DNA of 38,390 bases, taken from IMG/VR virus record IMGVR_UViG_3300035659_000053, positions 1-38,390 of that record; one strand, written 5' to 3'. The notes under the pieces are model-generated. The model did not search any database and was not told the DNA's origin. It saw nothing but the letters and a program-made list of their open reading frames with translations. This DNA is from a virus. Shown piece after piece: positions 1 to 38,390 of the stretch. The position numbers and the translations under genes were made by a program. The stretch's first letter is position 1. Each line of letters begins with the position of its first letter.

Positions 1-238
1 GGGGTTCCCTCACCAGCGTTTCCTTAGTACCAAAACATGGGGGGGTACCTGTTTTTACATCAAACCGGACAACAATGACAACAATGCCACGGCAGCGTTA
101 TCGCATCGTGAAGGAAATCAATCACTTAACCAAACTAATGATGTTGTACATTAAGTGGCAACAGATGGATATTCATACAGCCCTTGCTATACATTCATCC
201 AGCGGTTTTACTGTCGCAGCGTTATCGAGTACTCATTC
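1..238. other. Left-edge stretch without a convincing gene
   Basis: I see no protein-like reading frame here on either strand. A weak inverted repeat (GTACC at 27-31 and GGTAC at 44-48) is followed by CTGTTTTT and could be a poor plus-strand terminator. The 12-mer GCAGCGTTATCG occurs twice, near 92 and 216. The stretch is AT-richer than the genes that follow, so it may hold a promoter for the small plus-strand ORF at 239, but no convincing sigma70 pair was found. Confidence 0.4.
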
Positions 239-496
239 ATGGCATCGCCCCAAACTCCCCCCGCTCACATCGTCACATCTCACCAATTCCTCCTGCTCGT
301 TTACGTTGCCGTGCACCAGATGACGCCCCGCTATGTCTCCCTGCTCACCGCACCAGCTGCGCAGACAGCACCCAAACTCGCCGCCCTCGGTTGTCTCAAG
401 ATCTCGCCGCGCGGTAACGCTCGCATCACGCAAACCGGCCGCGATGCAATCGATGCTTACCGCATCGCCGCCCGCCACCCATCCGGCCACCCATAA
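239..496 (+). CDS. Hypothetical protein, possible winged-helix
   Basis: This 85-residue ORF is not recognised at family level. Its second half reads like the end of a winged-helix domain: a helix with KLAALGCLKIS, then a G-rich wing, then ITQTGRDAIDAYR, which matches the usual 'leucine-rich recognition helix, wing, T-x-x-GR' pattern. That would make it a small DNA-binding protein. The ATG was chosen because the protein-like part begins there; no good Shine-Dalgarno precedes it. It is the only plus-strand gene at this end and converges on the helicase gene. The antisense frame here is also open, so the call is uncertain. Confidence 0.42.
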   Translation: MASPQTPPAHIVTSHQFLLLVYVAVHQMTPRYVSLLTAPAAQTAPKLAALGCLKISPRGNARITQTGRDAIDAYRIAARHPSGHP

Positions 497-519
497 AAAA
501 AGGCCGCATGTCGCGCCCC
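495..519 (-). terminator. Probable intrinsic terminator after the helicase gene
   Basis: On the minus strand, an imperfect hairpin (GGGCGC, loop GACAT, GCGGCC, with one G-G mismatch) is followed by seven T. It lies just downstream of the helicase stop and would end the leftmost minus-strand operon. It overlaps the last codon of the facing plus-strand ORF. Confidence 0.5.
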
Positions 520-541
520 TTCCCTGGCACTCCCTCCACCC

Positions 542-2023
542 CTACCCGACGATCGCCAGGGGCAGGTAGACCAACGTCTCTAGTGCGCGCGTTACCGCCA
601 CGTATGCGAGGTTTGCTTCCTGCTCAACCTGCCACGCTTGCCGTGCCCACTTCGACGGCATCAGATCCGGTTCGAGAATGAACACTCGCGGCGCTTCCAA
701 TCCCTTCGCTTTGTGCACCGTCGCCAGTCGCACTCCGCACGTACCATCGGCGAAGATCGCATCGATTGCCCGCACCAGTTCCGCCACCGTCTCAACACCT
801 CGCGCCAACATCTCGATACACGTTGCCTTGTCTTCGATCGCAGCGGCTTTAGACTCATCGTCACGCACCTTTGCCAGCATGCGCGTACGCCACGTTGCAA
901 GCTTGATCAGGAAAGCATCCACAGCCACCGTGCGCCGTCCCGCAACGCGCTGCACGATGTTGATCAGGCCTTGCCCGATCTCGCGCCCCATCACGCGTAC
1001 AGGTCGCCCCGCTGCAATGCACCGGTACGCCAGATCGATCAGCGGTGCCGTGTTCCGGCAAACCACGAGATCACTGTCCGAAAAGGAATCGAGCGACCAC
1101 GTCGCCGGATGCAACACCTCGCCATCCTCAGCTGTCGGCGCACACTCGATCTGCGGCACGTACTGTTGCGCAATCGCGACCACCGATCGCGGGCATCGGT
1201 ACGTGATCGACAACGGCAGCGTCGTTGCCCCAAACACTCGCGCGATGTTTGCGAGCGATTGCGAATCCGCACCCCGGAATCCGTAGATCGCTTGGTGCGA
1301 GTCACCCACCGCAATCAATCGCCCGTCACGCTTCAGGAATTTGCGCAGCAAGGTGCGCTGCACGTGCGACACGTCTTGCGCCTCATCCACGATCAGCCAA
1401 TCGTATTTCCACGTCGCCATGTCGAGCGCAACGGGCAGGTACAGCTGATCATCGAAATCGAGCACGTGCAGTTCTTTCAGCCCCAACGCCAGCAGCTGGT
1501 TTGCCCAATCGATGAACTGCCCCTCTGTGATCTCGTCAGGGAGGTCGACGTCGTAGCGCGTCATCAGCGTAACCCAGCGCGCCGGGGTCGCCTCGTACGT
1601 GCCCGAGGGTATCGCGCCACCTGCGGGCACCAGCCCGTGCGCCTTCGCTTTGCCGATCAACCCCATCAACTCACCCTTGGCCACCTGCGCCTCGCCCGGC
1701 AGCTTCGCGTCGATCAGGTCGCGCGTTTTGTTGCGATCGATCTGGATGCCCTTCGGCAGACGCGCCCGGCACACTGCAAACCCCAGCGCGTTAAGCGTCT
1801 TCGCTTCCACGTGCGCAGGAAGCCGATTACCCAACTCGGTTGCGATCGATTTGTTGAACGCCAGGAATGCCGCCTTGTGATCTGTGGGGATCAACTCGGC
1901 AGCTTTGACGATCGTGGTCGTCTTGCCCGAGCCCGCGACCGCTTCCACGATCAGCGCGCCCGGTGCGTCGAGGTGCTCGTGCACCCAGGTGAAAATCGCA
2001 GCTTGGTATTGTGAGAATTCCAC
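542..2023 (-). CDS. UvrD/Rep-like superfamily 1 DNA helicase (short form)
   Basis: This is an ATP-dependent SF1A helicase, expected to unwind duplex DNA during phage replication or repair. All the core motifs are visible: Walker A AGSGKT (residues 30-35), DEAQD (212-216), GDSHQAIYGFRGAD (239-252), TYRCPRS (273-279), VHKAKGLE (435-442) and the motif VI region AYVAVTRAL (472-480). At 493 residues it is much shorter than cellular UvrD (about 720) and lacks the large 1B/2B insertions. The start is GTG, preceded by AGGGGG at good spacing. It lies 9 nt after a small gene in the promoter P1 operon, far from the other replication genes. Confidence 0.93.
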   Translation of the reverse strand: MEFSQYQAAIFTWVHEHLDAPGALIVEAVAGSGKTTTIVKAAELIPTDHKAAFLAFNKSIATELGNRLPAHVEAKTLNALGFAVCRARLPKGIQIDRNKTRDLIDAKLPGEAQVAKGELMGLIGKAKAHGLVPAGGAIPSGTYEATPARWVTLMTRYDVDLPDEITEGQFIDWANQLLALGLKELHVLDFDDQLYLPVALDMATWKYDWLIVDEAQDVSHVQRTLLRKFLKRDGRLIAVGDSHQAIYGFRGADSQSLANIARVFGATTLPLSITYRCPRSVVAIAQQYVPQIECAPTAEDGEVLHPATWSLDSFSDSDLVVCRNTAPLIDLAYRCIAAGRPVRVMGREIGQGLINIVQRVAGRRTVAVDAFLIKLATWRTRMLAKVRDDESKAAAIEDKATCIEMLARGVETVAELVRAIDAIFADGTCGVRLATVHKAKGLEAPRVFILEPDLMPSKWARQAWQVEQEANLAYVAVTRALETLVYLPLAIVG

Positions 2024-2032
2024 GGCAGCCCC

Positions 2033-2251
2033 CTAGATGAACTGGTCGAGTGAAGAACGGGGACCGCTGAGAATCTCAGCGGCGGATGCGACGATCGCGG
2101 CTTCGAGCGCATCGTGCTCGCGCACCGCGCGGCGCAGGTGACGCTTCAACGCGATGATCGCTTTCGCTTCGTTGGCGGGCATGCCGTCCCGGATGATGAT
2201 GGCCTGCGCGATTGCGCGGGCTACTTCGAGGGCGAGGTCTACGTGGATCAT
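2033..2251 (-). CDS. Hypothetical protein, helical
   Basis: This unrecognised 72-residue protein is probably all-helical, with a middle Arg/Lys-rich helix (LKRHLRRAVREHD). The start is set by AAAAGGA 7-8 nt upstream of the ATG. A longer frame beginning at 2308 would start inside the -10 box of promoter P1, so it was discarded. It is the first gene after P1 and directly precedes the helicase gene, so the two are probably co-transcribed. Confidence 0.72.
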   Translation of the reverse strand: MIHVDLALEVARAIAQAIIIRDGMPANEAKAIIALKRHLRRAVREHDALEAAIVASAAEILSGPRSSLDQFI

Positions 2252-2296
2252 TTGTCGCTTCCTTTTGTGGGTGGCCGGTTTGCCACCGTGGAAACC

Positions 2297-2325
2297 ATTA
2301 TCGCACACTAGCGCTGCCGTGTATG
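2297..2325 (-). promoter_or_regulatory. Promoter/operator cassette P1
   Basis: Reading on the minus strand: -35 CATACA, 17-bp spacer, -10 GATAAT. The 18-bp dyad CACGGCAGCGCTAGTGTG (2304-2321) fills the spacer. A conserved block, ACTTACAAAGTCACTA, lies just upstream. A 6-bp hairpin (2270-2287) sits at the start of the predicted transcript. The cassette overlaps the last codons of the preceding gene and serves the 2251 gene and the helicase. Confidence 0.85.
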
Positions 2326-2514
2326 TAGTGACTTTGTAAGTGGCCGGATGTAGCGGCGGATCACGCGCAGGCAGTCGGCGGCGGTCTTGAGATCGCTACC
2401 GTCAGCCGGATCAGTGGCGGATGACAGCAACCCCTCAGTGCCGTCGTTGATTTCAACCACGTACCCGAGCGCGGGGTTGGATGTGTCATACAGATGGAAA
2501 CTTGCTTCGATCAT
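2308..2514 (-). CDS. Hypothetical protein
   Basis: This unrecognised 68-residue protein starts at an ATG with AAGGGAG and AAGGGA upstream. Its last 11 codons are formed by the upstream part of promoter P1 (the C-terminus PLTKSLHTRQR is translated from the conserved ACTTACAAAGTCACTACATACA region), so its C-terminus is partly dictated by regulatory DNA. It is the last gene of the P2 operon. Confidence 0.7.
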   Translation of the reverse strand: MIEASFHLYDTSNPALGYVVEINDGTEGLLSSATDPADGSDLKTAADCLRVIRRYIRPLTKSLHTRQR

Positions 2515-2528
2515 GTCCCTTTGCTCCC

Positions 2529-2744
2529 TTAGCCTGCGACGCAGTAGCCTGCCGTTACGAAATCCATCGCCCGCCGTTGCTCAGATCCCGACAGGATGAA
2601 CACCGGAAAGAATCGCCCCTCGGCGCTCGTCGCGATCACGTAGCGCGTCTCGTGCGCGTGGAGCCTATCCATGACCAGGGTCGCTCGTGCCACTGCCGTC
2701 TCGCGAGTCTTGAAGGTCTTGCTGGTTTCGGTAAACAGTTCCAC
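2529..2744 (-). CDS. Hypothetical protein
   Basis: This unrecognised 71-residue protein has a GTG start with AGGAG eight nt upstream. A mixed alpha/beta pattern is visible, with a hydrophobic strand-like GRFFPVFIL. It is the second gene of the P2 operon. The leader between it and the previous gene contains a perfect GC-rich hairpin immediately before the ribosome binding site. Confidence 0.72.
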   Translation of the reverse strand: MELFTETSKTFKTRETAVARATLVMDRLHAHETRYVIATSAEGRFFPVFILSGSEQRRAMDFVTAGYCVAG

Positions 2745-2756
2745 TTTGAAACTCCT

Positions 2757-2774
2757 GGGGGGCTCGCGCCCCCC
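2757..2774 (-). other. RNA hairpin with GNRA tetraloop before a ribosome binding site
   Basis: In minus-strand RNA, GGGGGGC-GCGA-GCCCCCC forms a perfect 7-bp stem capped by a GCGA tetraloop. It is followed directly by AGGAG of the next gene. There is no T-tract, so it is not a terminator; an RNA processing, stability or translation-control element is inferred. Confidence 0.6.
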
Positions 2775-2788
2775 TGTCGGTGTGTTGG

Positions 2789-3031
2789 TTAGCTGCGATC
2801 CATCAGGTCGCGTACTTGCTCTTCGGTGATGTTGATCCGCGCCGTGATCGGGAAGTTTTCCAGCGCCGCCTTGGTGATGTACTTGCGGTAGATCTTGAGC
2901 GCGGCTTCCAACTCTGCCGACTCATCGGCGGTTTGCTTATCGATCAGGTCCCAGCACAAGTTGTGGTGCAGTTCGTTGATGTGAGTGTCCCAGGCCTTGG
3001 TGTACTGGCTGGCTGACTTCGCTTGGCTCAT
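2789..3031 (-). CDS. Hypothetical protein, helical
   Basis: This unrecognised 80-residue protein starts at an ATG with AGGAG eight nt upstream. It is rich in charged and helix-forming residues (for example DESAELEAALKIYRKY). It is the first gene of the P2 operon. A short hairpin (3051-3065) lies in the leader between the promoter and this gene. Confidence 0.75.
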   Translation of the reverse strand: MSQAKSASQYTKAWDTHINELHHNLCWDLIDKQTADESAELEAALKIYRKYITKAALENFPITARINITEEQVRDLMDRS

Positions 3032-3073
3032 CTTCTCGTCTCCTGGTTAGGGTCGTTCTTCGACCGTGAAACC

Positions 3074-3102
3074 ATTATCCCACATTAGCGCTTCCGTGTA
3101 TG
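3074..3102 (-). promoter_or_regulatory. Promoter/operator cassette P2
   Basis: -35 CATACA, 17-bp spacer, -10 GATAAT. The dyad CACGGAAGCGCTAATGTG lies at 3081-3098, with upstream block ACTTACAAAGTCCCTA. A leader hairpin (GGTCG, loop AAGAA, CGACC) starts about where the transcript should. It serves the 3031, 2744 and 2514 genes. Confidence 0.87.
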
Positions 3103-3124
3103 TAGGGACTTTGTAAGTGCCCCT

Positions 3125-3334
3125 TTATTCGCCACGCGTCGGCGTGTTCGGAGTTGTCACGAGCAGCGCGAGCAGTTCCCGGCACTCGGCAATGTCTGCG
3201 TGCGTGTCGATGTCGTAGCCCAGGCACTCGATGGCGAAGTCAAGATCAGACTGCACGTGCGCCCGTAAGATCTCCTGCGATCGGCCATCGAGCACCGCGT
3301 GGTACTTGCGGATGTGGTCGTAAGCGTCTCTCAT
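3125..3334 (-). CDS. Hypothetical protein
   Basis: This unrecognised 69-residue protein uses the ATG at 3334, nine nt after GAGGGGA. A GTG three codons upstream would leave no room for the ribosome binding site. The start overlaps the stop of the preceding 41-residue gene as ATGA. It is the last gene of the P3 operon and stops just before promoter P2. Confidence 0.72.
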   Translation of the reverse strand: MRDAYDHIRKYHAVLDGRSQEILRAHVQSDLDFAIECLGYDIDTHADIAECRELLALLVTTPNTPTRGE

Positions 3335-3456
3335 GACTTCCACTCCCCTCGGTGCTTGCGTGCGCCACGCTTCGCCGCCTTCTTGCGGTCAACGTGTACG
3401 CGCGCGTGGTTGAACTTCCGGCCGTACTTCGCTACAAAATTGCGTTGCGTGTTCAT
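3331..3456 (-). CDS. Small basic phage protein, DUF7230-like
   Basis: This 41-residue, strongly basic protein has the N-terminal motif RNFVAKYGRKFNHARVHVDR followed by KKAAKRG. It resembles a widespread family of tiny basic phage proteins of unknown role (DUF7230-type, from memory; not searched). It is bracketed by two 4-nt ATGA overlaps, with the gene before it and the gene after it, which is strong evidence that it is translated. No membrane segment or cysteines are present. An RNA- or DNA-binding role is only a guess from its charge. Confidence 0.78.
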   Translation of the reverse strand: MNTQRNFVAKYGRKFNHARVHVDRKKAAKRGARKHRGEWKS

Positions 3457-3665
3457 AGTCTGTCCAGTGCTCGGTCGATTGCCGTGGTGATTTCCTCATC
3501 GGTCAGTTTCAGGAAATCAGCACACTTGCCTTTCAAGGTGCGCACGTCTGCGATTTCGTAGTAGTCCGACATGATCCCCACGTCCCGCTCTGCCGGGAAC
3601 CATTCGATCGTGGCCACCAAGGGGAAGCCGCCGCGTACCGTGATGTCTACCGTGTCTGGCGTCAT
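3453..3665 (-). CDS. Hypothetical protein
   Basis: This unrecognised 70-residue acidic protein starts at the ATG immediately after the TAA of the upstream gene; AGGGAG lies 7 nt before it, inside that gene. Its C-terminus ends in a likely helix (LTDEEITTAIDRALDRL). It overlaps the next gene by ATGA. Confidence 0.73.
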   Translation of the reverse strand: MTPDTVDITVRGGFPLVATIEWFPAERDVGIMSDYYEIADVRTLKGKCADFLKLTDEEITTAIDRALDRL

Positions 3666-3908
3666 TTAGATTCTCCCTGCGTTGAAGCGCACAGCTTTGA
3701 CAGCCTGTTGGAGACTCTTGATCAGAGCCTCAGCTTGCGCGACGTTCATGTACGTGCCTGCTACTCGGTCAGCGTCTGCATGACCCTCGAAGAGGCGGAA
3801 GCCAATTTCGATCTCGCCGTCGATGCTGATCCAGCCGTTGTTGCTCTTGGCTGAGCGGACACCATCGATGCCTTCGACCCGGTTGATGTAGGTGATCGTG
3901 TTCTTCAT
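3666..3908 (-). CDS. Hypothetical protein, possible paralogue of the 4242-4517 product
   Basis: This is an 80-residue protein if it starts at the second of two adjacent ATG codons (7 nt after GGAG); the first ATG at 3911 is also possible. The family is unknown. Its C-terminal half (AGTYMNVAQAEALIKSLQQAVKAV) resembles the C-terminal half of the next operon's 91-residue protein (AGVALDATQMRELIATLQEA), which suggests an old duplication. It is the first gene of the P3 operon, with an 80-nt leader. Confidence 0.74.
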   Translation of the reverse strand: MKNTITYINRVEGIDGVRSAKSNNGWISIDGEIEIGFRLFEGHADADRVAGTYMNVAQAEALIKSLQQAVKAVRFNAGRI

Positions 3909-3991
3909 CATCGCGCTCCGTTTGTGGTTTGTTGGTTGGGGGCGGTGCCCAGTTGCTAGGGAACTTACCCGCCTCTCTCAACCGTGAAACC

Positions 3992-4020
3992 ATTATCGCA
4001 CAGTAGCGCTTCCGTGTATG
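3992..4020 (-). promoter_or_regulatory. Promoter/operator cassette P3
   Basis: -35 CATACA, 17-bp spacer, -10 GATAAT. The dyad CACGGAAGCGCTACTGTG lies at 3999-4016. The upstream block ACTTACATAGTCCCTA overlaps the last codons and TAG stop of the preceding gene. It serves the four coupled genes between 3908 and 3125. Confidence 0.87.
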
Positions 4021-4026
4021 TAGGGA

Positions 4027-4245
4027 CTATGTAAGTGCTAACTCTTCGACGTGGTAATGCGCCTCGCCGAACATCTGCACGCTGTGCCCGTTGAGTCGCG
4101 CGCATGCCGCGTCGGCGTACTCCTGTGATGCCCAGCCTTCGACCACGCCGCCCACTTGGTTGACGATCACGTGCGTCGAGCTACCGTGTACCGACTTCGG
4201 CAGGCCCCGCGCTGCTGCGCTCGCTTGTGCTTGTTTCAGGTTCAT
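4027..4245 (-). CDS. Hypothetical protein
   Basis: This unrecognised 72-residue protein contains a strand-like HVIVNQVGGVVEGW and then a helix, an arrangement like small alpha/beta phage proteins. The ATG overlaps the preceding stop as ATGA, with GAGGGG just upstream. Its last codons and TAG stop lie in the upstream block of promoter P3. Confidence 0.72.
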   Translation of the reverse strand: MNLKQAQASAAARGLPKSVHGSSTHVIVNQVGGVVEGWASQEYADAACARLNGHSVQMFGEAHYHVEELALT

Positions 4246-4517
4246 ATCGACCCCTCGAAGTATTTGCTGGCTTCTTGCAGCGTTGCGATCAACTCGCGCA
4301 TCTGCGTCGCATCGAGCGCGACTCCCGCGATCATCTTGCGGTGCTTCGACTTGAAGTTCTGATTGATCCCGATTGGTCCCGTGTTGCGGATCTGCACGGA
4401 CACTCGGCCAGGACTCGACGGGTACACTCTGATTGCGGGCACCACGTCATAGTCGGGGTCGATCTCGTGCACGTACGTCGAGAGTGGGTTGGTCTTGATT
4501 GATCGCTCATTCATCAT
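4242..4517 (-). CDS. Hypothetical protein
   Basis: This unrecognised 91-residue protein starts at the ATG with AGGAG eight nt upstream; the longer open frame to 4673 has no ribosome binding site and overlaps the previous gene. A beta-rich N-terminal half (IRVYPSSPGRVSVQIRN) is followed by a C-terminal helix. The C-terminal half resembles the 80-residue product at 3666-3908. It couples to the next gene by ATGA. Confidence 0.76.
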   Translation of the reverse strand: MMNERSIKTNPLSTYVHEIDPDYDVVPAIRVYPSSPGRVSVQIRNTGPIGINQNFKSKHRKMIAGVALDATQMRELIATLQEASKYFEGSI

Positions 4518-4531
4518 GCTCGTCGCTCCTG

Positions 4532-4723
4532 TTAGTAATTGGTCAACGAGATCCACGACCATTCGTGGATCGTGAGCCCCCCCTTGTGCACGAGGGGCTT
4601 GGTGATCACCTGCCACGCGATGTCGCAACGCTTGCACGTACGGCGGCGCACGTCCGTGGCCACTGTGCTGCATTCGAGCGTGATCGCATGGTCGCAGCAG
4701 GGGAATTTACTTTTTATTTTCAC
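4532..4723 (-). CDS. Small zinc-ribbon-like protein
   Basis: This 63-residue protein has five cysteines and a histidine: CCDH near residue 10, LEC near 18 and CKRC near 30-33. The spacing suggests one bound metal ion. The GTG start is preceded by AGGA eight nt upstream; the longer frame would start at the expected transcription start and was discarded. It is the first gene after promoter P4. The role is unknown; nucleic-acid or protein binding is inferred from the zinc motif only. Confidence 0.68.
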   Translation of the reverse strand: MKIKSKFPCCDHAITLECSTVATDVRRRTCKRCDIAWQVITKPLVHKGGLTIHEWSWISLTNY

Positions 4724-4753
4724 GTTCTTATTCCTAGCCCTATCCAAAGAACT

Positions 4754-4782
4754 ATTAAACCACAGGAGCGTTTCTGTGTAAA
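4754..4782 (-). promoter_or_regulatory. Promoter/operator cassette P4
   Basis: -35 TTTACA, 17-bp spacer, -10 TTTAAT. The dyad CACAGAAACGCTCCTGTG lies at 4761-4778, with upstream block ACTTACAATTTCAC. It sits directly after a strong intrinsic terminator, so the operon boundary is sharp. It serves the 4723, 4517 and 4245 genes. Confidence 0.9.
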
Positions 4783-4801
4783 GTGTGAAATTGTAAGTGC
4801 C

Positions 4802-4830
4802 AAAAAAAACCCCGGCTGTTACACCGGGGC
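4802..4830 (-). terminator. Intrinsic terminator
   Basis: On the minus strand, a 6-bp stem (CCCCGG/CCGGGG) with an 8-nt loop is followed by eight T. It lies 20 nt after the stop of the 172-residue protein and directly before promoter P4. This is the cleanest terminator in the window. Confidence 0.9.
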
Positions 4831-4849
4831 TCCTGGTCGCCGTCCTTCT

Positions 4850-5368
4850 TCAGATCACGCAGTTGTTGACCGCTTCGGACAACTCGTTGCGTTTGTCTTC
4901 CAGCCAGTTCTGGATCTCTTCGGCCTTCTCTTCATCGGTAGGTGCCTCGTCACCTTCGCCATCCAGCTCGGTCTGGAAGTCATAGTCGAGCGATTGCACG
5001 TCGCTCTGGGCGCTGTCACAGGCATCGATGCGCTCTTGTAGCATCTGCCCGGTGTCGCCTTGCTGCAGGCCTTCAGGCATGTTGCTGAGGCTGTCCTCGC
5101 AGGTGCTCTTGAGTTCATCTAGCTGGCTGTCGACATCGTCGCGCAGCATACCCAGATCCGCCGCTTCAATGAGGGGGAACTCGTCGATCATCTCGCCTAG
5201 TGCCAGGATGCCTCCCATGTACGCGCTCTGCGTCAGCTGCGATGGCTTCGGTGATTCTTTGCTGTAGTGTTTGCCACCGAACCGGAAAGCCCACCACCAG
5301 TACGACTCACCCTTCTTGGCTACCGGGTTGTCCTGACGTGCCGCCTTTACGAACTGTGCTTTTGCCAT
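4850..5368 (-). CDS. Conserved phage protein of unknown function
   Basis: This 172-residue protein starts at an ATG with GGAGG eight nt upstream. The N-terminal part (KKGESYWWWAFRFGGKHYSK, then PKPSQLTQS) is a pattern I recall from unnamed phage proteins. The rest is a very acidic, probably coiled helix (for example DGEGDEAPTDEEKAEEIQNW). The aromatic, basic N-terminus with an acidic tail could suit a nucleic-acid or protein-binding role; that is inference. It is the last gene of the P5 operon, before the terminator. Confidence 0.78.
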   Translation of the reverse strand: MAKAQFVKAARQDNPVAKKGESYWWWAFRFGGKHYSKESPKPSQLTQSAYMGGILALGEMIDEFPLIEAADLGMLRDDVDSQLDELKSTCEDSLSNMPEGLQQGDTGQMLQERIDACDSAQSDVQSLDYDFQTELDGEGDEAPTDEEKAEEIQNWLEDKRNELSEAVNNCVI

Positions 5369-5387
5369 TTTTCAATCCTCCGGTTGC

Positions 5388-5403
5388 GGCACATCCATGT
5401 GCC
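5388..5403 (-). other. Intergenic RNA hairpin
   Basis: GGCACA-TGGA-TGTGCC is a perfect 6-bp stem with a 4-nt loop and no T-tract. It lies between the DUF932 gene and the ribosome binding site of the next gene. The preceding stop is followed by TAACCAACACA, the same words that precede the hairpin at 2757. A processing or stability element is inferred. Confidence 0.45.
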
Positions 5404-5419
5404 TGGGTTGTTGTGTTGG

Positions 5420-6175
5420 TTACGCTGCGAGTGCGTAATCGGTTGCCGTGTCCATCAGCTGCTGAAGCTTGATGGTGCGCGCCGGGAGTGTCGCCAAGCC
5501 CACACCCTTGAGCGCTTCCGTAGCCGCGTTGTGCAGCGTCCAGATCGTGCGCTTGCCGTTGATCAGGTGCTCGGGGTGCGACGGCTCGTAGTACTCCTGC
5601 ACCACCTTCTCGACGCGCTGCGTGTTGATCACGCCTTGGCGCAGCATCTGAATGATCGCGTGATTGACCAGCTGGTCCTTCAGTTCCGCACGCTGATAGC
5701 GCTCGTACCGCACTGCCTGCTGCTGGGCACGACCCCGCACCTGAGACACCGCATCAGCCACCAGCGGACGCAGGTCACGCATGATGTTGGTCGTGTGCTT
5801 GCGACCGAACTGGATCTCGCCATGGAACGCGAGGTTGTCGCAGACAAACACACCGTCACCGAACACGAGACCACGAGCCAGCGAGTGATCGTGCGAGCCA
5901 CGGAAGCCTACGATCGTGCGCCACGTGTCGTTGTCGGAGAGGCCTTTGCCCAGCACCTCGGCGATGCCGAACATCTGCGCACCTTCGCGGTTGAGCGCAT
6001 ACATCTGCGAACCGAACTTCAGATCCACGTTGCCCAACTCGTCTTCGAGCAGATCCACAAACTTGCCGTGATCCACCGGATGAAACGACCGAGTCGTCTC
6101 GGGCATCTTGACCAGCGACAGCGCCGGACGTTCTACCTTCGAACCACCTGCATGAACTATCAAGTTGAGGGACAT
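5420..6175 (-). CDS. DUF932 family protein
   Basis: This 251-residue protein matches the DUF932 family found in many phages and plasmids. The signature VGFRGSHDHSLARGLVFGDGVFVCDNLAF followed by a conserved RKHT is recognisable. The biochemical role is not established; some members are called anti-restriction or LigT-like without proof. The ATG at 6175 was chosen because GGAG lies nine nt upstream and the longer frame at 6220 would start at the predicted transcription start. It is the first gene of the P5 operon. Confidence 0.85.
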   Translation of the reverse strand: MSLNLIVHAGGSKVERPALSLVKMPETTRSFHPVDHGKFVDLLEDELGNVDLKFGSQMYALNREGAQMFGIAEVLGKGLSDNDTWRTIVGFRGSHDHSLARGLVFGDGVFVCDNLAFHGEIQFGRKHTTNIMRDLRPLVADAVSQVRGRAQQQAVRYERYQRAELKDQLVNHAIIQMLRQGVINTQRVEKVVQEYYEPSHPEHLINGKRTIWTLHNAATEALKGVGLATLPARTIKLQQLMDTATDYALAA

Positions 6176-6226
6176 CTTCATTTGCTCCGTTTGTTCCAGG
6201 GTTGCAGTTCTTGACTGCATGATGCT

Positions 6227-6255
6227 ATTAGACCACAGCAGCGCTCAAGTGTAAA
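6227..6255 (-). promoter_or_regulatory. Promoter/operator cassette P5
   Basis: -35 TTTACA, 17-bp spacer, -10 TCTAAT. The dyad CACTTGAGCGCTGCTGTG lies at 6234-6251, with upstream block ACTTACAAAATAATA. A 6-bp hairpin (TGCAGT, loop CAAGA, ACTGCA; 6203-6219) begins right at the predicted transcription start. Confidence 0.86.
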
Positions 6256-6273
6256 GTATTATTTTGTAAGTGA

Positions 6274-6417
6274 CTAAAAGATCTCGGACCAGCGCACTTT
6301 GCGCTTACGCTCACGCTCCCAGTTGCGAATCGCAGCAACTGCAGTGGTCCAACCAGCGATTGCTACCATCATGCAGATGATCGTGAAGATGTACGCGCCG
6401 GTCTGGATTTCACACAT
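6274..6417 (-). CDS. Small single-pass membrane protein
   Basis: This 47-residue protein has one hydrophobic segment (about residues 7-30, YIFTIICMMVAIAGW and on) followed by a highly basic tail (RERKRKVRW), so the C-terminus is likely cytoplasmic. Its ATG lies inside the last codons of the HTH gene (8-nt overlap), so translation is probably coupled. A second small membrane protein lies two genes upstream. A holin/spanin or inner-membrane accessory role is possible but not shown. Confidence 0.65.
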   Translation of the reverse strand: MCEIQTGAYIFTIICMMVAIAGWTTAVAAIRNWERERKRKVRWSEIF

Positions 6418-6607
6418 CGAGGTGCTCGGGGGGTGGCGGGACATTCTTGTAGGCCCCCTTCCGATTGAGCACTTGGTTCACTGTCTGGGCTGAGCAGTTC
6501 ACGTGCGTTGCGATCTGTTCGAGGTTGCACGTCGTGTTGCGGTGGTACCACCACACCTTAGCGATGCCGTCAGCGTCGAGTGCCCTGGGTCGACCCCTAC
6601 CACTCAC
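6410..6607 (-). CDS. Small helix-turn-helix DNA-binding protein
   Basis: This 65-residue protein begins with an AT-hook-like GRGRPRALD and continues with a helix-turn-helix (NLEQIATHVNCSAQTVNQVL), much like the C-terminal DNA-binding domain of resolvases or HTH_7 proteins. The GTG start overlaps the stop of the membrane-protein gene as GTGA, which fixes it. The longer open frame to 6709 overlaps that gene and was discarded. It is the clearest small DNA-binding protein in the left arm and so a candidate ligand for the repeated operator, although nothing in the sequence proves this. Confidence 0.75.
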   Translation of the reverse strand: MSGRGRPRALDADGIAKVWWYHRNTTCNLEQIATHVNCSAQTVNQVLNRKGAYKNVPPPPEHLDV

Positions 6608-6768
6608 AGGAACGTCCCGCCACCCGGCACGATGAAGATCGCATTGACCATCAGGACAAAGATGTTCCAGGCGAGCCAGCCAACGCACAGCGCCAGGATG
6701 ATCGGCCACACCCGGATGATCACGTAGACCATCAGTAGGGCAACAATCAAGGTAATGGGGTCCATCAT
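6604..6768 (-). CDS. Small two-segment membrane protein
   Basis: This 54-residue protein is almost entirely hydrophobic: one segment from about residue 5 to 20 (TLIVALLMVYVII) and another from about 22 to 45 (IILALCVGWLAWNIFVLMV), separated by RVWP. Its start overlaps the stop of the previous gene as TGATG, with AGGAG eight nt upstream, and its own stop overlaps the HTH gene as GTGA. A two-segment hairpin of this size suits a membrane accessory protein or a class II-like holin; the position in an early operon argues against a lysis role. Confidence 0.75.
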   Translation of the reverse strand: MMDPITLIVALLMVYVIIRVWPIILALCVGWLAWNIFVLMVNAIFIVPGGGTFL

Positions 6769-7280
6769 CACACGCTCTCCTGCTTAATCGAGCGCTCTTT
6801 ACGCAGCTGTTCGCTTAGGGCAAGACGCAGGGAATCCATGCGCGGGGTTGTCATGCTTTGGGGATCTGCTTGCAGAATCGCATACGCAGCTGAGAACAGC
6901 TCACACTGGGCATAGGCGAGCGAGTAGGGAACCTCCTGGCCACCGTATCCGCCCTCTCGGGGCATCACGCCCCCGTAACAGGCGGACCTTAGCAGTGAGT
7001 ACGCATACGCGGTCTTACGCCCCTCTCGAAGACGAGCCACTTTGAGGCACCTTGCGTACGCAAACAGGCACAATTGCCGCACCTCAGGAAGAACGTCAGC
7101 GAAGTGTTTTTCAACTTGGATTCGCCGATTCAACTCCTCGATCTTTTTCACTGTGGTGTACTCGATCATGCTGAACCGACGCGCGTTTGCTTCTGCTTCA
7201 GCAAGATCTATTTTGGCGAAGGTCAGTGTCTGAGTTGCTTCGCTCAACTCTGTGACCAGCTGGTTGTAACTTTCGGACAT
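6768..7280 (-). CDS. Coiled-coil protein, paralogue of 8110-8583
   Basis: This 170-residue protein starts at an ATG with AGGAG six nt upstream. Residues 1-60 form a likely coiled coil (repeated L/E/A heptads). The middle (LCLFAYARCLKVARLREGRKTAYAYSLLRSA) aligns by eye with IARFAYTRVRDVQRLRESGRLMQSRWVLETA in the protein at 8110-8583, so the two genes look like diverged duplicates placed in adjacent operons. The function is unknown. It is the third gene of the P6 operon. Confidence 0.75.
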   Translation of the reverse strand: MSESYNQLVTELSEATQTLTFAKIDLAEAEANARRFSMIEYTTVKKIEELNRRIQVEKHFADVLPEVRQLCLFAYARCLKVARLREGRKTAYAYSLLRSACYGGVMPREGGYGGQEVPYSLAYAQCELFSAAYAILQADPQSMTTPRMDSLRLALSEQLRKERSIKQESV

Positions 7281-7293
7281 TTCAATCTCCTGC

Positions 7294-7710
7294 TCAGCGT
7301 TGTTGAAACCGAATGCGTCGCGTGATCCCGTTCGCCTCGTCGTACTCCTCTTTCCCCAGGCCTATGGCGACCAACGTCGAGGCGCGAGACTCGCGTATCT
7401 GCTCCATCGTCTCCCTGAGCGCGTACATCTGCCACGCTGGGCTGTTGCCACGACCATTCAACAAGGCGCGCAACTCATCAACCGCGCCCTGACCAGATAC
7501 GTCGCACCAGTACTGGCGCTCGATCCGTTCGGCAACAACATCGGCAACGCGACCGCGAACGTGGTACTCATTCGGCAGTGCCTGCTTGCAGAGGGGATCG
7601 AACTTCCCGTATGCCGATGCGCTTACACGCTCTTGGTTACGCTCTGTCTGCGAGAGGCGCTCCTGCGCAACCATCGCGGCTGCGCCAGGGGTTGTGATCT
7701 CGTATTTCAT
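7294..7710 (-). CDS. Hypothetical protein
   Basis: This unrecognised 138-residue protein starts at an ATG with AGGAG six nt upstream. It is polar and mostly helical, with no clear motif. It is the second gene of the P6 operon and shares an almost identical ribosome-binding context (CAGGAGA-N-TGAAATG) with the next gene. Confidence 0.72.
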   Translation of the reverse strand: MKYEITTPGAAAMVAQERLSQTERNQERVSASAYGKFDPLCKQALPNEYHVRGRVADVVAERIERQYWCDVSGQGAVDELRALLNGRGNSPAWQMYALRETMEQIRESRASTLVAIGLGKEEYDEANGITRRIRFQQR

Positions 7711-7735
7711 TTCAGTCTCCTGCTCTTCGGTGGGG

Positions 7736-8062
7736 CTAGATGACGCCTTTGCGAACGCTTACGTTGACGCGAACGTGTGCCACACGGTTGACCCTCTGGT
7801 TCGCCGTGATCAGCTGGCGCGAGGGCTTGAGCTTCATTGCGATCTTTTTCCAGTCCGGTCCAACGCTTTCCTTGATCGACGACAGGACCACGCGAAAGAA
7901 GTTGCCTTCCAGTACTTCGACGCCTGCGTTCTGTAGCTCTTTGACGAGCTTGGCATCCATCTCCGACAGCTCGGCTATCTGTGCGCGAAGCCTGCCGATC
8001 TGGTCCACAAGGGGCTTCAGATTGCTGTTGATATCTACGACGTTGTTTTCTACTGCGTTCAT
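7736..8062 (-). CDS. Hypothetical phage protein with coiled coil
   Basis: This 108-residue protein has an N-terminal coiled coil (residues 8-45), followed by GNFFRVVLS, WKKIAMKLKPSRQLI and a strand-like HVRVNVSV. I recall this arrangement (coil, then '..W..IA.KL.PSRQL..') from unnamed phage proteins but cannot assign a role. The ATG at 8062 has GAGAGG eight nt upstream; the frame from 8104 starts inside promoter P6 and was discarded. Confidence 0.73.
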   Translation of the reverse strand: MNAVENNVVDINSNLKPLVDQIGRLRAQIAELSEMDAKLVKELQNAGVEVLEGNFFRVVLSSIKESVGPDWKKIAMKLKPSRQLITANQRVNRVAHVRVNVSVRKGVI

Positions 8063-8092
8063 CTTTCTTACCTCTCGTTTAAGTTCGAAGCT

Positions 8093-8121
8093 ATTAAACC
8101 ACACTAACGCTACTGTGTAAA
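8093..8121 (-). promoter_or_regulatory. Promoter/operator cassette P6
   Basis: -35 TTTACA, 17-bp spacer, -10 TTTAAT. The dyad CACAGTAGCGTTAGTGTG lies at 8100-8117, with upstream block ACTTACAATTTCCAG. The upstream half of the cassette is also the 3' end of the preceding gene, whose last residues TISSFTQ and TAG stop are encoded by it. It serves six coupled or closely spaced genes down to 6274. Confidence 0.88.
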
Positions 8122-8583
8122 GCTGGAAATTGTAAGTGCCTCTCGCAACTCTTTTTCCAGAGCCAATCCCTTGGTTATAACGTCTGTTGATTTTGCAGAG
8201 TGATCTTCACGGAGTATGTCCATGGCCGCACGCAGGAGACGGTATTCAGGATGGTCCTTGGGGTAGGCGAGGCTAGCGTATTTAATCGCTGTTTCGAGTA
8301 CCCAACGAGATTGCATCAGCCTCCCTGACTCTCGGAGTCTCTGAACGTCGCGAACACGCGTGTAAGCGAACCGGGCTATCTCTATGACACCCTGATTGTA
8401 CTGAGAGAGAGCCACCTCTGCGGCTAACAACGCTTCAGCACTAGCCTGCGCAGCTCTCGCTTCAGTGAGGTCTCGGTTGGCTTGGTACAGCGATTCTTCA
8501 GCAACCTGTTGTAGGTGTCTGAAGTGCACAACGCGTGCCTTCAGAGCCACGACATCGTCGTTTAATTTTTTGAAATCGATCAT
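8110..8583 (-). CDS. Coiled-coil protein, paralogue of 6768-7280
   Basis: This 157-residue protein starts at an ATG with AAGGAG eight nt upstream and an ATGA overlap with the preceding micro-gene. Residues 1-60 form a long coiled coil rich in Ala and Glu; the middle resembles the 170-residue product at 6768-7280. The function is unknown. Its last codons are read from promoter P6. Confidence 0.76.
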   Translation of the reverse strand: MIDFKKLNDDVVALKARVVHFRHLQQVAEESLYQANRDLTEARAAQASAEALLAAEVALSQYNQGVIEIARFAYTRVRDVQRLRESGRLMQSRWVLETAIKYASLAYPKDHPEYRLLRAAMDILREDHSAKSTDVITKGLALEKELREALTISSFTQ

Positions 8584-8705
8584 TGCATCTGCTCCTTGAC
8601 TTGGCGCTTACCTACGCGCCGCTCTTGCGACCGAGCCTTTCGCCGATTCCGATGATTCTCGCCTTTTGATAAAGAACACTTGTAATGATCCGCGCCATAC
8701 TTCAC
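8580..8705 (-). CDS. Basic micro-protein
   Basis: This 41-residue, very basic protein (for example HRNRRKARSQERRVGKRQ) starts at GTG, seven nt after GAGGG. Its stop overlaps the next gene's start as ATGA and its start overlaps the previous frame's stop as GTGA. Two tight couplings plus a ribosome binding site support translation despite the size. It is similar in size and charge to the 41-residue protein at 3331-3456 but not evidently related. No function is assigned. Confidence 0.5.
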   Translation of the reverse strand: MKYGADHYKCSLSKGENHRNRRKARSQERRVGKRQVKEQMQ

Positions 8706-8836
8706 TGGTCATCCCTCAGTTGCCTTGTTAGGTTCCCGATCCAGGCTCGCTGACTAGCCTGTCTCAGTTCGGGCCTCTCACCCGCTCGGTGCTCCAAGGT
8801 ATGTTGGTTCGGATCGAGCGTGCCGTTTTTCGCCAC
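8702..8836 (-). CDS. Possible micro-protein, first gene of the P7 operon
   Basis: This 44-residue polar frame (ending AWIGNLTRQLRDDQ) starts at a GTG ten nt after AGGGA. The same frame stays open up to a TTG at 8905, which would add 23 mostly Arg-rich residues. Support comes from the GTGA overlap with the next frame. The leader upstream (about 8906-9012) shows no further gene. The call is weak. Confidence 0.33.
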   Translation of the reverse strand: MAKNGTLDPNQHTLEHRAGERPELRQASQRAWIGNLTRQLRDDQ

Positions 8837-9018
8837 TGCTTCCCGGTCCCTACTCCGCTCCCGTTGTATCGCCCTCGAACGACGACCACCGGTACAGATC
8901 CGCAACCACCCCCTTTGATTTGGTCAACTCGCACACTTAGCTAGGTGGGGGGACACCCTGCGAGCTTCTAGGAGTCGGCCAAGCCAGCGCTCGTCACCTC
9001 ATCCCAAACCTTGAAACC

Positions 9019-9047
9019 ATTAAACCACAGGAGCGCTTCCGTGTATG
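9019..9047 (-). promoter_or_regulatory. Promoter/operator cassette P7
   Basis: -35 CATACA, 17-bp spacer, -10 TTTAAT. The dyad CACGGAAGCGCTCCTGTG lies at 9026-9043, with upstream block TTTACAAAGTCACTA. It combines the -35 type of P1-P3 with the -10 type of P4-P9, as if recombined between the two subtypes. A leader of roughly 150 nt or more follows. Confidence 0.88.
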
Positions 9048-9062
9048 TAGTGACTTTGTAAA

Positions 9063-9830
9063 TCACAGGTTCTCCAGGTTCTTCAATATCCCCTTCAGGT
9101 CCAGGTAGTCGCTCATCGCCGCTTTGAAGTCGTCGGGCAGCGTGATGTTCGACTCTGCCAAGATCTCGAACGCACGCTCTGCATTGGTCTGCAGCGTCTT
9201 CTCCAGCAGCCGTTGGTGATCCCAGCGAGTGTGCCGCTTATTCTCGTGTGCCAGGGTTTCAAGCACTTTTGCTCGCGCCTGCGCTACGCGTTCAGCTGTG
9301 ATCAACGTCAGCTCGGTCTTGATCTTACGCAGCAAGGTTTTGAAGCTACTGGTCTCACGCATGCCTCTATTCTTGTATGCCCGACGTAGGCTCGGCAATG
9401 TGTCTACGAAATTGTAGCTGTGCTCTACGCTCCCAAAGTCTCGGTGCGGGGAGTACAGGCGGATGCGACCGGCCAGAGAACCACGCACGCCCACGGCGTG
9501 TTGGCCGTTCCCTTCGCGACGATCAAGCACTTCGTTCACGTAGAGGGGATTGTGGATCTTAATGGACGCACTGTTCTCACCGTACTCCACCACAATCAGG
9601 TTGGCAGCGTAGCCCTGATCAACGATCGCAAGAGTGATCAGTTCGATCCGGGTGTGCATTGCGTCCCGAGAGATAGCTTCTTCCAGTTCACGCACTTTGA
9701 GTTCCATCTGCTTGCGCAGCGGGTGGTCAGAAGGAACCGCGCTATCGCTAGCGAAACCATGCGCCGTCCTAACGAATGTCCAAGGGGAGCGATACTCACT
9801 TGCGCGAAACTTTACGAGTAGTTCTTCCAT
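9063..9830 (-). CDS. Hypothetical protein
   Basis: This unrecognised 255-residue protein has an alpha/beta N-terminal half (strand-like IELITLAIV and ANLIVVEYG) and a long, charged helical C-terminal half (residues about 150-240, many Arg, Glu and Leu). The ATG at 9830 was preferred to the GTG at 9839 because a GAG lies about eight nt upstream; neither site is strong. It is the only gene of the P8 operon and among the largest unknowns of the left arm. Confidence 0.75.
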   Translation of the reverse strand: MEELLVKFRASEYRSPWTFVRTAHGFASDSAVPSDHPLRKQMELKVRELEEAISRDAMHTRIELITLAIVDQGYAANLIVVEYGENSASIKIHNPLYVNEVLDRREGNGQHAVGVRGSLAGRIRLYSPHRDFGSVEHSYNFVDTLPSLRRAYKNRGMRETSSFKTLLRKIKTELTLITAERVAQARAKVLETLAHENKRHTRWDHQRLLEKTLQTNAERAFEILAESNITLPDDFKAAMSDYLDLKGILKNLENL

Positions 9831-9860
9831 CACAGTCACTCAGTGGGTTTACCAGGATCC

Positions 9861-9889
9861 ATTAAACCACAGAAGCGCTAGCGTGTAAA
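9861..9889 (-). promoter_or_regulatory. Promoter/operator cassette P8
   Basis: -35 TTTACA, 17-bp spacer, -10 TTTAAT. The dyad CACGCTAGCGCTTCTGTG lies at 9868-9885. The upstream block is diverged (CTGACAAATATTCTC) compared with the other copies. It serves the 255-residue protein gene. Confidence 0.87.
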
Positions 9890-9940
9890 GAGAATATTTG
9901 TCAGGGGGTTGTAAATCGTTTCCGACACGCTAGCCCGGCT

Positions 9941-10012
9941 TCAAGTCTGGGGAGCCATCGCATACACCGATATCTTGCGGCCGTCAGCGCACTTCCACTT
10001 CTCGTCATACAT
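9941..10012 (-). pseudogene. Possible remnant of a small phage gene, frameshifted
   Basis: The frame MYDEKWKCADGRKISVYAMA resembles the start of small phage proteins of the type 'W-x-DG-x-x-I'. It stops after only 23 codons, while the adjacent frame continues as PRLEAGLACRKRF to 9901. A one-nucleotide change in the CCCC run near 9951 would join the two frames. No good ribosome binding site is seen. Either a broken gene or a chance frame. Confidence 0.3.
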
Positions 10013-10022
10013 TCTGTCGCAC

Positions 10023-10451
10023 TCAAACCTTCCCTTTCGAGCGCAGTTCCAACGCAACAGCGGTGCCCCAGCGTTTCGCGCACTCACCACCATGGAACAC
10101 GCCCTGCCCGTCGTAGCCGTACTTGCCGAACCACACGCGGACCTCGATGGTGTACTGCGAAGGCAGTGGCTTTTGCTTACGTGGCCAGTAGTGAAACGTT
10201 GCTGCTTGTCTGTTTTCGGTATCGGCCTGATTCCGTGCGTAGTACTGTTCCGCTCGCTCATAATCTTTGCACTCTTCGACCTGCCGAGCGTTGAGCTTCT
10301 CGACCTTGTCCATCAGGATCACTGCCGTCTTTTCGGGATGCATACTGCGCACGTATTCGAGCACGTCAGTGCGATCAAACGGCACAGAGACCCTGCGAAT
10401 GGTTTTGCCCAGGGCTTTGCCACAGTTAACACAGTTCGGTCGTTCACTCAT
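10023..10451 (-). CDS. Zinc-ribbon-like hypothetical protein
   Basis: This 142-residue protein starts at an ATG with AAGGAG six nt upstream. An N-terminal C-x-x-CG (residues 7-11) and a C-terminal GGECAKRW resemble a split zinc-binding site of the kind seen in small phage proteins. The middle is charged. It is the third gene of the P9 operon. Its start once overlapped the end of the previous gene, before that gene was truncated by a duplication. Confidence 0.75.
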   Translation of the reverse strand: MSERPNCVNCGKALGKTIRRVSVPFDRTDVLEYVRSMHPEKTAVILMDKVEKLNARQVEECKDYERAEQYYARNQADTENRQAATFHYWPRKQKPLPSQYTIEVRVWFGKYGYDGQGVFHGGECAKRWGTAVALELRSKGKV

Positions 10452-10494
10452 CGCTAGCTCCTTTCTTGCTCTCTACGATCATGGCGAGCACCAC

Positions 10495-10550
10495 CTCATC
10501 CACCCACTTGTCTGCAGTGATCCTCATCCACCCACCTGTCTGCAGTGATC
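10495..10550. repeat. 28-bp perfect-length tandem duplication
   Basis: Two head-to-tail 28-bp copies (10495-10522 and 10523-10550) differ at one base (CACTTG versus CACCTG). They lie at the 3' end of the 99-residue gene. Since 28 is not a multiple of three, the duplication changes the reading frame. Confidence 0.93.
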
Positions 10551-10795
10551 GCCGCTTCGAAGTCGGACCACGTGTCTGTTATGTAGTCCGTGAAAGAACT
10601 GACCACAAACTCACCCGTTACGCGGGCAGCCCATTCACGATCGTGTAGCAGCTCTTCGGCGTGTACCTGGATAGTGACAACCTCTTCTAGGCTGAGACCC
10701 CCACCTTGGGACACTTGGGCAATTTTCCACAAAGTCCACTGCACCACCTTGGTGATCTGCAGGATTTGTTCAGCGGTAGTCATGACTTCAATCAT
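10496..10795 (-). CDS. Hypothetical protein, C-terminus replaced by a duplication
   Basis: This unrecognised 99-residue protein is mostly helical. The 28-bp tandem duplication shifts the frame after WVDE, so it now ends DHCRQVGG. Removing one copy restores 16 further codons (beginning VVLAMIVESKK) and a stop that overlaps the next gene's ATG by 8 nt, in line with the coupling seen elsewhere in the arm. Start: ATG at 10795, 10 nt after AAGGGG; the ATG at 10783 is an alternative. Confidence 0.72.
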   Translation of the reverse strand: MIEVMTTAEQILQITKVVQWTLWKIAQVSQGGGLSLEEVVTIQVHAEELLHDREWAARVTGEFVVSSFTDYITDTWSDFEAAITADRWVDEDHCRQVGG

Positions 10796-11003
10796 TTGCT
10801 ACAGGCCCCTTAGGTTGTTTGTTGGTGTGCCACACCATGTTGTTCTCATCGACAACTCGGTAGAACCTGACTAGCAGCCAGCGTTCCGACAGGTTGACCG
10901 CTGCCGTGAGTGCATCCGTGTCTGTTGGATACAGCAGCGAATTGCCTGTCCAGGTATCCTCGTCTCTGTCGGTCAAAACATTAACCTGAATGCGGTACTT
11001 CAT
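10788..11003 (-). CDS. Hypothetical protein
   Basis: This unrecognised 71-residue protein has strand-like segments (YRIQVNVLTD, LLVRFYRVVD) around a central helix. No strong ribosome binding site is visible, and a leader hairpin (11006-11029) lies across the predicted transcription start and translation start region. It is the first gene of the P9 operon and overlaps the next gene by 8 nt. Confidence 0.65.
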   Translation of the reverse strand: MKYRIQVNVLTDRDEDTWTGNSLLYPTDTDALTAAVNLSERWLLVRFYRVVDENNMVWHTNKQPKGPVAND

Positions 11004-11032
11004 AACTCACAGATCTTTTGAAATGTGAGGCT

Positions 11033-11061
11033 ATTAAATCACAGTAGCGTTTCCGTGTAAA
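11033..11061 (-). promoter_or_regulatory. Promoter/operator cassette P9
   Basis: -35 TTTACA, 17-bp spacer, -10 TTTAAT. The dyad CACGGAAACGCTACTGTG lies at 11040-11057. It is followed by an inverted repeat, CTCACA...TGTGAG, that spans the expected start of the RNA. It serves the operon from 11003 to 9941 and lies 25 nt after the primase gene stop. Confidence 0.9.
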
Positions 11062-11085
11062 GAGGGTTTGTAAAGATCTTGTGAG

Positions 11086-13224
11086 TTAGATCTTGGCGAA
11101 GTAGCAGATAGTGAGATCTTGTTTGCTGGATCCAATCACCTCACCCTCGTGCAGTGAGTTGAGGATCTCTTCGAGTCGGTATTTCCCGATGCGGCGTGTG
11201 CCTCGAACCAACACAGCACGGGGTAACAAACCCCGGATCATCAGTTCGCGTTGTTTGTGTTGCGTGGGGTGTCTTGCGAGACCCAGGCACTCTTCTGGAT
11301 GCCTGATCATGTTCTCTACCTGCTTAGACTGGCGCTCTTGTTCACTTCCGCCGCCCACCATACGAATCTTCTCATCCCAGCAGTTACAGCTCCATTCCGT
11401 GATCCCGATGGCCCAGGTCGTGAGGTACTCGTCTATCTGCGGCCGGTGCGGATCGATCCCCACTGCAGCGACACCCGCGAGGATCAGTGCATTCTGGTTA
11501 GCCCGAGCCCAGGTGTACTCTTGCGCCATGGATCGCCTGCGTGAGGCTTCTTCAAATGCTTGAAACCGTGAGTAAGCACGACTGGTCTTGAACGTGATCT
11601 CGGTGAAGTCTCTCTCAGGTTCATGTTGAAGCATGGCGCGCCCCTGCCTTAGGAGCGATGCCGGGAATACTTTTTCTCGCTGACGATTCAAGGGTGGGAA
11701 AACTGAACCGGAGTCGAATAGCAGGAAGCGATTTACGAAGCCCGTTTCTTGCGCTGCACTTGTAATGGCTTCCATCAGCATCTGTGGCTGCGCAGTAGCT
11801 AACAAGGTAAAGAAGGGGTTTACCAGCTCTGGGATGGTTTGCTTCCTACCCGGTGTAGCGCCGATGACTTTAGTGCCCGCACCATACAGAGACAAAATGT
11901 GCGTGATAGTTTGGAAGTCAGGCCCGTTGATGTTCTTCGCGGCAAGCAGGTTACGCGCCGCTTCATCCCACACGAGGCAAACATTGCCTTCTTCCGCAAG
12001 CGTATCGAGCAGCACGTAATACGATTGGAATCCCTTGTAGGGGATTGATAACCCAATGGCCCGAGAGAACTCACTGATTGCTGCGATCACCGCGTCTTTA
12101 CCGCCCCCAGTGGGCGCAGTGACCATCAGGTAGGGACTGATCGGAGTGTCCCACCCTTGCACGATATATTTGTTGCTGCTCGCGTATGCGGTGCACGTGA
12201 TGCCCGTTGCGAGATCAAATATCGGCTGCTGCAGGTATGAGCGCTTATGCGACCAGCGTGCGATGTCTCCAATTAGCCCAGGAATATCTAGCCACTCAGA
12301 CTTGAATGCGAGATCCCCACCTTTGAATGTTGGTTCCTTTCGCGCTCGTGAGGTCTTGAGGTTTACAGGTTCTTCTTCCAGTTGCGCTTCCACTTCACCG
12401 CTTTTCAGCCACATGCGCAGCTTCGCTGTTGCCTGCGGTGTCATGAAATCAACAAGAGATGTCAGCCCCTTGATCTGACTGCCATCCGCATGTCGTGCAA
12501 TGGTGTTGACTACAGATCCCTTGCGATCCTGCATCTCCTCGTCTTCACCAACGACTTCACTAAGGACCGCACCCATCACACGCTTTATCTTGGTGGCATC
12601 CCAATTTGCATGACACAACGTGCCGGTGCATGCGTGAACGAAATCGTGTCTGCCGTGTTGTCCCTTTTCGGGATAGTAAAAAAGAAACACTGCAGCGATA
12701 GCGATCTCATCACAGAGCATCTCTAAGTCGAGCTTCGAGACCTCAAAGAGTGGGGTGTCATCCTCGATGAAATAACGATCACCCTCTGGGTGGCGTGATG
12801 GCGGTAGCACGGATTGCGCACCCGTGGACCGGATCTCGATGACCATGCCTAGCTGATCTTTCCCCGTGATCTGCCACTTTTTCGTCTCGGCATCCACGCA
12901 ACGGAACAGGTAATGGCTAGCACGTTTGTTACGTCTGCCATAGATAAATGTCTTGTGATTTTTCAGCAGATGCTGCGCAACAGCAGGTGCCGTGGAAAGA
13001 TCTAGATCGACATCGACAGCCCAATTGGATGGCTGACCCCATAGTCCGCCGATGTTATCCCCAGGCCTAAATGCCCTGCCAAAATCATCACTTACGAGTC
13101 GAAGATGTTGCCACTCTTTGGTCTTTGGCTTCTTGCTGCTCTCATGAAGCGGTACGCAAAAAACGCCGCGCTTCTCCCAATCGGCTGCTGCTTGCGTAGC
13201 GTCAAGCCTGCCCTTATTCTGCAT
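11086..13224 (-). CDS. Primase-polymerase / replicative helicase fusion
   Basis: This is a bifunctional replication protein. The N-terminal about 200 residues form a primase-polymerase (archaeo-eukaryotic primase fold, Prim-Pol type): DNIGGLWGQPSNWAVDVDLD carries the acidic metal-binding pair (about residues 70-75), and ASHYLF supplies the conserved His. A C-terminal DUF3987-type or related P-loop helicase follows, with PTGGGKD (about 371-377) and CLVWDEAA (about 416-423). The Walker A residue after Lys is Asp rather than Ser/Thr. Start: ATG at 13224, seven nt after AAGGA; an upstream GTG (13299) would add 25 residues. It is transcribed away from the polymerase operon. Confidence 0.88.
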   Translation of the reverse strand: MQNKGRLDATQAAADWEKRGVFCVPLHESSKKPKTKEWQHLRLVSDDFGRAFRPGDNIGGLWGQPSNWAVDVDLDLSTAPAVAQHLLKNHKTFIYGRRNKRASHYLFRCVDAETKKWQITGKDQLGMVIEIRSTGAQSVLPPSRHPEGDRYFIEDDTPLFEVSKLDLEMLCDEIAIAAVFLFYYPEKGQHGRHDFVHACTGTLCHANWDATKIKRVMGAVLSEVVGEDEEMQDRKGSVVNTIARHADGSQIKGLTSLVDFMTPQATAKLRMWLKSGEVEAQLEEEPVNLKTSRARKEPTFKGGDLAFKSEWLDIPGLIGDIARWSHKRSYLQQPIFDLATGITCTAYASSNKYIVQGWDTPISPYLMVTAPTGGGKDAVIAAISEFSRAIGLSIPYKGFQSYYVLLDTLAEEGNVCLVWDEAARNLLAAKNINGPDFQTITHILSLYGAGTKVIGATPGRKQTIPELVNPFFTLLATAQPQMLMEAITSAAQETGFVNRFLLFDSGSVFPPLNRQREKVFPASLLRQGRAMLQHEPERDFTEITFKTSRAYSRFQAFEEASRRRSMAQEYTWARANQNALILAGVAAVGIDPHRPQIDEYLTTWAIGITEWSCNCWDEKIRMVGGGSEQERQSKQVENMIRHPEECLGLARHPTQHKQRELMIRGLLPRAVLVRGTRRIGKYRLEEILNSLHEGEVIGSSKQDLTICYFAKI

Positions 13225-13388
13225 AGCGATGTCCTTGGTGATCCCCGCTGGGCTCTCCGTTGGCGTCATGGGCATGTGTATCGGGTGCCTCCGCTGCACA
13301 TTCCACGGGAGTGTTTATTAGTCGTCAGGAATAGGCAATCCTAGACGCTAACCAGGACGCTGAGAATGCTTTTCAGAAAAGAAGCTCG

Positions 13389-15893
13389 ATGGCGAGCCTG
13401 AACCCCAACTGCACTGCGTGCGCTCTCCACAAGACGGCTACGACCGTTTGTATGGCAGGAGATTATCCCGCATCAGGCAAAGTGTCCGTGATGATCATTG
13501 GTGAGGCACCGGGAGCCAGTGACGATCGAGCAGGGGGTCCGTTTGTTGGGGACATTGGGAAGATTCTACGCACCGAGCTAGAAAAAAACGGACTGCAGAA
13601 CAAGACCTACCTCACAAACGTTGTGAAGTGTCACCCTCCGAATAATCGAGCACCCACCGCAAAAGAAATCAAGGCCTGTCGCCCCTATCTTGAAGAAGAG
13701 ATTGCACGTCTTCGGCCGGAGTACGTCGTCACTGCGGGCGTAGGGGCAACCAAAGTGTTGTTTCGGGGTAAGGCGAAGCTCTCCGAGTTTCATGGGGAGA
13801 TCATCAGGAATGCGAAGGTCAACTACACGGGCATGCCGATCTTCCATCCGGCCTATACCTTGCGAGACCCCTCGAAGCTACCGACGTTGGAGGACGACAT
13901 CCAGCGTCTCGCACGACTGATGAAGGGCGGGCTGCGCAATGACACAGTCAAGTGGAATATCGTGCGCAAGGGCAATCTCAGTCAATTCGTAAAAGAGTTC
14001 GAGGGCGCTGATGAATTCGCCTTCGACTGTGAAACCAGTGGGCTCTTTCCATTCGACCCGGACGGCTATGTGACTGCTGTTTCGATAGCACTCAAAGAGC
14101 GAACGTGGGTCATCCCCGGTTACATGCACCCAGATTATCAACAGTTTTCCCACAGCCCTTTTGTACACGACGATGCGCTTGGAAAACTGCTGCGTTGGAT
14201 GTTTTCCGTAGCTCGACGTGACAAGAAGCGAGCGTATGCACAGAACGGAAAATTTGACAACAAGTGGCTGCGTTGTCAGTTCGGCGGCAGCTTTCGCTTG
14301 ACCTTCGATGTGATGCTCGCACACCACCTGCTCAATGAGAATCTAAATCACGACTTGACCAGCATGTGCCGCACCTACCTCGACGAACCCGAGTACGACA
14401 TCCCTCTGGCAGAGAAACAAGGCCAGTCAAAAAAGCCAGCGCGTAACTACCAGTACTGTGCTCGTGACTCGACTTACACGCTCAGGCTGGCACATTTATT
14501 CGGAGATATGTTGCGGAAGGAACCTGATCTGCATCGCCTGTTCTGGTCTCTGGTGATGCCCGGTGCACGTGCGATGGAAGACGCTGAGATGGAAGGTTTG
14601 ACCGTCGACCCGATCGCCCGCAAGAAGATTGGCCTCGAACTGCTCTCCAAGAGAATCACGGTCAAACATGAACTCAATGATTTAGTGGGGCAAGAGATCA
14701 ATTGGAATTCCCCTCAACAAATCGGTCAGCTCCTATACAAAAAGCTGGGGCTGCACTGCAGAATTTTTACCCCAAAGAATAAACCAAGCACTTCCGAAGA
14801 AGCCCTGCAGAGCCTAAAAGGCAAGCATCAGGTGGTCGATAAATTGTTGGAGTACCGAAGCGCAGATAAATTTTTCAACACCTACATCAAGGGGTGGGAG
14901 CGCTATCGCATCGACAACAAGTACTACTTCGACTACAAGCTCCACGGCACCGTCACCGGCCGGTACTCTTCTCCGCTGCATCCGATCCCCCGAGAAGGAT
15001 CCATTCGCAACCTGATCACTGCGCCCCCTGGCTGGACATTAGTCCCGATCGACATCGTCACGGCAGAGATGCGTATCGCAGCACATTTAGCACGAGATCC
15101 TGAGATGATCCGTTGCTTCAACGAGGGCGTTGATGTGCACTGGCGCACATTGATTGAGACCCTTAGTGTGGGCACGCAAGGTGACTTCGCCAAGCTCGTG
15201 CGCTCTACCGCCAGTCAATTGGTTGGCGTTAGCGAGAACCTGAGCTACTCCGATGCACTCGATGAGATGCTGGCAGCAGGACCCAAGTCGTGCATTGCGG
15301 TCGATGGGAAATGGTACGAGGGACGCACGCGAGCGAAGGCAGTTAATTTCGGGTTCATCTACGGCATGCATGAAAACAAATTCATTGAGCAAGCGAAGAA
15401 AGACTACAACTGGGAACCGACAATCAGCGAAGCAAAGTCATCACGGAATGCGTACTTCCAATTGTACCCACGTCTTGAAGAGTGGCACCGCAAGACTAAG
15501 CAACTTGCACGCGTCAACGGGTATGTTCGCGGTCTAACAGGTAGGCTACGCCGCCTCCCCGGAATCCAATCGAAAGACAAGATGGTACGTTCGGAAGCTG
15601 AACGTCAGGCAGTCAACTCCGGTGTGCAGGGATTCATTGGGGACTACAAAGTGATGATCCTGGTAGAGATCCACAAGACCTTCTCACGGAAGAAGGTGCG
15701 CTTGGTGGGTGAGCATCACGATGCTGTGCTGACTCTCGTGAAGAATGAATACCTCGATGAGTGCGTACCTCTCATGTTGGATATCGCTAAGCGACCCAAA
15801 CTGATGGACACGTTCAAGATCCAGCTAAGCGTGCCAATGGAAGGCGAGGCTGAACTTGGACCTTGGGGAAAGGGGGAGAAATATGTGGCGTAA
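13389..15893 (+). CDS. Uracil-DNA glycosylase-DNA polymerase I fusion
   Basis: This 834-residue protein has three parts. Residues 1-180 form a family-4 (Fe-S) uracil-DNA glycosylase: cysteines 8, 11, 81 and 97, GEAPG at 38-42, PFVG at 51-54 and HPAY at 153-156. Residues about 205-370 form a 3'-5' proofreading exonuclease: D213-x-E215, N286/D290, and Y356-x3-D360. Residues about 385-834 form a family-A polymerase: TGRYSS, motif A with D555, motif B R646-x3-K650 through YG (658-659), and motif C HHDA with D778. Motif C has Ala where Glu is usual. It is the likely replicative polymerase. Start: ATG with only a weak AGAAG upstream. It is the first gene of the plus-strand operon. Confidence 0.93.
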   Translation: MASLNPNCTACALHKTATTVCMAGDYPASGKVSVMIIGEAPGASDDRAGGPFVGDIGKILRTELEKNGLQNKTYLTNVVKCHPPNNRAPTAKEIKACRPYLEEEIARLRPEYVVTAGVGATKVLFRGKAKLSEFHGEIIRNAKVNYTGMPIFHPAYTLRDPSKLPTLEDDIQRLARLMKGGLRNDTVKWNIVRKGNLSQFVKEFEGADEFAFDCETSGLFPFDPDGYVTAVSIALKERTWVIPGYMHPDYQQFSHSPFVHDDALGKLLRWMFSVARRDKKRAYAQNGKFDNKWLRCQFGGSFRLTFDVMLAHHLLNENLNHDLTSMCRTYLDEPEYDIPLAEKQGQSKKPARNYQYCARDSTYTLRLAHLFGDMLRKEPDLHRLFWSLVMPGARAMEDAEMEGLTVDPIARKKIGLELLSKRITVKHELNDLVGQEINWNSPQQIGQLLYKKLGLHCRIFTPKNKPSTSEEALQSLKGKHQVVDKLLEYRSADKFFNTYIKGWERYRIDNKYYFDYKLHGTVTGRYSSPLHPIPREGSIRNLITAPPGWTLVPIDIVTAEMRIAAHLARDPEMIRCFNEGVDVHWRTLIETLSVGTQGDFAKLVRSTASQLVGVSENLSYSDALDEMLAAGPKSCIAVDGKWYEGRTRAKAVNFGFIYGMHENKFIEQAKKDYNWEPTISEAKSSRNAYFQLYPRLEEWHRKTKQLARVNGYVRGLTGRLRRLPGIQSKDKMVRSEAERQAVNSGVQGFIGDYKVMILVEIHKTFSRKKVRLVGEHHDAVLTLVKNEYLDECVPLMLDIAKRPKLMDTFKIQLSVPMEGEAELGPWGKGEKYVA

Positions 15894-16233
15894 AACTCTG
15901 TGCATCGATTTCGATGGCGTCATTCACAGCTACACCAGTGGGTGGCAGGGTGCAACCATCATCAGCGACCCTCCCGTAGCAGGCGCGTTTGATTGGCTTG
16001 ATACACTGATCGATGAGTACGAGGTCTGTATCTACTCATCACGCAGCAAAGATGTTGGGGGCATCGAAGCGATGCGCGATTGGTTTGTCGCGTATGCCTA
16101 CGACCCTCAGGATCTGGAGTTCCCCACCGAGAAACCTGCGGCCCACCTGACGATTGATGACCGTGCCATCTGCTTCCGGGGCACGTTCCCTTCGATACTT
16201 GAAATTGAACACTTCAAACCTTGGTACAAATAA
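15883..16233 (+). CDS. HAD-like phosphatase
   Basis: This 116-residue HAD-superfamily protein shows motif I IDFDGVIH (about residues 8-15), motif II YSSRS, a Lys before motif IV, and the motif IV-like TIDDRA. These are the residues for phosphoryl transfer through an aspartyl intermediate. The substrate is unknown; in this setting a nucleotide or a DNA end is plausible. The ATG lies seven nt after GGGGG and inside the last codons of the polymerase gene. Confidence 0.85.
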   Translation: MWRKTLCIDFDGVIHSYTSGWQGATIISDPPVAGAFDWLDTLIDEYEVCIYSSRSKDVGGIEAMRDWFVAYAYDPQDLEFPTEKPAAHLTIDDRAICFRGTFPSILEIEHFKPWYK

Positions 16234-17219
16234 TGCCGACCATCTCGCACACAGAAGTCTCTGCCTATCGTCGTTGCCAGAAATCATGGTGGTATCGCTA
16301 TGTGATGCGCATCAAACGACAGTTTAAAGGGGTGCGTCTGGTGAAGGGGGAGATCTTACATGAGATGCTCAACGTCCTGGTCAAGCAGCGAATGATCAAA
16401 GGCTACGCAGGCCCCGACCCTTGGGATGTCCTTGATAAATATGCCACCGAATACGCTACCTATTTTGCATCCGAGAAAGAGATGCATGGAGATATCGTTG
16501 GTGACTGCGGCAAGATCTTCGAAGGTTACCTGCGCAAGTGGCGCAAAGACCCACTGAAGTACGAAGCAAGCGAACTGGATCTGTTTTTTGATTTACCTGG
16601 GGGTCTGCGCTTCGCAGGGTTCATCGACAAGATCGCTGTAGACAAAGAACAACGCAGGTGGATCGTAGATCACAAGTTCATGGCAAGCATTCCCACCGCA
16701 GACGATCGCTTCAGTGAACTGCAGCTGGTGCTGTACGTGTGGGCGTTGCAGCAGAAGAGCCCAGACATAAAGATCGACGGTGTGCTGTGGGACTACGCAC
16801 GCTCTAAGGCCCCCACCGAACCAGACATCTTGAAGTCAGGGGAACTCAGCCAACGTAAGAATCTCGATTGCGATGTGCATACATACCGCGAAGCGATCAG
16901 AAGAAACGAGCTGCTTGAGAGCGATTACAAGGACATGCTGGCTAACTTGGCAGGGAAAGAAGACACCTTCTTTGAACGAGTCTTCTTGGCAAAACCCAGC
17001 CAGGTCATGATTGATACAGTGGTCAGTGATTTCTTAGAAACAGCTCGTGAGATCCAAGAGAAGCGCAAGCCTAAAGCCCACTGTGTGCGCAGTATGTCCC
17101 CGTTCAACTGCAACGGCTGCGAGTTCAAGCCCGTGTGCGAGTCCGATGTTCGCGGGCATGACTCCGAGTTCATTATCAAATCCGAATATGTGCAACGTGA
17201 AGTAGCGGAGTCAAAGTGA
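16233..17219 (+). CDS. Cas4/RecB-like PD-(D/E)XK nuclease with Fe-S cysteines
   Basis: This 328-residue RecB-family nuclease has His43 (GEILHEML), Asp132, then VDHK (146-148 as D-x-K) and the QxxxY motif QLVLY (164-168). Cysteines at 15, 293, 296 and 302 match the one-plus-three arrangement that holds a 4Fe-4S cluster in Cas4 and AddB. It probably acts as a DNA end-processing exonuclease, making single strands for the annealing protein encoded next. The ATG overlaps the preceding TAA (TAATG); a TTG four codons upstream was discarded. Confidence 0.9.
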   Translation: MPTISHTEVSAYRRCQKSWWYRYVMRIKRQFKGVRLVKGEILHEMLNVLVKQRMIKGYAGPDPWDVLDKYATEYATYFASEKEMHGDIVGDCGKIFEGYLRKWRKDPLKYEASELDLFFDLPGGLRFAGFIDKIAVDKEQRRWIVDHKFMASIPTADDRFSELQLVLYVWALQQKSPDIKIDGVLWDYARSKAPTEPDILKSGELSQRKNLDCDVHTYREAIRRNELLESDYKDMLANLAGKEDTFFERVFLAKPSQVMIDTVVSDFLETAREIQEKRKPKAHCVRSMSPFNCNGCEFKPVCESDVRGHDSEFIIKSEYVQREVAESK

Positions 17220-18055
17220 TGGTAGCTCAGAGACGTAAAAAAGTAGCAACTCAGCCCGAGGTCACGCGCTCAATCCTAGACCAGATCCAACCTGTGGGGT
17301 TACTCAAAACCAATCTGGTCATGATGGTGTACGGGCGCTCTGGAACAGGTAAGACTGCCTTCGGCGCAACATTCCCAAAGCCCATTCTGTTCATCGACAC
17401 CAACGAACGTGGCACAGAAACCATTCGGCAAGAAGAAGACGTGTACGTCGTGCGAGTCACACAGTGGAAGCAGATGACAGACCTGTACGACGGGTTGCGC
17501 AATGGGGAGACTGAAGTAGAGTTCGCATCCGTAGTCATCGATCAGGTGACGAACCTGCAAGACATTGGCATGGCTGAAGTGCTACGCAAGAATCGTAAGG
17601 GAGCAGATGAGCCATTCTCGCAGCGTAACTGGGGGCAGCTCGGTGGGCTCTTGAAGCAACTCATCACCGACTTCAGGGAATTGTCAGACAAATACAACAT
17701 ACTGTTGATTGCGCATGAGCGTGTCTACGACGGTGGTGACGATGAGCAAGAAGCTATCGAACCCAGCATCGGAGCGCGCGTCATGCCATCGGTAGGAGCC
17801 TTCCTTGATGGTGCGGTTGATGCCATCGGGTCAACGTTCATCCGTGAGCGTTGGCAGCGGGAAGACAAAGAAGAGGTGCGCCACGTGGACTACTGTATGC
17901 GGATCGGTCCACACGCGTTCTATTCAACCAAGGTCCGCAGACCCCCAAGTGCAGGACCGATTCCAGAACTGATCGTCAACCCGACGTATCAGAAAATTCG
18001 GGATCTCACGGAAGGCAAAAGTATCACTCGTAAAAAAGTCAGGAGTTCAAAGTAA
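17219..18055 (+). CDS. Sak4-like RecA-fold ATPase (single-strand annealing)
   Basis: This 278-residue P-loop ATPase resembles the Sak4 family of phage recombinases. It has Walker A GRSGTGKT (about 39-46), LFIDTNERGT, a Walker B-like VVIDQVTNL (about 108) and LLIAHER near 165. Sak4 proteins anneal single strands with the help of a phage SSB, and such a gene follows directly. The start overlaps the nuclease stop (TGATG) with GGAG eight nt upstream. The C-terminus is basic. Confidence 0.87.
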   Translation: MVAQRRKKVATQPEVTRSILDQIQPVGLLKTNLVMMVYGRSGTGKTAFGATFPKPILFIDTNERGTETIRQEEDVYVVRVTQWKQMTDLYDGLRNGETEVEFASVVIDQVTNLQDIGMAEVLRKNRKGADEPFSQRNWGQLGGLLKQLITDFRELSDKYNILLIAHERVYDGGDDEQEAIEPSIGARVMPSVGAFLDGAVDAIGSTFIRERWQREDKEEVRHVDYCMRIGPHAFYSTKVRRPPSAGPIPELIVNPTYQKIRDLTEGKSITRKKVRSSK

Positions 18056-18937
18056 ATGGCTACCAGAAAGAAATCGGGATCAAGCGCACCTGCAGCACGT
18101 GGCGCGCGTAAGGGAGGTGCATCCACCATCACTGTCGACTTCACAGATGTCGAGGCCGGTGGCGGAATGGCGACACCTGACGGTGTCTACCTAGCTACCG
18201 TTAGCAGTGCTGAAAAAGAAGTAAGCCAAAATGGTAACGACATGATTGTGGTGCGTCTGAAGACCAACATCGGTTCTACCGTATTCCATCGCTTCGTGCT
18301 GTTACCTCAATCCCTGTGGGTACTACGCACCGCGTTGGATTGCATGGGATTTGAAACGCCCAGCGATGAGTTCCGCTTCAGTCTTGAAGACATGGTCGAC
18401 CAACAGCTGGGTATCGAGATCACCAACGAAACCTACGAAGAAAAAGATCAGCCTCGCGTGACCGGATACCTTCCGGCAGCAGCTGCTGAAGAGATCATTG
18501 AACGTGAAGGTGGCGGCGGGAAACCTGCGAAAGGCAAAAGCAAAGACAGTGCCAAGCCCGCGCTGACGAAGCGTGCGGCAAAGCAAGAACCGGAAGACGA
18601 GGAAGACGAGACTGAAGAAGAAGAAGAACAACCAACCACACGTCGCAAAGCACCTGCGAAGCGCGGTGCCGTGAAGGTTCCTGAACCTGACGAAGGAGAA
18701 GAAGAAGCGGACGAAGACGAGGAAGAAGAACAACCGCCGCCACGTAAGAAGCGTGGTGAGACAGCAGCGCCAAAAAAATCCGGTGCGTTACGTCCCGGCG
18801 CACGTGTGGTGTTCTCTGATGATGAAGGTACTGCGATCGAAGGCGTCATTGAAAGCATTGATGGCGCGATTGCTACTGTGGTCGACGATGAAGAGGGTGA
18901 GTGGGACATCCCCCTCAAAGAGTTGACTAAGTCATAG
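18056..18937 (+). CDS. SSB-like protein with charged linker and C-terminal beta domain
   Basis: This 293-residue protein has a basic N-terminal tail and then a beta-rich domain (about 22-145) resembling the DUF669-type single-strand-binding proteins that often sit next to Sak4. A low-complexity stretch follows (about 155-235) of alternating acidic runs (DEEDETEEEEEQ) and Lys/Arg/Pro-rich runs. The last 50 residues (GARVVFSDDEGTAIEGVIES and on) look like a small SH3/KOW-like barrel. Its acidic runs could recruit partners, as in other SSBs. ATG with AGGAG ten nt upstream. Confidence 0.78.
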   Translation: MATRKKSGSSAPAARGARKGGASTITVDFTDVEAGGGMATPDGVYLATVSSAEKEVSQNGNDMIVVRLKTNIGSTVFHRFVLLPQSLWVLRTALDCMGFETPSDEFRFSLEDMVDQQLGIEITNETYEEKDQPRVTGYLPAAAAEEIIEREGGGGKPAKGKSKDSAKPALTKRAAKQEPEDEEDETEEEEEQPTTRRKAPAKRGAVKVPEPDEGEEEADEDEEEEQPPPRKKRGETAAPKKSGALRPGARVVFSDDEGTAIEGVIESIDGAIATVVDDEEGEWDIPLKELTKS

Positions 18938-20275
18938 GTGATCAGGACTAAGCCACGTCCGTACCAGAACGATGCCGTTGCTGCGGCTTTACCGCACGAC
19001 GGCTTCGCTCTGTTCGATGAACAACGCGTCGGGAAATGCCTTGAAACACTGATGATCGTCGATCATCGCAAACCGGATTTGACCGTGATCCTTTGTCCCA
19101 AGCAGGCTGAGTTGACTTGGCAGAATCAGATAGAGGAACACCTGGAAGTAGATTGGGATGGTCGCTTTGAGATCATCACGTATCAGCAGCCGGTGAAAGA
19201 TCTCGACCTTCGTAAGTACTGGTACAAGTGGTCCCTGGAGTTTGTGCGTCACGGCGGAACGCTGATGGTGGTTGCTGATGAAGCGCACTACCTAAAGAAG
19301 CCTGGGAGCGCACAGTCGCGCTTCGCTCGTACCCTGGGTAAACGTGCACAGTGGCGGCTCGCCCTTACAGGCACGCCTATCGACAGCGGCTATGAACAGT
19401 ACTGGGCAATCTTTGATTTCATCAGCCACAACCGGATCTTCCAGACGTACGAAAAGTTTAAAGAACGCTACGTTATCTTCGAAGAGATGAAGCGCAAAGA
19501 CGGCAAGAAGTACAGCGTGATTGTGGACTACAACCACAAAGCAGAGCTGCGACGAATCATCCGTGAGCACAGTCACCGCATCACATTCAATGAGGCACGG
19601 GTCGCTATGGGTAAAAGTCCAGTACGCGTTTGCAGAAAAAAGATTTACTTCGATTTGACTCAAAGTTCACGCAACGTATACACCGAGATGGAAGACGAGC
19701 TGGAAGTCACCATCGGCGAGCTGACCATTGACTCGGCATTACCCATGACCTTGTTGCAGAAGCTCCAACAGATCTGCGGAGGGTTTCTGCTGCATCAATC
19801 ACGCATGCCCGGCACTCGAAAACGTTACCGAACAGTGGTGCCTATCGGCGACGAGAAGATCACGAAGCTCATGCAATTGCTTTCCGGATTGAAAGGCAAG
19901 ATTGTGATCTGCTGTCGCTTCTCTCATGAGATCGCAGCGATCCAAGAAAAGTTTGATGAGTTCAACTGGTCACACAAAGAGATCTCAGGCAAGTCTCCAT
20001 GGGATGGCGAGTTCGATGTCGACTTTGTGCTTCTGCAGGTGAAGAGTGGGCTTGGTTTCGACCTGTCGGAATCCAACACCTACGTGTTCTACAGCTGGGA
20101 CCACAGTTACATCACATTTGAGCAGGCCCGCTTTCGCATCATGTCCATGAAGAACACCGAGCAGGTGAACTACTACTTCTTGATGGCCCGAGACACAGTC
20201 GAAGACGATTACTTCAACGCTGTTGCACGCAAGAAAAAGTTTGCACAACTCGTTCTCGATCGGTACCGATCATAA
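18938..20275 (+). CDS. SNF2-type superfamily 2 helicase/translocase
   Basis: This 445-residue SF2 ATPase has RPYQ (7-10), the Walker A region FDEQRVGKCLETL (residues 26-38), DEAH (114-117), LTGTP (143-147), and a C-terminal half with GLGFDLSESNTYVFYSWDHS and QARFRI as motifs V-VI. It probably moves on duplex or branched DNA during replication or recombination. Motif I is unusual: Arg replaces the first Gly and Cys replaces the usual Thr after Lys. The GTG start directly follows the preceding TAG; no clear ribosome binding site is seen, so coupling is likely. Confidence 0.88.
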   Translation: MIRTKPRPYQNDAVAAALPHDGFALFDEQRVGKCLETLMIVDHRKPDLTVILCPKQAELTWQNQIEEHLEVDWDGRFEIITYQQPVKDLDLRKYWYKWSLEFVRHGGTLMVVADEAHYLKKPGSAQSRFARTLGKRAQWRLALTGTPIDSGYEQYWAIFDFISHNRIFQTYEKFKERYVIFEEMKRKDGKKYSVIVDYNHKAELRRIIREHSHRITFNEARVAMGKSPVRVCRKKIYFDLTQSSRNVYTEMEDELEVTIGELTIDSALPMTLLQKLQQICGGFLLHQSRMPGTRKRYRTVVPIGDEKITKLMQLLSGLKGKIVICCRFSHEIAAIQEKFDEFNWSHKEISGKSPWDGEFDVDFVLLQVKSGLGFDLSESNTYVFYSWDHSYITFEQARFRIMSMKNTEQVNYYFLMARDTVEDDYFNAVARKKKFAQLVLDRYRS

Positions 20276-20291
20276 CGGCAGGAGTACTTTG

Positions 20292-20540
20292 ATGGCGGAT
20301 GAAACGAGCATTGGCGTTGACGCGCGGCAGTTCTGTGCAATTGCGCTGGAGTCACGTCGGATCGGTACGCAAGATAAGTTCCTCGACTTTGCGATGTTGT
20401 GGGCTACTGACGCTGATCGCTACATAGATCACTTGACCGCGTTGCTCGAAGAGAAAGGTGTTGTCTGTATCTGCCGAGGACTTAAACTCGATCCGTTCTG
20501 CATTGTTCATACGCTCCCAGAGATAAAGTTGCTGCAATGA
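20292..20540 (+). CDS. Hypothetical protein
   Basis: This unrecognised 82-residue protein starts at an ATG with AGGAG seven nt upstream; the frame upstream of that overlaps the helicase gene and was discarded. It is mainly helical, with a cysteine-containing segment GVVCICRGLKLDPFCIVH. It couples by ATGA to the nuclease gene, so it may be a partner of it. Confidence 0.75.
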   Translation: MADETSIGVDARQFCAIALESRRIGTQDKFLDFAMLWATDADRYIDHLTALLEEKGVVCICRGLKLDPFCIVHTLPEIKLLQ

Positions 20541-20995
20541 ATGAGTCATCTCTCTGGGACTGGTTACGCGACTGCGCTCTGCCGTTAGGCAACTACTCAC
20601 GTATTGAGTCCCCGGATACCTCACCTGGATTTCCAGATGCTTACTACACCACTGAGGGGCACAGCGGCACCATTGAGCTAAAGTACGCACGGCACAAGAG
20701 CCCGCCCTTCCCCAATGATGAGACCGGACTTCGCAAGTCTCAGCTGCGGTGGATTCGTGAAGAGGTCAGGAACGGTGGGGCTGTGTGGATCTTCGCAGAG
20801 ATCCCTGCTCGGTTAAATCCAATCGGCCTGGATCTGATTCTGTGCATCCACGGTGAGCATGCTTCAGCTTTCAACGGAGCCAGCTTCAAACTTCTGACGG
20901 ACATAGCTACGCATACGTTATTTCGCAAAGAACCCAGAGACGCTGCTCGCAAATTAGAGGAGATACTTCGTGGACCGAACGTGCTCTTACCGTGA
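20537..20995 (+). CDS. PD-(D/E)XK nuclease, VRR-NUC-like
   Basis: This 152-residue protein has GFPD (31-34) and, about ten residues on, IELK (46-49), which together form the PD-(D/E)XK metal site. A following Q-x-x-W (SQLRWI, about 68-73) is typical of VRR-NUC and Holliday-junction-resolvase-like enzymes. It may cut branched or flapped DNA intermediates. The ATG overlaps the preceding stop (ATGA). The exact subfamily is not certain. Confidence 0.8.
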   Translation: MNESSLWDWLRDCALPLGNYSRIESPDTSPGFPDAYYTTEGHSGTIELKYARHKSPPFPNDETGLRKSQLRWIREEVRNGGAVWIFAEIPARLNPIGLDLILCIHGEHASAFNGASFKLLTDIATHTLFRKEPRDAARKLEEILRGPNVLLP

Positions 20996-21383
20996 CCCTT
21001 GGAACATCGCACGCTGCACCGAATGCAATGTCACTGTCGATCTCTGCCAGTGCGTCAACGTGGCCAATAGCGCACACGAACGCTTAAGTGGCCCTGATGG
21101 TATTGTCATGGCCATGGTACGCGGGGAACTGATCGCAGCTCGTCAACAGTTTCCGGGGAGCACTCACATGTTGGCGGCTCTCATGGAAGAAGTTGGTGAG
21201 CTTGCTCAGGCAATGATCGACCACGATCGTGGAGGCAGCCAAACAGCTATCCAGGTGCTACGCGAAGCTGTCCAGGTAGCATCCATGGCTGTTCGCATAG
21301 CTGTTGAGGGGGATGACAACATGGTCTATGAATTCCCTATGCTAGATCAGGGTTTGCCACGTACTCGCCCAACCCCCAGGTGA
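20970..21383 (+). CDS. MazG-like nucleotide pyrophosphohydrolase with N-terminal zinc motif
   Basis: This 137-residue protein has a C-terminal helical domain of the MazG type (LMEEVGELAQAMID, with E73, E74 and E77), which hydrolyses NTPs or (p)ppGpp-like nucleotides in known members. The second metal motif, usually E-x-x-D, reads E99-x-x-Q102, so activity may be altered. The N-terminus holds a cysteine cluster (C16-x2-C19 and C26-x-C28), probably a zinc knuckle. The GTG start has GAGGAG seven nt upstream and overlaps the nuclease gene by 26 nt. Confidence 0.75.
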   Translation: MDRTCSYRDPWNIARCTECNVTVDLCQCVNVANSAHERLSGPDGIVMAMVRGELIAARQQFPGSTHMLAALMEEVGELAQAMIDHDRGGSQTAIQVLREAVQVASMAVRIAVEGDDNMVYEFPMLDQGLPRTRPTPR

Positions 21384-21389
21384 AGAGCC

Positions 21390-21605
21390 ATGGCTGACGA
21401 CGACATTGGAATGGACAAAGGTGAGATCGAGACCCGTATAGGCACCTCCAACGGACGGGTAGTTATTATCTGGCCCAAGGCGATTGCCTGGGTCACCTTC
21501 GACCCAGACTCAGCGGACAACTTCGCCAACATGCTCAAGATCCGCGCTGCCGAGTGCCGCGTTGAACTGGCCAAGGCAGCTCATAGCGCTATTACAAAAC
21601 ATTAA
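21390..21605 (+). CDS. Hypothetical protein
   Basis: This unrecognised 71-residue protein has strand-like GRVVIIW and IAWVTF segments followed by a C-terminal helix. AGGTGA lies just before the ATG. It is the last gene of the replication operon; the next promoter cassette begins only two nt after its stop. Confidence 0.72.
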   Translation: MADDDIGMDKGEIETRIGTSNGRVVIIWPKAIAWVTFDPDSADNFANMLKIRAAECRVELAKAAHSAITKH

Positions 21606-21606
21606 C

Positions 21607-21634
21607 TTTCCACGGAAGCGAATACGTGTATGAT
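21607..21634 (+). promoter_or_regulatory. Promoter/operator cassette P10, plus-strand copy
   Basis: -35 TTTCCA, 16-bp spacer, -10 TATGAT, with the dyad CACGGAAGCGAATACGTG at 21611-21628. The CAC-GGA-AGCG half is identical to P2, P3 and P7; the outer GTG is kept at the same distance while the centre is degenerate. The upstream ACTTACAA block is absent. It serves the zinc-finger, 57-residue and HAD genes. Confidence 0.72.
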
Positions 21635-21667
21635 GCAAGATGATTCATCCACTATGGAGATATGAGC

Positions 21668-21850
21668 ATGGCTAGCAGAGCGGCTTCCGACAGCATCGGG
21701 GCACAGTTGGCAATGATGAGAAAACGAAACAAGAAGGTCTGCGGAAACCCCGAATGCAAACTGAAATTCGATGGGCTCTCCATCACCACGTATTGCTCTG
21801 ACGAGTGTCGCTTCCGAGCGGCATATCTGCGGCGCAAGAAGCCAGAGTAA
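21668..21850 (+). CDS. Small zinc-finger protein
   Basis: This 60-residue protein has CGNPEC, a short loop ending FDGLSITT, then YCSDECR and a basic tail. This 'C-x4-C...YCS-x2-CR' layout is a common phage treble-clef-like zinc finger. It probably binds DNA or RNA. The second of two close ATG codons is used, eight nt after GGAG; the first would sit too close. Confidence 0.8.
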   Translation: MASRAASDSIGAQLAMMRKRNKKVCGNPECKLKFDGLSITTYCSDECRFRAAYLRRKKPE

Positions 21851-21865
21851 ACCAGGGAGATTCAA

Positions 21866-22039
21866 ATGGCATTCCTGAAACAACACCGCAAAGCAACACT
21901 GCAGCTCGAAGGTCGCAAACTGACGGGCGCATTTGAAGTGAGCCTCACCAACGAGAACGATCGTGAAGTGCTGATGGAATGGATCAGTGAGATTCGCAAG
22001 CAGCTGCGTCAATTCGATTCGGCGAAAAAAGCATCATGA
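21866..22039 (+). CDS. Hypothetical small protein
   Basis: This 57-residue protein is not recognised. A strand-rich N-terminus (ATLQLEGRKLTGAFEVSL) is followed by a C-terminal helix (DREVLMEWISEIRKQLRQF). ATG with AGGGAG six nt upstream; the stop overlaps the next gene as ATGA. Both signals support it despite the size. Confidence 0.8.
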   Translation: MAFLKQHRKATLQLEGRKLTGAFEVSLTNENDREVLMEWISEIRKQLRQFDSAKKAS

Positions 22040-22614
22040 TGATGGTGGACCTGGAAGGCACGCTGACCGATCACTCTGAACGGATAGCAATCCTTCTGAC
22101 CCTCACCAAGAGCGATCGTAGGAATCAAGACGCGTGGAAGACTTACTACGCGGGCATCCTAAGTGATCCCCCGCGTGAAGCTGTCATGCGTTACGTTCGA
22201 ACTGCTATTCAGCAGGGCGAACGGCTACTAGTCTTCAGCACACGCTTCGCTAATAAATACCGACACGAAGAGGCGTGGCTTCGTGCTCATGAGTTGTGGG
22301 AGCACGTCGAGTTACTCCAGCGTGGTAACACCGAGACAAAGATTGAAGGTCCCAGCCTTGTCGTTAAGTGGGTGAAAGAATTTCAGCCAAGTGTGTTCAT
22401 CGATGATCGCCCCGAGGCACGTCAGATGGTGCGAGGGCTTGTACCTGGAATGCTCATCCTCGACCCTGCCGAACTGCAAACGTCCTTCCTACCCATGCCC
22501 ATCAAGGAGCCTACTGCTATGATCGAGTTGGTGAATTCCACCAGTGACGAACGTCTCGTCAGCAACGTCGTACCGCCGAGCCCTGAGAGCAATGATGGAT
22601 CCGCAGTGTGCTGA
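22036..22614 (+). CDS. HAD-like protein with altered motif I
   Basis: This 192-residue protein of HAD type has VDLEGTLTD (about residues 4-12) as motif I, FSTR as motif II, VVKW with the motif III Lys, and VFIDDRPE as motif IV. The usual second Asp of motif I is Glu, so phosphatase activity may be reduced or the substrate changed. The last 40 residues look like an unstructured tail. Three ATG codons in a row; the first overlaps the preceding stop. It is the second HAD protein in this block. Confidence 0.8.
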   Translation: MMMVDLEGTLTDHSERIAILLTLTKSDRRNQDAWKTYYAGILSDPPREAVMRYVRTAIQQGERLLVFSTRFANKYRHEEAWLRAHELWEHVELLQRGNTETKIEGPSLVVKWVKEFQPSVFIDDRPEARQMVRGLVPGMLILDPAELQTSFLPMPIKEPTAMIELVNSTSDERLVSNVVPPSPESNDGSAVC

Positions 22615-22921
22615 TGGGTTCGTCTATCACGTCTGGGGTGACGACGGACTCTGTCAGCGCTGTGGTGTCAGCGGGTGCCGGGGAAAGCCATTCGCCGAGA
22701 GATTGGAGGACGACCTGTCTGGGTCTGCATTGCTCGGGCCAAGCCGCCTTGTTGATCTCCCGCGCCGATCCGATTTCGGGGGATCACATCACGAGGTCGA
22801 TTCTGCATCCGCAGTTTCTGGAGCACTCCCTGCATGCTTGACGGCAGACGTGGTCCGCCCATCGGGAGGCCTCCAGATCCCTGACTTCCTTCGGGGATGG
22901 GACGTGGACCGCCACCAGTAG
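22592..22921 (+). CDS. Possible zinc-binding protein overlapping a convergent gene
   Basis: The N-terminal part (GFVYHVWGDDGLCQRCGVSG) looks like a genuine small phage zinc protein with C-x2-C and a further Cys. The frame then runs antisense through about 254 nt of the 845-residue virion gene's 3' end, where it no longer looks protein-like. The true gene may be real but end-extended, or may have lost its own stop when the two blocks were joined. The start at 22592 (or 22595) overlaps the HAD gene. Confidence 0.42.
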   Translation: MMDPQCADGFVYHVWGDDGLCQRCGVSGCRGKPFAERLEDDLSGSALLGPSRLVDLPRRSDFGGSHHEVDSASAVSGALPACLTADVVRPSGGLQIPDFLRGWDVDRHQ

Positions 22922-25205
22922 GGAGCGGCATACGCATGTCACCACCCATATCCAGGGGCGCAGGTTGAGGGAACATCATTCCTGGCGGTAGAGGTGGTGG
23001 TTTTCGTGTGTGCATCTGCCCCGGCATCTGTCCCGGCTGAGCTTGCCCCCCCCACAAAGGCTCGCTGCTAGACTGAATCATTCCTTGATCTGGACTGGAA
23101 TTCATCGCGGCCAATAGCCCCCCCGAATTCGTATCTGGCCCCATCATGGGCACCGGTCCCCCCAGTTGCATCCGCACCGGCCCCCCCTGAGCCTTACCCC
23201 TGCGGTTCAGGATGTCCTCGATACGCTGTTTGTGCGCACGTAAACGCTCGCTGTGGGCTGTGGAAGCGCCTCCCCCCAGGTAAGGACCCTCTGGAGCAGT
23301 TGCGGCCTGCAGGCCTCCACGTGGTGCGCGCAATGCAGCTTCCCGTACACGTTGAGCATCCCACTGCTGGTTCTGGATCCGATTCGGGTCGTCAACAGCC
23401 ATGTGCTGGTAAGGATCCCCCTCCGTACGGGCAAACTGATCGTAGTTCCTGGCAGTAGGATCTACGACGCTGTATTTGTCCCAAAGCATGCGCGTGATCG
23501 AACCGGGCTCCCCGTGCTCCATTCCCGATGTAGGTGCCGGGAGAGGGACGTAGGGTTTGGAGCCTCCCAAGATGGTGGGTTCGGTACCGCCACCCGCAGC
23601 CGCTATATTCTCGGCAGCGCGATGGATCATCCCCCCCGACCTGTAGTGTTCCACTTTCTGGCTGTCGTTCACGAAGCCTTCTGCGACAGCCCGAGACGGA
23701 GGGTTCTGCATGTAACGGGGGGTCCATCCGTGAGAGATGCCTCGCATCAGACGCGCCTGTTTTGCACTCTTGAACGGCATAGCAACTGCTCCCCCTCGCG
23801 CAAATTTAATAAGTCCACCATGTGCTTCCCGATGTTTTATGGTCGCATCGTTTGGATGAAAGATGACGTAGTTGTGCGAACCCTCACCAGCCTCTCGGCT
23901 ACCTTGGTCTAAGTATTTGATACCGGGAACACCTTGTGAATGGAGGTAAGCAGCTGCCTCTTTATCACCACCTAATGCACGTGATAATGCTTGGTGAATG
24001 CTTGCCCCATCGCGCGGTTTATCAAAATAAGCGGTCCAGTCGCTGCCGGTGTAATCACCCCGATCATTGGTGAAGCTGCTGACAGCATCTCTAACTGTTT
24101 TTGGCTGCTCACCCAGGGGCTTATCCCAATCAAGCAAATGGCTCTCATGAGGAATCTCAATCGTGTACAGCCTCCCATTTGGTTTGATTTCTACCTGCGT
24201 TCCGCTGCCTTTCAATTCTCTTAGGTAGTCGAGCGCGTTGTACAGGTTTTGTGCCTTCCGAAGGAATGCTTTCCGATCCGGGCTACGGTTCATGTCGAGA
24301 AGCTTATTCGCATTCGGGATGGCATAGTTTTCAAGCTCATCAAGAGCCTGATCTAAGTTCCCACCATGTGCCCTTAGGTAATTACGCGCCTCAATAGGGA
24401 CGTTAGTCGCAGGCTTCGGGGTGAGATTCAGATCAAAGCCCCCAAGCTTGTCCCGGTATTCCGTTCCCACCTCACGGTTACCCGCAGAGTAGATGCCGTG
24501 CCCATACGCCGCAGCACCCTCTCCAGCCCCCACCTTGCTCATATCAAACTCGCCGAGCGGGTTATTGGGGGTCGCCGGAAAAGTATACGGCGTACCGTGA
24601 TGTGAGGTAGTTACGCTACGAACGGGGGGCTCCTGTCCGCCCCCTACCGCTCGATCCATTGCCCTGCCTTCCGCATCAGACATCAGGCGTCTTTGCTCAG
24701 CATAGGGGTCACCCGTAGCACGAGCACTAAGCTCGGATTCAACCTCCGGATTTCTAGGATCTTTCTCAAGTGCTTTCCACAGTTCGCCGTGGGTGAAATC
24801 CTTGAACTTTGGATTAAACCCCGGATTAACAGGGGGGCGAACGGGTGCCCGAAGAGACGCGCGACGAAATGGCAGAAATGCACTAAGCGCACCCGTGGTG
24901 AGTGCGCCTGTGGCCGGTGATGCTTGACCTACTGTCTTGCCTGGGAATTCCAACGCTTTATTGATGGGGTCCATAACGGCACCCAAACCTGCAAGCCCAG
25001 CGTTACCTTGCTCAGTGCGAGGTTCGTAGGTCATTGACTGCTGCAAGCGCTGGACTACCTCCGCTGCAGCTTTAGGATCTTGCCTGTGCAGGAGCGACAG
25101 CAGCCCACCAATGCCTGCGATCGGAGTCGCAGCAGCACCCGTCAGTGCAGTTGCAGCAGGCTCGGTAAGTGCGCGCCACCATTCACCTGTTGGCTTCTCA
25201 GCCAT
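22668..25205 (-). CDS. Large virion/ejection-type protein with ART-PolyVal-like domain
   Basis: This 845-residue protein has a hydrophobic Ala/Gly segment near residues 15-40. An ADP-ribosyltransferase-like domain of the polyvalent-protein type follows: SHHGTPYTF (about 200) and GEGAAAYGHGIYSA (about 227-240), with a distal VIFHPNDATIKHRE (about 460). A long Gly/Pro/Met-rich tail ends it. Such domains are carried by phage proteins delivered with the genome, where they modify host targets. It is the last gene of the virion block, so it may be ejected into the cell. The ATG directly follows the TAA of the TerS-like gene. Confidence 0.72.
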   Translation of the reverse strand: MAEKPTGEWWRALTEPAATALTGAAATPIAGIGGLLSLLHRQDPKAAAEVVQRLQQSMTYEPRTEQGNAGLAGLGAVMDPINKALEFPGKTVGQASPATGALTTGALSAFLPFRRASLRAPVRPPVNPGFNPKFKDFTHGELWKALEKDPRNPEVESELSARATGDPYAEQRRLMSDAEGRAMDRAVGGGQEPPVRSVTTSHHGTPYTFPATPNNPLGEFDMSKVGAGEGAAAYGHGIYSAGNREVGTEYRDKLGGFDLNLTPKPATNVPIEARNYLRAHGGNLDQALDELENYAIPNANKLLDMNRSPDRKAFLRKAQNLYNALDYLRELKGSGTQVEIKPNGRLYTIEIPHESHLLDWDKPLGEQPKTVRDAVSSFTNDRGDYTGSDWTAYFDKPRDGASIHQALSRALGGDKEAAAYLHSQGVPGIKYLDQGSREAGEGSHNYVIFHPNDATIKHREAHGGLIKFARGGAVAMPFKSAKQARLMRGISHGWTPRYMQNPPSRAVAEGFVNDSQKVEHYRSGGMIHRAAENIAAAGGGTEPTILGGSKPYVPLPAPTSGMEHGEPGSITRMLWDKYSVVDPTARNYDQFARTEGDPYQHMAVDDPNRIQNQQWDAQRVREAALRAPRGGLQAATAPEGPYLGGGASTAHSERLRAHKQRIEDILNRRGKAQGGPVRMQLGGPVPMMGPDTNSGGLLAAMNSSPDQGMIQSSSEPLWGGQAQPGQMPGQMHTRKPPPLPPGMMFPQPAPLDMGGDMRMPLPTGGGPRPIPEGSQGSGGLPMGGPRLPSSMQGVLQKLRMQNRPRDVIPRNRIGAGDQQGGLARAMQTQTGRPPISRRMAFPGTR

Positions 25206-25769
25206 TTAATCCACTCGTCCCGTGCGACCATCAATGATCGCAACATCAGGTTTCGGTTGGATCAGAGCCAGGATGCTTGCCATGACTTCAAGTTTCGTCT
25301 CATCACGCAAGCCCAAGGGTGAATTATCGTCGGCCCCACCATGAACACCCACTTGCTGCCGATCTTTCCAGTGCTCACGCTGGCGATTGGTGATCCACAG
25401 TTTGATTGCCGCGACATCCGGCTTGTGATGCTTGATCGTTTGGGCACGGATGATCTCGCCGTCCCACTGGAATATCTTTTCTTCATCGTGGCTGTAGCCC
25501 ACAGCAGTTTGGTACAGCGATCCAAACACAGCTACGTCAGCATCAGTGTACCCATTCTCAAGAGCTTTCTGGAATGCAGGGTATTCCTTCTTCCATCGCC
25601 CTATTTGCGTCTCCGAAATGTCGAGCAGTTCGGACATCTGCTCTTCAGTGACGCCTCGCATGGCAATTGCGCGCACCTGATCCAGATGGTTAGGTAAGAA
25701 GAGGCGCTTATTTTCAGCCAATAAATGGCCTACGCGATTCCTGACCAAACGTTTCCGTACTGCTGGCAT
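25206..25769 (-). CDS. Terminase small subunit-like DNA-binding protein
   Basis: This 187-residue protein has a helix-turn-helix (TEEQMSELLDISETQIGRWKK, split over residues about 41-61), then an alpha/beta part with ADVAVFGSLYQTAVGYSH, HHKPDVAAIKLWITNRQREHWKD. This pattern is seen in phage small-terminase-like proteins that mark the packaging site. No large terminase gene is in the window; the gene sits among ejection proteins. AAGGAG lies eleven nt before the ATG. A general HTH regulator is the alternative. Confidence 0.7.
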   Translation of the reverse strand: MPAVRKRLVRNRVGHLLAENKRLFLPNHLDQVRAIAMRGVTEEQMSELLDISETQIGRWKKEYPAFQKALENGYTDADVAVFGSLYQTAVGYSHDEEKIFQWDGEIIRAQTIKHHKPDVAAIKLWITNRQREHWKDRQQVGVHGGADDNSPLGLRDETKLEVMASILALIQPKPDVAIIDGRTGRVD

Positions 25770-27674
25770 TTACGGCGCTACTCCTTGAAACATCTCTAGG
25801 GCTCTCTTCGGCAGATCGGCGAGGCCAGCGGTGCTTTCCTTCGCCTTAGCCTTCAACGAAGAAACCTGTTTCTGACTTTCTGTCTTCAGCATCTCGGGCG
25901 TGATCTCGGAGAAGTCGACCTCAGGCAAATCGAGACGCTGCTGCCGCCACTGATTATCCAACGCGACCATCACAGGGCGCATCTGGTTCATGATGGCTTC
26001 GGTAGCTTTTGGATTACCTTTGGCATGTGCAAGTCGGATCATTTGGTTGCGCACGTACTGACTTTCTGCAGTGTGTGCAACAACGCTGGTAACTGCAGCA
26101 GCCCCAACGAGGGCACCCAGCATCTCCGTCAGAAGAGCACCACCTGCTGCAGCAGCAGATGCAGCCATCCCAAGACCCTTACCCGATGACTGCGCTTTGT
26201 TGGTGATCTTCAGATACTCACGCGCGCCTGTCAGCAATTCCTGGTCGCCCGCCTTGAATATGATGCGCATAGTTCGACGTGATTGGGGGGTGTCGAGGTA
26301 CGCAGCAAACTTAGCAGGGTCCACCGACTGCGGTGCTGCATCCGGTCGCCACTTCCCAGCCGTCAGCGCTTTCGTCATGAAGCGTTGCCCTACAGCCCTC
26401 TGGCCCTCCTTCGTGAGCCTGTCGAATAGCTCCTGCATCAAGACCGGTTTGTCTGCGTCCATCAGTTTGTCCACGACATCACCGTTGAGGTCACCTATAG
26501 CCAGGTGCTTCCGCAAAACCTTGTCTGTAACGCTGTTGCTTTCACGTACCCAGGCGCGGCCTATCGCGTCCTGTGTTGGGTTTTTATTCTTCCCCCAGAA
26601 CCTCGCCCTGACCATGCGATCGACAAACGATTGCGCGATCTCCTTACCCAGTGAAGAGTCAACATCGATGTTGTACTCGTGGGCCAACTCGGTCAGCGTG
26701 TCCGCACGTTGCGCCTGCTGCTTCACACGTACTGAACCCAAGCCGGTAAGTGGAATTCGCTCAGCCATCTTGAAGAAGATCTTCAATGGGGGTGATAGCT
26801 TTTCGAACAGTGCGTCTGACGTTCCGATCTTCTTACCTGTATCTTCCGCGTACTGCAGCGCTTGCGAGATGGTCTTAGGAGCAACGTTCTTGGCAATATC
26901 CTGGGTACTTGTGCCCCCCAGAAAAGTTGGTAGTGCCTGCTTTGCTTCCTGCAGCGTGCCTGGTATCAACTTCGTCCCAGCACTGATAGCGGGTTTCGCG
27001 ATGTACTCAGGTATAGCTCCAGCAGCAGCACTGAGCGCAATGTCCCCTTTGTTGAACTCACCCCCAGCCAGTGACTGGCCTGCTTGCATTGCGCCTTCAG
27101 TGACGCCTGCCCCCACACCCATCACTCCTACTGCAGCTGAAGTAGCTTCCGCCAACGCTTTCTTCTTCGCAGTGTTCGTGATCGCGGTACGTGCTGCTAC
27201 CAACGGTATCTGGGTAGCTCCAGCTGCCAAGCGACCTGACGGTGTGAATGCAGAGGCAAGGCCCAGCAGCTGCAGGATGTCCATGTAGCTGACACCAGGA
27301 CGATTGATGACTGCCTGCGCCCCATTAGAATTGTTAGTCGCAATGAGAGTACCGTCCGGCGCATACGTGATACCCACGTCCGGATTCTGCGCAGTCAGCA
27401 TCTTCGCAATCTCTGCCGGATCAGACGCTGTCAACATAGCAGCGGTCACGCCGAAGTTCTTCGCTACGTCTTTCCGTGTTTCTTCTGGCGGTAAGAACGG
27501 GCGAGTACCTGTCTGCGCAAGTTCAGGTAACTGAAGAGATGCGCGTGATGTTCCTTTCTTCTCGGGGAACGGAGTCTTTTCCATATCCTCCGTAGCAGCC
27601 ATTTCGGTCTCGGCGTACGGATCGAAGTTCGGATCGTCTTCAGCGTACGGATCGTAATCAGTTGCTTCAGCCAT
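25770..27674 (-). CDS. Putative ejection/internal virion protein
   Basis: This 634-residue protein has an acidic repetitive N-terminus (DYDPYAEDDPNFDPYAE). Ala/Gly-rich, moderately hydrophobic segments lie near residues 140-235 and 505-545, and charged helices elsewhere. This composition and the position after nozzle and fibre genes suit proteins that line the DNA ejection channel of podoviruses; no enzymatic motif is seen. The start overlaps the preceding stop (TGATG), with GGGAG ten nt upstream. Confidence 0.65.
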   Translation of the reverse strand: MAEATDYDPYAEDDPNFDPYAETEMAATEDMEKTPFPEKKGTSRASLQLPELAQTGTRPFLPPEETRKDVAKNFGVTAAMLTASDPAEIAKMLTAQNPDVGITYAPDGTLIATNNSNGAQAVINRPGVSYMDILQLLGLASAFTPSGRLAAGATQIPLVAARTAITNTAKKKALAEATSAAVGVMGVGAGVTEGAMQAGQSLAGGEFNKGDIALSAAAGAIPEYIAKPAISAGTKLIPGTLQEAKQALPTFLGGTSTQDIAKNVAPKTISQALQYAEDTGKKIGTSDALFEKLSPPLKIFFKMAERIPLTGLGSVRVKQQAQRADTLTELAHEYNIDVDSSLGKEIAQSFVDRMVRARFWGKNKNPTQDAIGRAWVRESNSVTDKVLRKHLAIGDLNGDVVDKLMDADKPVLMQELFDRLTKEGQRAVGQRFMTKALTAGKWRPDAAPQSVDPAKFAAYLDTPQSRRTMRIIFKAGDQELLTGAREYLKITNKAQSSGKGLGMAASAAAAGGALLTEMLGALVGAAAVTSVVAHTAESQYVRNQMIRLAHAKGNPKATEAIMNQMRPVMVALDNQWRQQRLDLPEVDFSEITPEMLKTESQKQVSSLKAKAKESTAGLADLPKRALEMFQGVAP

Positions 27675-29071
27675 CAGATTGCAACTCCCAATTTACGCAA
27701 CTCGACTACGATGTCATCGCTCATGTCGAAGCGTTTTTGGAACATCTCGATCTCTTTCTTCTGCTGGTCAGGTGCCTTTGCATCGCGCATCCGCTGCAGG
27801 AATCTTTCAAGAGATGCCGTGGAAGGCTTACGATTCACTTCAGCAGGTGTATCTCCCTGCTTCTTCCGGTACGCATCAATCTGGCCGCGTATATACTCAC
27901 GGTAACCTTTGTTCTTGATCTGCCCTGCTGCGGTATAGCCACGATCGATCGTATCGTCATAGGTCTGCAGCATGTCGTCGAGGACCCTCATGTTCGTATC
28001 GACGTTCTGCGTCAGACGAGCGTGTTGCTGTTCGATCTTCCGGTATTCGAAATCAGTTTTGCTACCCGTGAGTTGCAACAGCTGGTCCATCAATGCGCCT
28101 CCCACCTTGCTTTGTAGAGCCAGCAGTTGAGTTCCTTCCGGGATCGCTTCCGTGATACCGAGGTACTCCGTCAGCCTGAGCATATCGGCCTTCAAGCCAC
28201 TCGTTGTACCGCCACCTGCTTTGACCTTCGCGAGGATGCGATACGCCTCTTTGATTTTCGGCTGTACCACCATCGCACCCGTCGCTGCATTGATGTGCTT
28301 CGTGTAATCAGTGGAAGCTCCTTCAGCTTCCTCTCGTGCCGTTGTTGTCGAAGTAACAGTCAGCGGGTTCACTGTTGCAGCAACCTCAATCGGTTTACCG
28401 TCAGCCTCGCTGAGGTGCCGAACGGTTTCACCACCCGGCATCAATACTTCACTGTATCGCACAACATGATCCGTACTGGGATCCAACCCCAGATTCGCTG
28501 CTTCTATGCCCGCCTTAACGATCGCGTTATACGAGCCAAGGACACGTGCGCGGGCCTGCCCAACTTGGTACCCCGCTTCTTTTCCGAGAATGTCGATCTC
28601 GTTCTTCGCGTACTCGTTCTCAGCACCAGCCTCTTGTTCGTTAATTCTCTGCAGCGCAAGCTGACGCTCTAACGCTTCTTTGTTAGTCAGCTCTTGTTGC
28701 TGACGGACCAACCCCGCCGAGTTACTTACGGATTCACCGAAGCCACCAGTCTTCGTCGGTGCCAACATGCCCTGGGCCAGGGCTAGCCATCGCGTGGACT
28801 TGTCTTCAGGCTTCATTGCCAGCAACGCTTCCTGTCCGGATCTCAATCGTGCGATGGCTCTCTCGTACGCTGACTGGTTGACCTTGCGTGCTGCCTGGAC
28901 GGAAGCTTGCAACGAGTCAGGCAGTGCATCGCCAACGGTCCTCTGTGATGCAGCAGCATCTAGCGCGCCTGACCCCCCCACAGTGCCGTCAGAGTTTGCA
29001 TCTCCATAGGAATCTTCGTCGTCAACACCAACTGCTTCGGCAAGGCCACCACTTTGGTAACGCTTTTTCAT
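27674..29071 (-). CDS. Putative ejection/internal virion protein, helical
   Basis: This 465-residue protein is mostly helical, with Glu/Gln/Ala/Lys-rich coiled stretches at about 65-165 and 275-420. It opens with the Gly-Gly motif YQSGGLAEA, shared in type with neighbouring virion proteins. ATG with GAGGA nine nt upstream; the start overlaps the stop of the short frame that fills the preceding gap. The role is inferred from position and composition. Confidence 0.65.
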   Translation of the reverse strand: MKKRYQSGGLAEAVGVDDEDSYGDANSDGTVGGSGALDAAASQRTVGDALPDSLQASVQAARKVNQSAYERAIARLRSGQEALLAMKPEDKSTRWLALAQGMLAPTKTGGFGESVSNSAGLVRQQQELTNKEALERQLALQRINEQEAGAENEYAKNEIDILGKEAGYQVGQARARVLGSYNAIVKAGIEAANLGLDPSTDHVVRYSEVLMPGGETVRHLSEADGKPIEVAATVNPLTVTSTTTAREEAEGASTDYTKHINAATGAMVVQPKIKEAYRILAKVKAGGGTTSGLKADMLRLTEYLGITEAIPEGTQLLALQSKVGGALMDQLLQLTGSKTDFEYRKIEQQHARLTQNVDTNMRVLDDMLQTYDDTIDRGYTAAGQIKNKGYREYIRGQIDAYRKKQGDTPAEVNRKPSTASLERFLQRMRDAKAPDQQKKEIEMFQKRFDMSDDIVVELRKLGVAI

Positions 29072-29196
29072 CAGTCTTGATCCTCTATTTTCACCGCACC
29101 TTGCGAACGTGTCGTCAAGTCACAGTGGGGGTAAATCTTACCTGCCACCGCTTGCAGTTCTGGCTGCTGTCGTGAACGACCAGTCAAAGACCGCAC
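29071..29196 (-). CDS. Short frame in virion gap; C-terminal extension or micro-gene
   Basis: The 175-nt gap between two virion genes is fully open in one frame, from 29253 to a TGA that overlaps the next ATG (TGATG). As an independent gene it could start at GTG 29196, ten nt after GAGG, giving 41 residues (VRSLTGRSRQQPELQ and on). The frame is equally open upstream (GLGGLAQAVRGFFSRGANW), which suggests a 60-residue extension of the preceding protein by a -1 shift, or through loss of one G at ATGGGCTAG. Confidence 0.45.
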   Translation of the reverse strand: MRSLTGRSRQQPELQAVAGKIYPHCDLTTRSQGAVKIEDQD

Positions 29197-29246
29197 CCAG
29201 TTTGCGCCTCGACTGAAGAAACCACGAACAGCTTGCGCAAGGCCCC

Positions 29247-30494
29247 CTAGCCCATAGCCCTGCGCTTCATACGCACCAACTTTCCCCCGGTGGCATAGTG
29301 CGCCAACCCTCCGTGACGATAGTCATTGGGACCTGCAAAATGCCCGCTATAATCCACACGAGGTGCTGTGTGATCTTCGATGTACTCTCCGGTCAGATTG
29401 TCGATGTATCCGCCTTCAGCTGCGTGAACTGGGCCACCACGTGCAGAGGTCAATCCCTTGTACGTGCCGTACGCACCTGCAATCTGTGCAAGACCGGACG
29501 GTTGGTAAATATCTGCGGGGCCAGTCTCTTGCCTGTTGACGGTGCGACCGACAGCTGATGCGGGAATCCCTCGAATGATGTCCGACATATACGCTGCACG
29601 CTGCATCGGCAGATCGCGTTGTTCCAGGAAATCTTTGTACGCAAGATCCAACCCCGCCTGCGTTTGCCCTTGCCGAGTCTTGCCAATATTTTCAAGTGCT
29701 GCCGAATCCAACGAACCCAGCTTGGAAGATGCCTCGCCCATCTGTCCCAGCTGATTTGCGCCCTGGAACTGAGCCAATGCACCCTGCACCCCAAGTCGTC
29801 CCGTGGCTTCTTCGAGACCACCTGCGGTCTTAGCAAGCTCACCCGCACGACTTCGATCAGATCCATAGATATCAGCCGCCTGTCCGTACGCAGTACCCAA
29901 CGTACTCAGACGTTGCTGCTCCAGGTTCTCTTGGATGTCCCGAACCCCTTTGACACCGATATCTTCCATGGAGCCGAAGCCACCACGTGATCCGTACTGA
30001 CCCGCCCCTGCGAAAGTCCGTTGGAGCTTCGGCAAGAAGTTCTCCTCCAGCGTGCGCGTGGCAAGGCCTTCCTGTCGATTTAGCACATTCTGTACATAGG
30101 GGTTCATGTACGCTTCAACATTGCCCGGATCGTTGAAGTTACCCCCAGCCTGATCTATGTAAGGTTGTGCCGCTCCGCGCACATCAGTGTTCCCTGCGCG
30201 TGAAGCTTGCTGAAGCCCCCCCTGCGTTGCCTCTGCACCTGATTCGAGGTACGGCTGATACGCGCCGATGTTCTCTTGCGCAAGCCCAAAAGCCCCCTCC
30301 TGCTCAGGGGTAAAGCCTGCGATGCGGGGACCTTCGTACGGAATGTACGGTTCAGCTGCGGCAGCGTTCGCACGAGCGATCAAGCCCTGCGTGTAGTCCG
30401 ACATCCACTTCGGGACATTCTCAACAGTCTGTCCGTAAGTAGTGACTGACTTCGGAGGTTTCCCCTCGAATAAAAAGTCAGTAATGCTTGACAT
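29247..30494 (-). CDS. Putative ejection/internal virion protein
   Basis: This 415-residue protein has the pattern EGPRIAGFTPEQEGAF near residue 55 and EAYMNPYVQNVLNRQE near 125, followed by a long Gln/Gly/Ala-rich helical region and a Gly-Gly repeat end (RHGGLAHYATGGK). I recall this architecture from podovirus virion proteins of unknown fine role. It ends at a TAG that interrupts a longer open frame. ATG with GGAGG six nt upstream. Confidence 0.7.
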   Translation of the reverse strand: MSSITDFLFEGKPPKSVTTYGQTVENVPKWMSDYTQGLIARANAAAAEPYIPYEGPRIAGFTPEQEGAFGLAQENIGAYQPYLESGAEATQGGLQQASRAGNTDVRGAAQPYIDQAGGNFNDPGNVEAYMNPYVQNVLNRQEGLATRTLEENFLPKLQRTFAGAGQYGSRGGFGSMEDIGVKGVRDIQENLEQQRLSTLGTAYGQAADIYGSDRSRAGELAKTAGGLEEATGRLGVQGALAQFQGANQLGQMGEASSKLGSLDSAALENIGKTRQGQTQAGLDLAYKDFLEQRDLPMQRAAYMSDIIRGIPASAVGRTVNRQETGPADIYQPSGLAQIAGAYGTYKGLTSARGGPVHAAEGGYIDNLTGEYIEDHTAPRVDYSGHFAGPNDYRHGGLAHYATGGKLVRMKRRAMG

Positions 30495-32273
30495 CTAATT
30501 CCTCCCCGCAGCGATTTGTGCCCGTCGCAGTGCCTTCATTCCGCCACCCATCGACATGTATTTTGCAGGGGGCTTCGCCTTGTGCGTGAACTCCCCCTTC
30601 TTCAGATTCGTCGCCTTGTGCTGGCGTAAATTACGTCGCATTTCATCAAGACGCCGCGCACCAGCATCACCCGAACCATCCCCCAGCAATGACACGGTCT
30701 CAGCATCGACGACGTATTCACCGTCACTGAGCCTCGCCTCAATGTCATCGGAGCGTCCGGTACCGGGTCCCCGCACGTAACGACCCTGCGCCGCTGTCTG
30801 AGGCTGTGCTTGCGGGGGAATCATCTCATTCGTGGTCCCGTTGAAGGTCCAGCCCTGCTGCTCCAGAGCCTGCCGTTGCGACGCACCGACATTACCTGGG
30901 GGCAGTATGATCGAACCCTGACCTGGAGGGGTCGCCAACGATGGGGCTGACGCAGCAGCAAGCCCCCCCTGCTTCTCGTATGACTCAGGCCCCAGGAACA
31001 GGTGTTGCCCCGACATAGGAGCGCCGGGGCGTCCGTACGTGTAATACGAGTTGGGGTCCATCGGCCGAATGGAGCGCTTCAGTGAGTACTGCGGTAACGG
31101 TTCATTGAAGTCTTCCGGATACAGTGGCGGTTTGGGGTTGCCATAGCCCCCTTGCGACGAACCTCCCAAGGCACCGAGCCCAAGAATCGCAGGCAGGGCG
31201 TAGTCTTCTATACTGGTTCCTTTGCCCATTTGGGCTGCGCCTGCGGCTTGCGCAGCGCCCCCAGGGGTACCAGCAGAGGCTACCGCAGAACCCGGCGCTG
31301 TAGCGTCACCGTAGATGCCTCCAGAGATGGCCCCATCCTTCACTACCGGTGAGTCATTCATGGGATCTGCAGAACCGGGATCCATGTTGATCTCCGGAGT
31401 CGTCGGCGTGGTGCCGAAGTAATCCTGAGCACCCGCGACAAACTTGTTCACCATGGGGCGTGTTACTGCCGCATTCAGCCCCCCCTGCACTGCGCCCTCC
31501 CCAAAATCTCCTCCGCTCGCTTTTGACCCAAGGCCTTGAAGCGTCGCGCTACCTGCGATGTCAGCAGTCTTTCCCGACAGCCCTACCGCTTTACCTGCAG
31601 CTTCACCCAAGCCCCCAGAAATGGCACCGCTGACTGCCCCCCGTATGGCCCCTTCTTTGCCACCGGCAACAGCACCGAGGCCTCCCTGAATGACTGCATT
31701 GCCAGCGATCGTAGCTGCAGTGCCCGATGCACCCATGAACGCCCCAATGGCAGGTGCTGCCCAAGGAGCAAAAACAGCCAGCGCGATCGGTGCCACGGTC
31801 TGAAAGATAGGAGAACCCACCACCTTTTTCACGGCGTGTTTGATCTTCTTCCACGCACTGCTCAAGAAGCCGTACTCACCAATGCCGGTCTTGGGGTTGA
31901 TCGTCGGCTTGCCCCACATGGCAGTGATCGCGTCGTACTCATCGGGTGCGAGATGCAACATCATCGAATCGTCACCACGACCCGCGCGTCGAGCCGTCTC
32001 AGCTGCGCGTCGAGTTGACCCCCCATGAGCCATTGCAGGGGTGATTCCCGTATCAGGAGCCGAGTACAAACGCAGCTGTTTAGCTTTAGCCTTTGGCACG
32101 CCCTGTCGGGTCAGCATTTTTTGTGCTGCTTGGGTGTAGAGCAGTTGAGGACCGCCAGGCATCGACTCGATCTGCTTCGCAGCGTCGATAACTTCTTGGT
32201 TGCCCCCTTGCTGGCTCAACAGCTGTGCGAGGCCCCCTTGCGTTTCACTCTGCATGTTTCGTAGCTTTGGCAC
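30495..32273 (-). CDS. Putative virion protein with hydrophobic glycine-rich core
   Basis: This 592-residue protein has a basic helix (SSAWKKIKHAVKKVV, about 137-151), then a hydrophobic Ala/Gly-rich stretch (about 155-260, FAPWAAPAIGAFMG and many G-x3-G steps) that could insert into membranes. A Pro/Gly-rich middle follows, and then a C-terminal module GPGTGRSDDIEARLSDGEYV-VDAET seen in other phage virion proteins. It is a candidate pore or ejection protein. The GTG start has AAGGAG five nt upstream; an ATG lies six codons on. Confidence 0.68.
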   Translation of the reverse strand: MPKLRNMQSETQGGLAQLLSQQGGNQEVIDAAKQIESMPGGPQLLYTQAAQKMLTRQGVPKAKAKQLRLYSAPDTGITPAMAHGGSTRRAAETARRAGRGDDSMMLHLAPDEYDAITAMWGKPTINPKTGIGEYGFLSSAWKKIKHAVKKVVGSPIFQTVAPIALAVFAPWAAPAIGAFMGASGTAATIAGNAVIQGGLGAVAGGKEGAIRGAVSGAISGGLGEAAGKAVGLSGKTADIAGSATLQGLGSKASGGDFGEGAVQGGLNAAVTRPMVNKFVAGAQDYFGTTPTTPEINMDPGSADPMNDSPVVKDGAISGGIYGDATAPGSAVASAGTPGGAAQAAGAAQMGKGTSIEDYALPAILGLGALGGSSQGGYGNPKPPLYPEDFNEPLPQYSLKRSIRPMDPNSYYTYGRPGAPMSGQHLFLGPESYEKQGGLAAASAPSLATPPGQGSIILPPGNVGASQRQALEQQGWTFNGTTNEMIPPQAQPQTAAQGRYVRGPGTGRSDDIEARLSDGEYVVDAETVSLLGDGSGDAGARRLDEMRRNLRQHKATNLKKGEFTHKAKPPAKYMSMGGGMKALRRAQIAAGRN

Positions 32274-32313
32274 TTGCGCTCCTTCCCGTCTCCGACCTGT
32301 TCACGTTCATGAT

Positions 32314-32559
32314 TTATCCCGAGAAGTCAGCGACTGCAAACAAACGTTCGGCCCACTCTTTCCAATCAGGGTAGGTAAACGGATCGGGTGCATTTTGCCC
32401 CAATGGGTTGTTATCGCAGAAGACACGTTGTGCCCAGCGTTGCCAATCATTTAGGTCATCGAGGCGTGGGTAGTTCTTTGATTTCTCTTCCAGAAGAGAA
32501 CTCATTTGATCCGACCACTCAACCACGCCAGAAAAGCCCCGAGGGTCTAAGAGCGTCAT
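32314..32559 (-). CDS. Hypothetical protein in virion operon
   Basis: This unrecognised 81-residue acidic protein contains two similar W-rich units: LNDWQRWAQRVF and YPDWKEWAERLF, an internal repeat of about 30 residues. Its ATG overlaps the nozzle gene's stop (ATGA). It may be a small structural or assembly factor. Confidence 0.7.
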   Translation of the reverse strand: MTLLDPRGFSGVVEWSDQMSSLLEEKSKNYPRLDDLNDWQRWAQRVFCDNNPLGQNAPDPFTYPDWKEWAERLFAVADFSG

Positions 32560-34100
32560 GATTCAACCCGTCCATCAGCGGGTTCCATATGCGCATACGT
32601 GTCACCGTATTCGTAATTGCCCCCCTGTACGTTGGACTCCCAACGAAAGCTCATCAGTCTACGAATGCCATCTTTCAACTTGAGGGTCTCATCAGTCGAA
32701 GTCGCGGCTGTGTCAGAGAACGTTTTAGTAGCACTCAAGACCAGGGGTGCTCTTGAATTTGCTCGACCGTTCACCTGCATTGTCATGTCCCCCACTTGAA
32801 CAAAGTCGGGCTCAATGCGTGCAACACGCAAAGATTTGGAACTGCTGGACTGCTCCAGCATCGATAACTCGTGCGTTTCGAAGTAAGACTGAATCGCACT
32901 TATGGTGGAAGCGCGGATCTTGTCCAGTGCAGTCTCATGCTGCCACAACGTGCGCCCATTGACCGTGACTTCGTTATCGACCGCAAAGGGACGCTGGTAC
33001 ACATCTGCATAAATCCCTGCAGTGCGCCCCTGATCTACAGTGTTAGAGTCTGGCAAAGCAGTGTCATACCACGTGTTCTCTCGCAAGTTGTAGATCACCG
33101 CATGCGTGCACTCGGTAGCACTGCCTCTTGGGTAACACCACCAGATCTCTCCGTAACGTGGGATCTTGAAGCCAAAGCACTTTTGCCGTTCATTGAAGTT
33201 GATGTTGTCAAAGAACCAGTTCTGGCTCATGTCGTTCGGGATCTCCCGTACAACACCGTTGAACATCAGCCAACGATCAACACCCGGCCAGTAATAAATC
33301 CCGTCGTATTCGACAATGCCTTGCGAACTCAAGACGGAGATATCAGTAGCCAGAATGTCGAATGCAAAATCTGGAGGTCCTCCTGGTTGGAAAGATCCCC
33401 GAATCAAAGCGTTAAGTGCCCACAGCAAAATACCCGGACCAGAACCCGATCCGCGTAACGCCATGCCACGCACGATCTTTTGAGTACCCACATTGAAGTC
33501 GATCGGTAGTGTCGCCAAATTGTTGATGGCGGATTGTCGGATGAGCCCATCACTACCAAAAGCAAATAGATACTGACCTGTCACGCAGATGCCACCACTA
33601 ACAGGCACCGCATTCCACGCTGCATTCAATCCGGCAGTAACGAGAACACCTGCAGCTGTGACCACACCAATATAAATATTTCGCCCTACAGAGTTATCAA
33701 TATCCGCAAGGTTCGGAGCAGCGTGAGCCACCAACAATGTCTGCGCTGCACCTGAAGTATCCGCGAAGATCGCAAACTGCCACAGATTATTTACGCTTGT
33801 TACAAATCCTGCAGGCGTGCGACTGTTGAAAGCTGTTAGCGTGCCATTTGAAACAAGATACTGCCCAAGAGTGTTGGGGTGTCCCAAGTGCAAATACTGG
33901 GTGTCGTCTCGCGAGAAGCTCGTCATCCCCCGCGTAATCTCAGGCACCGTATCCGTGACCTGTTGGTATCCCCCAATCTTCTTGGGACGACCCCGCTGAA
34001 ATCTGCACCACTGCACATCGAGATAATAGCCGCCCTCGAACCGGCTACCATCTCGCTTGACGCCTGACTTCGAGACAATGAGTACCGGTTGCTCAGGCAT
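32556..34100 (-). CDS. Tail nozzle/hub-like protein
   Basis: This 514-residue protein is mainly beta strand with propeller-like repeats. It has an N-terminal CRFQRGRPKKIGGY, and later YDGIYYWPGVDRWLMFNGVV, GEIWWCYPRGSAT and NLRENTWYDTALP. This pattern is typical of the podovirus nozzle/stabilisation proteins (P22 gp10, SU10 nozzle type) that close the tail tube below the adaptor. The adaptor gene lies two genes upstream, which supports the call. The start overlaps the preceding stop (TAATG). Confidence 0.78.
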   Translation of the reverse strand: MPEQPVLIVSKSGVKRDGSRFEGGYYLDVQWCRFQRGRPKKIGGYQQVTDTVPEITRGMTSFSRDDTQYLHLGHPNTLGQYLVSNGTLTAFNSRTPAGFVTSVNNLWQFAIFADTSGAAQTLLVAHAAPNLADIDNSVGRNIYIGVVTAAGVLVTAGLNAAWNAVPVSGGICVTGQYLFAFGSDGLIRQSAINNLATLPIDFNVGTQKIVRGMALRGSGSGPGILLWALNALIRGSFQPGGPPDFAFDILATDISVLSSQGIVEYDGIYYWPGVDRWLMFNGVVREIPNDMSQNWFFDNINFNERQKCFGFKIPRYGEIWWCYPRGSATECTHAVIYNLRENTWYDTALPDSNTVDQGRTAGIYADVYQRPFAVDNEVTVNGRTLWQHETALDKIRASTISAIQSYFETHELSMLEQSSSSKSLRVARIEPDFVQVGDMTMQVNGRANSRAPLVLSATKTFSDTAATSTDETLKLKDGIRRLMSFRWESNVQGGNYEYGDTYAHMEPADGRVES

Positions 34101-35920
34101 TATGCGACCTTCTGAACACGCATGAAGGAACCTGCCTGGAGAGATGTATTCGTGCCGTTACTCGTTCCCTGTGCCCATTGCAGATCAATCGCTGTCCCAG
34201 CGGTGTAAGCCGCACCAGTCACAACACCAAACCGACAGGTCACCCATTCATCGACACCCGCATTGTCGAATGTTGCCTTGGTTTGTAGGACCCCCGCTGA
34301 ACCGTTCGTCACTAAGCTCTCGACGGTGCCCCCCTGTTGAACCGACCAACCTATGCCGTTTTGAACAGAGACATTGCCTGCCTGCCCATTGAAATCAAAT
34401 TGCCACCGAAAGCCATTAGCAGTAGCACCGTTGCCCGCAAAGACGAGGGCCACCTCAATGATGTAACGCGAACTCGGCTGAAGCGCGAACCCTGCCAAAT
34501 CAGGATCATCAGTGGGGGTGATTGTTGTGTTTCTCGATGTCGTACCCGATTTGACGTTCCCCGTCACCATCGCTGCAAAAATGTTCGCAATCGTTGCCTT
34601 TCTTTTTGCTGGGACACTGACATCCTGCAGGGGCATCTCATCATCAAACTTGAGTGCTGTTTCAGCTGTCATCCCGGCAATGTCCATCGCCAGGTCGTTG
34701 GCGTTGACGATAATGCCGCCGTTCGCCACGGCAACAACATCGAAAGTACGATCAGCGGAGAGATCGCCCCCACCAGTCATGCCTGCACCAGCAGTCACAA
34801 GTCGAGAGGTTGGGGGTACCTGCAGTGCAGCTTGAGCAGCGGCAATCGTAGTAGCTCCGGTGCCCCCCTGTCCGATCGTTATCGGGAACACAACAGCTGA
34901 TGCGCTCGTTGCGTTAATTACGTTCGTAGAATCGCAGTACAGGATTACCGTCTGACCTTGAACAACTGTCGGAGGGCCTACTTGAGCAGCTGTAGAGACC
35001 GATAAGGTGAAGGCACCTGTCGTCTCATTATCCACCCAGTACTGCTGAATCGTATTTGGAACAACGATGCGACGATTACCTACAAGCGCACCGGTAAAGC
35101 GATACGCGATGCGATTCAAATTCGCACCGGCTAACACGAAGTCACCCGAACCAGGAACAGGGATCGACACGTAATCAAATGCGATCGATGAGCCCGAACT
35201 TAAGCCGACAGTGAAGAAGTTTGCGCCGTCCGTGAAGATGAAACACGAGTCAAGCGGATCCATATTGATGCTAGCCGAGCCATCGATGGAGCCCGCAGCA
35301 GGCAAAACATTCAATGTGCCCGAACCGGAATTGCGTAACATGAAAAACCAATCGCTACCCACAACACCGGCAGTGGGCAGGTTGCAGATACCTGCACCTG
35401 AGGTGTAGATCAGACACTTCGCTCGATCAGCACTAACTACCGTGATCGGTGTTGATGCTTTGACAGAAGAATCAATCTTCTGATTCAGCGTAGTCGCAAC
35501 TGCTTTAATCCCAGCACCCGCAAGTGCCGATGCCGAAGCAACTGAGACTGAGGCCCCCATCTGAAAAGTTGACCAAGTCCCTGCCGCTGTCGTATTGCTG
35601 GTGAGAACAAGTACCCACTGTTCTCCTGGTTGCACAGTTTGAAGCGTGCCCCCGGCCGAGTTCAAAACAGTGAATGCATTCGCACCCACGTTGTTGAACG
35701 TCGTCTTATTGCCCGTCGCTGCGATGAGTGCCGAAGGCATCGTGATGCTGAGACTGACTGCGGTGGCGTTGACGTTGATGAAATCAGCAACAACTAAACT
35801 GCCAGTGATCTGCTGTTCAGTGGGCCACTGAAGCGTAGCGTTGATAGCCGTCGTGATCAGGACGAAACTTAGCTGTGACGGGAAGATCAGATTCCCACCA
35901 AACACATTGGTGTAAGGCAT
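34100..35920 (-). CDS. Tail fibre/spike-like protein
   Basis: This 606-residue protein is rich in Ser, Thr, Ala, Gly and short beta strands. Repeated units of the type 'LPTAGVVGSDWFFMLRNSGSGTLNV-LPAAG' and 'VVVADRAKCLIYTSGAG' are typical of trimeric phage fibre domains. It ends with a beta-sandwich-like domain closing in SFMRVQKVA, comparable to the end of the fibre at the window edge. It probably contributes to host recognition. The start overlaps the adaptor gene stop (TGATG). Confidence 0.75.
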   Translation of the reverse strand: MPYTNVFGGNLIFPSQLSFVLITTAINATLQWPTEQQITGSLVVADFINVNATAVSLSITMPSALIAATGNKTTFNNVGANAFTVLNSAGGTLQTVQPGEQWVLVLTSNTTAAGTWSTFQMGASVSVASASALAGAGIKAVATTLNQKIDSSVKASTPITVVSADRAKCLIYTSGAGICNLPTAGVVGSDWFFMLRNSGSGTLNVLPAAGSIDGSASINMDPLDSCFIFTDGANFFTVGLSSGSSIAFDYVSIPVPGSGDFVLAGANLNRIAYRFTGALVGNRRIVVPNTIQQYWVDNETTGAFTLSVSTAAQVGPPTVVQGQTVILYCDSTNVINATSASAVVFPITIGQGGTGATTIAAAQAALQVPPTSRLVTAGAGMTGGGDLSADRTFDVVAVANGGIIVNANDLAMDIAGMTAETALKFDDEMPLQDVSVPAKRKATIANIFAAMVTGNVKSGTTSRNTTITPTDDPDLAGFALQPSSRYIIEVALVFAGNGATANGFRWQFDFNGQAGNVSVQNGIGWSVQQGGTVESLVTNGSAGVLQTKATFDNAGVDEWVTCRFGVVTGAAYTAGTAIDLQWAQGTSNGTNTSLQAGSFMRVQKVA

Positions 35921-36564
35921 CAGACGTTCTCCCTCGTAACTTGCCTGTCGATAATTCGTTTCACGTCCTGTGCTTCGAGGATTGCAACGTCACGGTCATA
36001 GATACCCTGCCACACAGGAATTCGCTCATCGTTCTTGAGGAACGGTGTCGCTTGTAGAAGCGCACCATGAAGCAACGCATTGGGCGCAAAATCAGTCGTC
36101 CAATTTGTTTGATTGACATCATCAAGCAGCGCAGGCATTTGCCAGAAATTCACCTCGAAGGGATATGCCACATCAGGTGTCGGCGCGATGAGCCAGTTGT
36201 AGTAGTCATAGTCCGCAAAGAATTTGGGTTGCGCTAGCAACGCTTCATCCGGCCAGTACAATCGGCAGTACTCGTATGAACGAGTGAACAGAGGGGTGCG
36301 TACCTGCGAGGCACCTACGCCAAAGTTCATCGAGATTGTCGCACGCCACCGGTTAGGCTTCGCGATCACAGATCCCCCAACCAGCATGGTGTTCGTCACC
36401 ACGGTAACGAAACCGAGCAACTTGAGGGAGTTGGCCAGGTCGCGCTCAGCCAGGTTGATCAGGCTGGGCAGCTGCTCAAACACTGTGGGGTCGACAGCTG
36501 TCCCGCGCTCCAGATAGGCCCGAAGGTCTGTCAAAAGCGAGTTATAGGTCATCGAGACGGCCAT
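35920..36564 (-). CDS. Head-tail adaptor protein, SU10/P22-like
   Basis: This 214-residue protein has the features of podovirus adaptors that dock under the portal. An N-terminal helical pair (YNSLLTDLRAYLERG, LPSLINLAERDLAN) is followed by a beta segment (RWRATISMNF), the signature RSYEYCRLYWPDE, then PPxF-like PKFFADYDYYNWLIAPTPD and a C-terminal helix. ATG with GAGGAG six nt upstream. It sits upstream of fibre and nozzle genes, as expected. Confidence 0.82.
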   Translation of the reverse strand: MAVSMTYNSLLTDLRAYLERGTAVDPTVFEQLPSLINLAERDLANSLKLLGFVTVVTNTMLVGGSVIAKPNRWRATISMNFGVGASQVRTPLFTRSYEYCRLYWPDEALLAQPKFFADYDYYNWLIAPTPDVAYPFEVNFWQMPALLDDVNQTNWTTDFAPNALLHGALLQATPFLKNDERIPVWQGIYDRDVAILEAQDVKRIIDRQVTRENV

Positions 36565-36574
36565 CGATTACTCC

Positions 36575-36916
36575 TCAGACCAGGGGTTCTGGTTCTTCCA
36601 CGTTGTCGTCGTCCAGGGTCTCTTCGGCCAGGGCCACTTGCCACTCACGCACATTCTCCACACGCTTGCGCAAGTCGCCCCATTGTGCAGGTGTTGGGGA
36701 TCGTCCTAGAGAAATGACACTCTCGATGACTTCCCTGAATGCATGAATGTCATCTGACGCAGAATCGTCACCCTCAACTGCTAGTGTAGCGAGGATGGTC
36801 AGTAGCTCAGATGTCTCACCCGCTCTTAAGCCGCTCTCACCGCTCAAAGTGGGGTTGGCAAGAGCTACCGCAAGACGTTCAAGCGTTTGTACTATTCCGA
36901 GATCAGCCAAGCTCAT
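36575..36916 (-). CDS. Hypothetical acidic protein in virion block
   Basis: This unrecognised 113-residue protein is helical and acidic, with an unstructured-looking end (LDDDNVEEPEPLV). ATG with AGGAG seven nt upstream. It lies between the fibre gene and the adaptor gene. A chaperone or assembly role is possible; no motif shows it. Confidence 0.7.
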   Translation of the reverse strand: MSLADLGIVQTLERLAVALANPTLSGESGLRAGETSELLTILATLAVEGDDSASDDIHAFREVIESVISLGRSPTPAQWGDLRKRVENVREWQVALAEETLDDDNVEEPEPLV

Positions 36917-36929
36917 GGACTTGCTCCTG

Positions 36930-37160
36930 TTACGCCGATTTTTCGATTTGCTTCAGTTCAGGCACCGGTTGAGGCCTCGGCGGATTCGCCAAAATAACCG
37001 TACCCGCTGCGATGCCTTGCAGGATCACGCTCAGATAATTCAAGTGCCCAGAAACGGCCAGCGTCACACTGACACGCAATTCAGGGTCCGAGAGCAATCC
37101 AAGACCTGCCTGCGCAGCTGCTTGAACTTGTTGGGGGGAAAGATTTACTTCTTGTTGCAC
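36930..37160 (-). CDS. Hypothetical protein in virion block
   Basis: This unrecognised 76-residue protein has a helical hydrophobic middle (LRVSVTLAVSGHLNYLSVILQG) and a Pro-rich end (PPRPQPVPELKQIEKSA). The GTG start has GGAGG five to six nt upstream. It could be a small membrane-associated or assembly factor. Confidence 0.68.
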   Translation of the reverse strand: MQQEVNLSPQQVQAAAQAGLGLLSDPELRVSVTLAVSGHLNYLSVILQGIAAGTVILANPPRPQPVPELKQIEKSA

Positions 37161-37187
37161 TGTAGCCTCCAGGGCTGGTTGGGGGAT

Positions 37188-38390
37188 TTAATTTAGTCGA
37201 GTCACGGTGATATTGCCGTCGCCACCCAAGGTCAGTGATCCGGAAGCTCCCGATCGAGCAGCCTGCAAACTGAACGTGGATGCCGAAGCGCTACTGTAGT
37301 TGAGAGTGCCCGTAAAACGAACAACATGAGTATTCGTGGGTGTGACTGGCGTGAGACTCATCGTTGAGAACAACGACTGGTCTAGGGCATTATCGGTGAC
37401 CCCACCTGCTGCAGCTCCAGCATCTATCAATTCCCAGAGCATCGTACAAGTGGCATCCGTAGCCCCAGCAGTTCGAGCAAAGAAGAACTGGAAGTCAGCG
37501 GGAGTTCCTGCGCCCGAGACAATGGTGATGAAACCATCGATCTTGTAGATCCCACTGGTGCCCTGCAGGTCAAAAGCCATACCTGTGACGGTAGTCAGGA
37601 CTGTCGTGTTTATCGTCTGCCCGGTGGCTCCTTGCGCAGCCACACGCAAGTCCGGCCGCGTCAACACCCCAGCCAGTGCAGCAGTAGGTACATTCCAACC
37701 GGTGATCACGCCAGCGTTGGTGATCCTCAGTCGTTCTACCGGTGTGATAGTGCCGTCCAACGTAGTCAGGAACATCAACCGACCGGGCATGTCAGCGGCA
37801 CCTGGAGTACCGTCTGACGCGGCTTGAATCTGCGCCGCGATGTTGGTGATGTCCGAGCCGTTAGCTCCGTACCAATTGATCGACCCCAAGATGTCGTTGT
37901 TCTGAACGATCGTGTACGAACTCGCCGTCGTGCCACGAGATTTGCGCAGGGCGTAGACGGGACCTGTCGCACTGTTGGTGTAGTGATCAAGAGCAACAGA
38001 GGGGCCAACACCCTGAATCACGATTCCAGCGATGGCGCTTTCTACGGGGTTCGGTGCGTTGCCGTAAGCGAAACCTGAGATCAGGACCGAGACCATCCCG
38101 TTCTGGAGAATGCGCATGCGCTCAACAGAAGCAGTCGTTCCATCGGGCGTGGTGCTGAACACCAACCGACCGGGCATATCGTTCACGCCAGGAGTCGCTT
38201 CAACAACCCCCCTGATGGTCGCGAGCTGGATCATCCCAGCACCATCATTACCGAAGAACTCAAGAGACCCTACGGTGTCGTCAGTCTGAACTGCCGTGTT
38301 GTTGCCATAGATCGTAGCTCTGGACTTCGCCATGTACAGCGTGGCACCCGTCGGGGTGGCGTTATAACCGACATTGGCTATACCACTTCC
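37188..38390 (-). CDS. Tail fibre protein, truncated by the window edge
   Basis: The frame stays open past the right edge (19 codons upstream of the first internal ATG at 38333, with no stop), so the real start lies outside. At least two related units of about 120 residues are visible. Each contains a KSR segment, then G(S/N)-x-(F/Y)-G-(N/A), A-x-I-x-G/A, DMPGRL-x-F-TT-x-DGT and VERMRI-x-x-NG. This repeat is common in phage fibre shafts. The last about 150 residues form a beta-rich tip domain ending NITVTRLN. Confidence 0.8.
   Translation of the reverse strand, partial: GSGIANVGYNATPTGATLYMAKSRATIYGNNTAVQTDDTVGSLEFFGNDGAGMIQLATIRGVVEATPGVNDMPGRLVFSTTPDGTTASVERMRILQNGMVSVLISGFAYGNAPNPVESAIAGIVIQGVGPSVALDHYTNSATGPVYALRKSRGTTASSYTIVQNNDILGSINWYGANGSDITNIAAQIQAASDGTPGAADMPGRLMFLTTLDGTITPVERLRITNAGVITGWNVPTAALAGVLTRPDLRVAAQGATGQTINTTVLTTVTGMAFDLQGTSGIYKIDGFITIVSGAGTPADFQFFFARTAGATDATCTMLWELIDAGAAAGGVTDNALDQSLFSTMSLTPVTPTNTHVVRFTGTLNYSSASASTFSLQAARSGASGSLTLGGDGNITVTRLN

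Follow-up and report, generated by a model that had tools for sequence, protein, structure and literature searches.

In phiC31, a temperate phage whose repressor gene has been identified, multiple early promoters carry conserved inverted repeats. In the L5/Cluster A mycobacteriophages, 20-30 repressor sites lie in one orientation along the genome, and their motif drifts between relatives (PMC6550527). The L5 stoperators are asymmetric, are located mostly away from promoters and block elongation (PMC6550527). In phages of Caulobacterales, arrays of CtrA-binding sites are found at phage promoters across phage lineages, and they were shown to be bound and to regulate (PMC9437464).

The whole stretch of DNA analyzed here, called the window (38,390 nucleotides, positions 1 to 38,390 of virus record IMGVR_UViG_3300035659_000053), is a fragment of a phage genome estimated at roughly 70 kb from the overlaps among related contigs. 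It carries a real, conserved promoter-operator array, a variation on the known multi-operator phage arrays in which a repeated operator is present at many early promoters of one phage. The DNA polymerase operon is located on the plus strand and the virion genes on the minus strand. The early block, which reaches from the primase to the helicase gene, comprises about 25 small ORFs and nine cassettes. The first-pass annotation had put about 30 genes under one regulator, but the ORFs downstream in the window number nearer 25. The features of the block are:

542-2023, minus strand: UvrD/Dda-type helicase, far end of the early block
2295-2325, minus strand: cassette 1, -35 CATACA, dyad CACGGCAGCGCTAGTGTG (2304-2321), -10 GATAAT
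2326-2345, minus strand: upstream element U of cassette 1, CACTTACAAAG
3072-3102, minus strand: cassette 2, -35 CATACA, dyad CACGGAAGCGCTAATGTG (3081-3098), -10 GATAAT
3990-4020, minus strand: cassette 3, -35 CATACA, dyad CACGGAAGCGCTACTGTG (3999-4016), -10 GATAAT
4752-4782, minus strand: cassette 4, -35 TTTACA, dyad CACAGAAACGCTCCTGTG (4761-4778), -10 TTTAAT
6225-6255, minus strand: cassette 5, -35 TTTACA, dyad CACTTGAGCGCTGCTGTG (6234-6251), -10 TCTAAT, DUF932 gene downstream
6410-6709, minus strand: small protein with an HTH module (RALD-HTH), second regulator candidate
8091-8121, minus strand: cassette 6, -35 TTTACA, dyad CACAGTAGCGTTAGTGTG (8100-8117), -10 TTTAAT, ahead of gene 7736-8104
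9017-9047, minus strand: cassette 7, -35 CATACA, dyad CACGGAAGCGCTCCTGTG (9026-9043), -10 TTTAAT
9859-9889, minus strand: cassette 8, -35 TTTACA, dyad CACGCTAGCGCTTCTGTG (9868-9885), -10 TTTAAT
11031-11061, minus strand: cassette 9, -35 TTTACA, dyad CACGGAAACGCTACTGTG (11040-11057), -10 TTTAAT, first promoter past the primase gene
11086-13299, minus strand: primase/helicase, near end of the early block, used as query for finding relatives

All nine minus-strand cassettes were found where the first-pass annotation had placed them, and its -35 boxes (TTTACA or CATACA), -10 boxes (TTTAAT, GATAAT or TCTAAT) and 17-bp spacing are correct for each. On the plus strand, the CAC of the dyads starts at 2304, 3081, 3999, 4761, 6234, 8100, 9026, 9868 and 11040. 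The pattern CAC-N3-AGCGCT-N3-GTG is exact in six of the nine and carries one inner mismatch in the other three (4761, 8100 and 11040), which agrees with the earlier description of the inner AGCGCT as nearly invariant. The array of nine dyads is far above chance expectation: the window holds 6 exact matches and 10 with at most one mismatch, against means of 0.01 and 0.21 (maxima 1 and 2) in 400 Markov-shuffled sequences. The tenth of these matches, at 21073, is probably a chance match, because it falls within a coding ORF and lacks a convincing promoter. A second conserved element, U (CTTACAAA or a close variant), is located about 15 bp above each -35 box in the window, measured from start to start (13 bp at 11040). 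Gene 7736-8104, behind cassette 6, is kept in 12 contigs of the clade. Directly upstream of cassette 4, at about 4801-4832, a strong hairpin with a T-tract resembles an intrinsic terminator.

As in phiC31, many palindromic operators are found at early promoters across the early block, with one repressor, which is predicted here. Unlike in phiC31, no lysogeny genes were seen in the covered sequence and no repressor was recognized, and the operator is part of the promoter itself, at an almost constant register. The array shares with L5/Cluster A the many sites of one orientation in a genome and the drift of the motif between relatives, but its sites are symmetric dyads inside promoters and not stoperators. 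With the CtrA arrays it has in common that many copies of one site are concentrated at phage promoters in several lineages. However, the host factor is known for the CtrA arrays, whereas here the operator sequence is different and the genomes searched yielded no host regulon with this cassette.

The promoter-operator layout can be read directly from the sequence. The dyad occupies the spacer, as had been noted before, but it does more than fill it: its initial CA coincides with the final two bases of the -35 hexamer, its right end stops one base short of the -10 box, and the TG of its GTG stands in the extended -10 position (TG-n-TTTAAT). RNA polymerase contacts with the -35 and the extended -10 partly explain why the outer arms are invariant. 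As these arms double as promoter sequence, it is the inner AGCGCT that gives independent evidence for an operator. The two N3 blocks, which had been described as variable, mostly have a middle G in the left block and a middle C in the right one (CACrGnAGCGCTnCyGTG). All nine window cassettes have the layout of a sigma-70 promoter with an extended -10 and a 17-bp spacer.

About 15 uncultivated phages related to this one share the promoter-plus-dyad, which is usually found in the region separating the primase and helicase genes. A motif scan across more sequence, which the first-pass annotation had proposed, gave 60 cassette matches at a PWM score >15 in 19 contigs, including a few weak ones or palindromes taken from the wrong strand; the background rate is about 0.04 PWM matches per 20 kb at score >14. 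Given this spread, the array is no chance feature of a single genome. The related phage contigs obtained by cassette scans are one binned in an Acidithiobacillales MAG (L006/L026), G003 and G004. By a primase-profile search 33 loci were identified, about half of them with the cassette. The cassette is missing from primase relatives at 34-42% identity, in which a single weak site passed the reporting threshold and no sigma-70 array of this kind was seen. A DNA search for cassettes in cultured phages gave no convincing match, and no site scoring >12 was present in MW202455, GB2A, MW202545 (first 50 kb) or PMBT14.

A 17-bp spacer fits 51 of the 60 matches, and some sites fit 16 or 18 bp. The commonest boxes in the clade are TTGACA and TATAAT, with TTGACA in 26/60 matches and TTTACA in 15/60, and the clade consensus TTGACACRGnAGCGCTnCYGTGgTATAATgR is close to an ideal promoter. 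Over about 60 sites the information content is mirror-symmetric (r = 0.81), whereas partner bases in the dyad arms show no covariation beyond column composition; at the free position, pair 6/13, complementary bases stand in 17% of matches, compared to 27% expected from shuffling. Mirror-symmetric information without pairwise covariation argues for recognition by a protein rather than for a hairpin, and a hairpin or cruciform function was rejected, as there is no excess pairing between the arms.

The dyad also tolerates changes in its surroundings. In three relatives the right half-operator directly follows the -35 (TTGACAAGCGCTnCyGTG) and lies about 6 bp nearer to it than usual. The upstream element varies by subgroup, being CTTACAAA in the group of the window, TTnACATAAT in others and TGTGAC in G004, while the dyad is unchanged. 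Spacers of 16-18 bp and the half-operator shifted by about 6 bp indicate that the operator is independent of the exact promoter geometry, a tolerance expected of steric blocking rather than of a MerR-like twist mechanism. This symmetry and the retention of the dyad despite shifts in spacing and register give good support to the proposal of the first-pass annotation that a dimeric protein would be bound between -35 and -10.

The extent given before, 2297-11061, covers the nine sites, but the array is longer, with more sites in related contigs and a variant on the plus strand of the window:

21590-21634, plus strand: tenth site (class B), U-like element ATTACAAA, -35 TTTCCA, dyad CACGGAAGCGAATACGTG (21611-21628), -10 TATGAT, 16-bp spacer
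21662-21850, plus strand: zinc-type protein of 60-62 aa behind the class B site, C-X4-C...C-X3-C, predicted basic C-terminal helix

An orthologous class B operator with the shorter spacer precedes the gene of the zinc protein in 11/11 contigs with that gene, the window included. Such a site before the same gene in every one of these contigs suggests feedback. The protein is strongly conserved, with 34 invariant columns, and is present in 11 clade contigs; it was not seen in the operator-negative relatives examined, which were covered at loci of about 10 kb on each side of the primase. Its matches to phage HNH-endonuclease families are weak, and neither Pfam nor structural comparison linked it significantly to a DNA-binding family, one member matching Ogr_Delta only at E = 0.03. 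The fold model is of moderate confidence (pLDDT 71), and a fold search gave nothing significant. Of the phage proteins, the zinc protein is by its position the best candidate for the operator-binding regulator.

In 129 early-region ORFs of six phages, Pfam scans revealed no recognizable CI, Cro, LexA, TetR or MerR regulator among the 25/27 families listed, nor was a regulator of these types found among the selected window proteins scanned by Pfam. The HTH protein at 6410-6709, which matches LacI only at E = 0.26, was rejected as universal regulator, since it is present in 3 phages only. Among the families listed for the 129 ORFs there was no integrase or ParA, the window being a fragment and the coverage a composite of relatives. 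By these families the clade looks lytic in the covered sequence, so that a lysogeny repressor seems unlikely.

On the host side, the cassette pattern had one match in the genomes of 84,980 species, which is on a phage contig, and no cassette was found in 20 genomes related to the MAG holding a phage copy. In that MAG the dyad alone occurs at 13 places compared to 6 in the control; four of these are on phage contig C68 and one is on phage contig C103, which leaves 8 vs 6. The absence of the cassette from all bacterial chromosomes searched favors a phage-encoded regulator.

From these data we infer protein binding, repression, phage encoding and timing as follows. In the clade of about 15 phages, transcription of the early block would start at numerous copies of a strong promoter for host sigma-70, each with the 18-bp operator extending from the end of the -35 across the spacer into the extended -10. 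A dimeric protein encoded by the phage would occupy this operator and keep RNA polymerase off, so that the early cassettes would all be shut down together with the operon behind the 21.6-kb site. The likeliest use would be stopping early transcription as the protein accumulates, or holding the phage silent. One regulator probably acts as the on/off switch for the entire early block; that a phage-encoded dimeric repressor blocks all early cassettes via the operator is held with moderate confidence.

The first-pass annotation had taken a repressor as the simplest reading and spacer-bound activation of the MerR kind as the alternative. Since the promoters are near consensus, repression seems the better reading, and the preference for it stands, whereas spacers of 16-18 bp disfavor the alternative. 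An activator acting from the spacer, or a protein reshaping the promoter, is improbable, although the dyad is centered between -35 and -10 as in the MerR layout and some promoters have a poor -35 (CATACA in the window, none recognizable at most G004 sites). MerR promoters have spacers of 19-20 bp; the matches here fit mostly 17 bp, with variants of 16 and 18 bp and the shifted half-operator, so MerR-type activation was rejected because its geometry requires more. Moreover, the many copies near consensus should need no activator, and no MerR-family protein is among the proteins scanned. Even less probable is that no regulator exists and that one strong promoter was copied by recombination with an incidental dyad. 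The likeness of the cassettes within a genome and the overlap of the outer arms with -35 and extended -10 would fit this, but the inner AGCGCT, which has no known polymerase contact, exceeds several -10 positions in conservation across the clade, and the mirror-symmetric conservation outlasts register shifts while the flanking U differs between subgroups.

Binding of the dyad by a host transcription factor, through which the phage would sense the state of its host as with the CtrA-site arrays in Caulobacterales phages, is unlikely. Apart from that precedent, it is favored by the lack of a recognizable phage regulator among the scanned proteins and by the palindrome itself, whose central AnCGnT with its nearly invariant CpG (columns 13-14) is of the form of LacI-family operators, a resemblance only. 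The ideal lac operator also contains AGCGCT. Against a host factor stand the single match on a phage contig among the 84,980 species, the lack of cassettes in the 20 relatives of the MAG and the near-control number of dyads once phage contigs are removed. For the phage-encoded repressor, the regulator may tentatively be a new type of DNA-binding protein, the zinc protein or another unrecognized phage protein, acting on all early promoters with feedback on its own operon. That the zinc protein itself binds the operator and controls its own operon via the class B site is a special case of the preferred repressor reading, with which its confidence overlaps, and is rather unlikely: the class B operator, the distribution over the clade, the invariant columns, the weak HNH-endonuclease match and the predicted basic helix point to it, but the missing DNA-binding match and the fold model of pLDDT 71 do not, and its gene may be a mere target within the regulon.

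This clade-wide early regulon has a precise operator and is known from metagenomes alone, with a regulator that is not of a recognized type. The operator sequence by itself suffices to fish out the regulator. The cassette could be put to use as a tightly regulated promoter, and members of the clade can be recognized by it in metagenomes.

A cultured distant relative is the Caulobacter phage GB2A (Riverwalkvirus), with a virion protein that is 54% identical. Like the window, it has a repeated dyad at early promoters, an array that is likewise predicted only; unlike in the window, the dyad has a different sequence (GCAA-N8-TTGC, 10 copies vs 1.1 expected) and is placed on and above the -35, overlapping the early -35 boxes, and not in the spacer. 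By analogy, this suggests that operator arrays are common in this phage group and that the operator may be swappable. GB2A gp049, a Cro/YdaS-like HTH protein, is encoded beside the primase.

A helix-turn-helix module with the signature GRxRAL...GAY was found fused to different partners across proteins of the window and of two compared loci, L021 and L026:

window 6410-6709, minus strand: protein with the GRxRAL...GAY module
L021 911-1525, minus strand: module protein with an additional Lar-like (restriction alleviation) domain
L026 3347-3817, plus strand: module protein with a second domain

The partner domain of the L026 protein occurs as a stand-alone gene in L021 (2240-2527). Elsewhere in the window, a 28-bp tandem duplication (10494-10549; copies 96% identical) is housed in the ORF 10496-10795.

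In the cultured Caulobacter phage GB2A (L084), GCAA-N8-TTGC dyads are arrayed over the early -35 boxes (2161-15706), and gp049 (18618-18830) is a Cro/YdaS-like gene. The GB2A paper mentions neither promoters nor a repressor (PMC11053796).

Directly past the primase gene of locus L031, two operator promoters lie back-to-back on opposite strands (12302-12385; G008 1588-1671), one of which is directed into primase, antisense.

Copies of the upstream element (TTATGTnAA) crowd an intergenic stretch of contig C103 (G002:C103:20600-21127, corresponding to L088 15600-16127), and the stretch resembles iterons or a dense regulator array. This contig is the late region of a phage, apparently the same one as that of the cassette-bearing contig C68. 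In locus L073 (G017 46.2-48.0 kb), several tandem copies of the TTnACATAAT element are clustered next to operator sites.
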